In this document: positions 1-48,825 of the stretch, one piece after another
How the letters are laid out: the number at the start of each line of letters is the position of its first letter
Numbering within the stretch: position 1 is the stretch's first letter
IMG/VR virus record: IMGVR_UViG_3300042561_001716
Location: 1 to 48,825 of that record
DNA from: a virus
Reading direction: 5' to 3' (one strand)
Length of the DNA stretch: 48,825 nt
The notes under the pieces: model-generated
Database searches by the model: none
Told to the model about the DNA's origin: nothing
The model's input: only the letters and a program-made list of their open reading frames with translations
Position numbers and translations under genes: made by a program

Positions 1-300
1 TGATAGTTTAGCTGCACTTTTAGCACTATCAAATTGAACTTTACCTTGGGCATTTGAATCTACTCTTGTTGCCCAAATCTTGTCGTCAATACCATAACGC
101 CTAACGTTGGCAAATAATAGTTGCGGTATTCCGAATCTAGGATTACCTAGTAAATCTTGCTTAATCTCTGATGCACCCTCATAGGCATCAAACACAGCTA
201 TAGGCGGATGGTCTGTTGCCTGAACCACAGAAATAGAACTGCTTGAGGGTTGTTGTCCAGGTTGTAAGGGTACTGAACGACCTACGGTAACATCTGCCAT
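1..300 (-). CDS. Tail or baseplate-region protein, N-terminal part only
   Basis: The gene starts with ATG at 300 and runs off the left edge, so only the first 100 residues are visible. The visible part begins MADVTVGRSVPLQ and is hydrophilic, with a Pro/Gln/Ser-rich stretch near residues 14-23. A GGAG sequence about 9 bases upstream of the ATG supports the start. It lies 2 bases downstream of the 356-residue gene and is probably co-transcribed with the tail block. I recognise no family; the neighbourhood suggests a structural or adsorption protein. Confidence 0.6.
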   Translation of the reverse strand, partial: MADVTVGRSVPLQPGQQPSSSSISVVQATDHPPIAVFDAYEGASEIKQDLLGNPRFGIPQLLFANVRRYGIDDKIWATRVDSNAQGKVQFDSAKSAAKLS

Positions 301-302
301 AA

Positions 303-1373
303 TTAAACTCCATCACTCCAATGATCTGTTAATGTGCAATTGCCTTGAATTAGTCTGATTGTGTATCCGTCCGATTGTCTGCAAATTACGTCATAGCCGT
401 AATTGCCAGACTCCAGGAATTGAGTATCAGCCGGGTCTATTGCAAGTATGAAACTATTGAAAGCATGAGTCCCAAACCAGGCGATCGCTCCACTGGGAAT
501 AGCTACAGATAAAGCCGTGACTGTAATAGCAGTAGCACCTGCCAACGCCGCCGCCGTAAGTGTGGCACTACCTATGTATTGCCAACCATCTTCTATCCGA
601 GTGGCAAAATTTAACCTTGTCCCGGACGGCATGGAAACTGACAAGGCACTTACCGATACTGAAGTTGCATTAATAGCGGAACTGGCAGAAACTATTACGG
701 CTTTTGCTCCAACCGTTGCGGAAGAACCGCTATTGATAGTTGCTGCTAATGCTGAGACATAAGCAATGGTATCTCCTGCAATCAAAGATGCTGTAAGCAC
801 TGCTAGATAGGCTGTTCCGCCATCGTTGAAAACCAAGGTTGTGCCAGCGGGAATTGTACGGCTAACGTTAGCTACGTTCATGGAAGTTGCTCCACTGCTG
901 GCCGTCCCCGTAAGCAAGACGTTGATTACGGGAAGATAAGGAATTGCGGTAAAGGATGCTAGGGAGAGCGATCGCACTAATAGCCTAGCTTCGTTAACCG
1001 TCCGGGAAGCTGTGCCAGAAACAATGATTTGGGAGTCGGTGACAGCCAAAACTTTTAAGCCAGTGATTCCTGACCCTTCCAGGGTAATCAAATCTCCAAT
1101 CCGGACGGGTAAAGATTTGAGTAACTGCGCCTTGTCGTCGGTGATTGGATAGCGCTTAATTTGGATGGTATTGCTACCAGAAACAACAATGCCCGTAAAG
1201 TTGCTAATCAAGTCGTAACCGGGGACTGTTCGGCGAATCTCGGCAAAAATCAAGCAGTTGCGGAGGTCTAAATCAAAGTCGGTGACGGCTACGGAAAACT
1301 GGGCTGATTCCCCTTTTTTTAATTTCAGATCAAGTGTGGCAGTGTCAAACTGTGGCGCGAGTGTGGTAGTCAT
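303..1373 (-). CDS. Baseplate/fibre-like structural protein with repeated beta modules
   Basis: This 356-residue protein opens with a segment typical of phage baseplate-upper-protein N-termini (LKLKKGESAQF) and ends with a matching closing segment (YGYDVICRQSDG). Between them, roughly residues 150-300, are about three repeats of the pattern 'A-G-A-T/D-x-I/L-x-V-x-A-L-x-x-x-I-P/N-S-G', rich in Ala, Ser and Thr. The module therefore looks inserted into a baseplate-type fold. The start codon overlaps the stop of the upstream 110-residue gene (ATGA), which indicates translational coupling. The role as a virion surface protein is inferred from composition and position downstream of the tape measure gene. 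Confidence 0.65.
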   Translation of the reverse strand: MTTTLAPQFDTATLDLKLKKGESAQFSVAVTDFDLDLRNCLIFAEIRRTVPGYDLISNFTGIVVSGSNTIQIKRYPITDDKAQLLKSLPVRIGDLITLEGSGITGLKVLAVTDSQIIVSGTASRTVNEARLLVRSLSLASFTAIPYLPVINVLLTGTASSGATSMNVANVSRTIPAGTTLVFNDGGTAYLAVLTASLIAGDTIAYVSALAATINSGSSATVGAKAVIVSASSAINATSVSVSALSVSMPSGTRLNFATRIEDGWQYIGSATLTAAALAGATAITVTALSVAIPSGAIAWFGTHAFNSFILAIDPADTQFLESGNYGYDVICRQSDGYTIRLIQGNCTLTDHWSDGV

Positions 1374-1702
1374 GAAAACCTCTCTAAGATGCCAAGTGAG
1401 GTATTTATTCTTTCTGGCTCTTCTGGGCTTAGACCTGGTTCAACGTGGTTAGGAGTATTGAAATGATGCAGGGTGGTGACAGCTACCGTATCAGATTCAG
1501 GATGATAAAATTTTGCAGCTTCTTGGAGAGTGCCGATAAAAACTGCACCTTCAGGAATCATCCTTGGTTTTCTTTTCCCATTAGGCAATTCCTCTGTGAA
1601 TGCGATCCCCCCATTGTCGAGCTTCTGTACCTCTGTGATTTCTCCTCGATATCTGGCAGTAATAGGAAGATCAGTTTTAAGGCTACAGGTGTAAAAATTC
1701 AT
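1370..1702 (-). CDS. Small phage protein downstream of tape measure gene
   Basis: A 110-residue soluble protein with a beta-rich N-terminal half (ITARYRGEITEVQKLDNGG) and a Pro/Glu-rich C-terminus. It lies between the tape measure gene and the baseplate-like gene and overlaps the latter by 4 bases. In lambda-like tails this slot can hold tail-tip assembly proteins, but no motif was recognised, so no function is assigned. Confidence 0.6.
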   Translation of the reverse strand: MNFYTCSLKTDLPITARYRGEITEVQKLDNGGIAFTEELPNGKRKPRMIPEGAVFIGTLQEAAKFYHPESDTVAVTTLHHFNTPNHVEPGLSPEEPERINTSLGILERFS

Positions 1703-1756
1703 TGGTGTTGACGTAAATATAGTTACTTATAAAAGAGTTGCCTAATTCAGGGTAAT

Positions 1757-4700
1757 TTACCTATTCAACGCCCCGCCCGGACGCTGTTGTTTCTGAATTT
1801 CCGCCAACACAACTGACCTTAGAGAATTTTGCAATTGTGGAACATTAACCGAGCTATCCCCGCCGCCCTCCACAGTGACGGGGATATTTATGGTCATATC
1901 TTTAGACCCAATTTGTGACCCTAAATTTTGACCACCTTCGACAACCCCACCATTCGCAAAATTCAATACTTTATCTAACCGCAGTTCTTGGAATCGTTTA
2001 GCTTGTTGAATTGTCAGCACCATTTCCCCTGGTGTTAGGGCTGCTAGTACCGGGTTTTTACCTCCTGACATTGATTTTTCACGGTGGAGGGCATCAGCTA
2101 CAGCCCCAACACTTCCCCCATTGGCGTAATTTGGAACTGTGCCACCTTGGTAAAATCCTAAAATACCACCAAGGAAACCACCGCCCCCGCCTTTGCCACC
2201 TCCACCACCAAAGATATTAGAAATAAGGGAGTTAACCGCTAATTGAGTTAATTGTTGAGCGATGTTTCCAACTAAATCTTTAAAGGCATCCCCCGCAGAT
2301 TTAGACCCAGAAATGATGTCACCAAAGAATGAACCGAGGGCGTTTTTACTAACATCTAATAAGTCTTTTCCGAGTGTCCGTACCTGCTGAGAAATACCCT
2401 CTAAGTTGATTTTATTAGTCGCTTCGGCGTTGGCTTGTAATGTAGCTATTTCCTCCTCTGTGTATTCGTTGGCAGTACCTTTCGCTGCGGCTATTTGTTG
2501 CTCGATTTGCAGTGATTCCTGTTTATATCTAAGCTGTTCCTGCATTGTTGCGGCTTCAGCTTCTAGTGCAGATGCTTGATATTCATTCCCCCCACGTCCG
2601 CGAATTAAACGAGCTTGTCCTGACAAAATTCCTGCTTCCCCGTTAACAATTCCAGCCTCTTTTAACCGTTTATTTTGTTCCTCGACTTGCTTGCTTTGGT
2701 TCTCAAATATCTTTAAATCAATGTCGCCTTTATCCATGATTGCGTGAATTGTGGCAACCAGTTCATCAATATCTTTCTGTAGTTGCCTAACTTGATCCGA
2801 ATCAGCTTTTAGTCCGCCCTTACCTAATAAATATACTTTTTGATCTTGTAGATCATCAAGTTGATTTTGCTTTTCCATCAACGCGATTTTAGTTTGATGT
2901 TTAATTTGCGCTTTATCAATTTTTGATTGAATATTCTGCTTTGTCCCGTCATCGGCTAAAGATTGCTCCAATCTTAGCTGATTAATATAGGTTTCGTGGG
3001 CGCGGGATAATTTGTTAATTTCCCTTTGGCGTTCCTTGTTCTTCTCAAGTTCTTTTATTGTATTAGATGTGTTCAAATTATCGGTTTCTAGCTCCATTTC
3101 CCGGATCTGTTTGTCAGATTCAATAATTTCTTTTAACTGTTCAATAGCCTTGGTATAATCCACGCCAGCATCACTGGGCGAAACAGTTTCACCGCGTTTT
3201 CTAGCCTCTTCTAAGATTTTCAATCTAGTGCTTCTAGCGTCTAAAAGATCGTTTAGTTCCCGGGTTTTCTTGATTGAAGCTTCAGCATATTTGTTGTTGA
3301 TTTCGTAGATCCTAAGCTCTTCCTGGATAATCTTTTTAGCCGTATCATTTGGAGCTAAAGCCTCTCGGGCTGCAAATTCAGCCCGTTTTTGCTTGTCTAA
3401 CATCTCCCGTCTTTCATCATCTAGTTTCCTCTGCTGTTTTTTAGCGTTATCAACCCGTTGAGTAGCTGCTGTAATCTCATCTTGAATTTCTTTGTATTTA
3501 GATTCTGCAAGTTTCCTCCGTGCCGCAGCTAATGCCCTTTGATCATCGGCATTGCCACCGGAGGGCGAGCCTGGGGCTTGCTCTTTACCCCCTGATTCCT
3601 GACTAACGGGAGATTGTTGGGTAGTTTGTGTTGGTTGAGATGTGCTTCTATTACGGGCATCAGCTACTAACTTCCTGGCAGTATCACCATACCGACTTTC
3701 GGCTTTTTTCATATACCCGCCCAAGGTGATAAATCCATCACCAACATTTAAACTGCCGTCAGGGTTTCCGTGAAATACTGTTGAGACGACCTTCTGATAA
3801 GTATCTAGGGCTTTCCCCCGTGAGTGAATTTTTAAATATTTTTCAACATATTTGAGTTGTTCTGTTTGTGACAATTTAGCGAGATTTTCTAAGCTTATCC
3901 CTAACTCTTTTTCGTTATCCCTGGTAAACCCGATTAGCCCTGTGGCTGACAGCTTACTGCCAGGATGTTTCTTTGGTGAAAGTGTACCGCCAGTTTCAAA
4001 CATTATAACTTTGAGCAAGTCTTCCGGGTTTATGTTCAGTCGATCTGACATTGCTACTAATTGGCTGATGAAGTCGTTGCCTTGCGGTGTTTTGGATAGT
4101 GCATTTTGGGCTGGGGTAAAAAATTGTTTTACAGCATTGACACCTTGTTGGTAAGGGTTCTGTCCCTCGCTTTTGAAAACCCCAGCCTGTAAATCCCTTA
4201 TATATTTTCTGTAGGTTTCGGGATCTGCGGACATATCAACGTGAGTTCCGTAAGTACGAGATCCCTTTTTCCCCATCCCCGCTTGCATCCCCAAGGTTTG
4301 ACCGTATTGGATTAATTGCCCATTCTTAACCTGTAAGTCAATCATATGTCCGACCTGGGCTATCAGTTTAGTCATGCCCTTGTCAGCATACAGATTAACC
4401 GCGCCCCAACCCTGTCCGACTTTGCCAGCGTAGCCAGCGACCGGACTGGGAACAGGAACTCCGTACTGCTTACCCTGGGAATCAATCAGAACGAAATCCT
4501 TTTTGATCAAGCTTCTGTTTAACGGGTTTAGTTCTTCTTTCCTGCCCTCGACCATTCCATAGGGTCTGTCTTTGTGTCCACCACGCTTTACAATAGACGG
4601 GTGATGTGGCTCTAAATCTGAGTATTGTGCGACATTTTCAGTCCCACTCCCAACACTTTCAACAATCTTGTATTTACGCTGATTAATGGTACTGCTGCCA

Positions 4701-6532
4701 CCGAGAGAGCCTTGCACACCCTGAACGATATTCCCTACTGTCCCATTACCAGAGTTAGAATTCTGCCCCGATAACAACTTCCAAAAATTCTCAGCTCTTT
4801 CACTGAATTTCTGCCCCGATGCCCATCCCCAAAAATCCTCAGCCTTTTTGGCAACTGATTCAAACGCCACACCGATTCCCGATATTCCATTTTGTGCAAA
4901 TTTGACCGCAGATTGTGCTGCGTTGCCAATATTTGAAGCCCAACCACCAATGTTTTTACCAATATTCTGTGTAATTGATACTGCGTTTTGCAGCCCTGCA
5001 TTAAGCGCGTTAATTGGGTTGGCTACGAGGTTTGTAATTCCGTCAAATAAAAGCTGAACTAGTGCGAGTAATTTATTAACGGCTTTTTCAATCTCCTTCC
5101 ATGCCCAAAGAACATTGTCAACTAATATTTCCCCTAAAGAAAAGATAATCCCATATAAATTATCGAGGACTTTTATCCAACTCAGCCAGATATCCCATAC
5201 AACATTGGCAACCTTAACAATACCCTCAATAACTATATTGATATTTTTTAAGGCATTAAAAACGGTTTTAACTGCTTCCCAGGTATTATCAAAGGCGGCG
5301 GAGATATCCTTGATAGTATCCGGGTTAGTTTCTAAATATTTGGTGAAACTTGTTATCCCGTCTAATAATAATTTAAACCCACCTGCTACTAATTCCTGGA
5401 CAGCTTTATTTAATGATTCGATTAATTGCGGGTTAGCCTTAAGAATTGTAACTAACTTTTCAGATTCTTTGCGAACATCCTTCATGATTCCGTTAGAAGA
5501 TGTCAAGCCAGACACAATATCCCCAAAAGTCTGAACCATGAAATTCATGATCGGCTCAAATGCCAGCCCGATAGATTTTTGGAACTGGTAGAAAGTATCT
5601 TGGATGTTGCTTAACCGCCCCTCTAAAGTTTTTGCCTTGTTTTCCATTGCCCCAAAATACGCCCCGCCCTCAGCACTCATGCGGCGTAATGCTTCCTCAA
5701 GGTGGCGAAATTCTAGCTTACCGTCAGTGGCCAATTGTCTAATTTCTGACTCCTTCGCCCCCAGCATCTTGGCAAGTTCAGCCCGGAGTTGTACCCCGCG
5801 CCCCGTGAACTGATCTATATCCTCATTTTGTAGCCGTCCCTCGGTCCTTGACTTGGCGTAAACCTCCATCAAGTCCCCAAGCTTGGCGTTAGCACCTGCG
5901 GCTACATCACCAATGGTTTTGAGGTCTTTAATAATCTGATCAGGTTTTGCCCCGGTGGCTAAATTTTGGATTGCTGCTTGCTGTAAATCCTTTAGCTCAA
6001 ATGGCGTACTAGCCGCAAACTTCTCTAATTTACCAACAAAATCATCAATTTCCTTCTGATTGCCTTTGAGAAAGGTTTTGAGCGAAGATTCAAACCCCTG
6101 GAAGTCCTTAGTAACATTGAAAATCTCACCCGCGAATTGTTGAACCGCCCCTAGTGCCGAACCAACTACGCCAGTAATTGAGTTAAACGCCCCGATTCCT
6201 GCCCCAACAAAAACACCGTTAAAGACGTTGCTTAAAATGCCCTTAATCGGCTCAACTGCGTTCTTGAATCTATCTGTGAAAGTTCTACCCGCAGCCTGTC
6301 CGGCGTTCGCGGCTTGGGTAGCTGCTTGGTTTAACCCTGCTAGGCTATTCCACCCCCCGACACCACCAAAGGCTTGGTTTATCTGCTTTTCAATATCCTT
6401 CGCTACCTGTGTGGCGTAAGCCTTGGTATTGTTGAGTTGTTGATATAGTGCGGCTTGATTAGCCGTCAACTGTAGTTCGAGAGTACCGAGGGAGGTCATG
6501 GCGGTTGGGGGTTTATTGGTAATTTTCCCCAA
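1757..6532 (-). CDS. Tail tape measure protein with M23-like and lytic-transglycosylase-like domains
   Basis: At 1591 codons this is the longest gene and sets tail length; such proteins fill the tail tube and assist DNA entry. Residues about 130-330 carry the tape measure core (FEGSLKTFLKG-like and ASTPFELKDLQQAA segments). Residues about 690-790 look like a degenerate M23 endopeptidase (SPVAGYAGKVGQGWG, then YGTHVDM). Residues about 830-945 look like a soluble lytic transglycosylase (KVIMFETGGTLSP with the expected Glu). A long coiled coil follows, and near residues 1440-1520 is a Gly-rich hydrophobic stretch. The start is TTG at 6532 with GAGGG 9 bases upstream; an ATG at 6499 is the alternative but has no ribosome site. 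Two wall-degrading domains would suit penetration of a thick cyanobacterial wall. Confidence 0.9.
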   Translation of the reverse strand: MGKITNKPPTAMTSLGTLELQLTANQAALYQQLNNTKAYATQVAKDIEKQINQAFGGVGGWNSLAGLNQAATQAANAGQAAGRTFTDRFKNAVEPIKGILSNVFNGVFVGAGIGAFNSITGVVGSALGAVQQFAGEIFNVTKDFQGFESSLKTFLKGNQKEIDDFVGKLEKFAASTPFELKDLQQAAIQNLATGAKPDQIIKDLKTIGDVAAGANAKLGDLMEVYAKSRTEGRLQNEDIDQFTGRGVQLRAELAKMLGAKESEIRQLATDGKLEFRHLEEALRRMSAEGGAYFGAMENKAKTLEGRLSNIQDTFYQFQKSIGLAFEPIMNFMVQTFGDIVSGLTSSNGIMKDVRKESEKLVTILKANPQLIESLNKAVQELVAGGFKLLLDGITSFTKYLETNPDTIKDISAAFDNTWEAVKTVFNALKNINIVIEGIVKVANVVWDIWLSWIKVLDNLYGIIFSLGEILVDNVLWAWKEIEKAVNKLLALVQLLFDGITNLVANPINALNAGLQNAVSITQNIGKNIGGWASNIGNAAQSAVKFAQNGISGIGVAFESVAKKAEDFWGWASGQKFSERAENFWKLLSGQNSNSGNGTVGNIVQGVQGSLGGSSTINQRKYKIVESVGSGTENVAQYSDLEPHHPSIVKRGGHKDRPYGMVEGRKEELNPLNRSLIKKDFVLIDSQGKQYGVPVPSPVAGYAGKVGQGWGAVNLYADKGMTKLIAQVGHMIDLQVKNGQLIQYGQTLGMQAGMGKKGSRTYGTHVDMSADPETYRKYIRDLQAGVFKSEGQNPYQQGVNAVKQFFTPAQNALSKTPQGNDFISQLVAMSDRLNINPEDLLKVIMFETGGTLSPKKHPGSKLSATGLIGFTRDNEKELGISLENLAKLSQTEQLKYVEKYLKIHSRGKALDTYQKVVSTVFHGNPDGSLNVGDGFITLGGYMKKAESRYGDTARKLVADARNRSTSQPTQTTQQSPVSQESGGKEQAPGSPSGGNADDQRALAAARRKLAESKYKEIQDEITAATQRVDNAKKQQRKLDDERREMLDKQKRAEFAAREALAPNDTAKKIIQEELRIYEINNKYAEASIKKTRELNDLLDARSTRLKILEEARKRGETVSPSDAGVDYTKAIEQLKEIIESDKQIREMELETDNLNTSNTIKELEKNKERQREINKLSRAHETYINQLRLEQSLADDGTKQNIQSKIDKAQIKHQTKIALMEKQNQLDDLQDQKVYLLGKGGLKADSDQVRQLQKDIDELVATIHAIMDKGDIDLKIFENQSKQVEEQNKRLKEAGIVNGEAGILSGQARLIRGRGGNEYQASALEAEAATMQEQLRYKQESLQIEQQIAAAKGTANEYTEEEIATLQANAEATNKINLEGISQQVRTLGKDLLDVSKNALGSFFGDIISGSKSAGDAFKDLVGNIAQQLTQLAVNSLISNIFGGGGGKGGGGGFLGGILGFYQGGTVPNYANGGSVGAVADALHREKSMSGGKNPVLAALTPGEMVLTIQQAKRFQELRLDKVLNFANGGVVEGGQNLGSQIGSKDMTINIPVTVEGGGDSSVNVPQLQNSLRSVVLAEIQKQQRPGGALNR

Positions 6533-6539
6533 AACACTA

Positions 6540-6574
6540 AAACCCTCGCATATTTTGGTTAATTGCGAGGGTTT
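6540..6574 (-). terminator. Hairpin just upstream of the tape measure start
   Basis: An 11-bp inverted repeat (AAACCCTCGCA and its complement) with a 13-base loop. Read on the minus strand it is followed by TTTTAGTGTTTT, like an intrinsic terminator, but its 3' arm contains the GAGGG ribosome site of the tape measure gene. It could terminate upstream transcripts or mask that ribosome site. Confidence 0.5.
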
Positions 6575-6747
6575 CAGTTATTGAATTTTCACAAATTCTG
6601 CGTCATTAGCTATTTAAAAACCTCGATTAGAACTGACTCAGGATATAGTCCGACATAGCCAAATCGCGGATCATAAATCCGTTCAATGTGTACCAAATTA
6701 TCGGAAGCATTGGTAGACTTATTGAAATACCAATGAGGATACAAGCA

Positions 6748-7161
6748 ATGGGTAAAGCTAAAAGACGGGAGCAGGCAATGGGCAATAGCTATGGCAAATC
6801 ATTACGCCCATTGCAAGAATTCAAACGGATATCTGTAAAAGATATTAAAAAGCCAGATTCTCTATCCCCGGATTTTGGACATACGTACGTTAAAACATTT
6901 GGCGAAGGAACACCAATGATGATGGAAATAAATCACCCATTCTCATTTTGTACCAACAAAGAGGGGTATGTCTCGTTCAAAGGTTTTGACGAATCATTGG
7001 GGACTATAATTTGCAGTATTGCTACAGCAAAAAAGATTGGTAATCGTGCTTTTACAGCATCAATAAAACCATCTATTCAAGAAAAATATAGAACTAATCA
7101 CACCGATGAATGGGTGATCCCTTTTCGGTTTTTAGATGAATCAGAAATATTTTTTAACTAA
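6748..7161 (+). CDS. Hypothetical protein inserted in the tail operon
   Basis: A 137-residue protein encoded opposite to its neighbours, between the chaperone pair and the tape measure gene. The start is ATG at 6748 with AGGAT 8 bases upstream; an in-frame ATG at 6733 is the alternative. The N-terminus MGKAKRREQAMG is strongly basic, a style common in small cyanobacterial proteins, and the rest is mixed alpha/beta (PMMMEINHPFSFC). No family was recognised. Its orientation marks it as a moron-like insertion into the late operon. Confidence 0.6.
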   Translation: MGKAKRREQAMGNSYGKSLRPLQEFKRISVKDIKKPDSLSPDFGHTYVKTFGEGTPMMMEINHPFSFCTNKEGYVSFKGFDESLGTIICSIATAKKIGNRAFTASIKPSIQEKYRTNHTDEWVIPFRFLDESEIFFN

Positions 7162-7194
7162 TCAAAAATAATGCTATCTAAAAACCGGAACACG

Positions 7195-7620
7195 CTATTT
7201 AACTAACTTTTCAATCTCTCCCTCAATATCTGCAAATGCCCCAAGTACACGGGGAGGAATAGCACCGATATCTCTCAACTCAATATAAATTTGTGCCGTT
7301 TCCCGTGACATTGGTATTTTCTGTTTTTGCCCTTGTTCCGTATCTGGGAATGGTAGAAAGTCCTGTAATGTCGCCTTTTCAGAGAACGACGCGCCTATTT
7401 TAGCGATCGCACTTGATTCTAAATTGGTGTGCAATTTGTATTGACGGTACAGACTTTCGACCATTTCCCTGATTACCCAGCAAGGGGTACGGTGGAAGCT
7501 TCGACGGTGGAAACTGGGGTCTGTGACTCCGAAGTATTGGATGGTAAAGTAACTTTCTCGGTAGAACCCCCTTTCTTTCTCCGTGAGTTCGTGGTATTCC
7601 CGAAGCCTTTTGATTGCTCC
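7195..7620 (-). CDS. Tail assembly chaperone, frameshifted T-like part
   Basis: The frame that ends at 7195 has an ATG at 7464 (89 residues), but it stays open upstream to a TGA at 7648-7650, inside the preceding gene and in its -1 frame. The upstream part reads like real protein (for example AIKRLREYHELTEKERGF and CWVIREMVESLYRQYK). I therefore annotate it from a likely shift point at the five-G run 7619-7623 (CTG GGG GAG). This copies the lambda G/GT arrangement immediately before the tape measure gene, where a -1 frameshift makes a minor G-T fusion. The heptamer is not a perfect slippery site, so the exact shift point is uncertain. Confidence 0.6.
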   Translation of the reverse strand, partial: GAIKRLREYHELTEKERGFYRESYFTIQYFGVTDPSFHRRSFHRTPCWVIREMVESLYRQYKLHTNLESSAIAKIGASFSEKATLQDFLPFPDTEQGQKQKIPMSRETAQIYIELRDIGAIPPRVLGAFADIEGEIEKLVK

Positions 7621-8261
7621 CCCAGCGTTACTTCCTCTGGTTCTTGTTCAGTGGTAAATACTGGCAATTCCGCCCATTCCCTCTCTTCACCTAATGCAAA
7701 TGAGGCAATTTGTGAGTAAAGATTTTCAGGTAATTTGCGAACAATTGCTCTAATAACTTCATCCCTTATTAAATCGGTCATCCATCTTTCTTCGGGAATT
7801 GCCATCAATTGAGAACATTTTTCTTTGTCAAGTGAACAACGGAAAGAGGCTTTTAAGTTGTCAATATTAGCTAATATCCAATCAGGTGCAAGTCGTGATT
7901 TTAAAATCATAATTGCAACTTCTTGGGATTGTCGTTCAACCATTATTTCAGGTTTTTTAATCCGCCCCAATTCATTGCGGTAATCAATCGCAAAAGCAAG
8001 TAATCGGTCTATTTCTTCCTCGGTTTTACCTGTATTCCCTTCTAAAGTTTTACGGATTAATGCAACCGCGTCCTGTTGACTAATCTTTTCTTTCTCAACT
8101 ACGATATCCGCAATTTCTGCTAATGGTGCAATTTCTTGAAACTGCACGTTACGGATTTTATCAGCCATATAGTCTTTTTCTTCTGGGTTTAATCCGCCCA
8201 TTTTAGGAAGCGGAAAACCAGCAACAACAACAATTTCAGGGATTCCCCAAGGGTTCTGCAT
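7473..8261 (-). CDS. Tail assembly chaperone, G-like
   Basis: A 262-residue protein in the position of lambda gpG, between the tube-like gene and the tape measure gene. The first 200 residues are helical and charged (DIVVEKEKISQQDAVALIR). The last 60 are low-complexity Ser/Thr/Glu/Gly, as expected if selection there acts on the overlapping -1 frame. It overlaps the upstream 89-residue gene by 26 bases. The assignment rests on gene order and the overlapping -1 frame, not on sequence similarity. Confidence 0.6.
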   Translation of the reverse strand: MQNPWGIPEIVVVAGFPLPKMGGLNPEEKDYMADKIRNVQFQEIAPLAEIADIVVEKEKISQQDAVALIRKTLEGNTGKTEEEIDRLLAFAIDYRNELGRIKKPEIMVERQSQEVAIMILKSRLAPDWILANIDNLKASFRCSLDKEKCSQLMAIPEERWMTDLIRDEVIRAIVRKLPENLYSQIASFALGEEREWAELPVFTTEQEPEEVTLGEQSKGFGNTTNSRRKKGGSTEKVTLPSNTSESQTPVSTVEASTVPLAG

Positions 8262-8505
8262 ATTCTATCCTTATATCGTCTTGTGGTGATAATAAACGGG
8301 TAAAAGTGGGGTTTTTTCTAATAGCTTCTGGCACGACAATTAAACTGACTTTTTCACCAGATAAACTGTACAAAGGCATAATTTCAGGTAGTCCAGATGT
8401 GAAATAAGCCGCACCACAGATTAAATAATCTGAGTGCAGCTTACAGTTAATTAAGGCTACTGTATGCCCGTTTGAGTGGAGGCATTTATGCTGACTGAGG
8501 GACAC
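8236..8505 (-). CDS. Small protein between tail tube and chaperone genes
   Basis: An 89-residue frame with a GTG start at 8505, overlapping the end of the upstream 199-residue gene by 20 bases and the start of the chaperone gene by 26. It has several Cys and His residues near the N-terminus (CLHSNGH, CKLHSDYLICG) and a PEIMPLYSLSG core. No ATG lies near the N-terminus. No family was recognised; it belongs to the tail operon by position. Confidence 0.5.
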   Translation of the reverse strand: MSLSQHKCLHSNGHTVALINCKLHSDYLICGAAYFTSGLPEIMPLYSLSGEKVSLIVVPEAIRKNPTFTRLLSPQDDIRIEYAEPLGNP

Positions 8506-9085
8506 GAAGATTGGTTAAAAATGAATCAATATTTACCTGAACTAATTGACCATCGGCAGGAATCAAACTGGTTGTTTTAGTAGCATTAGCCGGAGATCCA
8601 TCTATTCCACTAAGTGAACCGTCATAAGTCATCAAGTCAATTGCCAATCCGAAAGTAGTGCCAGCTTTCGAGTGCCTAATTCGCAATGCGTAAACAGTAG
8701 GAGTTATGGCAGGTGGGTCAAAAGTAAGTGTAGCTGTACCTGACGCATTGGCATTTTGAGAAAGGGTAATGCTATTGTTGTTTGTTTTTGCAGAAACTGT
8801 CGTTGCGGGGCTGGTTACAATGCCAGCCCCGGTTACAACATCACCTACCCTTACAGTTGAAAATCCGTTCCCTGTCGTTGTTACAGTCGCACTAGCGTTA
8901 GTGGTCGTGCAACTCGCCACTGCAAAACTTGGCGGATCGATAGATCCAGAAGTTATGGGAATAAAAAAACTTTCTTCAGTGGCACTATCAGTTTCAATTA
9001 TCTTTGCTGTACTAACTGACAATGAGGTGTTTTGAGCGTTGGTGGTTGCAGACTTGGGTCGTGTTAATTCAAGGGTAATTGCCAT
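8486..9085 (-). CDS. Tail structural protein
   Basis: A 199-residue protein rich in Ser, Thr, Ala and Asn with beta-strand periodicity. The middle (ASCTTTNASATVTTTGNGF) resembles Ig-like or jelly-roll decoration modules of phage virion proteins. The C-terminus (LVQVNIDSFLTNLRVPQ) is conventional. It starts 2 bases after the tail tube gene. It may be a second tube or decoration protein; function is inferred from composition and position. Confidence 0.55.
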   Translation of the reverse strand: MAITLELTRPKSATTNAQNTSLSVSTAKIIETDSATEESFFIPITSGSIDPPSFAVASCTTTNASATVTTTGNGFSTVRVGDVVTGAGIVTSPATTVSAKTNNNSITLSQNANASGTATLTFDPPAITPTVYALRIRHSKAGTTFGLAIDLMTYDGSLSGIDGSPANATKTTSLIPADGQLVQVNIDSFLTNLRVPQSA

Positions 9086-9087
9086 AT

Positions 9088-9801
9088 TTAGAAAATATTA
9101 AATGCTGTGGGTGCGGTGTAAATATAGGTATCGCCTTGTACTTGGGCAGTGCAAGAGAATGAGCGTTTTTCTTGAACAGGGTTTTGGGGAGATACAGACT
9201 CAAGCAAAGCTACACCTTCGTGCGTTTCTCCACTGGAGAAGAGAAGATAGAAGTAAAATTCTCTCCCCGCAAAACCTTTGTCATAAGCAAACTTTCTGAG
9301 GATTGCCCCACCCCTGTCGCCGTACATCAGATTAAAATCTAAGCTCATGGTTTTCGCGTTGCCTACCGTGACCTTATCCATCCCTAAACCGGATAGATAG
9401 GTAGTGGTATCAGAATTTTTAATCTGCGGTGACACTACAGCATTACTGCACCCTGAGACAAAGACCAAAGCCTTGGTACTAGCGGTTGCACCATTGGCAA
9501 TTGTGCCAGGTAGAGGCAAGGTTTGTAGAGTTGTTGAACCTGCGGGCGCTGCATTGCTCAAAGTTGCAGTTACACCACCAAAGGTAAGTAATGCTCCAGC
9601 ATCTAAAAGCACGAAGGTAGGAGATACAGATAAAGATTCTGCCCCCTGGGAAGCATTGGCCGCACAGGTAATAGTGTAGGTTGGAGGTGTGCGACTGGAA
9701 ACAACGACGTTGCCGACGGTCTGAGTTGGTAATTCGCCAATTTGGAAAGTTATCCCCAGCGTAGTCTCCACAACCGAGGGGCGGTTAATATTTAGCGGCA
9801 T
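9088..9801 (-). CDS. Probable major tail (tube) protein with an inserted repeat module
   Basis: A 237-residue protein with the expected position (upstream of the chaperones and tape measure gene) and shape of a siphovirus tail tube subunit. Residues about 45-110 are an Ala/Ser/Thr/Gly-rich pair of repeats (LLDAGALLTFGGVTATLS), and the C-terminal half holds the conserved-looking part (YLSGLGMDKVTVGNAKTMSL and FAGREFYFYLLFSSG). The repeat resembles the one in the 303-1373 protein. The call is inferred from order and composition. Confidence 0.6.
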   Translation of the reverse strand: MPLNINRPSVVETTLGITFQIGELPTQTVGNVVVSSRTPPTYTITCAANASQGAESLSVSPTFVLLDAGALLTFGGVTATLSNAAPAGSTTLQTLPLPGTIANGATASTKALVFVSGCSNAVVSPQIKNSDTTTYLSGLGMDKVTVGNAKTMSLDFNLMYGDRGGAILRKFAYDKGFAGREFYFYLLFSSGETHEGVALLESVSPQNPVQEKRSFSCTAQVQGDTYIYTAPTAFNIF

Positions 9802-9846
9802 AAAAAATTAATTAATCTTTCCGGTAGTTTTCCCAGAAGTGAAAAC

Positions 9847-10359
9847 TTAGTTGATTAAGCTGCCAAATAAGGTTCTGCCTCCCAAAAACACAGTAGCTAC
9901 ATAAGGCTCTGGAGAGGTTACTATTGAGCTTGTTAATTTAAATGTTGTTGTAATTTGATATTGATTTACGCCCAATCGAATTTTTTGCCACTCATCGCAG
10001 TCAAATTCTTGATAATCAATTACACCATTGTTAGGACTCCATAAAAAAGAAGTGCTGGACAATTGACGTAATTGATTTAATAATTGATCAACCTGCGTTC
10101 CAACCAATACGGGTGACGTGATACTCCATTCTTCACTTATCTGATTAAAACCCTTAAAAACAATTTGTTGATATCCGTCGCCTAGCTTATTTGTTAATAG
10201 CGGCAGTGATGCTTTTTTAGTTGCACTCCATAACGGGGTTAGGATTAAAACGGATTTAGCAGTACCATCTTCTACGGCATTTTCACAGACTGTTAAATCT
10301 GCATAAATACCAGGTGTACTTGATAATGTACAGCTAAAATTGATGTAATCATAAGACAT
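9847..10359 (-). CDS. gpM-like minor tail protein (first of two)
   Basis: About 170 residues from the ATG at 10359, which sits 2 bases after the upstream stop. The central block GDGYQQIVFKGFNQISEEW, followed by FLWSPNNG and a region rich in beta strands, follows the pattern of lambda gpM-family tail tip proteins (GDGY, then a Trp/Phe-rich strand pair). gpM-like proteins form part of the tail tip complex below the tube. A second protein of this kind lies at 19327-19674, so one may be a paralogue with a different tip role. Confidence 0.55.
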   Translation of the reverse strand: MSYDYINFSCTLSSTPGIYADLTVCENAVEDGTAKSVLILTPLWSATKKASLPLLTNKLGDGYQQIVFKGFNQISEEWSITSPVLVGTQVDQLLNQLRQLSSTSFLWSPNNGVIDYQEFDCDEWQKIRLGVNQYQITTTFKLTSSIVTSPEPYVATVFLGGRTLFGSLIN

Positions 10360-10360
10360 A

Positions 10361-10909
10361 TCAAGAACCCGTGTAATAACCAATTGAGTAGTTACAAGCA
10401 TTAGCACCGCTCAAATTTAAAATTAGTGCGGTATTAATGGATAATTTCATCTCTCTTCTTTCTGGGAAAATTAAATCTAAGCTATCTCTTTGGTCTTGCA
10501 GAATCCGCAGCCTATTACTAGAATCTTTTAAAATTATTGTTGTCGTTGTCGCGGATTCATTTTGAATTACAAGATGAGTGATGTAAATTGATAGCCCAGA
10601 TCCGGGCGCGGGAATTATTGTATTATCCCCGCTAGTTGCCACAGTCCCCGTAGAGTAGATAATCGTGGGGCGGGTGAAAATATTGATTAAACTTGTCAGA
10701 CTTTGCAGCGACCTTTTAACCAGTGCAATCAAACTAAATGTTCCGGTGTCAGCAGTAGCCGCAGAATCGTTTTTCGCGCCTAAATCAGCTGAAGATTCAA
10801 GAGCGAAAAACGCTACATCAGGGTTAGTTATTGTCCCTGTTGAAGCATCAGTTAGGGATCTTTGGTATAGGTTTCCGTCCCCACCTATATAGGGTCTAGG
10901 AGTTGGCAT
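10361..10909 (-). CDS. Tail fibre or tip-associated structural protein
   Basis: A 182-residue protein lying 3 bases after the gpJ-like gene. The second half is a beta sandwich-like stretch (IYITHLVIQNESATTTTIIL and LRILQDQRDSLDLIFPE) ending with Tyr and Gly (SIGYYTGS). This pattern is common in receptor-binding or fibre-head proteins of phages. No enzymatic motif is present. Function is inferred. Confidence 0.5.
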   Translation of the reverse strand: MPTPRPYIGGDGNLYQRSLTDASTGTITNPDVAFFALESSADLGAKNDSAATADTGTFSLIALVKRSLQSLTSLINIFTRPTIIYSTGTVATSGDNTIIPAPGSGLSIYITHLVIQNESATTTTIILKDSSNRLRILQDQRDSLDLIFPERREMKLSINTALILNLSGANACNYSIGYYTGS

Positions 10910-10912
10910 AGA

Positions 10913-13180
10913 TTAAAATTCCATTGCGAAAACAGAAGTGTATCGAGATGTAAAAATCCCATTCCAGTTGTATTTATTCAGGTTTATTGGATTTGAGATA
11001 ACCCAACGAGAACCCCTGCCATTCACATCAACTGCGGCGATTCTGACGTAATATTTCCCTGCTGATAGGTTCTTGAACTGCGATGAAGAGCTTGATTCTG
11101 ACCGAGTGTCGCCCCAAAAACCGTCATCGCCTTTGCGAAGTTCAACGGTATAGCCTCTAATATATGGGTCACGCTCACCACCTAGAAGCGGATAATCCCA
11201 GATTGCATCTAAATCAAATAGGTCAATAGCCCGGTAGCTGAGGGTAATATTTCTTGGCACACTAACAACGGTGGGAGGGTTACGCCGTACTGGCAAAGGT
11301 GCAAGTGACCATCCATTTTCGATTTGAGAATATTTGGAGGGGTTGTACTCAACCGCCGTGATTTCGTGAAACATTTCCGAACTGCCAGAACTCGGTACAC
11401 GGTTCAGAACCCGGAATAGCTGCGGCCGTACAGTGGTTGACGCAAGAATCCAGTTACTTTCCGGTGGTGGCACTGATGATAAAGCAGATGCAAGGGTTAA
11501 CGCTGTAGTTAGTCCAGGCGAATTGGTAACGGATTTTTCCTGTACTGTCCCATCGGTAAGCATTACCGTGAGGGTGTAAGTCTCCCCTGGTAAAATCTCT
11601 ACTTCATGGTCTAAGGTGATTGTCGTGGTAGTGGCCGCCGCAATCAACCCCCCATAGCGAATATCAGCCCTCTTGGAGTCCATCACCCTGATAATGTCCC
11701 CCGGATTGGTATAAGCACCATAGGCTCTACATCGGAAAGATACGGTTTCCTGTTCTAGTCTGTCAGTGAGCAAGGCCGCATACCCAGCCCGTCGCGCTTG
11801 ACCTCTTGACACACAAGCAAACGCAGACATTTCTAGTTCCCGAACGCCATATTTAGCTATTCCACCGGGATCATCAATGGCTTCTACTGAACGACGGTAA
11901 AAGTCGTCAGGGTTTACGTAAGTTACTAAAGCCATGGTATGTCTAGTTTTCAAGCCTGTACGGGTGTATGAGAACATCCCATCATCTACGTCAGCTTGGG
12001 TAAATTGTGCTACTGGAGATCCGGGTTTGTCGGCAGCAAAGGCGATCGCCCCATTCATCCAATAACTAAAACCGCGAAACACTGATAAAAACTGTTGAAT
12101 AACCTTGTACGCTTCTTCTTTACCCTCTAGCAGTAAGTGACATTGAAACCGATGTTCATAGCCACCGTAACCAGTGGGGACGTACTCATTGCAATATTGG
12201 CTAATCTCGTACAACGCCCACTTATCAATTTGGGACTGATTGATGTATCTGCCAAGTCCATAACGGGTATTGGTGATTAGGTCATAAAGAATCCACGCCG
12301 GATCTGCTACTGCTACTGATGGAGTGTAAAATGTCCCGTTCCAAGTTCCGCTATAGGTTAATCCCCTTGTTCCTGTGGGTGTGGCGTTGCTTGGTATCTG
12401 AATTTTCCGCCCTGCTAGTCTTAGGGATATTTGGGGCGTGTCTTGAAACTGGGCTGCATCAAACCTAAATCCAAATAATGCAGAGTTGGGGTATTTGAGT
12501 TTAGTTACTGTAACTTCAGTATAAGCCCGCCATATTAAAACCCGTTGATACCTTGTAGAATCGGTATCTTGGGGCGTAAGCCGTTCTACTCTGACACTAA
12601 AGTTCGTTACTGTCCCACCGACATTATTAACTGCAAAGGCATATTCAAATTCTGTCAAGGTTGCAAAGCGTCCGCCTAAACTGCCCTCATAAGCTAGATA
12701 GAACGCCCCTGCGCCTTGTTTTAGGTAAATCCTAAAAGTTACACTTGATCCCAAAACCCCGCCGTCTGAGGGGTATTCTTGAAGTACCACACCCAGGCGG
12801 ATTCTAATAATATCTAAATTTCCGTTGGTGATGGTGCGGGTGATTGGAAAATTGCACTTAACCTCAGCGGCTACGCTGGTTTCACTCGTTACCTCATCTC
12901 CAAAACCTAACATCCTGCTTTGTGCCTGTGTACCGGGTCGCCAATCCCAGCCGAAATCCTGGAAGTTGATTGAACCATCGGCGTTTTGTACTGGAGTTTC
13001 ATCAAAGTAGACTGATTGCAGCCCCATAACTAATCCCTCAATTTCACCCTCTGACACAATCCCCAGCATTGCGGCGTTAGAGACAGAACGCCCTGATATA
13101 GCGGTTTCTGGCGGACTGGGAGGGTTTTTAGAGCGTCCGCCCCCACTACCACCAAATCCTTTAAATTGTTTTTTCGGCAT
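10913..13180 (-). CDS. gpJ-like tail tip / host specificity protein
   Basis: A 755-residue protein from the ATG at 13180. It begins with a Lys/Gly-rich tail and then the typical gpJ opening (SVSNAAMLGIVSEGEIEGLV, then VYFDETPVQNADGS). The middle has hub-like segments such as WILYDLITNTRYGLG and the FSYWMNGAIAFAADKPG block. The end is a fibronectin-III-like domain (YTVELRKGDDGFWG, KYYVRIAAVDVNGRG). This family forms the central fibre hub of siphovirus tails and contacts the receptor. It is shorter than lambda gpJ (1132 residues), with fewer C-terminal domains. Confidence 0.9.
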   Translation of the reverse strand: MPKKQFKGFGGSGGGRSKNPPSPPETAISGRSVSNAAMLGIVSEGEIEGLVMGLQSVYFDETPVQNADGSINFQDFGWDWRPGTQAQSRMLGFGDEVTSETSVAAEVKCNFPITRTITNGNLDIIRIRLGVVLQEYPSDGGVLGSSVTFRIYLKQGAGAFYLAYEGSLGGRFATLTEFEYAFAVNNVGGTVTNFSVRVERLTPQDTDSTRYQRVLIWRAYTEVTVTKLKYPNSALFGFRFDAAQFQDTPQISLRLAGRKIQIPSNATPTGTRGLTYSGTWNGTFYTPSVAVADPAWILYDLITNTRYGLGRYINQSQIDKWALYEISQYCNEYVPTGYGGYEHRFQCHLLLEGKEEAYKVIQQFLSVFRGFSYWMNGAIAFAADKPGSPVAQFTQADVDDGMFSYTRTGLKTRHTMALVTYVNPDDFYRRSVEAIDDPGGIAKYGVRELEMSAFACVSRGQARRAGYAALLTDRLEQETVSFRCRAYGAYTNPGDIIRVMDSKRADIRYGGLIAAATTTTITLDHEVEILPGETYTLTVMLTDGTVQEKSVTNSPGLTTALTLASALSSVPPPESNWILASTTVRPQLFRVLNRVPSSGSSEMFHEITAVEYNPSKYSQIENGWSLAPLPVRRNPPTVVSVPRNITLSYRAIDLFDLDAIWDYPLLGGERDPYIRGYTVELRKGDDGFWGDTRSESSSSSQFKNLSAGKYYVRIAAVDVNGRGSRWVISNPINLNKYNWNGIFTSRYTSVFAMEF

Positions 13181-13279
13181 AACCACAATTGATGTTTGTG
13201 GTTATTTTTGCCATAACGGTAAACGTTTACTGTCAATCTTGGTTGTCTACCCAGCTATGTCACTCCCATTTCAGTTAGA

Positions 13280-13750
13280 TTATATTCGTCCCTGGGATCT
13301 AAATTCTATTTCTATAAACTCAGCCGCAAGCTTGTAATTTCTCACTATGTGGCGGAATATATCACCATTTTGATCGGGAATAATAACCCCATCAGGAAAA
13401 TAAAGGGGGATTAATGCACGCTCTAATTCCCATGCAAAACCAGAAATATTAGCGCCTGAGAAATGGCGGAATTTAAAGTTATCGGGGTGTGCGCTTTTAT
13501 AAACCAAATCTTCATAGAAACTTTCTAATTGCAATAGAAATTGAGCGCGAAAAATCTTTATATGCTCACCATCAACATTCCACCAATTATCCCCAATATT
13601 AGCAAATATTCCAGCATCATAAATGCCGTATTTGCCATTAGCTAATTTGACGCATTTTTTAGGCGTGAGATTAGTTGGAGAAATTAGTATTGGTGAGTGC
13701 GCGATATTCAGATCAACAAATTTAGCTACATCAAATGTCATGGTATTCAT
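13280..13750 (-). CDS. Hypothetical protein upstream of gpJ
   Basis: A 156-residue protein whose ATG at 13750 overlaps the stop of the upstream gene (TAATG), so translation is probably coupled. It is rich in aromatic residues (NIGDNWWNVDGEH, FAWELERALIPLYFP). No known motif was recognised. It may work with the 273-residue protein encoded just upstream. Confidence 0.6.
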   Translation of the reverse strand: MNTMTFDVAKFVDLNIAHSPILISPTNLTPKKCVKLANGKYGIYDAGIFANIGDNWWNVDGEHIKIFRAQFLLQLESFYEDLVYKSAHPDNFKFRHFSGANISGFAWELERALIPLYFPDGVIIPDQNGDIFRHIVRNYKLAAEFIEIEFRSQGRI

Positions 13751-14571
13751 TAAAATGCTACTCCCATTTCAGTTAAATTCTGTTGATATTCCCGTTCTTG
13801 CTGTTCAAATTCCCTCTTGATCAACCTTCTCCAACCCCTACGGCAAATTTTGTATGATTCATCAAAAAACCACATCACAACACGCTTCACAGATTTAGCC
13901 ACCGACTCAATGTTTACCTCAATCAGCGATCGCTCAAAGCCCGCAGAATTAAACTGAATCATCCCAAAAAACAGGGAGTCAAACAGCGTCAACATCAACG
14001 CCCCTTTATGTCCTGGCAACAAATCAAAAGGGTCGGTATCTGGGAATTTCCGAATCATTCTCTCTTTCCAGAGTTGGTAAGCACATCTATATAATTGCGC
14101 CATGCCCGCTAAGTCCATGTTTTTCAGGGTGGGAGGAATAACAGTTGTACCCGATAATTTAGGGGTAAAGTCTAAAAATCCCAATCCCCAAACTTCCTGA
14201 ATTTCGCCCGTTTCTTGACTGGTGCGAGTTTTCCAGAGTCCAGCCGAGAGCAATTGTCTGACCTGTCTGCAACTATGCTCGGAATGGCAAGCACCTGGCC
14301 AGTGCTTCTTAAGATATGCCGATAAGTAAATATTGGTCATCTCGATAGATGCCTCACCATTTTGAGATGCGGCTATTATCTCCCCTGCTTTTTGGGGTAA
14401 CAGCTTGTTATTCTCCAGTAGTTCTAATCTTTCGAGTGCAGCCCAGCAGTATGCGTTGGTAACTCCCATGACCGCCAGAAGTTGTGATGTGTTTAAATCT
14501 CGGATTCGTTCAAAAATTTCTAATTCTTTTTTCAGAAACTCTTGCTTTGTGATGCGGTGTTGTGTTAGCAT
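13750..14571 (-). CDS. Hypothetical protein, first gene of the gpJ transcription unit
   Basis: A 273-residue mainly helical protein from the ATG at 14571 (GGA 6 bases upstream); TTG at 14580 is a weaker alternative. It has a Cys/His-containing segment (GACHSEHSCRQVRQLL) and a strongly basic C-terminal helix (RRGWRRLIKREFEQQEREYQ). No family was recognised. As the first minus-strand gene after the long intergenic region it may lie next to the promoter of the tail tip genes. Confidence 0.6.
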   Translation of the reverse strand: MLTQHRITKQEFLKKELEIFERIRDLNTSQLLAVMGVTNAYCWAALERLELLENNKLLPQKAGEIIAASQNGEASIEMTNIYLSAYLKKHWPGACHSEHSCRQVRQLLSAGLWKTRTSQETGEIQEVWGLGFLDFTPKLSGTTVIPPTLKNMDLAGMAQLYRCAYQLWKERMIRKFPDTDPFDLLPGHKGALMLTLFDSLFFGMIQFNSAGFERSLIEVNIESVAKSVKRVVMWFFDESYKICRRGWRRLIKREFEQQEREYQQNLTEMGVAF

Positions 14572-14892
14572 AATTTCCAATCGAATACAAATTGTTAGCC
14601 ATCCCTGCTGTCGTAACTTGGGTGGCTAATTTATTTTAACCCAAGGCTATGGGTAAATCAATAATTTTATTAATACTCTAATATCTCCACCGTAAGACCG
14701 CCCCTACACTTGGTTTTCGGTACTTCACGACTATATGCCTTTACTTCTATTGCAAACGAGAAGAATTTGAAATCAAGAGAGGAATTAAATTAAAAGAGAA
14801 AAATTAATTAATCTCTCTTATTTGATATAAGCGAAAAGCATATAGTCCTCAAGTATGCTTTTTATACAATTATGTCGCTGAAATACTTAATC

Positions 14893-14930
14893 AAAAATTT
14901 TATATTAGAAGTGCTTGACAAGTGCTTTCA
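14893..14930 (+). repeat. 38-bp promoter repeat, copy 1
   Basis: The same 38 bases, running from AAAAATTTTATATTAG to AAGTGCTTTCA, occur again at 15773-15810. Each copy holds a direct repeat of AAGTGCTT with 11-base spacing that overlaps the -35 box, a likely operator. Confidence 0.85.
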
Positions 14931-14943
14931 TTCTTGCTATAAC
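14915..14943 (+). promoter_or_regulatory. Promoter of the MoxR-like gene
   Basis: TTGACA at 14915-14920, a 17-base spacer and TATAAC at 14938-14943 match a strong sigma-70-type promoter. The direct repeat AAGTGCTT GAC AAGTGCTT overlaps the -35 box and may bind a regulator. Confidence 0.8.
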
Positions 14944-14969
14944 TAGATTATTAAAGCAGGGGGAGCAAA

Positions 14970-15773
14970 ATGAACGGATATCATTTAAGAGCGGCTGAAT
15001 CATTAGCTCTCAGAGCTATGACTCGCAAAAAAGGATTAAAAACCCTCATCCTGGAGGGAGCGCCTGGAACAGGTAAAACATATTTTTCCGAGTGCCTCGC
15101 CAAGGAGTGGCAAGCACTATATTTATATTACCTGTGCCACCATTGGACGGGCGATGAGGAAATGTTCGTTGGTGTCCACGTTGGCCGCGTTGCGGCTGGG
15201 GTGAAAAAGCCAGAAGATGCTTATGAGTATGGCGTTTTGGCAAAAGCCGCGATCATATCCCAAACAACAAAAATGGTTGTCTGTTTAGATGAATTGGACA
15301 AAGCCCCCCAGCGGGCGGAGTCATTGTTGTTGGATTTTCTGCAAAATGGACGGGTGTATATGCCTGATGGGTCTAAAATCCAAGGCAACTTGGAAAACAT
15401 GACCGTCATCGTGACAACCAACGCAGTACGCCCCTTAATGGAGGCAACAATGCGGCGTGGATTCCGCATCAAGATGGAGTTCTTACCTCCTAATGTGGAA
15501 GCTGACATTATCCGCAAAGCCACTGGTGCAAAAATGGGAGCGATTAGAGTTGTAGTGCGGATGCTCGGAGTTATCCGAGCATCCGGTGCTACTGCGCCAT
15601 CCCTGCAAGAAGGCCGCAATTTAGTTGAAGATTTGGCGGCTTGCGAAAATTCCTCTGATGTTGAAATTTTAATTCGCGGTTGGCTGGTTAAGGAGGATGA
15701 GGACTGGGATGCTCTTGTATCCGAGTTTGGAGGTCAGCCCCACAGCATTTTATGGGGTGAATTTAAGAGATAA
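14970..15773 (+). CDS. MoxR-like AAA+ ATPase
   Basis: A 267-residue AAA+ ATPase. Walker A is GAPGTGKT at about residues 30-37, Walker B is VVCLDELDKA near 103-112, and sensor 1 is VIVTTNA near 147-153; an arginine-finger segment follows (MRRGFRIKMEF). The ATP-dependent MoxR family typically remodels targets together with a VWA-domain partner, and such a partner is encoded next, 94 bases downstream with its own copy of the same promoter. GGGGGAG 5 bases upstream is a strong ribosome site. It may act as a chaperone for virion or host proteins or as part of a defence system; the target is unknown. Confidence 0.85.
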   Translation: MNGYHLRAAESLALRAMTRKKGLKTLILEGAPGTGKTYFSECLAKEWQALYLYYLCHHWTGDEEMFVGVHVGRVAAGVKKPEDAYEYGVLAKAAIISQTTKMVVCLDELDKAPQRAESLLLDFLQNGRVYMPDGSKIQGNLENMTVIVTTNAVRPLMEATMRRGFRIKMEFLPPNVEADIIRKATGAKMGAIRVVVRMLGVIRASGATAPSLQEGRNLVEDLAACENSSDVEILIRGWLVKEDEDWDALVSEFGGQPHSILWGEFKR

Positions 15774-15810
15774 AAAATTTTATATTAGAAGTGCTTGACA
15801 AGTGCTTTCA
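15773..15810 (+). repeat. 38-bp promoter repeat, copy 2
   Basis: This is identical to 14893-14930 and begins at the last base of the MoxR-like gene. The duplicated block holds the -35 box and the AAGTGCTT direct repeat; the sequences diverge after it. Confidence 0.85.
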
Positions 15811-15823
15811 CTTCTGATATAAA
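15795..15823 (+). promoter_or_regulatory. Promoter of the VWA-domain gene
   Basis: TTGACA at 15795-15800 and TATAAA at 15818-15823 are separated by 17 bases. The upstream 38 bases match the MoxR promoter, so the two genes are probably controlled by the same regulator. Confidence 0.8.
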
Positions 15824-15867
15824 TAGATTATAGAAAACAACACAAAAACTAAAAGAAGGTGATCGGG

Positions 15868-17676
15868 ATGAGAAACAATCAACGTCGTAGTCGTAGAAAC
15901 AAAAGCAGAGTTGACAATCTTCAACTCCCGATCACCGTTCGTCAAGCTCAGAAAATTGTAGTGAAAGTGAAAAAGTTAGGCTCAAGCTACAGTTTCCCAG
16001 GAGAGATTCGACAAGCATTGTCGTTAAGCTCCTGTCATGACCATGACGGAGCATTAAAAAAATTAGCAAACCTAGCATCTAAAGACCCTAACCAGGTCTT
16101 AATTGATGCGAATGGAAAACCCCCTCAATCTGCCGAGAACAGAGAAGAAGGGGAATCCAGGGAAAAAGGGACTGATGAAGTTGCCCCCACTTCTGACAGT
16201 CCCTCCGAGGGATCGGAAATGCACGGGGGAGACGGTAATAGCGGTGAGTGTGATTCTCCCGCAGAAACATCTAGTCCCGAAGAACGGGAAGGAGATCAAG
16301 GTTCTCAAGGAAATCAAGCCCAGTTGCAAGCTGAAACCGCCGACGGTGGCAGCCAAGGGCAAGGAATCGGAGACTCCACGGATTCTCAGGAGACTGAGAA
16401 TAGCGATCGCAATGCGCCCCAATCCAACGGTTCTGAGACGGGTTCATCCACGTCAGAAAGTTGTGAGTCAGGCGAAAAGTCCCAATCTCCGACTGATCAA
16501 AAAGCAGAATCCCCTGAATCGCCAAATTCAGGGTCAGGTGAAGATACGGCAACATCACCTGTGCGCGAAATTGATCAGAAAAACTGTGCGGCTCAAGCTG
16601 ATTCTGATCTCCGTGACGATCAGGTAAATCAAGGGTCAGAATCTCCAAAAAAAGATGCTCAACCCTCTGTGAGCGCGAAAGCTAAAGATAACGTCAATAG
16701 CGATCGCCAAGCAGAGAAACCTGGGGATGATGAAGCTGAGGGACGAACTCAGAAATCTCACGCGGACAATTCGGAAAACTCATTGGGTGAGAATGAGTCG
16801 GATTGTGTCAGTCCTAATGATGACACTAACGCAGAGGCTCAAGCGTCTGATGACGTTCCCACGCATCAGAAAAAGTGGGGAAAATCTTTCAGCAAAGAGG
16901 AAAGAGGGGAAGGTAAATTATCCCTCTCTAACTCTAGTAATAACGGTGGTGCTACAGCCTCCTTGAAAGTTGCTGGCGTATCACCAAAGTTATTAAAGCT
17001 GTGTCGCCAACGCCTAGCAGCATTAGTTGGCGATAGCAGCCAACAGCACAGTCCACGCAGAGACTATACCGAGTTCTGCGTTCGACTAAAAACCTATCGT
17101 AATCCTCAACCCGCCAGGAAAGAGGAAGAAGGTAGACCTGTGATTTTACTCCTGGCAGACGTTTCCGGCTCTTGTGCATCTTTTTCTAACGAATCAGTCA
17201 AAGTTGCCAAAGCAGCCAGTAAGTTAGGCGTTCAAGGTACGGACATCCTAGTGGTGTCTCACTACAACGGAACGCCTCACGAAATGGAAATCAATGGCAA
17301 AGTTGTAGATGTGCGCTCGATTCAACCTAAAGCAGTTAAAAAGACTGCTGACAACGGCTGTAATTGGGGCAATTCTTCAGGGTGGTATGAAACCCTGATG
17401 CAACGCTACAGCATCACTGTTTGCATTGCATTAGGTGACTGGGATGGCAGTTTGGAATATGCCTATATTGCCCAGCATCCACAATGCGAGAAATTTATTT
17501 GGCTAGACAATGCCCATTGCTCTAGTCGTGGCACAGTTCAAGATCGGACTAAGTTTGCTCTTGACCATTACGCCCAAAATTTTACAGGGATAAAAATTCC
17601 TGTCCTGCGTCAAAAACTTATCTACAGAGATGGGTGTAAAGATGCGATTGCTTTTATCAACAATATCAAAGCTTAG
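15868..17676 (+). CDS. VWA-domain protein with a long acidic low-complexity linker
   Basis: A 602-residue protein from the ATG at 15868 (AAGG upstream; a GTG at 15859 is the alternative). Residues 1-85 are basic and globular. Residues about 90-360 are Ser/Glu/Asp/Gln/Asn/Gly-rich and probably disordered. Residues about 425-600 form a von Willebrand A domain with a MIDAS motif (LLADVSGSCASFS) and a later GDWDGS acidic loop. VWA partners of MoxR ATPases bind metal and the client protein. The pairing with the upstream ATPase is seen in the sequence; the client and the biological role are unknown. The high density of GAA/GAG and AGC-type codons in the linker differs from the flanks. Confidence 0.8.
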   Translation: MRNNQRRSRRNKSRVDNLQLPITVRQAQKIVVKVKKLGSSYSFPGEIRQALSLSSCHDHDGALKKLANLASKDPNQVLIDANGKPPQSAENREEGESREKGTDEVAPTSDSPSEGSEMHGGDGNSGECDSPAETSSPEEREGDQGSQGNQAQLQAETADGGSQGQGIGDSTDSQETENSDRNAPQSNGSETGSSTSESCESGEKSQSPTDQKAESPESPNSGSGEDTATSPVREIDQKNCAAQADSDLRDDQVNQGSESPKKDAQPSVSAKAKDNVNSDRQAEKPGDDEAEGRTQKSHADNSENSLGENESDCVSPNDDTNAEAQASDDVPTHQKKWGKSFSKEERGEGKLSLSNSSNNGGATASLKVAGVSPKLLKLCRQRLAALVGDSSQQHSPRRDYTEFCVRLKTYRNPQPARKEEEGRPVILLLADVSGSCASFSNESVKVAKAASKLGVQGTDILVVSHYNGTPHEMEINGKVVDVRSIQPKAVKKTADNGCNWGNSSGWYETLMQRYSITVCIALGDWDGSLEYAYIAQHPQCEKFIWLDNAHCSSRGTVQDRTKFALDHYAQNFTGIKIPVLRQKLIYRDGCKDAIAFINNIKA

Positions 17677-17726
17677 GAAAAAAGCTGAACAGACAAAATT
17701 TTTAAAGAATTTGGGAATTAAGAATA

Positions 17727-17879
17727 ATGTCAGACAAATATATTGAGATTTAGGGCGAGAAAGTTCAGGTTCTCGAAGTAGTTCAAGAAGATGCCAAAAA
17801 CGGAGCATCCCTTGTAACTACTGAGGATCAGACTCAGTGGGTGGACACAAACGCGATTCAGGAAGAATGCCCCTCGTAA
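17727..17879 (+). pseudogene. Small gene interrupted by an in-frame amber codon
   Basis: From the ATG at 17727 the frame reads MSDKYIEI, then TAG at 17751-17753, and then continues open for 41 codons (GEKVQVLEVVQEDAKNGASL) to TAA at 17877. The downstream part looks like normal protein. TAG serves as a normal stop elsewhere in the window (for example 17674-17676), so this is most likely an inactivating mutation or a sequencing error rather than recoding. The next gene overlaps its end by 13 bases. Confidence 0.5.
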
Positions 17880-18061
17880 TTTTAAGGGTCAAGGATGGCT
17901 TCAATCTCAATAATCATCTTTACCTGACCAAAAAAGCTGGTATTGGAAATTATCTTTTGATATGCCACATACCACAGCTACAAATCCAAGGCTTGAAATT
18001 AGATCCTTGCGTTGAGTCGCTAAGAGTCGAAAAATGGCTAAAAACTTATTTTAAGGACTGA
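17867..18061 (+). CDS. Small hypothetical protein
   Basis: A 64-residue protein from the ATG at 17867 with AGGAAG just upstream. It begins MPLVILRVKDGFNLNNHL and has two Cys residues. It overlaps the interrupted small gene before it and lies 5 bases before the next gene. It belongs to the MoxR/VWA island; no family was recognised. Confidence 0.5.
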   Translation: MPLVILRVKDGFNLNNHLYLTKKAGIGNYLLICHIPQLQIQGLKLDPCVESLRVEKWLKTYFKD

Positions 18062-18066
18062 AAGCA

Positions 18067-18477
18067 ATGAATGATGAATTTCTAAAAAAAGCAATGGACT
18101 GGGCTTGTGCCAATAAGCCAGACGCAAGCATGAATCACAAAGCTGCTTTTGCTAATTCTGTCGCCTATTTCTGCTCCGGGTGGAGTGGCGGCTATGGCGG
18201 TCCATCTTTAAGGGAGCATTTTTGTTCTTGGGCATTAGCCGGAGATGAGGGACTGAATGACACAGCAAGCCTCAACGGACTGGCTATAACAATTCAGTTT
18301 CCCGACGGCAGACTACCTCGCGCTGGAGAATGGCAATTTGAGGAGGCGGTTAAATTTTGCGAACCTCTCTGCTTTGACCCCGCGGAGAAATACTTGAAAA
18401 CTTTGCTTCAAATTTCAGAAAAGGCGCACTGTTTTGACGACGACCCCGCAGATTTAGAGGTATTGCGGGGAAAGTAG
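18067..18477 (+). CDS. Hypothetical protein of the MoxR/VWA island
   Basis: A 136-residue soluble protein that starts 5 bases after the previous gene, with GGACTGAA upstream. It is rich in Cys, Gly and aromatic residues (FCSGWSGGYGGPSLREHFCS). The C-terminus is acidic. No domain was recognised. The overlap with the next small frame suggests coupled translation. Confidence 0.6.
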   Translation: MNDEFLKKAMDWACANKPDASMNHKAAFANSVAYFCSGWSGGYGGPSLREHFCSWALAGDEGLNDTASLNGLAITIQFPDGRLPRAGEWQFEEAVKFCEPLCFDPAEKYLKTLLQISEKAHCFDDDPADLEVLRGK

Positions 18478-18719
18478 TCAAACTTCCCAATGGGGGATAT
18501 TGCCTAAGCGGTGGCAGAAAGCTATCTCCTAAATTAATTGAAAATGTGCTGTCAGTGGCACGTATTCAAGAGGGAGAGAATATTTGCCAAGGCTTAAAAA
18601 ATCCCTACACAGTTTGTTGCAAATCTTTGTCTCCGCAAAATAGGACAGGATATTGCAAAAACCACCGAAGTCAAAACCCAGAGCAACAAAAGAGGGTGAA
18701 AAAAGCAAGAAGCAAATAG
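18462..18719 (+). CDS. Small basic Cys-containing protein without a standard start
   Basis: An open frame ending at 18719 encodes about 85 residues that look real (KVVKLPNGGYCLSGGRKLSP, then C-rich and Lys/Arg-rich segments). It contains no ATG, GTG or TTG until the GTG of codon 29, and a TGA closes the frame near 18433. It may use ATT at 18462 preceded by AGAGG, or it may be reached by a frameshift from the overlapping 136-residue gene. The six Cys residues suggest metal binding. It is the last gene before the island terminator. Confidence 0.4.
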   Translation: MAGKVVKLPNGGYCLSGGRKLSPKLIENVLSVARIQEGENICQGLKNPYTVCCKSLSPQNRTGYCKNHRSQNPEQQKRVKKARSK

Positions 18720-18721
18720 TT

Positions 18722-18748
18722 AAACCCGCCAGAAATGGTGGGTTTTTT
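18722..18748. terminator. Bidirectional terminator between the island and gpI
   Basis: The inverted repeat AACCCGCC/GGTGGGTT with a 6-base loop is followed by T6 on the plus strand and by a T-containing tract on the minus strand. It separates the plus-strand island from the convergent gpI gene. Confidence 0.85.
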
Positions 18749-18753
18749 ATTAC

Positions 18754-19320
18754 CTAACTTGGCTGGTACGAAGCCGTAATTTTGGCACTGATTATATACA
18801 TCCCTGCCAATGCCACGCCGTAAATTATTGGTACTCTACCACCTTCTTTAACAGTTGTTGACGTGCCACCAAATACCAATGATTTTTTATCTTCCTTAGC
18901 ATCGGGTGATTCTTGCCGTCCAAACAGGGAAGAAATACCACTCAGTAGCAAAGCACCTCCTGTTAATGCCAACGTGGTAGAACTTAATCCCAAAAACCCC
19001 ACACCCGCTAGTCCTAACCCTAGCAATGCCGCACCTGCAATAATCCGCCCAACTGTACCAGCACCAGCAATCACTGGCGTGATACGGATTGACTGGACTT
19101 TCTTGGAGATTGGGCATTTTAGATGCTCCTCGCCAATTTCCTGATACCCTACCTGGATCTGATAGGATACGCCACGATTGGCAGCTTCAAATAGGTAGTT
19201 AGCAAAATCTTTGAAGTTAGCCCGTAGTGCCGCCACAGCTTCGGCAACACTAGAAACATCAACGGTAATTTGCGGGGTGAAATAGTCCGCAAGTTCACCT
19301 TGTAAGTGAATAGTAATCAT
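18754..19320 (-). CDS. gpI-like tail tip assembly protein
   Basis: A 188-residue protein of the lambda gpI family. The N-terminal ubiquitin-like segment (IHLQGELADYF, VAEAVAALRANF) is followed by the diagnostic VQSIRITPVIAGAG motif. A glycine-rich hydrophobic stretch (AGAALLGLGLAGVGFLG) comes next, and the end is PIIYGVALAGMYIIS. gpI works in assembly of the tail tip and is normally encoded between gpK and gpJ. Here it is separated from gpJ by the MoxR/VWA island, and its start lies only 6 bases from the divergent gpM start. Confidence 0.85.
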   Translation of the reverse strand: MITIHLQGELADYFTPQITVDVSSVAEAVAALRANFKDFANYLFEAANRGVSYQIQVGYQEIGEEHLKCPISKKVQSIRITPVIAGAGTVGRIIAGAALLGLGLAGVGFLGLSSTTLALTGGALLLSGISSLFGRQESPDAKEDKKSLVFGGTSTTVKEGGRVPIIYGVALAGMYIISAKITASYQPS

Positions 19321-19326
19321 ACAGAC

Positions 19327-19674
19327 ATGACGGTTTACCCAATAATTCCCCTGACTCCCACATGGTCAAACTCAGAAACAGAAACCGCCGATATTGCCAA
19401 AACTAAATATGGTGAAACTGGCGTTGAACGTCGTACCACCAAGGGCATTAATACCATTAGCAGCGCGTGGGATATCAGTGTAAATATTATTAATTTTGCG
19501 GAAGTAGATGAATTTCTCAGGACGCGGCGGGGTTCACCATTCAGGGTGTCGCTTGATGGGGGCGTGACTGATGACGGGAAACTGTACATCTGTAAAGAGT
19601 GGACTATACAGCAGCAGGGTGTGACGGTAGCTGCTTTTAGCGGGAAATTTGAGCAGATCAGGAGGTTTTTGTAG
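19327..19674 (+). CDS. gpM-like minor tail protein (second of two)
   Basis: A 115-residue protein from the ATG at 19327 (MTVYPIIPLTPTWSN); a GTG at 19306 would overlap gpI. The block KYGETGVERRTTKGINTISS, a following Trp, and LRTRRGSPFRV match the gpM tail tip pattern. It is divergent from gpI with a 6-base gap and no clear ribosome site on either side. In lambda, M precedes L; here an accessory block lies between them. Confidence 0.65.
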   Translation: MTVYPIIPLTPTWSNSETETADIAKTKYGETGVERRTTKGINTISSAWDISVNIINFAEVDEFLRTRRGSPFRVSLDGGVTDDGKLYICKEWTIQQQGVTVAAFSGKFEQIRRFL

Positions 19675-19711
19675 AGAGTGAAAATATTTTAGAGATACGG
19701 ACACTTTTCTA

Positions 19712-19740
19712 TTGACAAGGACAAAATACTGTGTAAATAT
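19712..19740 (+). promoter_or_regulatory. Divergent member of the repeated promoter family
   Basis: CTATTGACA at 19709-19717 and TATATAAATGTGAG near 19738 match the ends of the promoter family at 28475, 29419 and others with the same spacing. The spacer between them differs, so it probably lacks the shared operator. Confidence 0.6.
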
Positions 19741-19808
19741 ATAAATGTGAGGCAAGGGGAGCAAGCCCAAGCCACACAGTAAACTTTAGTTTCAAGAGGA
19801 ATTATATC

Positions 19809-20312
19809 ATGGGAATCCTAAAAAATAGAGGTGCTGTTAAGTGGACACCCGCGCCAGAGCTAAAATCCAAAGTCGCCACCAAAATCAAAAATGAATTATT
19901 GTCGCCTGATTTTGTAATTCAAGCCCAAAATGAGGATGAAGCTAAAAGTTATGCAAAAGATGCAGTGGTGGAAGCGTGCAGGTCTGTATTTGTTGTTGAT
20001 TTAGGTATTTCTCAAGAGGAGCAACTATACAATAGAGCATGGCTGATTCTCAAAAAATGGGCTAATGGGGATGATGAATCTTATTGCTACACTGAGGCAG
20101 AAGAGGAAAATCCCATCGCAGAAAATGACAGGGAAGATGCAATTCATTATATTGAATCCTTGGATTTTATAGGCTCTGAAAAGCAAATTAAATGGGCTAA
20201 ATCCATCGCTTTAAATGCAGTTGATGAAATTGCAATTGCTCTAAAAAATAACAAGAAAATCCCTACATCTGCTAAGTGGTGGATTGAAAATGAAAGCAAT
20301 ATTTCATTATGA
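19809..20312 (+). CDS. Hypothetical protein with a C-terminal 'SEKQIKWA...AKWWI' segment
   Basis: A 167-residue protein preceded by AAGAGGAATT. The N-terminus is basic, the middle acidic. The C-terminus (GSEKQIKWAKSIALNAVDEI, then SAKWWIEN) resembles a segment seen at the end of many small phage and plasmid proteins of unknown function. It overlaps the next gene by 4 bases (ATGA). It has its own promoter at 19712, so it is a cassette between gpM and gpL. Confidence 0.6.
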   Translation: MGILKNRGAVKWTPAPELKSKVATKIKNELLSPDFVIQAQNEDEAKSYAKDAVVEACRSVFVVDLGISQEEQLYNRAWLILKKWANGDDESYCYTEAEEENPIAENDREDAIHYIESLDFIGSEKQIKWAKSIALNAVDEIAIALKNNKKIPTSAKWWIENESNISL

Positions 20313-20563
20313 CTAGGAAATCGGAGAGCATAACGCTCTCTGTCACCGAAGAAGATAAAGCCGAACTTGAAAATATAGCATTAGAGTTCGGCTGTACGTG
20401 GGGAGAAGAAAAGCCCAATATTTCCAAATTAATAAAGCAGATAGCTAAACGCGAGCTACTGCTTTCAAAATCAGACAAACCCGCAAAACAGAAACGCGCA
20501 TTGATCAAAAATGCGATCGCCAGCATTCAAGATGCGCTAACAATTTTACTGGAGTTAATTTAA
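20309..20563 (+). CDS. Small ribbon-helix-helix-like protein
   Basis: An 84-residue protein. The first 50 residues (SESITLSVTEEDKAELENIA, then NISKLIKQIAKREL) look like a small DNA-binding domain of ribbon-helix-helix type, common in cyanobacteria. The C-terminus ends ALTILLELI. The last 15 codons occur again in a truncated copy at 21391-21438. It is translationally coupled to the upstream gene by a 4-base overlap. It may regulate the cassette. Confidence 0.6.
   Translation: MTRKSESITLSVTEEDKAELENIALEFGCTWGEEKPNISKLIKQIAKRELLLSKSDKPAKQKRALIKNAIASIQDALTILLELI
20532..20557 (+). repeat. Repeat A, copy 1 (3' end of the RHH-like gene)
   Basis: The 26 bases from GATGCGCTAACAATTTTAC to GGAGTT recur at 21406-21432. 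They lie at the end of the RHH-like gene. Confidence 0.8.
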
Positions 20564-20590
20564 TGAATACATACCATATTGTGTACGCAT

Positions 20591-20655
20591 AAAATGCCAA
20601 TTATTAGCAATCTCCTATCCCTCAACCCCGAGTCACCGATAGAACTGTTTGAAAT
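20591..20655 (+). pseudogene. Duplicated 5' fragment of gpL (repeat B, copy 1)
   Basis: About 65 bases from AAAATGCCAATTATTAGC to GAACTGTTTGAAAT are identical to the start of the intact gpL gene at 21654-21718. After that the sequence changes abruptly to the promoter of the next cassette. It encodes only the first 20 residues of gpL. Confidence 0.85.
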
Positions 20656-20685
20656 GGTTTTTGTAAAATATTTTCTGCTTTGCAC

Positions 20686-20714
20686 TTGACAGATATTTCT
20701 GTTTTGTGTATACT
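20686..20714 (+). promoter_or_regulatory. Promoter of the 20742-21363 gene pair
   Basis: TTGACA at 20686-20691, a 17-base spacer and TATACT at 20709-20714 form a good sigma-70-type promoter. It lies immediately after the duplicated gpL fragment. Confidence 0.75.
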
Positions 20715-20741
20715 AGATATATAAGCCAAGTGGAGAATAAA

Positions 20742-20966
20742 ATGACTAAACAGATTATTGAATTAAATGATTTTGCTCACATCACAATGGATGTTTGTGG
20801 CAGAGAAAGAGCATTAAGAAGATTTGACTACATAGAAAGACCTTTCCCTGCTAATCAACAAGATATGGCTGTTTTTGAGGAAGCTGGAAAAATTCTTGCT
20901 AAAGATGGTGAGATTATCCCTCATGGCTCTGGATTTCATGATCATCTATTAATTGTGGATGTCTAA
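20742..20966 (+). CDS. Hypothetical protein, first of a gene pair
   Basis: A 74-residue protein from the ATG at 20742, with GGAG 7 bases upstream. It is acidic and His-containing (GSGFHDHLLIVDV at the end). The next gene overlaps it by 8 bases, so the two are probably made together. The size and pairing recall toxin-antitoxin modules, but no motif supports that. Confidence 0.55.
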   Translation: MTKQIIELNDFAHITMDVCGRERALRRFDYIERPFPANQQDMAVFEEAGKILAKDGEIIPHGSGFHDHLLIVDV

Positions 20967-21363
20967 AATTAATCCTAAATCCCTGCAAAATCTGGTTGCA
21001 GGGAAAAACAAAAGACCTAACGCCGTTCGAGTTCATGCCAGATTGAACCCGGAAACTGTGGAATTAGCAAAACGAATCGGAGATGGTGAAATCTCCAAAG
21101 GACTAGATAAAATGGCTTCAATATATGCAGACGTATCTCTTGAAAATAAGCTATTTGAAGATGATTTAATTGATTGGTTGAATAACTGGTACGCGAATTT
21201 CACAGCCCCAAAAATAGCAGACCCCGATTATTGGTTTGAAAAAGCGACGTTAGCCTTGTCTGGTTTGAATTTCAAGCGGATGATGCTGCTAGGGGCAAAA
21301 GTCAATATTCCTGAATCTGACAGGAATTTAGCGATCGCTAAATGGTGGAAAACAATTAATTAA
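20959..21363 (+). CDS. Hypothetical protein, second of a gene pair
   Basis: A 134-residue protein from the ATG at 20959, overlapping the previous gene. The N-terminal half (RVHARLNPETVELAKRIGDG) looks like a small DNA-binding or repressor-type helix segment. The C-terminus (IPESDRNLAIAKWWK) resembles the end of the 167-residue protein at 19809. No function is assigned. Confidence 0.55.
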   Translation: MSKINPKSLQNLVAGKNKRPNAVRVHARLNPETVELAKRIGDGEISKGLDKMASIYADVSLENKLFEDDLIDWLNNWYANFTAPKIADPDYWFEKATLALSGLNFKRMMLLGAKVNIPESDRNLAIAKWWKTIN

Positions 21364-21390
21364 TATCTTGACCTAAGCTTTCAAGATCCG

Positions 21391-21438
21391 CGCGCGTTAA
21401 TCAAGGATGCGCTAACAATTTTACTGGAGTTGATATGA
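21391..21438 (+). pseudogene. Truncated second copy of the RHH-like gene end
   Basis: These codons read RALIKDALTILLELI and stop, matching the last residues of the 84-residue protein at 20309-20563. No upstream part is present. The stop overlaps the next ATG (ATGA), which preserves the coupling that the ancestor probably had. Confidence 0.7.
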
Positions 21439-21608
21439 CAAAAACGCAAACGGAAGCGGTTGCATCCGTGATCGTAAACACCGCAAACGCACTAACAAAA
21501 GTCCAAAATACAGATCACCACCCGGAAATAAAATCAGAGATTCAAAGGCATTTGATTGATGTCCAGCAACAATCAATAGAATTTGCAAAGAAAATTTATC
21601 CAAACTAA
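21435..21608 (+). CDS. Small hypothetical protein
   Basis: A 57-residue helical protein (MTKTQTEAVASVIVNTANAL). GGAG lies 5 bases upstream of the ATG, and the ATG overlaps the stop of the truncated RHH-like remnant. At the first copy of the repeat the corresponding frame is lost. No family was recognised. Confidence 0.5.
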   Translation: MTKTQTEAVASVIVNTANALTKVQNTDHHPEIKSEIQRHLIDVQQQSIEFAKKIYPN

Positions 21609-21613
21609 ATTCC

Positions 21614-21635
21614 GCCCCGTAACAGGGGCTTTTTT
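21614..21635 (+). terminator. Terminator before gpL
   Basis: The GCCCC/GGGGC stem with a 6-base loop is followed by a T run. It ends the accessory cassette before gpL. Confidence 0.8.
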
Positions 21636-21653
21636 ATTGGCAATTCTAAAAAT

Positions 21654-21718
21654 AAAATGCCAATTATTAGCAATCTCCTATCCCTCAACCCCGAGTCACC
21701 GATAGAACTGTTTGAAAT
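21654..21718 (+). repeat. Repeat B, copy 2 (start of intact gpL)
   Basis: This is the second copy of the 65-base sequence at 20591-20655, here continuous with the full gpL gene. Confidence 0.85.
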
Positions 21719-22334
21719 TAGCAACTACAACCTGACCACACCCACGGAAACCCTCTTTATCTGCAATTATGCCGGGGTATCGTTTGAGGGACAGGAATAC
21801 GCCGCTATCGGCTGCGAGTCTGAGGGGTTTGATTTGATCGGACAGGGACCAATACCCACGCCACAGTTAACAGTCTCTAATATTGGGCGCGTGGTCAGCG
21901 AGTGGCTGCTACAATGTAAAACTTTGGCAAATTACCGACTAGAGGGAACAACGGTAAAACGCCGAATTACCCAAAGGCAATTTTTAGACGGCGGCGAAAA
22001 TGAAGGGGCATCAATCAAGGAATTACCCCAGCAAATATTTGTGATTGAACAGGTGACGGAAGAAACTTATATCGCTGTTAAATTCCGTCTTGGTTCACCA
22101 TTTGACGTTGAGGGTGTAACTTTGCCCGCCCGTCCCCTGCTGCGGTCGTGTTCATGGCGGTATCGTTCCGCCGAGTGTGGGTATTTGGGGGGCGGGTTCA
22201 CCTTAAATAATGTGGCCACATCTAATTCCGCGTTAGATCAATGCGCTAAGTCTCTAGCAGCGTGTGAAGTGCGATTTGGGAGTTATGTTGATCTGCCTTT
22301 TGGGGGTGCGCCTGGGTTGAATACTTATAGTTAA
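21657..22334 (+). CDS. gpL-like tail tip protein with four-Cys cluster site
   Basis: A 225-residue protein of the lambda gpL family. The N-terminal half (FEGQEYAAIGCESEGFDLIG, TPQLTVSNIGRVVSEWL) is typical. The C-terminal half has four Cys, at about 165, 174, 196 and 203 (spacing C-x8-C and C-x6-C), as in gpL proteins that bind an iron-sulfur cluster. gpL is part of the tail tip. Its first 65 bases are also present as a fragment at 20591-20655. The last 80 bases overlap a minus-strand gene. Confidence 0.9.
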   Translation: MPIISNLLSLNPESPIELFEISNYNLTTPTETLFICNYAGVSFEGQEYAAIGCESEGFDLIGQGPIPTPQLTVSNIGRVVSEWLLQCKTLANYRLEGTTVKRRITQRQFLDGGENEGASIKELPQQIFVIEQVTEETYIAVKFRLGSPFDVEGVTLPARPLLRSCSWRYRSAECGYLGGGFTLNNVATSNSALDQCAKSLAACEVRFGSYVDLPFGGAPGLNTYS

Positions 22335-22484
22335 AACAACTTTTGCACCTTCAATAGTGTCAAGTTGCCCAGTTTTACCGAAAGACATAGCATCTTCAAC
22401 GGCCATCTTTTGAATCACCTTAATTTTCTCGGTGAGTTCTTTTTCTTGCTTTCTGAGTTGAATTAAGAGCCTGAATGAGTCCAT
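22254..22484 (-). CDS. Small coiled-coil-like protein convergent with gpL
   Basis: A 76-residue protein with AAAGGGG 5 bases upstream of the ATG. It has a charged helical N-terminal half (LIQLRKQEKELTEKIKVIQK), and the last 27 codons overlap the end of gpL on the opposite strand. No family was recognised. Confidence 0.6.
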   Translation of the reverse strand: MDSFRLLIQLRKQEKELTEKIKVIQKMAVEDAMSFGKTGQLDTIEGAKVVLTISIQPRRTPKRQINITPKSHFTRC

Positions 22485-22625
22485 TTTACCCCTTTCAATG
22501 AATTGTGCGAATACCGTGAAACCGCCAAAAACCCTTACCAGTAAACCGTTCTAATAAAAATTGTTAAGCAACAGCCAATCTATTCGCATAAATCAGCATT
22601 GTAATAATGCAATTCTCGCATAAAT

Positions 22626-22661
22626 AAAACCGTCAGCAACGGGTGAAAACTGACGGTTTTT
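22626..22661 (-). terminator. Terminator of the 22685-23394 gene pair
   Basis: The stem AAAACCGTCAG/CTGACGGTTTT with a 13-base loop is followed on the minus strand by a T-rich tract. It lies just after the 180-residue gene. Confidence 0.8.
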
Positions 22662-22684
22662 GATGATTGCATATTTTTCTAGTT

Positions 22685-23230
22685 TCAAGCGGCATAAGCC
22701 AAGTCTAGAAGCGTGTCCAGAGTTTTCCGTGGCACTGGATTGGACACACTAAACTCTAGGTTTAATTCTTTGGCGCGTCGTCTGATTGTTGATATTGACG
22801 GTTTCCATCCTGTGTGTTTTTGCAGCCACAGCGGTACATCTTTGCCGGGCAATCCCTCAATCAAAATCGCATCACCTAAAGCCTCTTCTAACGCTTGTTT
22901 GCGGGTTTTGCCGTTTGATAATGGTATGGGAGAATTGAGCATTTTTACTATTTCGGGGAGAGCAATTTTCGTACCTACACCCTTGGGCTTGCCTCCCTTG
23001 GTTCTGATTGCCTGTTCGCGCTTCATGTAAGCAAGGCACATAATCCACAGGCAATGAGTTTTTGAAACAATGTTTTCCCCGTCCTTCCGGTTCGCTTTGC
23101 AGCGAAAGTCAGGGAAGTTGCAAATACTCTTCCATGCGTCCCATGTGCGGGACGCGATTGGAGCTTGATAGAGTTTTACGCACTCAGCGCGTACCCAACG
23201 CTCCGGGTATCCTTCAGGTTGATTATTCAT
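22685..23230 (-). CDS. Hypothetical protein with C-terminal helix-turn-helix-like segment
   Basis: A 180-residue protein from the ATG at 23230, which overlaps the stop of the upstream membrane protein gene (ATGA). It has WVRAECVKLYQAP near the start, a Lys/Gly-rich middle, and a HTH-like end (WLQKHTGWKPSISTIRRRAK). It may bind DNA. A longer frame from 23320 exists but the coupling favours 23230. Confidence 0.55.
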   Translation of the reverse strand: MNNQPEGYPERWVRAECVKLYQAPIASRTWDAWKSICNFPDFRCKANRKDGENIVSKTHCLWIMCLAYMKREQAIRTKGGKPKGVGTKIALPEIVKMLNSPIPLSNGKTRKQALEEALGDAILIEGLPGKDVPLWLQKHTGWKPSISTIRRRAKELNLEFSVSNPVPRKTLDTLLDLAYAA

Positions 23231-23394
23231 TGCTTTTGAATAATAAGTAAAGGATAAAAAGTAGCTATAAATAGTACAGCGATAAAGTATGGAAATGGCG
23301 ATTTTTTGGCGCTGTTCCATTCGTTTTGGCGAAATAACTCAAATATTGCAAGCAATAGCCCAACCGCAAGATAGATAAACAGGATTTTTGACAT
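23227..23394 (-). CDS. Small two-TM membrane protein
   Basis: A 55-residue protein with two hydrophobic segments (ILFIYLAVGLLLAIFELF and FIAVLFIATFYPLLII), typical of holin-sized or signalling membrane proteins. Its stop overlaps the next ATG by 4 bases. The size fits a holin, but no lysin gene is beside it, so this is only a suggestion. Confidence 0.55.
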   Translation of the reverse strand: MSKILFIYLAVGLLLAIFELFRQNEWNSAKKSPFPYFIAVLFIATFYPLLIIQKQ

Positions 23395-23417
23395 AAAATG
23401 ATGTGACTGGTAGGATT

Positions 23418-23819
23418 ATGGATATAGTTTACCCCAGATTCCTACCCATGACAACTACTACGCTAAAACCTTATCTAAGTTTAAAAATAACCGTGAACAT
23501 TGAGACTTTCTGCGAAAAATGGATACCTAAACTTTATGGATACCAGCCAGATGAATACGGCTATAAAAAATACTGTGTTATAGAGCTAGTAAATGTTATG
23601 GGTGGCGACGTTAGCGCGGATAACATTAAGAAACATTGGAAATGGAAGAACGGACAGACCGGATACCCCAAGATTGTGAACCAATTGCTAATGCACGTTG
23701 ACGCTAGATATTCAACAATTGAGGCTAACTGCGGTATTGAATGGTTATTAACTATACACAAAGCGGAACGAGAGCAACTTAAAAATAAAAATAGTGAAAA
23801 TTCTTCTGATCCTGGCTAG
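23418..23819 (+). CDS. Hypothetical protein
   Basis: A 133-residue protein from the ATG at 23418 (TAGGATT upstream); an ATG at 23448 is an alternative. It is rich in Tyr, Trp and Lys (WIPKLYGYQPDEYGYKKYC). The middle, LVNVMGGDVSADNIKKHWKW, looks like a helical DNA-binding region. No family was recognised. It ends before a terminator and may be separate from the ATPase operon. Confidence 0.6.
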   Translation: MDIVYPRFLPMTTTTLKPYLSLKITVNIETFCEKWIPKLYGYQPDEYGYKKYCVIELVNVMGGDVSADNIKKHWKWKNGQTGYPKIVNQLLMHVDARYSTIEANCGIEWLLTIHKAEREQLKNKNSENSSDPG

Positions 23820-23866
23820 CCACAAAATCCTAACGACTTTACCCCCAATTCCTACCCTTTCTATTG

Positions 23867-23889
23867 CCCTCTCGTTTGAGAGGGTTTTT
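23867..23889 (+). terminator. Terminator
   Basis: The CCCTCTC/GAGAGGG stem with a 4-base loop is followed by T5. It separates the 133-residue gene from the ATPase operon. Confidence 0.85.
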
Positions 23890-23920
23890 AATTGGGGTAT
23901 AAGCAAAAAGCGAGGGCATT

Positions 23921-24052
23921 ATGAAAAGCGACGCACTCTTGACCTTATTAATCTGTGTTCTGCTCCCAATTAGCGGAATCGTTGGTTTTAAAATGGCTCA
24001 AGATTTCCTATATCCTGCGGAAGTTGTAGAGGCTCAAAATGTCAGAAATTGA
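23921..24052 (+). CDS. 43-residue single-TM protein, first gene of the ATPase operon
   Basis: The ATG at 23921 is preceded by GAGGG. The N-terminus is hydrophobic (LLTLLICVLLPISGIVGF), so it is probably a small membrane protein. It overlaps the next gene by 14 bases. It starts a chain of closely packed genes that ends with the FtsK-like ATPase. Confidence 0.5.
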   Translation: MKSDALLTLLICVLLPISGIVGFKMAQDFLYPAEVVEAQNVRN

Positions 24053-24182
24053 GGTTTATCTGGTAGTCCGAAAATCCGATAAAGACGGATATACAGAATA
24101 CCAACTACAACAGCCTTTACCTTGGGCGCTGTTATCAAGTGCAATTAAACGGATAATCAGAAAATTGGTAGGTGAAAAATGA
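24039..24182 (+). CDS. 47-residue protein of the ATPase operon
   Basis: The ATG at 24039 lies within the previous gene and the stop overlaps the next ATG (ATGA). It reads MSEIEVYLVVRKSDKDGYTE and ends with a basic helix. No family was recognised, but the overlaps on both sides support it as a real gene. Confidence 0.5.
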   Translation: MSEIEVYLVVRKSDKDGYTEYQLQQPLPWALLSSAIKRIIRKLVGEK

Positions 24183-24709
24183 CAGTTGCAGATTTAGTTA
24201 AAAGTTTCATGAAAACAGAAATGTCCGTAGAGCAAGTTTGGGAGAAAACCCAATATATTTGCGGACAATACGGCATTGATCCTGCTGCTTTAGATGACGC
24301 GAATGCTCAATTTGTAGCAGGGGAAATTGATAAGGAAAATGCTGGTTTAGCAGTTATTGAAAATAACGGACAATTGGCAACAACTGAAGAAAATAATAGC
24401 AAGAAAGGTAAGAAGAAAAACGTCCCAACGAACACGTCCGCTAATTCTGATCCAATTGAAAGATTAATCCCAGTTATAAAGGATTTACACTCAACCGTAT
24501 CTGCCCAAACTGGAGCGATGAAAGACATAGTTCGCAGGAAGGTTGAGCAAAAGAAAAATTTAGCAGTAGAGGAATTGCTGTCATTAACCGACGGCATAAA
24601 TGAAGAAATTCTACTTGACTTCACCAAGGGGTTAGAAGCGAGGTCACAAGAAACACAATCCTTTCTTGAAAGATTTGAGGGGGCGTTTGACGAGGCTTGG
24701 GGAAGTTAA
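24179..24709 (+). CDS. Hypothetical helical protein of the ATPase operon
   Basis: A 176-residue hydrophilic protein. The N-terminus is helical (ADLVKSFMKTEMSVEQVW), the middle is Lys/Asn-rich (NSKKGKKKNVPTNT), and the C-terminal half is a long helix (KNLAVEELLSLTDGINEEIL). It may be a cytoplasmic partner or adaptor. It starts by 4-base overlap with the previous gene. Confidence 0.65.
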   Translation: MTVADLVKSFMKTEMSVEQVWEKTQYICGQYGIDPAALDDANAQFVAGEIDKENAGLAVIENNGQLATTEENNSKKGKKKNVPTNTSANSDPIERLIPVIKDLHSTVSAQTGAMKDIVRRKVEQKKNLAVEELLSLTDGINEEILLDFTKGLEARSQETQSFLERFEGAFDEAWGS

Positions 24710-24743
24710 TAGTGTTTCTAGTATTATCCGCCCATCAAATTGG

Positions 24744-24878
24744 ATGATACGCGCCACACTTATTCTTAGTTTCACGTTTACGGGAGCTTTTATTTATGCA
24801 ATTTCACAACCTCCCAGATATGTGGGAGGAAACAACTATCAAGAACCCACCAGTAACTACCGACAAGCCGATTGGTAA
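24744..24878 (+). CDS. Small membrane protein of the ATPase operon, start uncertain
   Basis: A frame with one TM segment (ATLILSFTFTGAFIYAISQP) and a polar tail. I use ATG at 24744; upstream TTG codons would lengthen it. It overlaps the next gene (from 24796) in another frame over 83 bases, so one of the two starts may be misplaced. Confidence 0.4.
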   Translation: MIRATLILSFTFTGAFIYAISQPPRYVGGNNYQEPTSNYRQADW

Positions 24879-25182
24879 AAGATTAGAACCTATCGAGTTC
24901 AAGATTAAACCAGATGGTGAGTTTAATTTTAAAGGCATTCCTGATTCGGATGTAATAAGGCAAATAATTACAACCACTGACTACCACCGTGATCAAAACA
25001 GGAATCAGGAGTCAGAAATACTCAAGCAAGCCAAAAATATTGACATGATGACCCTCGGTGTTTTGGCTTCATCAATTCTAATCTGTCTTTTGTGCCTTTT
25101 TCTTTCATTCAATAACAAACAACAAACACAGGGGAGCGTAGTTAATAATGGACAATTTCTTCGGGGGACTTATTGCCAGTAA
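24796..25182 (+). CDS. Membrane-anchored protein of the ATPase operon
   Basis: A 128-residue protein with a GGGAG sequence 9 bases before the ATG. The N-terminal 80 residues are polar and Pro-rich; a single TM segment follows near residues 93-115 (LGVLASSILICLLCLFLSF). It is a C-terminally anchored protein. It overlaps the next gene by 35 bases. Confidence 0.55.
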   Translation: MQFHNLPDMWEETTIKNPPVTTDKPIGKRLEPIEFKIKPDGEFNFKGIPDSDVIRQIITTTDYHRDQNRNQESEILKQAKNIDMMTLGVLASSILICLLCLFLSFNNKQQTQGSVVNNGQFLRGTYCQ

Positions 25183-25579
25183 ATCCGGTAAATTGGCTGG
25201 TAGTAGTCAGAATCCAACCACTATCGGCAATATTGGTAATTCCAAAGCACGGATAACCGCCAAAATGGAATTACCCACGGAAATATCGGCACAACAAGTA
25301 ATAAATTTGGAGCGCGAAATGGGGCAAGTTAATGCAGAATTGGAATTGGTTGACGACATTATTGCTACTCAAGAAAAACTGCTTAATAAAGCGATAGATT
25401 TGCATGACAAAAACACTAGATGGGCTGGTGTGAAAATGAAGGCAGATCAGAGATTACGAGAAATTGAATCTAGCCACAATCAAACAGTTGCTAGATATAC
25501 GTTAGGCGCGGCCACAACCCAGGCTTATGTAGACGGTTTTACAGAAGCTTATCAAGTAAGTGCGGAGATATTTAGCTGA
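25148..25579 (+). CDS. Coiled-coil protein of the ATPase operon
   Basis: A 143-residue protein with a Gly/Ser-rich N-terminus and a coiled-coil-like middle (NLEREMGQVNAELELVDDII). The stop overlaps the next ATG. No family was recognised. Confidence 0.6.
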   Translation: MDNFFGGLIASKSGKLAGSSQNPTTIGNIGNSKARITAKMELPTEISAQQVINLEREMGQVNAELELVDDIIATQEKLLNKAIDLHDKNTRWAGVKMKADQRLREIESSHNQTVARYTLGAATTQAYVDGFTEAYQVSAEIFS

Positions 25580-25878
25580 TGCTGATGAATACCAAAAATT
25601 TACTCTATTTTGGATACTTCTTAACTGGCGCATCGTTCTTCCTTTTATTGGGGCAAATTATTCGGGGATTCCCTGAATCCAAGAATGGCGCGATCGCCTT
25701 ATTTGTCGTCAGCATCCTAACATTTATAGGACTTGGTTTTTATAATTGGTGTGGGCTGTGGTACAAGTCCGCCGGGCATCTGAATAAAAATCAATCAATT
25801 GTAGGATTTGCCCCAACCTATGTTTTTGGAACTGCGGCTACAGTCGCGCTAATTATTGGAATCGCAATAGGGGGATAA
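25579..25878 (+). CDS. Three-TM membrane protein before the FtsK-like ATPase
   Basis: A 99-residue protein with three hydrophobic segments (FGYFLTGASFFLLLG, IALFVVSILTFIGLGF, VFGTAATVALIIGIAIG). It starts by ATG overlapping the upstream TGA and ends one base before the ATPase gene. It probably forms a membrane base for the ATPase complex. Confidence 0.65.
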   Translation: MLMNTKNLLYFGYFLTGASFFLLLGQIIRGFPESKNGAIALFVVSILTFIGLGFYNWCGLWYKSAGHLNKNQSIVGFAPTYVFGTAATVALIIGIAIGG

Positions 25879-25879
25879 T

Positions 25880-27802
25880 ATGTTGCAATCAACCAACCCG
25901 TTTGCACATCAAAAAAACTGTTTTGAACCCTTGATAACATCCGAGCGCATATTGTTGGGAGCGCTCGGAATTGCGGCGGCGGCTGGTACAGTTTTACCTA
26001 TTTTGTGGCCAAATCAAATCAAGGAAGTAAAGCTAATTGAAAACATAGCGGGGCTGTCTTTTGCGACTTGTTTCACAGCAGAATGTTTTCGCAGACAACG
26101 TAAGGAAAAAACTTACCAGAGTATTGATGAGGCTAACCATCAAATAGTTAAGGAGGGACTGCGGAACACATTTGTTTATGAAAAAGCAGCCCAAGAAATT
26201 AGGTCTAAGCGGAAACTAGCGGCTTACGTTAATCGCCTACCAGCAGAGGAGCGTGGACGGTGGATGCAACAATTTGGGTTACAGGGATTAGTGGAATTAC
26301 CTCAAGTCCAACAAGCCGTAATTGAACCCAAACAATTACCAAGTTCTCGCGGCATTCCCAATCCTGAAGTTGCGGAATTTAATGAGGATGCAGTCCAAGA
26401 AATCATCAACCCTGGTGTGATGGCTGTATTAGAAGAATTAGCCGCAGAATATCCTGAATACATCAGGATTGATAATAATTGGATTGATGAATTGTGTGAT
26501 AGTTCCGCAGTTCAAGATATGGGGAATAGAGCCAACCACCATTTCGGGTTATGGGGTGAAACTCAGTCTGGTAAATCAACATTAGCGGGGGTAATTATTA
26601 ATAAGATTGCGGCTCAATCACAGGGTGCAGCTTATGTGATTGGGAGTGATCCTAAGAATTTCGTTACCCGTTGGTTGTGCAAATTTTCCCGTAAATTTGA
26701 AGGACTGCAATCACTACCAGAATGGATTACTTTTGCTACCAAAATTATTGATGAAAGACAACAACAATTTGAGCATAATCGGAAAGGTACAAGCCTACCA
26801 GAAATATTTTTAATCCAAGATGAAGTGAATGTAGTTTATGGTGGGGGCAAAGGATTACCAGGAACAGGCAAGAAACAAGTTACTAAGGAAACCGCTTTAA
26901 ACTTACAGGGGATGTGGAATTACATTATTAACTTCACAGCCGCAATGAAGATTCACGGCGTGTTCATGGGGCAAAACCCGTTAAGTGGATGTACTGGGTT
27001 TAGTCGTCCTAGTTACAAGAATATTTGCTTTATTGCGCTGGGTAAAGTGTCGTCTTATATATTAAGTAATCCAGCCGATTTTCTTAATGTCAAAACTGAT
27101 ATTCTTGACTTATTGAAAGAGGTTTGTGAATTACTTGATAAGCAAGGCGTGAGATATGCTTTAGTAATTCCCACTAAAGGTAATCCTTATATTGCTCTAA
27201 TTCCTGTTTTCAATATTGATGATTTGGAGCAAACTGAAAAACCACAGGATGCACAACCAGCGCATCAGCAAGACGCTGTAAACCCCTATCAAATAATAGG
27301 AGATTGGATAGACAAATTAGGCAGAAATCCCACCGACTCTGAATTAACTCAAGCGTGGCAACAAGTCACTGGAATATCTCTAACTGCCGATGCTTTAATG
27401 CTGTTGAAAAACAATCTTGAACTAACTGATGAAGTTGTCACCTGGTCCACAATTACGGCAAATATTGAATTGCCCGAAAAATGGCGGGAGGAAGATTTAC
27501 AAAAAGCTATAGCATCCCGACTAATTGAACACGGTTATCAGGCGCAAACAGAAGTTAAAAGTAATGGCGGTTTCATTGATATTGCCACTGATTTTGATGG
27601 TGGAACTATTATCGAAGTCAAGAAGTATTTGACTAGAGATACAATTTACCAAGCGGCTGGGCAATTGGGGGTTTACGGTAAAGGCAATGAGTACAAATTG
27701 CTTGCTGTTGGCTTTCTACCAAGCAATGAAGGTGATATACAGCAAGCAAAAACAACCGCGTCAATGGTTGAGAATGAAAGAATCAAAGTTTTGTTTATTT
27801 AG
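25880..27802 (+). CDS. FtsK/HerA-like ATPase fused to a PD-(D/E)XK nuclease domain
   Basis: A 640-residue protein. Two hydrophobic segments near residues 25-75 anchor it to the membrane. Walker A (GETQSGKST) is near 225-233 and Walker B (FLIQDEV) near 310-316, in the pattern of FtsK/HerA/TraD DNA pumps. Residues about 455-510 look like a small helical domain. The C-terminus holds a restriction-endonuclease-like core: GGFIDIATD near 564, IIEVKK near 577 and a Q motif (AAGQLGVYG) near 595. It probably moves and cuts DNA at the membrane. Seven small genes, several for membrane proteins, lie just upstream in the same direction. Possible roles are DNA entry, transfer, or defence against other phages. 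Confidence 0.8.
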   Translation: MLQSTNPFAHQKNCFEPLITSERILLGALGIAAAAGTVLPILWPNQIKEVKLIENIAGLSFATCFTAECFRRQRKEKTYQSIDEANHQIVKEGLRNTFVYEKAAQEIRSKRKLAAYVNRLPAEERGRWMQQFGLQGLVELPQVQQAVIEPKQLPSSRGIPNPEVAEFNEDAVQEIINPGVMAVLEELAAEYPEYIRIDNNWIDELCDSSAVQDMGNRANHHFGLWGETQSGKSTLAGVIINKIAAQSQGAAYVIGSDPKNFVTRWLCKFSRKFEGLQSLPEWITFATKIIDERQQQFEHNRKGTSLPEIFLIQDEVNVVYGGGKGLPGTGKKQVTKETALNLQGMWNYIINFTAAMKIHGVFMGQNPLSGCTGFSRPSYKNICFIALGKVSSYILSNPADFLNVKTDILDLLKEVCELLDKQGVRYALVIPTKGNPYIALIPVFNIDDLEQTEKPQDAQPAHQQDAVNPYQIIGDWIDKLGRNPTDSELTQAWQQVTGISLTADALMLLKNNLELTDEVVTWSTITANIELPEKWREEDLQKAIASRLIEHGYQAQTEVKSNGGFIDIATDFDGGTIIEVKKYLTRDTIYQAAGQLGVYGKGNEYKLLAVGFLPSNEGDIQQAKTTASMVENERIKVLFI

Positions 27803-27810
27803 GTGAAATC

Positions 27811-27969
27811 ATGTTGAATCAACAACAAATTAATCAATTAATTGATGAGCAAAACGCCGATGCAATCAATAGCATCTATTGGGAATTACCATCAAAGACT
27901 CAACGGTTAATTGATAAAATGATTGCAAAATATTGGCGGTTTAATGCTGGCACGTTATCAGATTTTTGA
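27811..27969 (+). CDS. Small protein after the ATPase gene
   Basis: A 52-residue helical protein with AGGTGAAATC before the ATG, 8 bases after the ATPase stop. It begins MLNQQQINQLIDEQ and is Gln/Asn-rich. It may be the last gene of the ATPase operon. No family was recognised. Confidence 0.5.
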   Translation: MLNQQQINQLIDEQNADAINSIYWELPSKTQRLIDKMIAKYWRFNAGTLSDF

Positions 27970-27980
27970 TATAATAAATA

Positions 27981-28027
27981 TGCGGCTGATCCACCTTATT
28001 AAATAAGCTGACTAACAACCAGCCGCA
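27981..28027. terminator. Hairpin between convergent genes
   Basis: TGCGGCTG and its complement CAGCCGCA enclose an inner CTTATT/AATAAG hairpin. It lies between the ATPase operon and the convergent minus-strand gene. A T run is missing, so termination is only suggested. Confidence 0.55.
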
Positions 28028-28028
28028 C

Positions 28029-28442
28029 CTATAAATAATTATTCAAAACTTCTAACTCGCTCAATCTAAAAGTTGCAATTAAATTATCAGTTTCACTAAA
28101 CGGCGATATTGACTCTCTACGGCGGGGGAAATATTGCCGCATTTTGTCTATGGCAGCATTGAATTTAGAATATTCGGCGGCGGTTCTGTCACCATTTGTC
28201 TTAATAAAAACCACCCACTCATACCGTTGTTCTTGTTGAGAATTTAGCATTAAGGTGGATGATGAAACGTTCTTGAATCTGGAAATAACAACTTCTAAGC
28301 CACCGCTAACCGCGCCTTTTGGTGCTGATGGAGGTTCTACCCAGATGGCGGGTTGACTGTTGCTAAAAGTGCCGAGTTCTTCTTTCAATAAATCGGCTAT
28401 TGCTTGTCTAAGTTCCGGTGCGGTGTGGATGTTATTTGGCAT
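28029..28442 (-). CDS. Possible tail terminator or tail-completion protein
   Basis: A 137-residue alpha/beta protein (ELRQAIADLLKEELGTF, QQEQRYEWVVFIKTNGD, AAIDKMRQYFPRRR). The size and layout resemble siphovirus tail terminator proteins (gpU-like), but I cannot prove the family. Its start codon and 45 bases upstream are shared, in inverted orientation, with the gene at 38326. Confidence 0.5.
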   Translation of the reverse strand: MPNNIHTAPELRQAIADLLKEELGTFSNSQPAIWVEPPSAPKGAVSGGLEVVISRFKNVSSSTLMLNSQQEQRYEWVVFIKTNGDRTAAEYSKFNAAIDKMRQYFPRRRESISPFSETDNLIATFRLSELEVLNNYL

Positions 28443-28490
28443 AAAATTTTATTTTTATTTTTCCCAAAAAACTATTGACAATATTTTGTT
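28440..28490. repeat. Inverted repeat C, left copy
   Basis: About 48 bases spanning the start codon of the 28442 gene, its A/T-rich leader and the adjacent promoter -35 region match 38281-38328 in inverted orientation, apart from one base in an A run. The two copies bracket a segment of about 9.8 kb. Confidence 0.8.
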
Positions 28491-28503
28491 AGCCTGTTAC
28501 TAT
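28475..28503 (+). promoter_or_regulatory. Repeated promoter, copy 2
   Basis: TTGACA at 28475, a 17-base spacer (ATATTTTGTTAGCCTGT) and TACTAT at 28498 are followed by ATAAATGTGAGAG. The same block occurs at five other places in this region. The spacer contains TGTTA repeated at 8-base distance, a candidate operator. Confidence 0.85.
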
Positions 28504-28533
28504 ATAAATGTGAGAGTTAATAGGATAAAAACA

Positions 28534-28848
28534 ATGGGTTTAATTGATTTGGTTGTAGAGAACTGTGAAATTTCCTGTATGGGTAATGCCAAAGAATGCC
28601 CATACACAGATTTTAAAACAGAGTATAGAGAATGGAAGATTTGGCTAGATTGTCCTAATGGAGGAATATTGGCTTTTGAGATAATCTCTGAGAACCATAA
28701 TTTATGGCTTGGCTTGCCTACTTTTCCAGGTTGTTTAAGGAGTTTTGACTACCATGATAGTGATGGCATAATTGCCTATGCTAAGGAAAACATAGACAAA
28801 GTAGAAAACTATCTGTCTAGCCTAACAGGACAATTACAGTTATTTTAG
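28534..28848 (+). CDS. Hypothetical protein in a single-gene cassette
   Basis: A 104-residue protein from the ATG at 28534, which is 30 bases after the promoter; AGGATAAAAACA precedes it. It is rich in Cys, Trp and acidic residues (CMGNAKECPYTDFKTEYREW). It lies between its own promoter and terminator. No family was recognised. Confidence 0.65.
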   Translation: MGLIDLVVENCEISCMGNAKECPYTDFKTEYREWKIWLDCPNGGILAFEIISENHNLWLGLPTFPGCLRSFDYHDSDGIIAYAKENIDKVENYLSSLTGQLQLF

Positions 28849-28856
28849 GGACTTCC

Positions 28857-28881
28857 AGAAGCACCTTAATAGGGTGCTTCT
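28857..28881 (+). terminator. Cassette terminator
   Basis: The AGAAGCACC/GGTGCTTCT stem ends the 104-residue gene. The T tract after it is weak. Confidence 0.7.
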
Positions 28882-28917
28882 ATCTTTGCTTGTGAGAGGA
28901 GTATTTTTTCACAGTAG

Positions 28918-28946
28918 TTGACAATATTTTGTTATCCTGGTACTAT
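28918..28946 (+). promoter_or_regulatory. Repeated promoter, copy 3
   Basis: TTGACA at 28918, a 17-base spacer and TACTAT at 28941 belong to the same family as 28475; the spacer reads TTATCCTGG instead of TTAGCCTGT. Confidence 0.8.
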
Positions 28947-28984
28947 ATAAGAGTGAGAGAAAAACAACTAGCAGGGCAAAAAAA

Positions 28985-29083
28985 ATGACTTATTCACAAA
29001 AAATTTATTTAGCAATGATACAAATAGCTGAAGAGCAAAATATTCTGATATGGGGGGAGGTATTGAGGCTTCTTAATGAATAA
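28985..29083 (+). CDS. 32-residue small protein in a cassette
   Basis: The frame from the ATG at 28985 encodes 32 residues (MTYSQKIYLAMIQIAEEQN) between a promoter of the repeated family and a terminator. The clear promoter and terminator support expression. No function is known. Confidence 0.5.
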   Translation: MTYSQKIYLAMIQIAEEQNILIWGEVLRLLNE

Positions 29084-29087
29084 ACCA

Positions 29088-29110
29088 AAAGCACCCTATT
29101 GGGGTGCTTT
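29088..29110 (+). terminator. Cassette terminator
   Basis: The AAAGCACCC/GGGTGCTTT stem lies just after the 32-residue gene. Confidence 0.75.
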
Positions 29111-29166
29111 GTCTTCTCTGCGAAATTTGTGAGAGTTCAACAGGAATATTAGGAGTATAGCACACG

Positions 29167-29361
29167 GTGGACGAATCATTAAAAAAAGCTCAACAGAATT
29201 ACGAGAAATCTGAGAAGGGTAAAGCACGCCGGAAGCGCTACCGTGAGAAACCTGAAGTAAAGGAACGCGAACGCGAACTAGACCGCGAACGCAAGGAATA
29301 CAAACGGGAATATATGCGGGAATTTATGCGGAAAAGACGGGCGAAATTGAAGGAGGAATGA
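29167..29361 (+). CDS. Small Lys/Arg/Glu-rich helical protein
   Basis: A 64-residue protein with GTG start and AGGAG 10 bases upstream. It is almost entirely charged (KARRKRYREKPEVKERERE) and ends RKRRAKLKEE. Similar Lys/Arg-rich small proteins occur in many phages and plasmids; it may bind nucleic acid. A terminator follows. Confidence 0.5.
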   Translation: MDESLKKAQQNYEKSEKGKARRKRYREKPEVKERERELDRERKEYKREYMREFMRKRRAKLKEE

Positions 29362-29367
29362 CACGGT

Positions 29368-29392
29368 AAACCCTCGATTTTGAGGGTTTTTT
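29368..29392 (+). terminator. Terminator
   Basis: The AAACCCTC/GAGGGTTT stem with a 6-base loop is followed by T run. Confidence 0.85.
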
Positions 29393-29418
29393 AATGCCAA
29401 AAAATTTTCTAAAACCTA

Positions 29419-29447
29419 TTGACAATATTTTGTTAGCCTGTTACTAT
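29419..29447 (+). promoter_or_regulatory. Repeated promoter, copy 4
   Basis: TTGACA at 29419 and TACTAT at 29442 with the TTAGCCTGT-type spacer. The upstream AAATTTTCTAAAACC block is shared with copies at 30212 and 38981. Confidence 0.85.
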
Positions 29448-29484
29448 ATAAATGTGAGAGTTCAATAAATAAGGAATTAAAACA

Positions 29485-29973
29485 ATGTTTGATTTTTCAG
29501 GATTAACAGTAGAACAAATCAAGATTAAGTACAAAAAACTGGCCATGCAATATCATCCTGATTTGGGTGGTGATCTTGAGATAATGAAAATGCTAAATAA
29601 TGCTTATGAGGCTGCATTAAAAAGTTGTGATGGCCAAAAAACTAAAGATGACCAAGGACAAGAACATACCTATAAATACAGCCAAGAGATTGAGCAGGCA
29701 TTGATGAATAAAATCATTGAATTATTGTCACTAAACATGGAAGATGTAGATATTGACTTGATAGGTACTTGGATTTGGGTTACTGGCAACACTAAACCAT
29801 TTAAAGACAAAATCAAACAAGCTGGCTGTACATGGCATTCAAAGAGAGGGTGTTGGTACTTTAAAATAGGTAAATATTATGGCAAATCATCAACCTCTAG
29901 CCTAGAAGAGTTAGCTAAAAAGTATGGCTGTACTAATGCTTCAAAATTTAATAAGAATATAAAAGTAGGATAA
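29485..29973 (+). CDS. J-domain (DnaJ-like) protein
   Basis: A 162-residue protein. Residues 1-50 form a J domain with the HPD motif (AMQYHPDLGGD). The C-terminal half has an aromatic-rich domain (WIWVTGNTKPFKDKIKQ, then HSKRGCWYFK) also seen in other phage and plasmid DnaJ-like proteins. J domains recruit Hsp70 (DnaK). It is the only gene between copy 4 of the promoter and a strong terminator. Confidence 0.85.
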   Translation: MFDFSGLTVEQIKIKYKKLAMQYHPDLGGDLEIMKMLNNAYEAALKSCDGQKTKDDQGQEHTYKYSQEIEQALMNKIIELLSLNMEDVDIDLIGTWIWVTGNTKPFKDKIKQAGCTWHSKRGCWYFKIGKYYGKSSTSSLEELAKKYGCTNASKFNKNIKVG

Positions 29974-29978
29974 GATCT

Positions 29979-30004
29979 AGGGGTGAGGTTCACCCCTATT
30001 TTTT
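29979..30004 (+). terminator. Terminator of the DnaJ-like gene
   Basis: The AGGGGTGA/TCACCCCT stem is followed by T6. Confidence 0.85.
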
Positions 30005-30163
30005 ATGCTTTATTTAAACGAAGACGCAGTAAATAATCAGATTAAAATTTGCACGAAACAGGAAGACTTGGAGGGCGTAAAATGCCCCGCTTGCCGTAAA
30101 GTTAAGAGTCAAGAAAACTTGTGTCCGTTGGGCAAAGCAAGAATTTCTCCACCCCGTGAGTAG
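30005..30163 (+). CDS. Small zinc-finger-like protein, uncertain
   Basis: A 52-residue frame starting in the terminator tail, with a CPAC..C zinc-ribbon-like site (VKCPACRKVKSQENLC). It lacks a ribosome site and its own promoter, so it could be a remnant. It ends 48 bases before the next promoter. Confidence 0.35.
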   Translation: MLYLNEDAVNNQIKICTKQEDLEGVKCPACRKVKSQENLCPLGKARISPPRE

Positions 30164-30211
30164 GGTGATTTTTTGGTGTTAAAAATTTTCTAAAAAACTT
30201 TCTAAAACCTA

Positions 30212-30240
30212 TTGACAATATTTTGTTATCCTGTTACTAT
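30212..30240 (+). promoter_or_regulatory. Repeated promoter, copy 5
   Basis: TTGACA at 30212, a 17-base spacer and TACTAT at 30235, with the TTATCCTGT-type spacer and a following GAGTGAGAG leader. Confidence 0.85.
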
Positions 30241-30266
30241 ATAAGAGTGAGAGTTCAATAAGCAAA

Positions 30267-31262
30267 ATGAAAGTAGCAGAAATTAACACCACAGAATTAC
30301 ACCTTGATCCAGCAAGGTTTCAATACAAGTTATGTCATAATTCAACAGGATCAACAGGATCTTTGTCCAATATTGATTCTTGGAATGTTTACCTATCTGG
30401 GATTGTTTTGGTATGGGAAGATGCTGATAACAGAACTTATGTAGTCAATGGACACAATAGAGTTGCTCTAGCCAAAAAGTTGGGAACAGTTGAGAAAATT
30501 TTGTGTAGGTTTATTGATGCAGTTGACCACAAAGAAGCTAGATTAATAGGTGCTTTAGCTAACATAGCAGAGGGTATGGGAACTGCTATAGATGCAGCTA
30601 AATTTTTTAGAGACTCTAGTTACAGCATTAATCAAGTGAAAAATTTTGGTATCAATCCAAAATTAAAAATTGTGCAAGATGGGTTAAGTCTCTCAAATTT
30701 GGTTAGTTTCTTGTTTGACAAAGTTGCCATTGGTGATATTCCCATTGATAAGGGTGTGATTTTAGGAAGTGTGGGGGCTAGAGAACAGCTGGAAGTATGG
30801 GAACTAATCAAAGGTAAGCAGGTGAGCAGCAAAGCACTAGATGAGATTATTTCAAACATTCTTAATCCTGCAAGTGGACAAACATCACTTTTCAACCTGT
30901 TTAATCAAGATAATCAAGATAATGAACTTTTAAGACTAGAGTTAGTTGCACAAGTGAGAGTCAAGCTACAAAGATCCAAAAAGTTGCTACACCTAGTCTC
31001 AAATCAAGGTAATTCTCAGTTTCTGGAGGCAATTGGTAACAACCTTAATCACACTGGTAATTTGTCAGCAAGTGAGTTAACCCATTATGTACTGCAAATA
31101 TTTGACCAACTAAAAAACCAGCATTCTCCAGTGAGTGAGATTTTGAACAAGGGTATTGAAGCTAAAAAGTCAGGTCAAGCTATGTCAGATGTTGTCAGTG
31201 ATTGTGTAAGTCAATTAATCACAGTCATTCCCAAGATGATTAATCAAAAAGTTGCTGCATAA
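30267..31262 (+). CDS. ParB/sulfiredoxin-fold-like protein
   Basis: A 331-residue protein. Residues about 40-100 hold the ParB-like core (YVVNGHNRVALAKKLG, then EARLIGALANIAEG). The rest is helical. Proteins of this kind in phages and plasmids include DNA-binding and nuclease-like enzymes; the catalytic role is not clear here. The ATG lies 27 bases after the promoter -10 box, and a strong terminator follows. Confidence 0.75.
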   Translation: MKVAEINTTELHLDPARFQYKLCHNSTGSTGSLSNIDSWNVYLSGIVLVWEDADNRTYVVNGHNRVALAKKLGTVEKILCRFIDAVDHKEARLIGALANIAEGMGTAIDAAKFFRDSSYSINQVKNFGINPKLKIVQDGLSLSNLVSFLFDKVAIGDIPIDKGVILGSVGAREQLEVWELIKGKQVSSKALDEIISNILNPASGQTSLFNLFNQDNQDNELLRLELVAQVRVKLQRSKKLLHLVSNQGNSQFLEAIGNNLNHTGNLSASELTHYVLQIFDQLKNQHSPVSEILNKGIEAKKSGQAMSDVVSDCVSQLITVIPKMINQKVAA

Positions 31263-31278
31263 CCAAGAATTTTAACCC

Positions 31279-31311
31279 AGTTGATCACTTTGACAAGTGA
31301 TCAACTTTTTT
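31279..31311 (+). terminator. Strong terminator
   Basis: The AGTTGATCACTT/AAGTGATCAACT stem with a 5-to-9-base loop is followed by T6. Confidence 0.9.
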
Positions 31312-31327
31312 GCATTTTGAGGTCAAA

Positions 31328-31831
31328 ATGAAATATAGACAACTATCGCTTTTTGACCTGCCACCACAATCAGAGTCACAGGCTAGGACTAAAAAAACTC
31401 ACACCACACCACAAAAATCAGTGATTGACAAAATCAAGGCCATCTCAATCCATGCCCCTCATGCCTATGCAATTTGCATGGGTAAAAAACCCTATGAATA
31501 CAGAAACAGTCCAACAGAGAAAAGAGGCTGGGTTTTAATTCATAGCAGCAGCAGTAAGGCTTCTGACTCATTTTTTGAAGACTATGGCATTGACCTCAAA
31601 ATAGCCAAAAGAGGGGCAATTATAGGAGCTAGTTTTATCACAGATTGTAGTCCAGATTATCAAGGTGGCTATGCTTACAGAATGACAAGATCAATGCTGT
31701 TTCCTACCCCTATTGTGGGTGTTAAGGGCTGTCAATCAATATTTTGGGGACATTGTAAAGACCCTCAAAAACTCAAGGCTTTTGAACAGGCCATAGAACA
31801 GATGGGAATTAACTTAAAAGTGAGAGAATAG
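31328..31831 (+). CDS. ASCH-domain protein 1
   Basis: A 167-residue protein from the ATG at 31328 with GAGGTC upstream. The core AISIHAPHAYAICMGKKPYE, later GWVLIHSSSS and GAIIGASFITDC match the ASCH fold, which binds RNA or nucleotides. Its role in the phage is unknown; ASCH proteins can act in RNA metabolism or in toxin-antitoxin contexts. A different ASCH-like gene follows 80 bases later. Confidence 0.7.
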   Translation: MKYRQLSLFDLPPQSESQARTKKTHTTPQKSVIDKIKAISIHAPHAYAICMGKKPYEYRNSPTEKRGWVLIHSSSSKASDSFFEDYGIDLKIAKRGAIIGASFITDCSPDYQGGYAYRMTRSMLFPTPIVGVKGCQSIFWGHCKDPQKLKAFEQAIEQMGINLKVRE

Positions 31832-31880
31832 GGTAATTTGGGGGGGGAGCAATCCCCCTCTTTTAGTAAGATACGTCAGG

Positions 31881-31886
31881 CTATAA
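31881..31886 (+). promoter_or_regulatory. Candidate -10 box of the second ASCH-like gene
   Basis: TATAAT occurs 25 bases upstream of the second ASCH-like gene. A good -35 box is missing, so this is a weak candidate. Confidence 0.4.
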
Positions 31887-31911
31887 TGTGGATTATTTGG
31901 AACTTGCAAGT

Positions 31912-32424
31912 ATGAAACCCATAGCAGTATCAATGCACCCTCAAGAAGCCCTAAAACTGGCGATTGGGGAAATCAGAATTATTTTAACAACTCAAGCAGA
32001 ATCAAAGCGAAAAATCCTGTTCCACGCTTGCAGTTATGACACAACGGAACAGGAAAACGCCGGATTTAAAGCGATCGCACAATTAGGATTTTCGCCTGAA
32101 GAAGTGCCAACTAATTCAATTATTGGCTGGGCGAAAATTGCAGACGTGAAAACCTACGACGCGGCAAAATTTGCAATTGACGGGAAACTTCACGGACACG
32201 GATTTGATTTAAACCAGTTTCTTGCTGCTGAAGGTTGGCAAGGTCAACAAGTTTACGGATTAGTTTTAGAAGAACAGCATTATTTATGTTTACCAATCAT
32301 GGGGATTGGTGCTGAACGCGTTCACGGCGATTTCTGGGAAGCACAAAGCCCGTTTCAAGTGGTGGCATTTGAACGGGCTTTAGATGCTCAAAGTGTAGAT
32401 ATTGTCGCCTCAGTAGGATATTAG
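31912..32424 (+). CDS. ASCH-like protein 2
   Basis: A 170-residue protein from the ATG at 31912. The N-terminus MKPIAVSMHPQEALKLAIGE and later HACSYDT have the ASCH pattern of binding loop and strand order, with a longer C-terminal half (VYGLVLEEQHYLCLPIMG). It shows little obvious similarity to the first ASCH protein. It ends 4 bases into a convergent minus-strand gene. Confidence 0.6.
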   Translation: MKPIAVSMHPQEALKLAIGEIRIILTTQAESKRKILFHACSYDTTEQENAGFKAIAQLGFSPEEVPTNSIIGWAKIADVKTYDAAKFAIDGKLHGHGFDLNQFLAAEGWQGQQVYGLVLEEQHYLCLPIMGIGAERVHGDFWEAQSPFQVVAFERALDAQSVDIVASVGY

Positions 32425-32957
32425 ATCCCTAATCTTTGTGCCGCAGCACGCGCCGCGGCTCTTTCCCCTGGAGTTGCACCACGTTGGGCTGCGTTACGGA
32501 TTGCGGCTGCACGGCGGTCAGAAACTCTACCTCCCGCATTTGTCGGTGTTCGTGGGGCAGCACCTGGAGAACCCGAACCTTGGCTGCCAGTAACGGGCGC
32601 ACTAGATCGACGATAAGGATCGTTAGCGACTCGCCCGAATCCGCCAGTACCACCTGGTGCTGATGCACCGCGGCCAGTACCACCAGCCGGAGGTAAAGCA
32701 GCTCTTGTTGCACCACCACCAGCAGTAATTGTCCGCCTTACCCGGGAGACACCATCTCTGAAAACGCCTTGCCCCCGCAATCTTCCAGATCGGCTAAAAG
32801 TCCTAAAAGTCCTAAAATCAGTCCTAGTGTCGGGTCTTACAGTAGGTGCGCGCTCCCCCACAACAGCCAAACCACCACCTCTATTCCGAGTACCACCAGC
32901 CGCAGTCCTTACCCGACCACTAGGTAAAATTCGGTCTCCTCGTCCACCTCTAGCCAT
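32421..32957 (-). CDS. Arg/Gly/Ala-rich low-complexity protein
   Basis: A 178-residue protein from the ATG at 32957 (MARGGRGDRILPSGRVR). It is about 20 percent Arg and rich in Gly, Ala and Thr, with no hydrophobic core, so it is probably disordered and binds nucleic acid or acts in assembly. A TTG or GTG start upstream would add up to 16 residues. It is convergent with the ASCH-like gene. Confidence 0.5.
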   Translation of the reverse strand: MARGGRGDRILPSGRVRTAAGGTRNRGGGLAVVGERAPTVRPDTRTDFRTFRTFSRSGRLRGQGVFRDGVSRVRRTITAGGGATRAALPPAGGTGRGASAPGGTGGFGRVANDPYRRSSAPVTGSQGSGSPGAAPRTPTNAGGRVSDRRAAAIRNAAQRGATPGERAAARAAAQRLGI

Positions 32958-33004
32958 AATAGTCAATCCTAATTTTGTAAATATGTTTATTTTTAGTTTT
33001 CCCA

Positions 33005-33334
33005 ATGACAGTATTGGTAAAAACCCGCGCGATTCATTACGAGCTATTGACCGATGAGAGCGAGATTATTGGCGGCGTGTTCGCTGTTAATCACCGCCAA
33101 TATATCGAGATAGTTGATTTGTTTGTAAACAAGGAATTTCAAAATCAGGGACACGGGCGAGCGCTCATGCAGACAATTTTTGATAATTACCCAAATAAAA
33201 TACTCTGTTTACAGTGCGGGGCTTTTAGCAATGGGTTGAGTCAGGGTAATTTAGCGGAATGGTACAAGCGATTGGGATTTGTGGAGGGTACGCCATTTCA
33301 TCAGGGTGACGGATGGATGCACAAACCTATTTAG
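33005..33334 (+). CDS. GNAT-family acetyltransferase
   Basis: A 109-residue protein with the acetyl-CoA-binding motif (NKEFQNQGHGRALMQTIF) of GNAT enzymes and the usual C-terminal strands (WYKRLGFVEGT). It is short for the family, lacking much of the N-terminal part. It overlaps the end of the PAPS-reductase-like gene by 8 bases. The substrate is unknown. Confidence 0.8.
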   Translation: MTVLVKTRAIHYELLTDESEIIGGVFAVNHRQYIEIVDLFVNKEFQNQGHGRALMQTIFDNYPNKILCLQCGAFSNGLSQGNLAEWYKRLGFVEGTPFHQGDGWMHKPI

Positions 33335-34217
33335 CCGTCATTCTGGCAGTAATTTCTGGGAACAGATCACACAATTCTTTTAACTGTACTGGGGCATACC
33401 GCGCCATCCATTTGTAGTAGGTACTACATAAAGTTTCCGGTGTGCAATACCACAAAGTCCGAGGGAATGGTTTACCTTTTTTCTGCGGTATTTGGTGCAT
33501 TGAATAAATAGGACTAACGGGCGATTCATTCTCAACGAGCAACGCCCAAACATCCATATCTAACCAATCTGCCAACGGCAAGGCGCGAATATAGGGGAGT
33601 AAGCCTTTCTTATCCTGATCATTAAATTGCAGCATCCCATCACGGGATATTTCAAACCGCCGATCCATTCCTTCAGCACTACGCACTCCCCACATATACA
33701 TTACATTGGGGTTTCCTTCACCCCAAAGATGATGAAATTGGTAGATACTTTCATAGGTGATTGACGTGCCAACATCGCCCCAATCCCAAAAGTTTAGAGG
33801 CTGTCCCCCTTCACCTTTCAATCCGTAACTATTACCCCAGTCAATATACTTTTTAACTATTAGTGGGAACGGGTCATCTGTCAGATATTCCTCATAATAA
33901 AACCCGTTACCGAATGAGTTTATATAATCCTCCCACTCTGGTAGAACGTCATAATGTTGGGGGAGTTCCGCGCCACAATCAATTATTAAATTACAATAAT
34001 CAATCTCTGCCAATTCTAAAATTATCGCAGTTGCCATTGAATCTTTACCATACCCAAACCATAGACCCGGTATGACATCCTGATTAACTTTAGGGTTGTC
34101 ATACCACAACTGCACACGCTCAATGGTTTTGTTTTTGAGTGCCTGAAATTCATCAGTTTTCGCCCGTTTCGTTGCTTCTAGATATTTCTTCTGTGGCAGT
34201 GCTTTCGATATTTCCAT
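33327..34217 (-). CDS. PAPS-reductase-like (IbrA/DndC-type) protein
   Basis: A 296-residue protein of the adenine nucleotide alpha-hydrolase fold. The PP-loop reads GYGKDSMATAI (residues about 54-64), and a C-terminal Cys pair (YCTPETLCSTYY) may bind a metal or a substrate. IbrA-like and DndC-like relatives take part in gene regulation or DNA sulfur modification in other bacteria and phages. A ParB-like gene lies 3 genes upstream in the same operon, as in IbrA/IbrB pairs. Function here is unknown. Confidence 0.7.
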   Translation of the reverse strand: MEISKALPQKKYLEATKRAKTDEFQALKNKTIERVQLWYDNPKVNQDVIPGLWFGYGKDSMATAIILELAEIDYCNLIIDCGAELPQHYDVLPEWEDYINSFGNGFYYEEYLTDDPFPLIVKKYIDWGNSYGLKGEGGQPLNFWDWGDVGTSITYESIYQFHHLWGEGNPNVMYMWGVRSAEGMDRRFEISRDGMLQFNDQDKKGLLPYIRALPLADWLDMDVWALLVENESPVSPIYSMHQIPQKKGKPFPRTLWYCTPETLCSTYYKWMARYAPVQLKELCDLFPEITARMTAK

Positions 34218-34863
34218 CGTCCCAAATATCCCCTTCTAAAATGTTTTCAGGCACATCATAAACTCCCCAGGTTAGTACATCTTCTTCCGTGTGCTGCACT
34301 TCTTCTTGGGTTTCTTTGCTGTCATCTTCTTCTTGGTTGTCGTCGCTTTCTTCTTGGGCATCATGGATCAATTTCTCCAATTCTTCTAAAGGTAAATCGG
34401 CATCTAGTTTTAATTGTTGGATACAAGCAAGTGCCAATTCTCGCGCCATTCTATCTTGTGAATTTTTAAGAACAGCAACAATGAAGGCTTTACAAATTTC
34501 TAACTGACGGCGCACATCACCCATTTTTGATAGGCGAACCGCGCCATCTGCTAAAGCTAAAGTTCCCTGAAAAGCTGCTAACATTCCGTTTAAGTCAAGT
34601 CCCAAAAGCCGCAGTTTCAACTCTTCGACAAACTCAAAACTCAACTCCCCTTGTTCAACTAAAATTTCACACGCCTGAAGCAAAGTTTTACCCTCTTTGG
34701 AGAATTTACCCGCGCCTTCAATTTGGCTCAAAATGCGACCATGAGCGACGTAAAAACTTTCACGGACAATAGTTTCAAAGTCATGATCCTCCGCATCCGT
34801 GAAAGCGTCGCGCCATTTCCCAGACAACCTTTTCCCGTAGAGTCCGTCATTCTTCTTTGGCAT
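34153..34863 (-). CDS. Hypothetical acidic protein, possibly a small terminase or partner
   Basis: A 236-residue protein with a helical middle (EGKTLLQACEILVEQGEL, RQLEICKAFIVAVLKN) and a very acidic C-terminal third (EESDDNQEEDDSKETQEEV). It overlaps both neighbours. The neighbour at 34847 has a HTH-like motif and the pair may form a small-terminase-like unit, but this is speculative. Confidence 0.5.
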   Translation of the reverse strand: MPKKNDGLYGKRLSGKWRDAFTDAEDHDFETIVRESFYVAHGRILSQIEGAGKFSKEGKTLLQACEILVEQGELSFEFVEELKLRLLGLDLNGMLAAFQGTLALADGAVRLSKMGDVRRQLEICKAFIVAVLKNSQDRMARELALACIQQLKLDADLPLEELEKLIHDAQEESDDNQEEDDSKETQEEVQHTEEDVLTWGVYDVPENILEGDIWDDGNIESTATEEISRSNETGEN

Positions 34864-35152
34864 TACGAATTAACCGGACTACTTGGGTGATCACCTTGTT
34901 TACTTCTTGCATTGCTTTAGAACGGCGGCCATGCCTGATATTGTTCTTTCCACATTTGGATTTATCGCGTGGTCCGGTGCTGTGTTCCCAAGGTTTATGT
35001 GCTAAACATCGTTGACGTGCAGCTTCTATAAATTCAGGTGATAGGTTTTTCCGTTTGTACTGTTTTGGCGGATATTTTTTAGCCTTGAACAGTTCCATAA
35101 ACTTGTCAGAATCCAATGTTTTCGGCTGTGATTGGTTCAGATGCGCTGTCAT
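34847..35152 (-). CDS. Small basic protein with a 'STGPR...GK..N..HG' segment
   Basis: A 101-residue basic protein. The segment WEHSTGPRDKSKCGKNNIRH resembles a motif at the ends of many cyanobacterial and phage proteins of unknown function, some near terminase genes. A DNA-binding role is likely. It overlaps both neighbours by short stretches. Confidence 0.5.
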   Translation of the reverse strand: MTAHLNQSQPKTLDSDKFMELFKAKKYPPKQYKRKNLSPEFIEAARQRCLAHKPWEHSTGPRDKSKCGKNNIRHGRRSKAMQEVNKVITQVVRLIRNAKEE

Positions 35153-36104
35153 TTACTGCCACTCCTAATTCAGTGATCATCATGTCTACTATCTTTAGAA
35201 TTACCTGACTCCGGTATTGTTGAACCATACCATCAGTTGAGATGCCAACTTGGGGCGCGAGTTGGTCAAGCTTGGCGCGAAAATCAGCTAAATCACCTTT
35301 ATCGAGAAAGATATAAAACTGTGTTTGTTCGCCCTTTCCGGTGTAGTTGATACTTTGGACGCTGGCAACATCCGCCACGTTTTCAGTTTTAACTGTGACT
35401 CTTTCCGCAGGTGGTGGAGGTGTGTAATCGCTTCTGCTGGGAGTTGCATTAACGCCAGTCGTGCCACTTTCACTTATTTGAGTATTTGAGTATTTCTCAT
35501 CATCAAAATTGTAATTACCGACTTCTTCCTGTATTTCTTCTCCCTCTAGCTCATCTTCGGGTTCTTCCTCTTTACGAACTAAGAAGGCTTGCATAAAGCT
35601 ATTGGCAGTCCCAGAATCCCAACCCGCAGTTTTAATCTGCCTTTTGGGCATTTGTGCCAGTATTGCAGCTATTTTGCCAGGGTCGTCACGTCCATCATGG
35701 GAACTGTTGTTAAGTCGAAGTAGTGCAGATTTCTGGCTAAGTTCATCAAGAGTTACGGGAACGGCGGGAACAGTCGCCCAATATTTAGGGCAAAAGCGTT
35801 CTTGGTGCTTTTCTGCTACCTTATCTCTACCCGTTCCCTTGATCCACCGCTCCCACTCTTTCAAGAAAAAGCCTTCATCTTGTTGGCTTAACCAATCCGC
35901 ACCCTGAACCCGCCCATGCCCTGATATGAGATACCCAAAACTACCGTCTAGGTTTCGTTGAATTGTTGGGTAAATCAACCATCCAAAATCTAGAAGTGAG
36001 TCACGAATCCAAGGCAAATCGTTTTCTTCTGAGTGTTCGCGGGGGTTTTCAGGGTGAAACCGCGCCAAAACTTCAACAGTCGGCAGCCATAAAATCTCAC
36101 TCAT
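35106..36104 (-). CDS. ParB/IbrB-like protein
   Basis: A 332-residue protein. The first 90 residues form a ParB-like domain (WLPTVEVLARFHPENPREH, then GYLISGHGRVQGADWL). A low-complexity acidic linker follows, then a C-terminal helical region (DLADFRAKLDQLAPQVG). IbrB-like proteins pair with PAPS-reductase-like IbrA proteins, and such a gene lies downstream in the operon. It overlaps the upstream sigma-like gene by 4 bases. Confidence 0.7.
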   Translation of the reverse strand: MSEILWLPTVEVLARFHPENPREHSEENDLPWIRDSLLDFGWLIYPTIQRNLDGSFGYLISGHGRVQGADWLSQQDEGFFLKEWERWIKGTGRDKVAEKHQERFCPKYWATVPAVPVTLDELSQKSALLRLNNSSHDGRDDPGKIAAILAQMPKRQIKTAGWDSGTANSFMQAFLVRKEEEPEDELEGEEIQEEVGNYNFDDEKYSNTQISESGTTGVNATPSRSDYTPPPPAERVTVKTENVADVASVQSINYTGKGEQTQFYIFLDKGDLADFRAKLDQLAPQVGISTDGMVQQYRSQVILKIVDMMITELGVAVNDSASEPITAENIGF

Positions 36105-37219
36105 TTTTTAGCTACCTCAACGGCTTTCTGAGATTTTTGCAAAGACTGATTCAGTAATTTTAACGCCTCGTCCAAATCGGCTGATTCAGGGCAATTTTTA
36201 ATCAGGTAATCAGCGAGAGACGTAAATTTACTGGTAATCTGCCACTGCGATTGACTGGTACTCATTTGTTTTTTCGATAGATTTATTGAACTATCAATAA
36301 CATAGTTTTTACTCCATAGGGAAGCGGTACTGTGGTCAATCCCCAAATATGTTTCGCACCAATACAAGCTTTTACCATTAGCGATCGCGTCAACCGCCTT
36401 AATCCTTACGTCATTAGAATAGCCACGTCTCCCGATTGGCGCGGGGTTATCCCTAAATTGAATCTGACAGGACTTGCATAAATAAGCCTGTTTACCGTCA
36501 CGTTTACCATTTTTAATAGTTTGATAATCTTTGCAATTTGGGCATTGGACCCGCCCAAGTGCCATTAACTTTAGTTTTCGCAAAGCGTCAGACTCAATTC
36601 GGCGTAATTCCCTTAATTTAATATTGTGGATTTGGCACAGCATCTTGACGGGAATATGGTCAATATACAAATCCTTGATAATTGTGGCGTGAAGTTCTGG
36701 GAGTTTATCAAGCAGGGGGAGAATTGAGTCTAATTCCTCTTGTTGTTCTGCCGTTAGCTGTTCGGGTAGTTCAGGATTATTTTGATTACAGGCCATCGCC
36801 GCTTCTTTGGCAACTTGCAAGGAAATATTTAATTCAATCGCCGCTTGTTCATAAGTTACGCCGTGTTTTTGGGCGTACCGCTTCAGTTTTTGGTGAGTTT
36901 CTTGTAACGGACGCGGAACTTTCACCATCCGCACTTTATCCCTGACAAATTGCGCCATCGCACCATAGATAAACGGCACGGCGTAACTGGACAGCTTGAT
37001 TTTCTTGGCAGGGTCAAACCTCTCCACCGCTTTGATCAAACCTTCCGCCCCAATCTGTATTAGTTCGTCTCTCGGAACTGTGCAGCAAGCGGTCATTTTA
37101 CCCGCGACGTGACCGACTAAGCCCATGTTCATCTCAACTATCCGGTTTCGTAGTCGAATATCTCTGGTTTGGTGAAAGTTAATTAAAAGTTGCTGATTGT
37201 CTAGATATGCCGCGTCCAT
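36101..37219 (-). CDS. Sigma-70-like factor fused to an InsA-type zinc ribbon and HTH
   Basis: A 372-residue protein. Residues about 20-95 match sigma-70 region 2 (RNRIVEMNMGLVGHVAGKM, DELIQIGAEGLIKAVERFD, SSYAVPFIYGAMAQ), and about 165-220 match region 4 (HATIIKDLYIDHIPVKML). Then residues 226-251 form a zinc ribbon (CPNC at 226, CKSC at 248), followed by a HTH (ANGKSLYWCETYLGIDHSTA) like the N-terminus of IS1 InsA proteins. So a sigma factor has gained a transposase-type DNA-binding unit. It may direct transcription of late genes. AGGA lies 7 bases before the ATG. Confidence 0.8.
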   Translation of the reverse strand: MDAAYLDNQQLLINFHQTRDIRLRNRIVEMNMGLVGHVAGKMTACCTVPRDELIQIGAEGLIKAVERFDPAKKIKLSSYAVPFIYGAMAQFVRDKVRMVKVPRPLQETHQKLKRYAQKHGVTYEQAAIELNISLQVAKEAAMACNQNNPELPEQLTAEQQEELDSILPLLDKLPELHATIIKDLYIDHIPVKMLCQIHNIKLRELRRIESDALRKLKLMALGRVQCPNCKDYQTIKNGKRDGKQAYLCKSCQIQFRDNPAPIGRRGYSNDVRIKAVDAIANGKSLYWCETYLGIDHSTASLWSKNYVIDSSINLSKKQMSTSQSQWQITSKFTSLADYLIKNCPESADLDEALKLLNQSLQKSQKAVEVAKK

Positions 37220-37605
37220 TTATTCCTAACCTAATAATTACCTTTAAATTACCGATTGCTGGGGGATTTGTCACTGATCCAGAAACAGGAAACCCCATAC
37301 AGACAACAACTGATGTAGTGGTGGAGGCTTGGATGGAAGGTAACGCATCTGTCAAGCCCGAACCAGGGCAAAATCCAAATGTGGTTAATTTACGGGGGTA
37401 TGCGGTAAAGCCTCGGTTACTGCCAACTGAATTAATCAGGAAACAGTCGGAAGCATCAGCAATTTATACCGATCCTCTCACCGGGAATGAACAGACGGGA
37501 AAATTTACGCTGCAACCGCAATTTGACGGTAAACGCCCCAGAGTTGCCAAGGCTTTAGCCCGCATTTTGGGTGCAGAATTACAAGGTGTTTTTGAGTTTA
37601 GTTAG
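37207..37605 (+). CDS. Possible head-tail connector (neck) protein
   Basis: A 132-residue beta-rich protein (FIPNLIITFKLPIAGGFV, TDVVVEAWMEGNASVKP). The size and the position before a small gene that resembles tail-completion proteins suggest a neck protein. It overlaps the divergent sigma-like gene by 13 bases at its start and has no clear ribosome site. No family was proved. Confidence 0.5.
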   Translation: MPRPFIPNLIITFKLPIAGGFVTDPETGNPIQTTTDVVVEAWMEGNASVKPEPGQNPNVVNLRGYAVKPRLLPTELIRKQSEASAIYTDPLTGNEQTGKFTLQPQFDGKRPRVAKALARILGAELQGVFEFS

Positions 37606-37606
37606 G

Positions 37607-37641
37607 CAATAATAAGCCACCTTAAAGGTGGCTTATTATTG
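37607..37641 (+). terminator. Long hairpin after the neck-like gene
   Basis: CAATAATAAGCCACC and its complement form a 15-bp stem with a 5-base loop. It may terminate both strands, as it lies between convergent genes. Confidence 0.85.
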
Positions 37642-37663
37642 ATTGTCTATTAAATTTTACTCT

Positions 37664-37891
37664 TTATTCATAATAGTCTTTACTGTCCTCCCAAGGAAAA
37701 ATTACCAGTAAATCACTACATACAAAATGATGGTATTCTGGTAGCACTCTAGCATTAAAGCATGAACCATTGAGATTTTCTGCCTGTGCCTTAACCCAAT
37801 TGTTACCAACTTTTGCATTAATGACTGATTTATTATCAGCCCATTTTTTGAAGTTTGTTAATGCAATTTTCTCAGCTTCAGTAAATATCAT
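37664..37891 (-). CDS. Hypothetical small protein
   Basis: A 75-residue protein with AGGAG before the ATG. It is aromatic and basic (FKKWADNKSVINAKVGNNWV). It follows the 86-residue gene, but a terminator lies between them. No family was recognised. Confidence 0.6.
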   Translation of the reverse strand: MIFTEAEKIALTNFKKWADNKSVINAKVGNNWVKAQAENLNGSCFNARVLPEYHHFVCSDLLVIFPWEDSKDYYE

Positions 37892-37927
37892 TTTGGACTC
37901 CTGAATTATTGAACTTGGTAATAAAAA

Positions 37928-37959
37928 GTATTTAATTCCAGTGACCTGGAATTAAATAC
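37928..37959 (-). terminator. Strong palindromic terminator of the 86-residue gene
   Basis: A 14-bp perfect stem (GTATTTAATTCCAG) with loop TGAC is followed on the minus strand by T5. It lies between the genes at 37974 and 37664. Confidence 0.85.
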
Positions 37960-37973
37960 TAGGGGGTTTTATG

Positions 37974-38234
37974 CTATTTTAAATATCCAGAAGAAGAAAC
38001 ATTGAAAACATTTTTGAAAACTTCTGTTACTTCCAGCCTGGAGCAACCATGAAAGAATTTTAATGCATCTTCTATCTCTTCTCTCTTTGCATCTAACTGA
38101 ACACTGGTAACAAAGGCATCTTTCCAATTTGGTTCTGCAACCTTTACCTGAAATTTGGTTCTTATTTCATCTGCTTGAAATTTTCTTTGGTTCTGGATCT
38201 CATCAAAGATTTGTCTAAGTTTGTTAGTTTTCAT
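37974..38234 (-). CDS. Hypothetical protein in a cassette
   Basis: An 86-residue basic helical protein (KLRQIFDEIQNQRKFQADEI). It has its own promoter of the repeated family (38264-38292) and ends at a strong terminator. No function is known. Confidence 0.65.
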   Translation of the reverse strand: MKTNKLRQIFDEIQNQRKFQADEIRTKFQVKVAEPNWKDAFVTSVQLDAKREEIEDALKFFHGCSRLEVTEVFKNVFNVSSSGYLK

Positions 38235-38263
38235 TTTTTAACCTATTGAACTCTCACATTTAT

Positions 38264-38292
38264 ATAGTAACAGTCTAACAGGATATTGTCAA
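38264..38292 (-). promoter_or_regulatory. Repeated promoter, copy 6
   Basis: TTGACA (complement 38287-38292), a 17-base spacer and TACTAT (complement 38264-38269) on the minus strand; it drives the 86-residue gene. Confidence 0.85.
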
Positions 38293-38328
38293 TAGTTTTT
38301 TTGGGAAAAATAAAAATAAAATTTTATG
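38281..38328. repeat. Inverted repeat C, right copy
   Basis: This is the inverted counterpart of 28440-28490. It contains the start of the 38326 gene, the A/T-rich leader and the -35 region of promoter copy 6. Confidence 0.8.
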
Positions 38329-38610
38329 CCAATCTGGAAAAGTTGGACACCACCACAACTAACCGTAACCATTGCTGATTACCAATGGTCAGCACCTTAT
38401 GCCTATGATGTACATGAGAAACAAGGCAACCGATGGACTGATCGAGCGTTAGTAGGGAGTGATTTAACTGCGGTTTTTAAAAGCAACTACCAAACTACTC
38501 TAGACCTCGCATTTATCCAAACTGCACATCATTTGAACCAACGATTTTTAAATGAAGTTCCTGTTAGTAGCGGAACTTTGAAAGCGTCCCAATCTATGAA
38601 GTTAAGGTAA
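38326..38610 (+). CDS. Possible neck or tail-completion protein
   Basis: A 94-residue protein (MPIWKSWTPPQLTVTIADYQ, then YAYDVHEKQGNRWTDRALVG). The segment AYDVHE...NRW resembles phage gp10-type tail-completion proteins, but the family is not certain. It shares its leader with the gene at 28442 on the other strand. Confidence 0.5.
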   Translation: MPIWKSWTPPQLTVTIADYQWSAPYAYDVHEKQGNRWTDRALVGSDLTAVFKSNYQTTLDLAFIQTAHHLNQRFLNEVPVSSGTLKASQSMKLR

Positions 38611-38614
38611 TAAA

Positions 38615-38637
38615 AAAGCACCCTTTTGAGGTGCTTA
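38615..38637 (+). terminator. Terminator
   Basis: The AAGCACC/GGTGCTT stem lies between the convergent genes at 38326 and 38645. Confidence 0.75.
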
Positions 38638-38644
38638 TAGGTCT

Positions 38645-38929
38645 TTACTTTCTGTATCTTCCTGACTCTGGATCTGGCATCATATTGTATCTGTTCTGCT
38701 CATCTAGCCTAAATTCTTCATAGTTGTTGAATGTCTGGACAGTGCTGCAACCACACCTATCAATAATTTTTAAGATCCTGCCATCTTGCAACTTGTAAGC
38801 ACCCCAAGTAGGACTGAGATATACATTACTAGCAATAGCATTTTTCTTGATATCCCACCAGCTTTCACCAGCAAAATCAGAAATATTTTGAGTGTGATCT
38901 GGTCCATGTCCTATTTCAGTGCTAATCAT
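38645..38929 (-). CDS. Hypothetical protein in a cassette
   Basis: A 94-residue protein driven by promoter copy 7. It has Asp/His at the start (EIGHGPDHTQNISDFAGES) and Cys residues in the middle (IIDRCGCSTVQTF). No family was recognised. Confidence 0.65.
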   Translation of the reverse strand: MISTEIGHGPDHTQNISDFAGESWWDIKKNAIASNVYLSPTWGAYKLQDGRILKIIDRCGCSTVQTFNNYEEFRLDEQNRYNMMPDPESGRYRK

Positions 38930-38957
38930 TTTTTATCCTATTAACTCTCACATTTAT

Positions 38958-38986
38958 ATAGTAACAGGATAACAAAATATTGTCAA
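38958..38986 (-). promoter_or_regulatory. Repeated promoter, copy 7
   Basis: On the minus strand, TTGACA (38981-38986) and TACTAT (38958-38963) are separated by 17 bases with the TTATCCTGT-type spacer. Confidence 0.85.
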
Positions 38987-39049
38987 TAGGTTTTAGAAAA
39001 TTTTTTCAAATTAGGGAAAGCTTACTGAAACAGAATCCTGGGTATCGGT

Positions 39050-40099
39050 ATGGGCAAAAGACTAAACGATTTTAAGGAAAAAATTTGCAAGAATGGTACA
39101 CCTTGCAGGAATTCCTGCATTTCCAAACTTAAAAATTGCTTGAAATCAAAAAAAACCGGGGATTCCGCTCAACCTGGTAAAACTACCAAGAAAGACACCA
39201 ACAAGCCTGGGGATAATTCTGCTCAAAAGAAAGACACTGACAAACCCGGTAAAACTACGCTTGCATCATATAAAGCTGACTCCGCGGATCATAAAGCTTT
39301 GATTGCCATAGGAAAGGAGTTTTCCGATCAAACTATGGGGAAAGCACTAAAGTCGCTAGACGATGCTTTGGCTGAAAAAAAGAGTGCTTTCTTAGAAATA
39401 ATGGGAAAGAACAAGTTTAAAAAGAACGGAGATATCTACAAACGAGATCAAAAACGTTTGCAAGAATTGGACGAGAAAACCTTACTTGCCCAAAAAGAAT
39501 TTGAATCAGCCGCAAGAGAAACGATGCGGAGAATAGCAGCCCATCATAAAATTGATAGAGAAGATGCGGAAAGATGGGCTGATTCAGTGGATACTCGCGG
39601 ACTCACGGGTGAAAATAAGGAAATAACTTCTGATGCTTTAGTGGCTGTTTACGCGCTAACAGGTGGTAAGGGCGCGAAAAAGATAAACAAAGTAACAAGT
39701 GAAGCAGACAGAGCCAGTGCAAATCCAAACGGAGAATTAAAATTAGAAAAGAAAATTGATCGCCACCAGATCTTTCACGAATACGCGCATTATATGGAAT
39801 TTGAGAATCGCCAGTTAGCTGTCGCGTCAAGAAAATTCATTGAAGATCGGGCTACGTCCACTGAACCTATGAAATTAAAAGATATTACCGGGCAAGATTA
39901 CAGAGATACTGAAATGGCATTTTCAGGTAATTTTATAGACCCCTACGTAGGGAAAATATATGGAAGTGCTGGCACTCCTACCGAGGTTATTTCGATGGGG
40001 GTTGAGCTATTCCGCGATCCCAAACTGATGTCTTCTTTTTACAAGCAAGATCCAGAGCATTTTAATTTTGTTTTAGGAGCGATTTTACATGAAAATTAA
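39050..40099 (+). CDS. Zincin-type metalloprotease-like protein
   Basis: A 349-residue protein. Residues 13-30 hold a Cys motif (CKNGTPCRNSCISKLKNC) that also occurs in other cyanobacterial phage proteins. Residues 35-75 are a Lys/Pro/Asp-rich linker. Residues about 243-247 are HEYAH (a HExxH zinc site), with a later Glu-containing helix (TPTEVISMGVELF), as in phage-borne zincin proteins or toxins. It may be a structural protein with protease activity, or a toxin-like effector. The next gene overlaps it by 11 bases. Confidence 0.7.
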   Translation: MGKRLNDFKEKICKNGTPCRNSCISKLKNCLKSKKTGDSAQPGKTTKKDTNKPGDNSAQKKDTDKPGKTTLASYKADSADHKALIAIGKEFSDQTMGKALKSLDDALAEKKSAFLEIMGKNKFKKNGDIYKRDQKRLQELDEKTLLAQKEFESAARETMRRIAAHHKIDREDAERWADSVDTRGLTGENKEITSDALVAVYALTGGKGAKKINKVTSEADRASANPNGELKLEKKIDRHQIFHEYAHYMEFENRQLAVASRKFIEDRATSTEPMKLKDITGQDYRDTEMAFSGNFIDPYVGKIYGSAGTPTEVISMGVELFRDPKLMSSFYKQDPEHFNFVLGAILHEN

Positions 40100-40496
40100 A
40101 CTTGAGTATTGCCCATTTGGTGACATAGGAGAAAAAGAAATAGCTTGGGCAAGCGTTGAAGTTGAGACGGAGCATAACGATCCTTTTCTTCGCGTTAATC
40201 CTGTTGTGAAAGTTCAAAGCTACCAAGCAGCGAGTGACGAAAAAGACAAGCTAAAAGCCCTTGCGGAAAAAGCAAGTGCCAAAAAAGGGGTAGAAAGGAT
40301 GGCTTTAAGTGCTTGGAATAGAGAGATTGAGGTTTCGATTGGATTTCAGGGGCATACTTATTCCACGGAAAATCCAAATAATCTAGACCTGTCACACGCC
40401 GTTTATAAGCTGCCTTCTTTTAAGGTTTTGAGCATAGAAGGCAATGAAGATTTTGAAAGTAAAATTCCGCCTATTCCGGAAGGATGTGTTTCATGA
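40089..40496 (+). CDS. Partner protein of the zincin, immediately before terminase
   Basis: A 135-residue alpha/beta protein (MKIKLEYCPFGDIGEKEIAW). It overlaps the zincin gene by 11 bases and the terminase gene by 4 (ATGA). The tight pairing with a protease could mean an inhibitor or immunity role, or an assembly role; no motif decides this. Confidence 0.55.
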   Translation: MKIKLEYCPFGDIGEKEIAWASVEVETEHNDPFLRVNPVVKVQSYQAASDEKDKLKALAEKASAKKGVERMALSAWNREIEVSIGFQGHTYSTENPNNLDLSHAVYKLPSFKVLSIEGNEDFESKIPPIPEGCVS

Positions 40497-43054
40497 GTGG
40501 GTGGGGAACGTTACTCAATCTTGAATCCGCAACACAGCAAGCCTTGGCGGTAGAATCCCAAGGTGAAAGTAAGATCACGCTGTTTGAGGAATTTGAGCCG
40601 AACCCCGGAGGACAAGCGCGGTTTCTTGATATGATGGGGTGGCAGGACGTAGAACCCCTAACGCAGAGATGGGGAGCGGCTATTGGGGGAATAGGATGTA
40701 TTGCCGGGGAAACTGAAATTAACGGCGTTCCGGTTCGTGAATTGACGCGATCGCCTATCAAAGTACAAACCCTGATAGGCGAAACTTACGCTACACCTGC
40801 ATTTGTGAAGGGTCAAGCGAATCTTTATCGAGTAACGCTTCGCTCTGGGAAACAAGTTCTAGTAACGGCACACCACCGTTTTCTCTCGCCAACTGGATGG
40901 CATCAACTTCAATTCCTTGATTGCGGTTCGCTCGTAGCTTGCCATGATAACGAGAATGATCTGGCGGGGTTGGAAATATCCAGAGATTATTCAGATCGTT
41001 ATCAAGAGCGTTTTCATTCTGGTGGTGAACTACTTCCTCCCGCTTTAGTTTTCGCCCTAGAATATTCTGGACTGTCCCCCTTGCTCTGTAGTGGTTTTCT
41101 TCCCGACTTTTCCCGCCATTCCACTGAGAATTTTTCTCTGGAGAACGAGCGCCAACTCTTCGCATTTGAACGCCTCTTCTCACAAGCCTTCGACGAATTA
41201 CCTCATCTCGAACGCCAAAGTCTCGCCCAATCTCACGGCAAGTTTCACCATTCTTGTATCGCTCAATTATTTGATCCATCGGAAGGCTATAATCTGTCTT
41301 ACGTTGATAACCCGTCATGCCAGGGAGTGCGTCAAACTCTTCGCAAACTTTGGCGACGGTTTTCTTGCTTATACCAAGAGCTTCGGCAGTGTACGCGTAA
41401 TTCCTTGTCTGCTGATAGTGTTCAAATATTACTTGATAATCTGTTCTTCTCGCGTTTGGCTTTGCCTTTGGGGTATGAAGCCCATGCTTTTGCAGTGCGT
41501 GGGATACAGCATTATGACAAGTTCCTAGAGTTCTCGCTATTGAGCGAATGCTTGGATGTTCACTCAAAAGAGATTGCCACTGCTCTTTTGAAAGTTGCGA
41601 AGGCTTGTTCATTTATTTGGACTAATTCTATTAGTGGTAATACATACAATGATAACTCATATTGGGACGTAATTGAAGCAATTGAGTATATTAGATATGA
41701 TGATTTTTACGACATTCATGTACCACAAGGAAATCATTATTTAGCTAACGGAATATGGCATCACAATAGCGGTAAGTCATTCTCCGGTGCAGTTTGGGCT
41801 TGTTCTCGCGCTTTGCTTGCGCCGGATGCTAGAGGTATGATATCGGCAAATAGCTACGGGCAGCTATCGAGGGCATCCCTTCTGGCATTAGTCGAAGTTT
41901 GCCGGATGTTCAATATTCCCCTTGAACCTTGGCGTGAATCGGCAGAAGATCAGGCTTTAGCGATCGCCAACTGCCAACGCTGCTATATTGGACCAGATCG
42001 AGCGTTTGTTTATGTCCTGTCAGCATCGGCTTTTAGCGGTTCAACTCAAGCGGGGCGCGGTTTGCAAATTCGATGGTTTTGGGGAGATGAGTTTGCCTAC
42101 ACACCGGAAAAGGCATTTTTAACTATTGATGGAAGATTGGGGCGGGGACCAGGTACGCTCAAAGGTCAAGGCATCCTGACAACTTCACCAGCCGGATATA
42201 ACTATCTGTGGGATAAATTTGGAGATCCAACCCGAAGCGACGACTTAAAACGGATTTACCAAATTGTTTCAATGTCGTCACTGGAAAATAAAAAACATTT
42301 AGGCGAGGATTATGTAGCGTCGCTTGAGGCAAACTATAGTGACGAACTGTACCAACAAGAGGTAATGGGGCAGTTTATCAACACGGTACAGGGTTTAATT
42401 TATAAATACTTTGACCGCACCAAACACTCGTTCCAAGATGAAGATGCGGAACTTTTGGAATATGACCCGAATCTCCCTCTACTCCTGACCTTCGACTTTA
42501 ACCACACGCCCATAGTTTGCCTAGCTGCCCAAAAACGCGGTAACGAGATCCACTTTTGTAAAGAATGGTTTCTGATGGACTCCGATATTTGGGAGTTGAC
42601 GGAAAGCATTGTGGACTGGGTAGAGAAGCACGGCATACCCCCAGAAATACAAATATTTGGTGATGCCACCGGACGGGCAAGAACTGCGGCCAGTCGCTTG
42701 TCGTCGTGGGATATTGTGTTCCAGGGACTTGAACCTCTAGCAGCACTGCGAGGTAAAGGTTATTTGGTTCGCAAGTTTGCAGACGCTAACCCGTATGTAG
42801 TTAACCGGGTTCACTCAGTCAATCAACTTTTCCGCCAAAACCGTTGTTATATTCACTTTGCAAACTGCCAAAACTTTATCAAGGATTTGGAACAGGTGAC
42901 TTGGAGTGACGAGGGCATCAATAAAAGCGATAACCCGCTACTATCACATTTAAGCGACGCGGCGGGTTATCTAATTCATTCAATTTATCCGTTTAAGAAG
43001 GAAACCAGGGAACGGAAGTCAGGGAAGAAAAAAGTTAGGGGGCTTGCGGGGTAA
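40493..43054 (+). CDS. terL: Terminase large subunit interrupted by an intein
   Basis: The start is ATG at 40493 (MSGWGTLLNL, GGAAGGA 8 bases upstream). Without the intein the protein is about 496 residues. The extein Walker A motif GGIGSGKS is rebuilt when the intein (40697-41767) is removed. Walker B is WFWGDEFA, motif III is TTSPAG, and the C-terminal nuclease has Asp residues in TFDFNHTP, FGDATG and SHLSDAAGY. It packages DNA into heads and cuts it. The precursor must splice to give an active ATPase. It ends with a 20-base overlap with the convergent HAD gene. Confidence 0.93.
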   Translation: MSGWGTLLNLESATQQALAVESQGESKITLFEEFEPNPGGQARFLDMMGWQDVEPLTQRWGAAIGGIGCIAGETEINGVPVRELTRSPIKVQTLIGETYATPAFVKGQANLYRVTLRSGKQVLVTAHHRFLSPTGWHQLQFLDCGSLVACHDNENDLAGLEISRDYSDRYQERFHSGGELLPPALVFALEYSGLSPLLCSGFLPDFSRHSTENFSLENERQLFAFERLFSQAFDELPHLERQSLAQSHGKFHHSCIAQLFDPSEGYNLSYVDNPSCQGVRQTLRKLWRRFSCLYQELRQCTRNSLSADSVQILLDNLFFSRLALPLGYEAHAFAVRGIQHYDKFLEFSLLSECLDVHSKEIATALLKVAKACSFIWTNSISGNTYNDNSYWDVIEAIEYIRYDDFYDIHVPQGNHYLANGIWHHNSGKSFSGAVWACSRALLAPDARGMISANSYGQLSRASLLALVEVCRMFNIPLEPWRESAEDQALAIANCQRCYIGPDRAFVYVLSASAFSGSTQAGRGLQIRWFWGDEFAYTPEKAFLTIDGRLGRGPGTLKGQGILTTSPAGYNYLWDKFGDPTRSDDLKRIYQIVSMSSLENKKHLGEDYVASLEANYSDELYQQEVMGQFINTVQGLIYKYFDRTKHSFQDEDAELLEYDPNLPLLLTFDFNHTPIVCLAAQKRGNEIHFCKEWFLMDSDIWELTESIVDWVEKHGIPPEIQIFGDATGRARTAASRLSSWDIVFQGLEPLAALRGKGYLVRKFADANPYVVNRVHSVNQLFRQNRCYIHFANCQNFIKDLEQVTWSDEGINKSDNPLLSHLSDAAGYLIHSIYPFKKETRERKSGKKKVRGLAG
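40697..41767 (+). mobile_element. Intein in the terminase P-loop
   Basis: A 357-residue intein inserted between GGIG and SGKS of the P-loop. It starts with Cys (CIAGETEINGVPV, block A), has a block B-like segment with TAHH (residues about 55-60), and ends with DIHVPQGNHYLANGIWHHN, giving the HN end before the +1 Ser. The middle, residues about 80-305, has no recognisable sense-strand endonuclease domain. On the opposite strand this region encodes a complete HNH protein. Confidence 0.92.
40791..41612 (-). CDS. HNH homing endonuclease-like protein encoded antisense within the intein
   Basis: A 273-residue protein encoded on the strand opposite to the intein. Three HTH-like segments (about 22-44, 74-92, 124-146: SIRSIARTLGTCHNAVSHAL, AEALGISKKTVAKV, CREIGRDFGVRDEVIRRRL) precede an NUMOD/HNH_3-like core (VVHHQNENALDNDLNNLWIF, DHSRYHG, about 194-224) with H196, H197, N208-209, H219 and H223 as likely catalytic residues. 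It has no ribosome site and no promoter was found. The C-terminal 35 residues lie antisense to the intein block B region. It would spread the intein by cutting intein-free terL genes. Confidence 0.85.
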   Translation of the reverse strand: MNKPSQLSKEQWQSLLSEHPSIRSIARTLGTCHNAVSHALQKHGLHTPKAKPNARRTDYQVIFEHYQQTRNYAYTAEALGISKKTVAKVCEEFDALPGMTGYQRKTDYSLPMDQIIERYKNGETCREIGRDFGVRDEVIRRRLVRRGVQMRRVGARSPEKNSQWNGGKSREENHYRARGTVQNILGRKLKREEVVHHQNENALDNDLNNLWIFPTPPDHSRYHGKLRANRNQGIEVDAIQLARENGGVPLLELVSQSEALLDKDSLDPSQMQV

Positions 43055-43538
43055 TTCTCCAATCGTGCGCCCACATGAATGGGATATTAGCATTTTTGGC
43101 GCATTCTTTATCTTCGGGGCGATCTCCAACCATGAGGATTTCTGTAGGCGATTCCTTCAAATAAAACAAAGCCCGGTCAATCATGCCTGTGCCTGGCTTA
43201 CGGTAATCTCTGCTAATTGAGTCAATTAGCCGATCACAATCTTCACGGGTTACTAGCCAGCATTCTTCACCCTTGCTGTCAGGGCAAAAAAATATCCGTT
43301 CCATCAGAGGCAACAATGACAGGGTTTTATATTGTTCGGCAATACAGTCGTCATAGGACTTAAAACCTGCACCTACACCGCCTTGATTTGTTACTCCAAC
43401 AACCACCCAATCGGCATATTTTGAGATCGCATCCTCAACCCCTGGAATTAGCTCTTGATCGCAAGGATCGTTAATGAAAGTCGTGCCGGATTTGGTTTTG
43501 CGAACCGTGCCATCTAAATCCAAGAACAATATTTTCAT
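43035..43538 (-). CDS. HAD-family phosphatase (GmhB/histidinol-phosphatase-like)
   Basis: A 167-residue protein from the ATG at 43538. Motif I is FLDLDGTVR (DxDGT), motif II VGVTNQGGVG, and motif III/IV MVGDRPEDKECAKNA. This is the HAD IIIA pattern of heptose bisphosphatase and polynucleotide 3'-phosphatase-like proteins. A role in nucleotide end repair would suit its place with recombination genes. Its 3' end overlaps that of terL. Confidence 0.8.
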   Translation of the reverse strand: MKILFLDLDGTVRKTKSGTTFINDPCDQELIPGVEDAISKYADWVVVGVTNQGGVGAGFKSYDDCIAEQYKTLSLLPLMERIFFCPDSKGEECWLVTREDCDRLIDSISRDYRKPGTGMIDRALFYLKESPTEILMVGDRPEDKECAKNANIPFMWAHDWRITPQAP

Positions 43539-43576
43539 GATGTTTAGCGGTGGCGATTCCACCGCAATTACTTTAC

Positions 43577-43738
43577 TTATTTAACAGCCAAAACTTTAGG
43601 AAATTCTCTCACTTGCAACTTTAAAAGCAATTCGTGAATATCGCCACCTTTACCCTTGACTTTGACTGACACGCCTTCCTGAAAATAGTTAGCACCAAGG
43701 ATAATCCTATCTTTGCAAATGACTAAAAGCTGTGCCAT
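43577..43738 (-). CDS. Small basic beta-strand protein
   Basis: A 53-residue protein (MAQLLVICKDRIILGANYFQ) that lies 8 bases after the SSB gene. It has short strands and several Lys residues. No family was recognised. It belongs to the early block by direction and spacing. Confidence 0.55.
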   Translation of the reverse strand: MAQLLVICKDRIILGANYFQEGVSVKVKGKGGDIHELLLKLQVREFPKVLAVK

Positions 43739-43746
43739 GTTTGCAT

Positions 43747-44373
43747 TTAAAAATCCTCCTCTTGCCGATCTTGTTTGCCACCCAATAAATCCAATTGATT
43801 AACAGAAATAACAGGTTTTGATCTTAATTCCCCGCTGTTCTTGTCCGTCCATTCTTCAAACTTCAATTGTCCACTAATCCCTATCAAACCTCCTTTGCGG
43901 ACATAATTACCCATCACCTCGCCAACTTTTCCCCATGCCTCCAAATCAAACCAATCTGTCTGGTCTGATGTGCGGCGAACCGCTAAGGAGCATGATGTTT
44001 TGTTTGTACCAGACTCAAAATATCTAACTTCTGGATCTCGTCCTGCTCTCCCCGCAACATTCACTGAATTAACGTTTATAGGATTAGGAATAACGTCTAC
44101 AACACTAATCCTGAACTCGGTTATTTTGGTTTTAGTGCCGTTAAAATCTTTGTTAACGATATTGATTGAACCAACCAAAACGACTGATTGACCTTCTCTC
44201 AATTGACCAATTGATTCAGCTAACTTTCCAAAACCTAAACATTTAATTTGTTTGACGGACTGAGAATTGCTGACATTTATGAACGACAAGAAAAACTCAG
44301 ATACGGGCTTTCCGTCGTTACTGTATCTGAGTTGTGGGGATGAAATAACCCCCGATAAAATGGCTGTGTTCAT
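43747..44373 (-). CDS. ssb: Tandem-OB single-stranded DNA-binding protein
   Basis: A 208-residue SSB-like protein with two OB folds in one chain. OB1 is about residues 1-95 (MNTAILSGVISSPQLRYSND) and OB2 about 98-195 (NVAGRAGRDPEVRYFESGT, WFDLEAWGKVGEVMGNYVR). It ends with DRQEEDF, which recalls the acidic SSB tip. It coats ssDNA in replication and works with the ERF protein. It is separated from the upstream HNH gene by 3 bases. Confidence 0.85.
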   Translation of the reverse strand: MNTAILSGVISSPQLRYSNDGKPVSEFFLSFINVSNSQSVKQIKCLGFGKLAESIGQLREGQSVVLVGSINIVNKDFNGTKTKITEFRISVVDVIPNPINVNSVNVAGRAGRDPEVRYFESGTNKTSCSLAVRRTSDQTDWFDLEAWGKVGEVMGNYVRKGGLIGISGQLKFEEWTDKNSGELRSKPVISVNQLDLLGGKQDRQEEDF

Positions 44374-44376
44374 TGC

Positions 44377-44958
44377 CTACAATCCTTTATAATGTTCTAA
44401 CCAATGGCGATAATCTTCAAACTTTGAATCATACCTTTGACCGTATAAAATCAAATGGTAGTCGCCCCATTCACAATCGTTATACTCCCATGTCAAAAGC
44501 GAGTTTTCGGAGTTAGCTTTATTGATAAATTTTGGATGTACCGCACCGTTAAATTTATCTTTTACCTTTACATCTTGACCCCACCAATCACTTAATATTT
44601 TATTGCCGCGATTGAGAATATCAAAATACTTTCCCTCTGAAAAATCACCGCTTTCTAAAATCATCTGCATTCTGCCATCGTGAATGAAATTATGGCAGGA
44701 ATGACAGAGGGCAACACAGGTTTTAAACTCCACTTTTCCACTCGCGTAAATGCTGTAACATTCATGAGTTTCAAGCCATTGATGATATTTGGCTTGTTTG
44801 GGAGTTACGCCGCAAGCCTGACAGCAATTATCAGATTTGCGACGGGCTTTTTCTTTCTGTCCTTTCCACCAAGAATCACCTAAAATTACCCTTGGTGCTA
44901 AACCGTGCAAAGGCTTAGGAATATTTGGATGTAATAGCAACCAAGGGAATAACCGCAT
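44377..44958 (-). CDS. HNH-type zinc-binding protein
   Basis: A 193-residue protein with paired Cys sites (CCQACG, then CHSCHNFIHDG) and a WLETHE segment, resembling HNH endonuclease zinc cores. It may cut DNA or act in resolving recombination. It is packed between the 87-residue gene and SSB. Confidence 0.7.
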   Translation of the reverse strand: MRLFPWLLLHPNIPKPLHGLAPRVILGDSWWKGQKEKARRKSDNCCQACGVTPKQAKYHQWLETHECYSIYASGKVEFKTCVALCHSCHNFIHDGRMQMILESGDFSEGKYFDILNRGNKILSDWWGQDVKVKDKFNGAVHPKFINKANSENSLLTWEYNDCEWGDYHLILYGQRYDSKFEDYRHWLEHYKGL

Positions 44959-45222
44959 TTATTCTTCCTCTCCTTCTGGGATAAATTCTGGAATAGCGTC
45001 GCCATTTACTTTGAAAGTAGCTACGGGAGGGGCTTTCTCAATCAGTTTTTTATATTCCATTCTTACGGCTTCCCTGCATTTATCTTGCAGGATTTGTGTA
45101 CAGGTATCCTCATCTTCTCCTTCGGATATGCTCGCCCACATATCAACTGATAGATCAGCAGAGTTAAAGTCGCCTAAATTGAATTTTCTGGAATAACCAA
45201 CCGCAATAGTTTTAATGAACAT
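44959..45222 (-). CDS. Small acidic protein of the recombination block
   Basis: An 87-residue protein (MFIKTIAVGYSRKFNLGDFN) with an acidic middle and end. It starts directly after the ERF gene and ends one base before the HNH gene. No family was recognised; it probably belongs to the recombination operon. Confidence 0.6.
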   Translation of the reverse strand: MFIKTIAVGYSRKFNLGDFNSADLSVDMWASISEGEDEDTCTQILQDKCREAVRMEYKKLIEKAPPVATFKVNGDAIPEFIPEGEEE

Positions 45223-45924
45223 TTAAGCACCCTTGAATAAACTTTGTTGCCATTTTTGAACAGATATTAAATCTGTTTTTTTAACATTATCCGTGTAGCT
45301 TTCCAGGGCTGAAAATTCATCAATCCCTTGTGCTATCGCCCAATCAATGCACATATCTTTGATTAAATGGTCTAGGCTTTTTGATGTTCCAGAAGGTTGA
45401 AGTTCGTTGATTGACGGGATTTGATGACTTGCCAACCAAGCTAAAACCCAACTTTTATCAACCTTTAGAAATTCTCTAATTTGCTTTATGGTATCGCCGG
45501 CAGATGATATTGTTGCTTGTCTGCCGTTGCCGTTTGTTGTGGCGGGTTTGCTGTTTTTTGGCTCATCCTTCGCGCTATTTGCGTCATCATCTTCATCAGC
45601 CGTTATTGACAGCAACGCACAAACAGAATAACGACGGGCGTAAGTTAAAGCCGCTCCCTTCTTCTGGCTGTCTTGAATATCAGGAAGTTCATATTCAGAG
45701 GTCAGGACTTCGCCTGACTCATGGAATAATTGGGTTTTTAAAATGCCCCCCTTTTCCATCACCTGAACCAAAACTAAACCGTACCTGCAAAGGACTGGAG
45801 TAACAGCATCTAGGACTGAATCTAACGACGCATAACTCATTTTAAAATGAGGATTAGTTTTGTCTTTTTCGATGGGCGGAAATTCAGCCCGCGCATTGAT
45901 CAACGCCTTAATTAATTCAATCAT
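45223..45924 (-). CDS. ERF-family single-strand annealing protein
   Basis: A 233-residue protein. The first 125 residues match the ERF fold (HFKMSYASLDSVLDAVTPVL, GLVLVQVMEKGGIL, GAALTYARRYSVCALLSI, then DEDDD). A linker and a C-terminal helical region follow. ERF proteins anneal complementary single strands during phage recombination. It lies beside SSB, which fits. Confidence 0.85.
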   Translation of the reverse strand: MIELIKALINARAEFPPIEKDKTNPHFKMSYASLDSVLDAVTPVLCRYGLVLVQVMEKGGILKTQLFHESGEVLTSEYELPDIQDSQKKGAALTYARRYSVCALLSITADEDDDANSAKDEPKNSKPATTNGNGRQATISSAGDTIKQIREFLKVDKSWVLAWLASHQIPSINELQPSGTSKSLDHLIKDMCIDWAIAQGIDEFSALESYTDNVKKTDLISVQKWQQSLFKGA

Positions 45925-45925
45925 T

Positions 45926-46117
45926 TTAACCCCTGAATAATTCTTCTAAACAATCTTTTTCGGCTAAGTCTTCAGCGCAAATATTGACAAGGTTTAATGC
46001 TGTGGCAATGTTGTTTTTAAATTCCTCGTCAGTAGTTAAATCTTGGGCATTTTCAAGAACGGGAGTAATTAGTTGACAAACTTTCTCTAGTGTTCTAATC
46101 GCCTCTTCTAATTCCAT
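45926..46117 (-). CDS. Small acidic helical protein
   Basis: A 63-residue protein (MELEEAIRTLEKVCQLITPV) directly before the ERF gene. It is helical and acidic. No family was recognised. The spacing suggests the same operon. Confidence 0.55.
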   Translation of the reverse strand: MELEEAIRTLEKVCQLITPVLENAQDLTTDEEFKNNIATALNLVNICAEDLAEKDCLEELFRG

Positions 46118-46167
46118 TATTCAACCTCTAAAATGTTTTTGGATAGGGGCAATTACGCCCCATTTAC

Positions 46168-47202
46168 CTAAGCTGCTAACAAATATTCATGTTTAGTCAG
46201 CCTAATTAATTCCTTGGCTACGGGTCGCCAGTCGTCCTGATAGTCCTCACCATTGAGAGTCCAACCCAGATCATTCAGCCAGATATACCCAGCGAGAACA
46301 CCACAAACTTTAACTGAATATTGCTGCCCCTTGTCATCTCTAAAGTTAATGTCTTCGATATTAATAGCCATATCTTCGATAGGCTGGGTTATGGTTATGC
46401 GACCACTTCCTCTTTCATCCATGAACACCCCCTTTAAATATTCCTCTTTGATAAAGTCTTCCGCTTTTTGGTACGAGGCAAATGGCTTTTTAATTCCATT
46501 CATTTCTACCCTCCAAGTCCCCAAGGACTCATGATCTATTGTGGCGATGACATTGTGTATGTCCCCATCTAAAATGGCTTCATAAAACCCAAAATCACTG
46601 GGCGAGATAAAACTGATTTTAGATGCTATTTCCTCCTTAACCTTAATTTGGTGCTTGCACTCAACACCCCTAAAATAACTGTCCCCACACTCACATCTTT
46701 GATTGTTCATAGGGTGAGCAGGTGTGACGGTGTAGAGGTTGTCACCACTTTGGACGACGAACTTAACAAAGCCCTCATCCTCTACCTGTTCCAAAATTTG
46801 TACAGACTTGGCTTTCTCAGCCCTTGCGGTAGCTTGCACTTCTAATTCTGCCTCTAGCTCATTTTGAGCTAAGGTTTGACTGTCAACGAGTCTGAGTGAG
46901 TGCCATTTGCAATATCTCTCAGCTAGTTGATAACTAGCAGCACGGTGGACAATCTCGCCGCCAACCAAAACCATGTAAGGCTGGGTAGAACCCTCAAAAC
47001 TTTCACTCTCAAAATCAATGGTTGCTTCTACGGCTTGAATCTTCTGGACTTGTGCGGCTTGATGCTCAACAATTGCATCTACCCAACTAACCAAGAAAGT
47101 TTTGTTGCCAGATGGAACGACTCCTAATTCAGCAGCAATTTGTTTTACTTTTGGAAGTTTTTTGTTAAGGAGTTGTTGACGGCTGTAAATTGGGTGTGAC
47201 AT
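46168..47202 (-). CDS. SWIM-finger protein with an N-terminal SAP-like segment
   Basis: A 344-residue protein, the first gene of the early operon. Residues about 8-45 look SAP-like (LLNKKLPKVKQIAAELGV). Residues about 168-190 hold a SWIM-type site (CECGDSYFRGVECKHQIKV: CxC...CxH). The rest is alpha/beta. SWIM fingers bind DNA or proteins. It lies downstream of a strong promoter with repressor-like sites. Confidence 0.75.
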   Translation of the reverse strand: MSHPIYSRQQLLNKKLPKVKQIAAELGVVPSGNKTFLVSWVDAIVEHQAAQVQKIQAVEATIDFESESFEGSTQPYMVLVGGEIVHRAASYQLAERYCKWHSLRLVDSQTLAQNELEAELEVQATARAEKAKSVQILEQVEDEGFVKFVVQSGDNLYTVTPAHPMNNQRCECGDSYFRGVECKHQIKVKEEIASKISFISPSDFGFYEAILDGDIHNVIATIDHESLGTWRVEMNGIKKPFASYQKAEDFIKEEYLKGVFMDERGSGRITITQPIEDMAINIEDINFRDDKGQQYSVKVCGVLAGYIWLNDLGWTLNGEDYQDDWRPVAKELIRLTKHEYLLAA

Positions 47203-47279
47203 AATAACTTAGACCTGATTGGTTAGAAAGCAGTCACCTTGTCCTTAGAAAACTTGTGGCTGCTTTTGTTTACTCTCTT

Positions 47280-47308
47280 ACTATAGCTAGTAACTATAGA
47301 TATGTCAA
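47280..47308 (-). promoter_or_regulatory. Early promoter with overlapping operators
   Basis: On the minus strand TTGACA (47303-47308), a 17-base spacer and TATAGT (47280-47285) form a good promoter for the early operon. Two copies of ACTATAG (47280-47286 and 47293-47299) overlap the -10 box and the spacer, so a bound repressor would block it. Confidence 0.85.
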
Positions 47309-47589
47309 GAGACTTTCCAAAAAAAGTTAAGAATATTGATTTGCAAGGCTTCGCAGATTTTAGAGAGGGTGTCAGCCCCTACCGTTACCTGCTTCCGCTT
47401 CAATAATTTAGGGTTTTCGATTTGCTGGATATATCCCTCATTCACTCCAGCCATTTGTGCCAGCTTGGCGCGAGATAACCCTGCGGATTCCCTGTGTTGC
47501 CGTAACTTGGCGGCGTAATCTTGCCCCCAATTAAAAGATGCAATAGGCGTAATGTCCATATCAATATTCACCGTAATTTTATAGTCCAT
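47305..47589 (-). CDS. XRE-family HTH repressor
   Basis: A 94-residue protein from the ATG at 47589 (MDYKITVNIDMDITPI). The C-terminal 65 residues form a Cro/CI-type HTH (RQHRESAGLSRAKLAQMAGV, NEGYIQQIE, TLSKICEALQINIL). It probably binds the ACTATAG sites on both sides and so controls its own gene and the early operon. Its 3' end touches the -35 box of the early promoter. Confidence 0.8.
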   Translation of the reverse strand: MDYKITVNIDMDITPIASFNWGQDYAAKLRQHRESAGLSRAKLAQMAGVNEGYIQQIENPKLLKRKQVTVGADTLSKICEALQINILNFFWKVS

Positions 47590-47624
47590 AACTACAAAAA
47601 TAATCCTTTCGAGTGTCACTGTCA

Positions 47625-47668
47625 ACTATAGCTGATCCTGCCTACCGTCAAATCCGAATAAACTATAG
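47625..47668 (-). promoter_or_regulatory. Operator-like sites and probable promoter of the repressor gene
   Basis: Two copies of ACTATAG (47625-47631 and 47662-47668) flank a TTGACG-like -35 box. On the minus strand TATAGT near 47626 can be a -10 box, with a spacer of about 15 bases. This suggests autoregulation by the XRE protein. Confidence 0.65.
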
Positions 47669-47706
47669 GTATCAGTAATACAGAATAAACCCATCCTAAA
47701 GAAGCC

Positions 47707-48177
47707 CTAATGACTTGCATTTTCCAACTTCTCGATCCGCCGCTCAATATTAGATTGGCGTTTCAGCACTTCCGTGTATTTTGAGTTTTGCGCGAGTGCT
47801 GCGGATAGCTGCTCAAAATCTCGCGCCATGCTGGATATCTCGGAGTTAATGCGATTTTGCTCCTGAATTACGCCCGATAATAAAGCCGTCTGCTGTTTGA
47901 TGAACTCAAGATCCTTGTTTTGGGATTTATCCATCTCCTCTTTGTCGCGCCTGATGTTTTCAATCAAAAAAATTAAATCTTTTTTTACATCTCTGATTGA
48001 GTTTTGTTCAGAATCATTGATTGATTTCATCCCCTGCCATACAGCAAGCGCAAAGCTAAGAACACCAACAAATATTCCCGATATTTCTACCCACGACAAG
48101 CCAAGTTGCTTGCTAATAATTAAAAAGGCAAAAGATAAAATAGAAACGGCGAATAAAATTATTGTCTTAGTTCTCAT
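47707..48177 (-). CDS. Membrane-anchored coiled-coil protein
   Basis: A 156-residue protein with two TM segments near the N-terminus (IILFAVSILSFAFLII and WVEISGIFVGVLSFALAVW), then a long coiled coil (KKDLIFLIENIRRDKEEMD, EVLKRQSNIERRIEKLENA). It may be a membrane sensor or scaffold. It follows the FHA gene by 5 bases, so it is probably made together with it. Confidence 0.65.
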   Translation of the reverse strand: MRTKTIILFAVSILSFAFLIISKQLGLSWVEISGIFVGVLSFALAVWQGMKSINDSEQNSIRDVKKDLIFLIENIRRDKEEMDKSQNKDLEFIKQQTALLSGVIQEQNRINSEISSMARDFEQLSAALAQNSKYTEVLKRQSNIERRIEKLENASH

Positions 48178-48182
48178 TGATT

Positions 48183-48533
48183 TTACACTCCGTTGATGCT
48201 CCTCCCATCAGGAAATAATATTAAATGGGGATAAATATAATCTTCAGAAAACGTTACTACATCCTGATTGTTGACCTTATGTCTTAGAAAAATTCTCCTA
48301 TTATTAACCCAAGTGCCGCCATTAGACGGGCTTCCCTGGATTTCACCATCAAACAATAAATAATAAAAATCATTATCGTAATATAAAATTAAAGTGCAAT
48401 GCACCTTATCAACAATATCGCTAGGAATTACGACATCACAGATAGGGTCGCTACCTATTTTTATGCTGCTATTAGCCTCAAAGCTATATTCTTGTTTGAA
48501 TCCATTCGGCAATAGCAACAATAAGATTATCAT
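48183..48533 (-). CDS. FHA-domain protein
   Basis: A 116-residue protein with an FHA domain (SIKIGSDPICDVVIPSD, VDKVHCTLIL, NGGTWVNNRRI, VNNQDVVTF). FHA domains bind phosphothreonine peptides, so it may sense host kinase signalling. Its start overlaps the stop of the previous gene (TAATG). It is unusual in a phage context. Confidence 0.75.
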   Translation of the reverse strand: MIILLLLLPNGFKQEYSFEANSSIKIGSDPICDVVIPSDIVDKVHCTLILYYDNDFYYLLFDGEIQGSPSNGGTWVNNRRIFLRHKVNNQDVVTFSEDYIYPHLILFPDGRSINGV

Positions 48534-48799
48534 TATCCCACTGATAGTCTTTGGGTGGCAGAAGAATTAAATAATATCCCGGTATAGGGGTAAAGCCTTG
48601 TTCTGATAGCTTTTAGGTTATTTCCAGGACGTAGTTGATAGCCGTCTTTGTCTATTTTTGATGGGTCTAAACTTAATTCTTCAAACTCTGCGAGAATTGC
48701 CTGAACCCTCTCAACTTGAGAGGGGAAAAGATTGATTTGTTCTATTGATGATTGCAGTCTTTGCCGAATGGATTGCCCACTGCTAAATAAATCCGGCAT
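48533..48799 (-). CDS. Small hypothetical protein upstream of the FHA gene
   Basis: An 88-residue helical protein from the ATG at 48799 (MPDLFSSGQSIRQRLQSSIE). It overlaps the FHA gene by 1 base. No ribosome site is visible, and the window ends 26 bases upstream. No family was recognised. Confidence 0.55.
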   Translation of the reverse strand: MPDLFSSGQSIRQRLQSSIEQINLFPSQVERVQAILAEFEELSLDPSKIDKDGYQLRPGNNLKAIRTRLYPYTGILFNSSATQRLSVG

Positions 48800-48825
48800 A
48801 AGGCGCGACTGACCACTACCACCGG

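Follow-up and report, generated by a model that had tools for sequence, protein, structure and literature searches.

A possible exchangeable MoxR AAA+/VWA cassette between the tail genes gpI and gpJ of an uncultivated phage

Gene content of the locus

The window, i.e. the whole stretch of DNA that was analysed (48,825 bases, IMG/VR virus record IMGVR_UViG_3300042561_001716), is a contig of an uncultivated phage related to a cyanobacterial phage. It encodes tape measure, minor tail, portal-like, terminase, SSB and sigma-factor-like genes. The interval between the gpI-like gene and gpJ contains two minus-strand genes and a plus-strand island composed of a MoxR gene, a VWA gene, small genes and a terminator (Table 1), whereas gpI and gpJ themselves are located on the minus strand. 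The sequence-only reading had recognised a MoxR-like ATPase, a VWA protein with a disordered acidic linker of about 270 residues, four small genes (one of them interrupted), and promoters, a terminator and a direction distinct from those of the tail genes. All of these are borne out by the present analysis, the small genes being those of 65, 136 and 57 aa and the remnant of a homologue of gp129 of phage CL131. Its placement of the island between gpI and gpJ is correct, but the extent has to be revised: the variable segment missing from relatives with an 'empty' site is larger, spans 13187-18753 and takes in both minus-strand genes. GC content amounts to 47-48% in the island genes, 46-47% in the flanking tail genes and 42% in the contig, and hence provides no mark of a foreign origin of the island genes.

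Table 1. Positions of the features of the gpI-gpJ interval and its flanks in the window
Feature	Position	Strand	Remarks
gpJ, central tail fibre / host-specificity protein, left flank of hotspot	10913..13186	-	phrog_31 central tail fiber J, E=6.3e-203
156-aa gene, in variable interval	13280..13750	-	94% identical homologues in the same interval of L011, L015, L017, L021
276-aa gene, in variable interval	13750..14580	-	phrog_34986, E=1.9e-22; 89% identical in L004-L006
Promoter repeat, copy 1	14893..14930	+	TTGACA 14915-14920, 17 bp, TATAAC 14938-14943
MoxR-type AAA+ ATPase, 267 aa	14970..15773	+	Pfam AAA_5 above cut-off; clade member; H-x-W motif
Promoter repeat, copy 2	15773..15810	+	TTGACA 15795-15800, 17 bp, TATAAA 15818-15823
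Putative VWA/MIDAS partner protein	15868..17676	+	602 aa from ATG (605 aa from GTG 15859); directly 3' of MoxR in relatives
Acidic low-complexity linker of VWA protein, 265 residues	16144..16938	+	net charge -38; 52% S/T/Q/N/G/P
Linker short motif HGGDGNSGE	16222..16248	+	exact in seven divergent VWA proteins besides the window
MIDAS motif DVSGS	17158..17172	+	further invariant Asp at 17437-17439; invariant in relatives
Small-gene remnant ended early by a stop codon	17727..17863	+	137 bp, 85% identity to CL131; intact homologue is CL131 gp129
65-aa gene	17867..18061	+	conserved in L121/L122, there immediately 5' of o136
o136, 136-aa protein	18067..18477	+	GGPSxREH and FDDDPxDL motifs; third gene after AAA+/VWA in pGMOR1, L087, L126
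57-aa cysteine-containing small protein	18546..18719	+	89-98% identical in CL131, L004, L011, L015
Intrinsic terminator	18722..18745	+	10-pair stem, then T-rich tail
gpI-like tail assembly protein, right flank of hotspot	18754..19320	-	phrog_32, E=2.1e-37

The promoters lie in a 38-bp direct repeat, of which one copy is present ahead of each large gene (MoxR, VWA). Copy 1 possesses tandem AAGTGCTT boxes, 11 bp apart; copy 2 starts at the MoxR stop codon and includes the palindrome AAGTG-N4-CACTT. Judged by their sequence, the boxes and the palindrome look operator-like. A 24-bp core of the repeat is found exactly twice in the window versus zero expected by shuffling, and furthermore in three IMG/VR stretches. 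Neither copy was called in a consensus promoter scan of the window, because the scan demands a T at the last -10 position. Genes of the MoxR-VWA pairs in relatives mostly overlap; with separate promoters for the two genes in the window, a balanced expression has to be assumed.

The gpI-gpJ interval in related phages

A gpJ scan resulted in 20 relatives of the site. Five of them (L008, L009, L018, L019, L022) possess gpI-gpJ gaps of 18 to 240 bp. In L011, L015, L017 and L021 the interval is 1.4 kb long and contains the 156-aa gene and a 67-aa gene; in L005 and L006 it is 2.3 kb long, with the 276-aa gene and others; in L004 it reaches 4.2 kb and contains a PcfJ-like gene, o136, the 57-aa gene and the 276-aa gene. 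Homologues of the 156-aa gene are absent from L004, L005 and the empty sites. None of the relatives compared from the scan possesses a MoxR-VWA pair at this site, including near relatives with gpJ 79-93% identical. Because relatives are either empty or carry other genes, the gpI-gpJ interval is regarded as a hotspot with MoxR-VWA as one of several cargoes. The comparison with island-free phages, which the sequence-only reading had proposed, agrees with its view of an inserted island, and the genes do not form a conserved core of all relatives.

The DNA of the window matches that of L004 over 14615-14958, a region that includes the promoter; the match resumes at 18087 and continues up to 18759, where the compared stretch ends. 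Between these matching ends, MoxR and VWA of the window are replaced in L004 by the PcfJ-like gene, which is preceded by the same promoter. This promoter is common to CL131, L004, L128 and L129; in CL131 (an isolate phage, Aphanizomenon) and L128 it is likewise located ahead of PcfJ-like genes, but in other genome contexts. In CL131 the gene order behind the PcfJ-like gp131 is gp129, o136, 57-aa gene, and the gp131 cassette adjoins other neighbours than in the window. The PcfJ model matches the L121 homologue with 30.1 bits (cut-off 25) and CL131 gp131 with 17.7 bits, below cut-off; a literature search on PcfJ in phages returned unrelated papers only. Mosaic junctions of the window relative to CL131 and L004 are present near 17863 and 18087. 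As L004 possesses the same promoter and the same small genes around a PcfJ-like gene, the MoxR-VWA pair is interpreted as a swappable cassette, not as core. The tail-module boundary in these phages would accordingly be a place for exchangeable cargo under a common promoter.

The MoxR ATPase and its clade

MoxR of the window matches Pfam AAA_5 (E=2e-15; 57.5 bits, cut-off 22) and possesses its catalytic motifs: Walker A GAPGTGKT, Walker B CLDELD, sensor 1 TTN and the RR finger align with their counterparts in relatives (16 clade members plus chromosomal MoxR). A match to the NCBIfam MadB model among the island proteins (36 of 475 bits) is far under its cut-off and was discarded; a literature search on MadB was of no help. 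No match to MoxR was found in 50,697 isolate phage records (tblastn at 1e-5), and two diverged MoxR relatives yielded at most half-length matches in isolate phages, annotated as ClpA. IMG/VR searches with the window MoxR alone or VWA alone found nothing; further IMG/VR relatives were obtained by an alignment search including two plasmid copies. The plasmid matches are pGMOR1 of Gloeobacter morelensis (65% identity) and pTHEAM01 of Thermovibrio ammonificans (35%).

In an IQ-TREE phylogeny of 69 sequences, with long branches flagged by the program, the window MoxR belongs to a 16-member clade (support 100/93) apart from 45 chromosomal MoxR. In this sampling the clade consists of viral contigs and two plasmids, with no other source. 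The sampling of chromosomes may be incomplete, as the known Thermovibrio plasmid copy was missing from the results of a GTDB scan, and the search for the clade in 386 genomes, of the phylum reached from a Sericytochromatia MAG, was run without positive control. H57 and W59 of an H-x-W motif are present in 16/16 clade members; the Trp occurs in 0/45 of the chromosomal MoxR sampled. A 'sensor-2 SLQE' pattern was dropped as a clade signature, since the same Glu is found in chromosomal MoxR when properly aligned. In several other contigs the MoxR-VWA pair is located near recombination or helicase genes.

Plasmid pGMOR1 carries MoxR, VWA and o136 in the same order as the window, besides type IV secretion genes and a CyRepA1 replication gene; a search with one TerL family gave no match. 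The neighbourhood of this copy includes cas3 and a gene for a DNA methyltransferase.

The VWA partner and its linker

ATG at 15868 is the better start of the VWA gene than GTG at 15859. The protein comprises an N-terminal segment, the acidic linker and a putative C-terminal MIDAS domain. A gene of 450-630 aa is present directly behind MoxR in the clade members with enough downstream DNA. Beyond the nearest ones these partners are about 20% identical, and many start with a T-L-R-D-x-R-R-like sequence. Four MIDAS residues (D434, S436, S438, D527) are nevertheless shared without exception by 13-14 divergent relatives. A conserved MIDAS Thr was not found in an alignment of 13 VWA proteins, and the metal site may therefore be atypical. 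None of the Pfam VWA models reaches its cut-off with the window protein (VWA_CoxE 13.9 vs 26.4 bits); the relatives L087, L088 and L093 score 15.4-16.6 bits with VWA_CoxE (cut-off 26.4). An AlphaFold2 model of the C-terminal 258 residues (pLDDT 70.9, pTM 0.72) displays an alternating strand/helix fold with DVSGS after a strand. Among VWA-type structures it matches the Rea1/Mdn1 MIDAS domain best (6qta, 6qtb, 8ql1; Z 7.7-8.2, rmsd 4.3-5.2 over about 160 residues), but unrelated Rossmann-like folds tie with these scores.

The window and six divergent VWA proteins share HGGDGNSGE or HGGDGNSGEC in the linker, i.e. 9-10 identical residues, whereas composition-preserving shuffles yield 7 at most. 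A DNA pattern scan of IMG/VR for this motif gave nine matches. Seven fall within VWA genes of this kind, among them that of a newly found pair in L136; the other two (L132, L133) are not part of a MoxR-VWA pair and appear to be chance hits.

Small genes and o136

The conservation of the 65-aa gene is part of a DNA match of 802 bp at 77%. For the 57-aa protein, Pfam DUF5763 remains below cut-off. Homologues of o136 are few. They occur directly behind VWA in pGMOR1 (41% identity) and L087, and behind a divergent AAA+/VWA_2 pair in L126; the small genes had been proposed for a check of co-occurrence with MoxR/VWA pairs, and o136 does co-occur. Copies without an adjacent AAA+/VWA pair are present in CL131, L121, L004, L125 and three large genomes. 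Those of CL131, L121 and L004 are located beside PcfJ-like genes, and the 216-kb contig L125 possesses o136 in duplicate. The three large genomes belong to the 386-genome phylum sample, with no MoxR neighbour seen within 3.4 kb. A search without positive control found no pair of the CL131 gp147 type in other o136 carriers.

Invariant residues of o136 include R49, E50 and the FDD..D of FDDDPxDL. The protein has no match in Pfam, and its model no good match among solved structures (best Z 3.2); the sole good viral match is an 84% identical 136-aa protein. In MIDAS proteins the acidic ligand comes from the target (PMC9976466), which makes FDDDPxDL a reasonable candidate for a MIDAS ligand. By this analogy o136 would be the strongest candidate partner of the MIDAS site, as ligand or adaptor, and it is a candidate third component of the MoxR-VWA system.

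Proposed function and alternative explanations

We lean towards the view that the pair is a MoxR AAA+/VWA protein-remodelling machine, carried as a swappable accessory cassette; the remodelling activity, suggested earlier from the sequence alone, is supported by family membership. In NorQD the VWA domain puts a finger into the ATPase pore and its MIDAS site faces the target, the N-terminal domain provides a second point of grip, and rotation powered by ATP stretches the linker (PMC9976466, PMC13036017). In Mdn1 the unstructured linker is an entropic spring between ring and MIDAS (PMC8837202). By analogy, the window pair has the parts matching this scheme. The 267-aa MoxR ATPase would form a ring, on which the VWA domain would dock, and the MIDAS metal site would grip an acidic residue of the target. 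In the VWA protein, second attachment and tether may be formed by the N-terminal part and the long acidic linker, and ATP hydrolysis by MoxR would pull or twist the target. As the trio is also present on a plasmid and the pair is missing from related phages, the target would lie in the infected cell rather than in the virion, among the classes of host machinery, host defence or a competing element.

An alternative role in the virion, with the pair assembling or remodelling tail-tip proteins as proposed for p618/p892 of ATV, agrees with the site between gpI and gpJ. It also has a precedent in the ATV MoxR p618, a virion component that interacts with the VWA p892 and was assigned a role in tail development (PMC4124505). 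Against it stand the opposite strand and own promoters of the island, the near relatives (gpJ 79-93% identical) without the pair in the interval, the trio on a plasmid with no terminase found and the proximity of the pair to recombination or helicase genes in several other contigs. The pair resembles an optional mobile cargo more than a virion part, and it probably acts in the infected cell rather than in virion assembly; the virion maturation factor, an earlier suggestion from sequence, is hence weakened, and we consider it unlikely. Neutral or decaying passenger genes at a recombination hotspot would account for the interrupted small gene and the mosaic junctions relative to CL131 and L004, but are very unlikely in view of full-length MoxR and VWA ORFs with intact catalytic residues, retained promoters and a pairing conserved across divergent elements. 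The reading with the least support is a chelatase-like or metabolic pair of the CobS/CobT or ChlI/ChlD type, with a function in cofactor synthesis. In its favour, MoxR matches phrog_249 'porphyrin biosynthesis' (E=1.5e-6), and CobT and ChlD likewise join a VWA domain to an acidic linker. Yet no catalytic subunit of CobN/ChlH size was recognised in the part of the window ORF list that was scanned, no CobT or Mg_chelatase model exceeds its cut-off, and generic AAA models match better; this reading is highly improbable.

A narrower form of the accessory-cassette explanation is anti-phage activity or superinfection exclusion by a small MoxR-vWA conflict system with o136 as third component. It is in keeping with the cargo hotspot, the presence of the genes on phages as well as plasmids, the occurrence of o136 homologues in large genomes of the phylum that was sampled, the pGMOR1 copy near cas3 and DNA methyltransferase genes, and MoxR-vWA pairs as the core of described conflict systems (PMC7159879). 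However, no effector domain and no VMAP, iSTAND, FtsH or propeller partner was recognised in the island (Pfam, NCBIfam), and PADLOC-DB 2.0.0 gave weak matches at the generic P-loop ATPase level only (best E=0.001, IetA residues 24-48). The anti-phage system proposed earlier thus receives no direct support here, and we regard it as a minority possibility. A more specific proposal appears doubtful: MoxR-VWA-o136 might be an undescribed conflict or host-takeover system, largely on mobile elements of cyanobacteria and other bacteria, in which FDDDPxDL of o136 would be presented to the VWA metal site, and phages would exchange the trio with a PcfJ-like gene downstream of a shared promoter because both serve the same purpose. 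Our preference is for an accessory role inside the infected cell, be it anti-defence, exclusion or host takeover, among which the evidence does not discriminate.

Comparison with known systems

Phage MoxR/VWA pairs are already known (PMC2147016, PMC2784036, PMC7911831) and were on record by 2007 at the latest (PMC2147016). AAA+ and VWA genes that adjoin or lie close together, as in the window, are present in N4 (gp24/gp25, PMC2784036), 0305phi8-36 (orf66/orf63, PMC2147016), Hardycor1 (HrrHc1_240/245, PMC7911831) and CL131 (gp147/gp146). CL131 gp147 is 23% identical to the window MoxR (local E=4e-4) and forms a very long outlying branch in the tree. In the literature consulted, a functional assignment of viral MoxR/VWA was found for the archaeal virus ATV alone (PMC4124505), and no description of the present MoxR branch, its linker motif or its o136 companion was found. 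The system comprises a separate MoxR branch tied to mobile elements and marked by a diagnostic H-x-W motif, a linker motif kept inside an otherwise unalignable linker, and a candidate third protein alongside; it offers concrete residues for mutation and a defined cassette for deletion or expression.

By their published description, ATV p618/p892 and SMV1 ORF588 resemble the window in a virus-encoded MoxR with a VWA partner (PMC4124505). The ATV ATPase differs in being RavA-like, 618 aa long and found in virions (PMC4124505). MoxR-vWA ternary conflict systems (VMAP, iSTAND, FtsH, bpX; PMC7159879) likewise combine MoxR, VWA and a third gene, but the third gene of the window encodes a 136-aa protein without Pfam match, and no effector or sensor modules were recognised. 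The bpMoxR model of the propeller subtype matches the window MoxR with E=0.0027 and 17.2 bits, below its cut-off of 27. Rea1/Mdn1 (Midasin) has a MIDAS domain tethered by a long unstructured linker (PMC8837202), as predicted for the window protein, but is one giant polypeptide with six AAA domains that acts in eukaryotic ribosome assembly. NorQ/NorD, a MoxR AAA+ protein with a VWA partner in nitric oxide reductase maturation, resembles the window in a single-module MoxR and a VWA protein with N-terminal part, disordered linker and C-terminal MIDAS domain, the last being putative in the window (PMC9976466, PMC13036017). In contrast to NorQ/NorD, no NO reductase was recognised in the window, its VWA protein scores below all Pfam VWA cut-offs, and the pair possesses an extra conserved linker motif and o136 as a neighbour.

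Related loci and other cargo

The plasmid pGMOR1 of Gloeobacter morelensis (L024, NZ_CP063846.1), a carrier of MoxR, VWA and the 136-aa candidate third component o136, is typed as non-mobilizable by MOB-suite, despite the presence of several type IV secretion and coupling-protein genes. Approximately 6 kb upstream of its MoxR gene, the plasmid matches the 57-aa protein of the window over 28 residues. The o136 homologues of three large genomes (L140, L141 and L142) are about 160 aa long, with a longer insert, and adjoin the same 83-aa gene in each; no MoxR gene occurs near them within the stretch in view. In a 216-kb virus contig (L125), one o136 homologue is apparently interrupted by a second o136 copy and an ORF, the latter homing endonuclease-like as judged by eye only.

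Immediately upstream of gpJ, the relatives L012-L014 carry DNA methyltransferase-like and ASCH-like genes on the minus strand (by eye), apparently a further cargo type at the same hotspot. In contig L023, the 276-aa gene, in truncated form, stands together with the 156-aa gene immediately before gpJ, and both are preceded by regulator-like genes in place of gpI.

The sigma-factor-like protein of the window (phrog_351, E=1.1e-34) could recognise the repeated promoters.

Coordinates of additional features
Feature	Location	Database position
Apparently interrupted o136 homologue	L125:4851-6396	
Truncated 276-aa gene and 156-aa gene	L023:4392-5221	
Sigma-factor-like protein	window:36101-37219	
gp147/gp146 of CL131	L002:1-2012	MG209611.1 108415-111189

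For the Aphanizomenon phage CL131, the main text of the genome paper mentions neither MoxR nor VWA. CL131 possesses its own AAA+/VWA pair, gp147/gp146, which adjoins a DNA polymerase III beta gene and is different from the pair of the window.

Follow-up and report, generated by a model that had tools for sequence, protein, structure and literature searches.

A cassette of cyanophages and Nostocaceae plasmids pairs a predicted membrane-anchored FtsK/HerA-type motor with alternative nucleases

HerA/FtsK domains that are swapped along with nucleases and HTH parts have been proposed as the hallmark of anti-invader 'HerA/FtsK capture' systems (PMC10853773). On the side of DNA transfer, TdtA and a NurA-like nuclease are both required for DNA donation in Thermus (PMC5365140). 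Here we describe a cassette of cyanobacterial phages and plasmids in which a motor of this kind is paired with a nuclease, and for which our literature search returned no descriptive paper. Judged by its sequences, the cassette looks like an undescribed mobile-element machine that would handle DNA, and most likely destroy it, at the cell membrane.

What is new is that the motor goes with either a fused PD-(D/E)XK domain or an HNH gene downstream that is often unannotated, but never with the two together, and that some phages swap the motor core while keeping anchor and nuclease. Also new are the linked A/B allotypes, three with a palindromic site of their own, on a plasmid backbone of 90-98% identity, the separate conventional T4CP genes on plasmids carrying the motor gene F, and the restriction of all traced hosts to filamentous forms. 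The comparison unites 'hypothetical proteins' of cyanophages and Nostoc megaplasmids as one recognisable machine and brings to light an overlooked HNH gene after the motor. It bears on how mobile elements of multicellular bacteria handle or contest DNA at the membrane, and two such genera, Nostoc and Anabaena, are amenable to genetics.

Gene layout of the cassette

The window, by which we mean the whole stretch of 48,825 bases analysed, is a phage fragment from an IMG/VR virus record, with a terminase, tail genes and other phage genes. The cassette is surrounded by structural genes. Its order is B, C, D, E and the motor gene F, with a three-TM gene between D and E in relatives and an HTH gene, A, upstream.

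Gene A (22685..23230, minus strand) encodes an HTH-containing DNA-binding protein of element-specific allotype (HMM family A). Homologues suggest a start at about 23230, and the longest ORF extends to 23320. Three of the 21 family members match HTH_17 (best E 2.8e-6).

The remaining genes lie on the plus strand. They begin with s1 (23921..24052), a 43-aa one-TM protein with a hydrophobic segment, which takes the position of the s1 family in related phages but falls outside the HMM of that family. Next come s2 (24039..24182), a 47-aa soluble protein of a 33-ORF HMM family, and gene B (24179..24709), a soluble protein with a Lys-rich linker that diverges together with A and whose HMM family spans phages and plasmids. 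Gene C (24796..25182) has one TM segment near its C-terminus (residues ~87-105) and a family of about 40 ORFs; its plasmid equivalent is Cp. Gene D (25148..25579) encodes a helical soluble protein found in most F loci of phages and plasmids alike, and is the most constant partner of F. Gene E (25579..25878) encodes a small membrane protein with 2-3 TM segments, again from a family in phages and plasmids. It is followed by gene F (25880..27802), whose 640-aa product is a predicted membrane-anchored FtsK/HerA-superfamily motor fused to a PD-(D/E)XK nuclease.

An earlier note, made from the sequence of the window, had listed nine genes between 23921 and 27969. The tight plus-strand packing holds at these positions, but eight of the genes are supported: a 70-aa ORF (24666-24878) overlaps B and C, and no separate gene stands there in the gene lists of relatives. 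The small ORF after F (27811..27969, plus strand) does exist, but it is weakly supported, with conservation limited to the closest relatives (5 other loci). The TM counts given for the upstream proteins are correct in part, with one each in s1 and C and two to three in E, but none in s2, B or D.

Cassette proteins gave only weak matches to Pfam and PHROGs, so the analysis was done by comparison of relatives. The genes stand in the identical order at dozens of loci on phages and plasmids, which makes the cassette more than a chance arrangement.

The window holds other features of interest. The terminase large subunit gene (40484-43054, plus strand) carries an intein at Walker A. An antisense ORF inside it (40791-41612, minus strand) encodes an HTH-rich protein with an HNH-like motif (HHQNENALDNDLNNLW), and the homing endonuclease of the intein may be encoded antisense. 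A sigma-70-like protein (36101-37219, minus strand) ends in an InsA-type zinc ribbon (weak match, below cut-off), an unusual fusion. Finally, an FHA-like protein (47707-48533, minus strand) adjoins a coiled-coil membrane protein, and the same pair recurs beside a divergent cassette (L098).

The motor and nuclease of gene F

The AlphaFold model of F is of moderate quality (pLDDT 68 overall, mostly 80-89 in the motor core) and consists of a helical hairpin with stalk, a core of RecA type and, at the C-terminus, a helical domain. The hairpin and long stalk occupy residues 9-119 (25904..26236; helices 9-42 and 48-119). Of the two TM segments proposed earlier, the hairpin stands, but only its first helix has a strong TM score. 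Walker A (GETQSGKST, residues 226-234, 26555-26581) and Walker B (LIQDEV, residues 311-316, 26810-26827) follow, and S230, G231, K232 and S233 as well as D314 and E315 are invariant in an alignment of 42 F homologues. The C-terminal helical domain (residues 469-515, 27284..27424), supported by alignment, is also present on a divergent motor (G302, 1.5e-9).

Among solved structures, the core is closest to TcpA (Z 16.3), with further matches to EssC, FtsK (Z 15) and HerA. On the strength of the modelled RecA-like core, the Walker motifs and these structural matches, we assign F to the FtsK/HerA superfamily, and the DNA-pump ATPase core predicted in the earlier note is borne out as a fold. In profile searches, FtsK/SpoIIIE proper (PF01580) did not match F of the window, and HerA (PF01935, Pfam DUF87) reached 20.5 bits on the full-length protein, under the cut-off of 23.2. 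The HerA N-terminal beta barrel is absent from the model, which has only helices before residue 221. The all-alpha insertion of VirD4/TraD-type proteins is absent as well, since Walker A ends at 234 and Walker B starts at 311. A sequence-based profile search against solved structures gave nothing useful for F or its PD-(D/E)XK domain.

The nuclease domain (residues 530-640, 27467..27799) has D567, E579, K581 and Q595 intact, and these residues are conserved. Modelled alone, it reaches a pLDDT of 92.7 with a canonical PD-(D/E)XK core, and its best structural matches (Z 9.9 to 9.4) are without exception PD-(D/E)XK enzymes, the nearest folds being AF1548, NucS and EndoMS. The PDDEXK_9 profile weakly matches 10 of 11 members of the nuclease family, with a score of 17.4 on full-length F (cut-off 25.5), and a RusA profile match is also weak. 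From the abbba core of the model and the D, (D/E)xK and Q residues, the domain is predicted to belong to the PD-(D/E)XK superfamily; the nuclease core read from the motifs is therefore present as a fold, whose absence from structure prediction the earlier note had named as refuting its proposal.

Distribution, nuclease pairing and A-B allotypes

The earlier note had proposed a search for the whole gene set in other elements. With HMM families built from the window genes we searched viral contigs and genomes and found the set, in the fixed order A ... B C D [3TM] E F, in phages and in large (200-540 kb) Nostocaceae plasmids. About 75 fetched sequences carry it, a number that includes repeats of one contig, and most of the viral records are fragments. 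F shares 79% identity with gp108 of Aphanizomenon phage CL131, a lytic phage, and the F region is the only match between the window and CL131 DNA within 25 kb. F is 28% identical to a protein of Leptolyngbya phage Lbo402-yong5 over half its length, and large Nostoc and Halotia plasmids encode unannotated proteins that share about 52% identity with its residues 57-518. The cassette is thus common to otherwise unrelated phages. In the F tree, the plasmid proteins form one clade beside the phage proteins, with one change between phage and plasmid, and the plasmids have retained the cassette with no adjoining phage genes.

Every traced host is filamentous. Genome matches fall in Nostoc, Desmonostoc, Komarekiella and one Coleofasciculus bin, all filamentous genera. 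Among 386 sampled cyanobacterial genomes, only two hold full-length F, and in two more a divergent motor stands ahead of a gene of the same HNH family. HetR is a sign of filaments, and it is encoded in all four of these genomes compared to 80 of 386 overall (p = 0.0017), an association confounded with phylogeny. The Coleofasciculus bin, which is perhaps incomplete, has no HetR match.

The fusion seen in the window is just one version of the module. The earlier proposal of an ATPase-nuclease module holds as regards the module and both folds, but most relatives have an HNH nuclease instead. In six-frame HMM searches, an F without fused nuclease nearly always has an HNH-family ORF that overlaps its 3' end or lies within about 1.7 kb downstream, and a fused F never has one. 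With F clustered at 90% identity, HNH is present in 0 of 4 fused compared to 12 of 13 unfused clusters (Fisher p = 0.002; the same table at the 70% level alone is not significant, p = 0.07). The exception is L015, an unfused cluster with no nuclease found. The annotation of plasmids L020-L023 does not label the HNH gene as such; in RefSeq, the ORFs overlapping the end of F are missing or shortened. Conservation gives no proof of the overlapping HNH start within F, since F itself is conserved there.

The HNH of the cassette matches phage HNH families. We rejected it as an exclusive marker of the cassette, as it is also found in Nostoc phage N1 and other phages that have no motor; the link between motor and HNH therefore rests on the cassette data. 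Relatives of the PD-(D/E)XK domain also stand alone. On three Nostoc plasmids they come directly after an FtsK-type motor gene or after one BRO gene, and a fourth (L095) has no adjoining motor.

The motor core can also be exchanged. L088 and L091 share anchor and nuclease with the window, including the hairpin and stalk of F, but their motor core is a different one, near to the core found on the Coleofasciculus contig. These two loci thereby show the feature expected of HerA/FtsK capture, a swapped motor alongside conserved effector parts. Separately, many phages hold a motor half-copy of 167-176 aa just before F (for example L006, 9983-10492), with a P-loop and neither anchor nor Walker B, perhaps a subunit with a regulatory or poison role. 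L106 (2830-7967) and L107 (4948-9257) each have a divergent motor-HNH cassette laid out in a similar way, and the one in L106 adjoins tail genes that have relatives in the window.

Two or three near-identical cassettes can reside in a single strain, each on a different plasmid, which means that the system does not keep out copies of itself. Between such co-resident copies the identity is mostly 90-98% for C, D, E and F, whereas it can be as low as 19-34% for A and B. Linkage between A and B types is strict (A1-B1 13, A2-B1 11, A3-B2 6, A4-B3 5), and upstream of three of the four A types lies a palindrome particular to that type. This pattern suggests that A-B acts as a specificity unit. Incompatibility by A allotype was rejected as an explanation: A is identical in 3 of 16 within-strain pairs compared to about 4.6 expected by our own estimate from the allotype counts, a difference that is not significant.

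Possible roles and comparison with known systems

The earlier note suggested defence, exclusion or DNA entry, and the sequence comparisons narrow this choice for a module that may act in one of these ways. We tentatively favour, ahead of a pump for the element's own DNA and of a segregation or resolution module, a mobile-element conflict module that would act as a membrane-bound interceptor of competing DNA. An FtsK/HerA-type ring motor would be held at the cytoplasmic membrane by the hairpin at the N-terminus of F together with C, E and, in relatives, the three-TM protein. DNA or element specificity would come from A, with its HTH, and from B, to which A is linked. The motor may pull or thread dsDNA, probably that of a competing phage or plasmid on its entry at the membrane. 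The threaded DNA would be cut by the nuclease that goes with the motor, a fused PD-(D/E)XK here and a separate HNH in most relatives.

We favour interception because the swapping of motor, nuclease and HTH parts fits the published HerA/FtsK-capture conflict systems. The mutual exclusion of fused PD-(D/E)XK and HNH, the PD-(D/E)XK gene after an FtsK-type motor gene on three other Nostoc plasmids, the replaced core in L088 and L091, the spread over unrelated phages with one move between phage and plasmid, and the apparent A-B specificity unit on a constant backbone all argue for it. Against it stand the coexistence of near-identical cassettes, the unfused cluster with no nuclease and the motor-free occurrence of the HNH family. 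In addition, F matched no defence system model in PADLOC 2.0, where its only match was to the P-loop of mad8 (E 4.6e-4, 43 residues). We saw no cassette in a defence island.

Possible, and to us clearly less probable, is a pump for the element's own DNA on the model of TraB/Spd, TcpA or TdtA with its NurA nuclease: A and B would bind a site on the element, the nuclease would open or trim the DNA and the motor would push it across membrane or septum. The best structural match is indeed the conjugation coupling protein TcpA, the Thermus pair provides a tested precedent, small membrane partners are known from Ced (PMC11868833), and the element-specific A-B pair with its palindromes and the filamentous, HetR-positive hosts would suit such a role. 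However, the filament restriction is confounded with phylogeny, no clt-like repeat cluster was found near the cassette, and both motor swapping and the presence in a lytic phage are left unexplained. Moreover, among eight plasmids tested, four with F (W01-W04) and three with a variant of FtsK plus separate PD-(D/E)XK, a separate T4CP-like gene was found in all seven motor-bearing plasmids, far from the cassette on the four with F. A second weak match in six of the seven, a 913-946 aa protein, is probably VirB4. F is therefore not the coupling protein of the conjugation system of these plasmids, and this, together with the missing all-alpha insertion, led us to reject a T4CP reading. We also found no F homologue with a proven conjugation or packaging role, which the earlier note had named as counter-evidence to its proposal. 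A distinctly unlikely idea is that the cassette lets phages and plasmids of multicellular cyanobacteria drive processed DNA of their own through septa, from cell to cell along the filament with neither virions nor pilus.

Segregation or the resolution of multimers or concatemers, in which a septal FtsK-like motor would feed large replicons to a nuclease dedicated to the resolution of joined copies, also seems unlikely. It would agree with the FtsK fold, the nearness of the nuclease to the repair endonucleases NucS/EndoMS, the RusA match, the likeness of A-B specificity to partition systems and the fact that joined copies are a problem for large plasmids and phages alike. Yet no recombination site or resolvase was recognised, the sharing of A allotypes within strains shows no incompatibility pattern, and swapping between unrelated nuclease folds would be unusual for a dedicated resolvase.

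Phage-specific DNA metabolism, be it genome packaging or host-genome degradation, with an incidental presence in plasmids, is highly improbable: the cassette does sit among structural genes, and a role in packaging or in the handling of concatemers has been ascribed to phage FtsK-like proteins (PMC13299392), but the window has its own terminase, plasmids kept the cassette with no phage genes alongside, and the motor is membrane-anchored by prediction.

The cassette shares with HerA-DUF4297, HerA-SIR2 and HerA-NurA the motor fold (Z 11-14) and an effector or nuclease, but F has a helical membrane hairpin in place of the HerA beta barrel. Like TraB/Spd of Streptomyces and TcpA of pCW3, it has a membrane-linked FtsK-like plasmid motor with an extra C-terminal domain, helical in F, and small membrane partners; unlike them, it has an attached nuclease, and the four F-bearing plasmids tested have a VirD4-type T4CP. 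With TdtA and NurA of the Thermus ICETh1 transjugation system (PMC5365140) it has in common an FtsK/HerA-type membrane motor beside a nuclease gene on a mobile element, the nuclease being needed in the case of TdtA. In contrast to that pair, its nucleases are of other families, it has a TM anchor and small membrane proteins, and no competence partner is known. As in the HerA/FtsK-capture systems, DndFGH and relatives (PMC10853773), a HerA/FtsK motor is combined with nuclease and HTH parts and motors come from swapped sources. Unlike these systems, the cassette has no recognised DndF/G/H domains, Orc/CDC6 or D5 helicase; it is, by prediction, membrane anchored, has small TM partners and is carried by phages and plasmids.

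Follow-up and report, generated by a model that had tools for sequence, protein, structure and literature searches.

In T4-type phages, mobile regulatory cassettes known as PeSL (promoter early stem-loop) place a repeated hairpin terminator and a strong early promoter beside small accessory genes, which are then shuffled by recombination (Arbiol 2010 and Comeau 2014, as cited in PMC4503421). In cluster K mycobacteriophages, many small non-structural genes are preceded by short repeats particular to this one phage group: SAS, a 13-bp start-site element that includes the core of the Shine-Dalgarno sequence, and the inverted repeat ESAS (PMC3203893). Lambdoid morons are promoter-ORF-terminator insertions between phage genes, with a small ORF and a composition unlike that of their flanks (PMC1524935). 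In a further phage system, many early promoters likewise lie 5' to lineage-specific ORFs. We know of no single promoter family shared by the lambdoid morons. Outside bacteria, the CpG suppression of vertebrate viruses by ZAP provides a case of viral sequence purged of one dinucleotide while its proteins are preserved. To our knowledge, bacteria have no ZAP-like sensor, and a near-total, gene-class-specific lack of one dinucleotide has not been reported in a bacterial virus.

Here we analyze a viral DNA of 48,825 nt (IMG/VR record IMGVR_UViG_3300042561_001716, positions 1 to 48,825; hereafter the window) that shares features with each of these systems. Its cassettes resemble PeSL in their anatomy, but they differ in belonging to lambda-J-type tailed cyanophages, in promoter sequence and in lacking CpG; the sampled T4 early region has a CpG observed/expected ratio (o/e) of 1.09. 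Unlike SAS and ESAS, the repeated block consists of a promoter plus leader. Whereas the lineage-specific ORFs of the further early-promoter system match the GC content of their phage, the window cassettes deviate in a single dinucleotide, and they differ from lambdoid morons in that this deviation apparently reflects continuing selection and not recent import.

Results

A promoter family heads small gene cassettes

The promoter consensus in the window is TTGACA, 17 bases, TACTAT and then ATAANNGTGAGAG. Six near-identical copies occur, four on the plus strand (28475..28503, 28918..28946, 29419..29447 and 30212..30240) and two on the minus strand (38264..38292 and 38958..38986, reading 38292>38264 and 38986>38958). 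When matches with at most three mismatches to TTGACAATATTTTGTTAKCCTGTTACTAT were scored, the whole record yielded no copy beyond these six, a reversed control pattern gave 0 matches in the same record, and 100 dinucleotide-preserving shuffles gave 0. All six have an extended -10 (TG before TACTAT) and the leader ATAA(AT/GA)GTGAGAG. An earlier sequence-only reading had placed six near-identical promoters at these positions, and the 6 matches against 0 in shuffles bear it out. It had also counted a seventh, divergent copy at 19712. This plus-strand site (19712..19740) has TTGACA and TATAAATGTGAG in common with the family but a different spacer, and is a weak relative.

A small ORF and a hairpin lie downstream of all six promoters, in agreement with the gene-then-terminator arrangement proposed previously. 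On the plus strand, cassette 1 encodes a 104-aa protein (28534..28848; 0 CpG versus 9.6 expected) and ends in a hairpin terminator at 28857..28881. Cassette 2 holds a 32-aa ORF (28985..29083; 0 versus 2.0) and a hairpin at 29088..29110, and cassette 3 a J-domain (DnaJ-like) protein of 162 aa (29485..29973; 0 versus 12.9) and a hairpin at 29978..29998. Cassette 4 contains two genes, one for a ParB-like protein of 331 aa (30267..31262; 0 versus 31.7) and one for a 167-aa protein with a predicted ASCH-like fold (31328..31831; 1 versus 20.2), separated by a hairpin at 31279..31306 and followed by a terminator at 31840..31860. On the minus strand, the two genes of cassette 5 (86 aa, 37974..38234, 0 versus 6.9; 75 aa, 37664..37891, 0 versus 5.9) are likewise separated by a hairpin (37927..37960), and cassette 6 consists of a 94-aa gene (38645..38929; 0 versus 10.2) and its terminator (38616..38636). 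The second genes of cassettes 4 and 5, which lie past hairpins, had been passed over in the sequence-only reading.

The shortest gap between a cassette's hairpin and the next promoter is 37 bases (28881 to 28918), and the longest is about 310. Because a terminator scan exceeds shuffles only modestly (16 versus 10.5), the argument for terminators is the position of the hairpins after every cassette, not their number. The name ParB-like rests on the motif VVNGHNRV and PHROG matches; the protein has no Pfam match, its AlphaFold model is too poor for use (pLDDT 44), and searching for it in plasmids and genomes returned nothing informative. The model of the ASCH-like protein is mediocre (57), yet it matches ASCH structures.

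The cassettes are shuffled among related phages

The block is conserved and re-used in relatives, recurring in about twelve other IMG/VR phage contigs at densities of up to six copies per 6 kb. This is the opposite of one outcome that the sequence-only reading had listed as refuting it, a lack of both further copies and conservation. We did not count as family the promoter matches L015, L016, L017, L019-L021, L024-L026 and L029; those displayed have spacers unrelated to the family. No block was found in 84,980 bacterial genomes, the DNA had no match among plasmids, and megablast of the DNA against phages gave nothing informative. In the relatives, cassette genes are permuted, duplicated, lost or fused, and one promoter is empty. 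Cassette orders include F1-F3-F2, F1-F3-F0-F2, F1-F3-F0-F6-F2, F3-F1-F2, F0-F3-F2 and F0-F0-F2.

Compared with three relatives, the window has a 10-kb segment in the opposite orientation, and copies of the promoter block in inverted orientation lie at its ends or close to them. The blocks belong to a 98-bp inverted repeat (94%), whose left arm (28436..28531, plus strand) marks the left end of the segment and whose right arm (38235..38332, minus strand) lies near the right end. Positions 37599 and 38325 of the window are 7 bases apart in the relative G011, and a cassette occupies the space between them in the window. The window thus has the hallmarks of PeSL as read from sequence (a repeated early-type promoter, a terminator adjacent to the next promoter and shuffling between relatives) and those of morons (own promoter and terminator, composition unlike the flanks and insertion between phage genes). 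Because the block recurs with rearranged genes in relatives and inverted copies flank the inversion, we conclude that, at the level of genome comparison, the promoter-gene-terminator cassettes are a shuffling system like PeSL.

The phage itself has matches to lambda-type tail protein J and to large terminase and is not a T4-type myovirus. Its nearest named relatives are Cylindrospermopsis phages, and the host is assigned to the cyanobacteria, an identification that goes no further than HIP1 content.

An operator in the spacer repeat lacks support outside the close clade

The cassettes had been proposed to form a regulon controlled through one operator, a TGTTA repeat in the promoter spacer. 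The distributed, moron-like single-gene units, their single promoter type and its re-use in relatives all hold up, but the operator does not. Spacer sequences barely differ across the close clade, as expected if a phage protein bound the repeat and coordinated the cassettes, but recent common descent accounts for this near-identity. Moreover, TGTTA-NNN-TGTTA overlaps the extended -10, and its second half varies even within the clade (TGATA, GGTTA, TGTCA); the repeat is altered in L010, L018 and G011. In the distant relative G010 the spacers are TTTTCTGAGTAATGAGT and TTTTTTGGGTAATAGGC, which lack the TGTTA repeat, while the cassettes are otherwise of the same kind. The operator is therefore not supported beyond the close clade, and we consider a dedicated binding protein distinctly improbable. 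Judging from the promoter sequence, recognition by a host sigma-70-type polymerase and strong early transcription would explain the block with no need for a dedicated repressor.

Cassette genes are almost free of CpG

The most unusual property of the cassettes, absent from the sequence-only reading, is their lack of CpG. In the window, CpG o/e is 0.01 in 9 cassette-class genes and 0.91 in the 40 other genes. Pooling 21 cassette genes gives 7 CpG versus 307 expected, with 0 versus 16.6 in the untranslated regions, and arginine is encoded by 100 AGR codons and 1 CGN codon. The avoidance acts per dinucleotide, is strand-symmetric and includes the untranslated ends. Its edges coincide with promoter and hairpin, and genes interleaved between cassettes (29167-29361 and 38326-38610) have normal CpG.

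This property also exposes a gene missing from the earlier list of members. A 74-aa gene (20742..20966, plus strand; 0 CpG versus 6.7 expected) sits inside a 384-base CpG-free run, behind a promoter-like site, TTGACA-17-TATACT, read from the sequence at 20686..20714 (plus strand). The gene downstream of the 19712 promoter (19809-20312) is partly CpG-poor (7 versus 17.0). The confinement of avoidance to transcribed sequence is imperfect: among genes beyond hairpins, those at 31328 and 37664 are nearly CpG-free (1 and 0) whereas those at 29167 and 30005 are not, so that read-through must be assumed. Upstream of the promoters, G is too scarce to place the edge of avoidance at the transcription start.

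Several simple causes can be dismissed. The encoded proteins are not responsible: homologues of the DnaJ-like protein at 85-87% amino acid identity in other (118-kb) phages are encoded with 10-13 CpG, and an ASCH-like homologue outside the promoter family, in L063, has normal CpG. Codon usage fails because CpG is absent also across codon junctions, in untranslated regions and in hairpins; low GC fails because the expectations are composition-corrected and GpC is normal (1.09-1.21). Restriction avoidance is rejected on logic, since one cut anywhere suffices and CpG abounds elsewhere in the genome. Nor are CpG-free cassettes a general early feature of cyanophages, as none were seen in RM-2018a, A-4L, N1, Mic1 or Cr-LKS4. 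The Cylindrospermopsis phage Cr-LKS4 (OQ625504) does carry small J-domain genes in tandem, each preceded by a repeated TTGACA promoter whose upstream tract is AT-rich, but spacer and -10 differ and CpG is normal (20 of about 23 expected).

CpG scarcity persists through divergence

The deficit is not due to base composition, and it persists as the genes diverge. Cassette homologues that are 13-36% diverged still lack CpG, whereas 6-24 would be expected if substitutions fell at random. A set of 129 substitutions created 0 CpG, against 12.7, and never fewer than 4, in 500 random placements; control genes behaved as in random placement. From the pattern of substitutions, we infer that the cassettes are under continuing selection against CpG from which the rest of the genome is exempt, suggesting that some factor inside the infected cell penalizes CpG in cassette genes.

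Mutation alone could remove methylated CpG from highly transcribed cassettes if its deamination were coupled to transcription, and this would produce TpG and CpA. Both are in excess in the pooled 21 genes (1.31 and 1.39, versus about 1.07 in other genes), and 8 of 13 lost CpGs became TG (5) or CA (3). The remaining five, however, became AG (3), CT (1) and CC (1), which are not transitions, and the 100-to-1 arginine bias also needs transversions. ApG and CpT are raised along with TpG and CpA in the window cassettes. Since their pooled excess (1.10 and 1.12) is smaller than that of TpG and CpA, deamination may contribute, but the transversions among the fates fit selection better than deamination alone. 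In our judgement, near-complete loss with the protein preserved also exceeds what hypermutation would produce, and a purely mutational origin is very unlikely.

Discussion

We propose that these elements are mobile, early-transcribed expression cassettes of tailed cyanophages from which selection, exerted by a host factor that acts on CpG in RNA, keeps CpG out. We put the probability of this reading at about one half. A cassette combines a strong host-type promoter (sigma-70, extended -10) and its fixed leader with one or two small accessory genes, closed by a hairpin. The rearrangements established by comparison suggest that homologous recombination at the long shared block adds, deletes, duplicates, reorders and inverts cassettes. 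Given the promoter type, host polymerase most likely transcribes the cassettes first from newly entered phage DNA. Continuing selection would hold them and their untranslated ends nearly CpG-free, and our preferred guess at the agent is a host factor recognizing CpG in RNA, such as a ribonuclease or sensor specific for CpG. Early transcripts would need to outlast this factor until early proteins disarm it. We know of no such RNase or sensor in cyanobacteria, and a literature search for one found none. As a tentative extension, some cyanobacteria may possess antiviral surveillance of CpG in RNA, a counterpart of ZAP that these phages would evade through CpG-free first transcripts; unlike in the ZAP case, avoidance here is limited to one gene class within one genome.

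Two other accounts place the cause elsewhere. The cassettes could have been imported whole, by homology at the promoter block, from an unsampled pool lacking CpG (a satellite, plasmid or phage group), so that CpG-freeness would reflect provenance and not function. Cassettes are indeed discrete and exchanged, and every promoter-family cassette is affected while most other genes are not. But other phages have the dnaJ-like gene and the ORF downstream of it in collinear arrangement, and only dnaJ has lost CpG here; no CpG-free contig bearing the block appears in viral_contigs, and no bacterial genome or plasmid matches. CpG-freeness also outlasts large divergence, so all of that divergence would need to have occurred within the pool, and we regard import as rather unlikely. 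Alternatively, phage or host could modify CpG on entering DNA, by methylation or a bulkier base, in a way that hinders host polymerase. Only genes that have to be read from this DNA would then avoid CpG, since fresh copies serve as template for the later ones. The strand-symmetric, per-dinucleotide avoidance that extends into untranslated ends suits this explanation, as do a PAPS-reductase match in every large relative searched and, in the window, a ParB-like gene near it, the two forming a module that is presumably associated with DNA modification. We know of no CpG specificity in that module, however, and a C5-cytosine methyltransferase was found only in G001 (though the records may be fragments), which speaks against a phage-encoded enzyme of this kind as the common cause. 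Modification of entering DNA thus seems unlikely to us.

The anatomy of the cassettes carries the promoter-led shuffling known from T4-type phages into cyanophages, and the absence of CpG identifies members of the class from sequence alone. It also implies that some selective agent reaches only part of the transcription units in a genome. Should this agent prove to be a defence that senses CpG, bacteria would have a form of immunity not described before; should it prove to be a DNA modification, it would reveal a constraint that ties modified phage DNA to early transcription.

One promoter block heads a set of shuffled cassettes

A pattern scan of the record confirmed that the six promoter copies proposed from sequence alone (28475, 28918, 29419 and 30212 on the plus strand; 38264 and 38958 on the minus strand) are real, exact and confined to one stretch. 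All six have TTGACA, a 17-base spacer, an extended -10 element (TGTTACTAT in most) and the leader ATAA(AT/GA)GTGAGAG, and most follow an A/T-rich tract whose 3' end is ctaaaaccta or a variant. A small ORF and then a hairpin lie 3' of each copy. The seventh copy that it proposed, at 19712, matches in hexamers and leader, whereas the rest of the block differs. The phage also encodes a sigma-70 family protein (36101-37219, minus strand) that has regions 2 and 4 and, beyond region 4, weakly matches a zinc ribbon of the InsA type.

The sequence-only reading had suggested a search of related phages for further copies. When 2.9 million viral contigs were scanned for the pattern, about a dozen besides the window proved to carry the block, with one to six copies apiece; 84,980 bacterial and archaeal genomes yielded none, and a search of plasmid DNA gave no match. 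Three copies in the distant relative G010 (IMGVR 3300009500_000028) keep the hexamers and leader but have another spacer. The operator once proposed within the spacer (a TGTTA repeat) is not conserved. A second promoter-cassette family, with a repeated TTGACAAAAATATAGTCTATCCACTATATTAG 5' of small genes including a DnaJ-like homologue, occurs in the 118-kb phages and L044 (contigs L044, L045 and L046); its genes have normal CpG content.

When the first gene 3' of each promoter was sorted into families (F0, F1, F2, F3 and F6), cassette order proved to vary between related phage contigs: F1-F3-F2 in G001, F1-F3-F0-F2 in G012, F1-F3-F0-F6-F2 in L011, F3-F1-F2 in L018, F0-F3-F2 in L022 and F0-F0-F2 in G011, where the F0 pair is an identical duplication. 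Two contigs have the F1 start fused with another gene, the ASCH-like one in L014 and a J-domain one in L010, and four contigs (G001, G002, L009 and L012) carry a geneless promoter with a hairpin directly 3'. Relative to G011, G001 and G010, ~10 kb of the window, from 28.44 to about 38.6 kb, is inverted. At the left end of this segment (28436-28531) and near its right end (38332-38235) lie inverted copies of the promoter block, 98 bp long and 94% identical, and another inverted copy (38986) lies just past the right end; the arrangement fits a role of the block as a recombination substrate. Elsewhere, a perfect 67-bp direct repeat (20589-20655 and 21652-21718) is a duplication of the start of gene 21657. 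Its two copies flank ~1 kb containing the CpG-free gene 20742-20966, and this DNA looks as though it had been inserted at the start of gene 21657.

Judged by anatomy, the cassettes function as do the mobile regulatory PeSL elements known from T4-type phages, as these are cited in PMC4503421, and resemble lambdoid morons (PMC1524935), to which they add a common promoter. We do not file them as PeSL because this phage is not T4-type and early transcription is a prediction from the promoter type.

The cassettes lack CpG

The window's longest CpG-free runs (1192, 803, 700, 644, 527, 461 and 384 bases) all fall on cassette sequence or on the CpG-free gene at 20742; when the same number of CpGs was placed at random, the largest gap in 1000 trials was 368. 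CpG observed/expected, corrected for base composition, is 0.01 in nine window genes and 0.91 in 40 others, with GpC unaffected. In four genomes, 21 cassette genes together contain 7 CpGs against 307 expected, and arginine is encoded by 100 AGR codons and a single CGN. The untranslated parts of the window's cassettes likewise have none (16.6 expected), while the genes that separate cassettes (29167-29361 and 38326-38610, for example) have normal CpG. Among ordinary genes, 46168-47202 (minus strand) has 23 CpGs, half of the 46.7 expected and the lowest level in the longer ones.

The absence extends to all promoter-family cassettes of relatives, G010 included, with one clear partial exception: the J-domain cassette of L010 (4706-5260), which follows a variant spacer and has 5 CpGs against 10.9 expected. 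It is possibly a recent recruit from which CpG removal is incomplete; three of the five lie within an Arg-rich stretch. In the part of the literature covered, we came across no description of a CpG-free class of phage genes.

Absence is maintained through divergence

We rejected the idea that CpG absence is a property of the encoded proteins, since DnaJ-like and ASCH-like relatives elsewhere carry CpG. DnaJ-like relatives of the window gene (29485-29973) that are 85-87% identical and have another promoter, in the 118-kb phages and L044, contain 10-13 CpGs; the ORF 3' of the gene is collinear there, and its window copy has retained CpG. The ASCH-like relative in L063, 58% identical and behind another strong promoter, has 18 (22 expected). 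In Cylindrospermopsis phage Cr-LKS4, comparable J-domain cassettes have 20 against about 23 expected.

The simplest rival explanation is provenance: the cassettes may derive from a CpG-free pool. The absence is maintained through divergence. The ParB-like gene (30267-31262) differs from that of G011 by 129 substitutions, none of which creates a CpG; placed at random, they gave 12.7, with a minimum of 4 in 500 trials. Control genes between cassettes gained CpG as random in this test. The ASCH-like genes of the window (31328-31831) and G010, at 64% nucleotide identity, have none against 11.6 expected. Deamination by itself would give TpG and CpA only. The 13 CpGs of the L044 dnaJ, however, correspond in the window to TG (5), CA (3), AG (3), CT (1) and CC (1), and ApG and CpT are raised alongside TpG and CpA. 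These fates favor selection over deamination alone, and selection appears to fit best, although a mutational contribution would agree with the larger TpG/CpA than ApG/CpT excess in the pooled 21 genes.

Host and possible selecting agent

The products of this IMG/VR virus record include a lambda-J-type tail protein, large terminase, ERF recombinase, SSB, sigma-70 family protein and PAPS-reductase-like protein. The named phages that best match the tail protein are Cylindrospermopsis phages, and GCGATCGC, the cyanobacterial signature HIP1, occurs 14 times (0.35 expected); together these make a HIP1-rich cyanobacterial host very likely. GGCC is strongly avoided throughout the window (21 against 94.9 expected), unlike CCGG, GCGC and CGCG, suggesting that the host has a restriction system directed at GGCC. 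The terminase large-subunit gene (40484-43054) is interrupted by what looks like an intein (Pfam Intein_splicing, residues 109-428), and ~1.07 kb of the window at this gene is missing in G011 and G001. The PAPS-reductase-like gene (33327-34217, minus strand), matched in nearly all relatives searched, lies close to a ParB-like gene (35106-36104, minus strand), a possible DNA-modification module. A C5-cytosine DNA methyltransferase was found only in G001 (C1:2911-3912, minus strand) among seven records searched.

In most units CpG returns within about 10-30 bases 3' of the last hairpin. On the 5' side it reappears 44-78 bases ahead of the -35 box, but this stretch is too G-poor to be informative. 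Beyond hairpins, genes 31328 and 37664 are CpG-free, whereas 29167 and 30005 are not, so either the hairpins before the former are read through or it is the cassette, not the transcript, that defines membership. This mixed status is what most weakens an account based purely on transcripts; the order ParB-like, hairpin, ASCH-like is itself conserved.

A strong alternative is that CpG modification hinders readout of the entering DNA. We prefer an agent acting at the RNA level, because avoidance tracks promoter-to-hairpin units, covers untranslated parts and spares the rest of the DNA molecule. Judging by promoter type, host polymerase would transcribe the cassettes early in infection, probably reading through some hairpins, and selection would keep them CpG-free. 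Avoidance would also be reasonable in transcripts that are produced ahead of any counter-measures.
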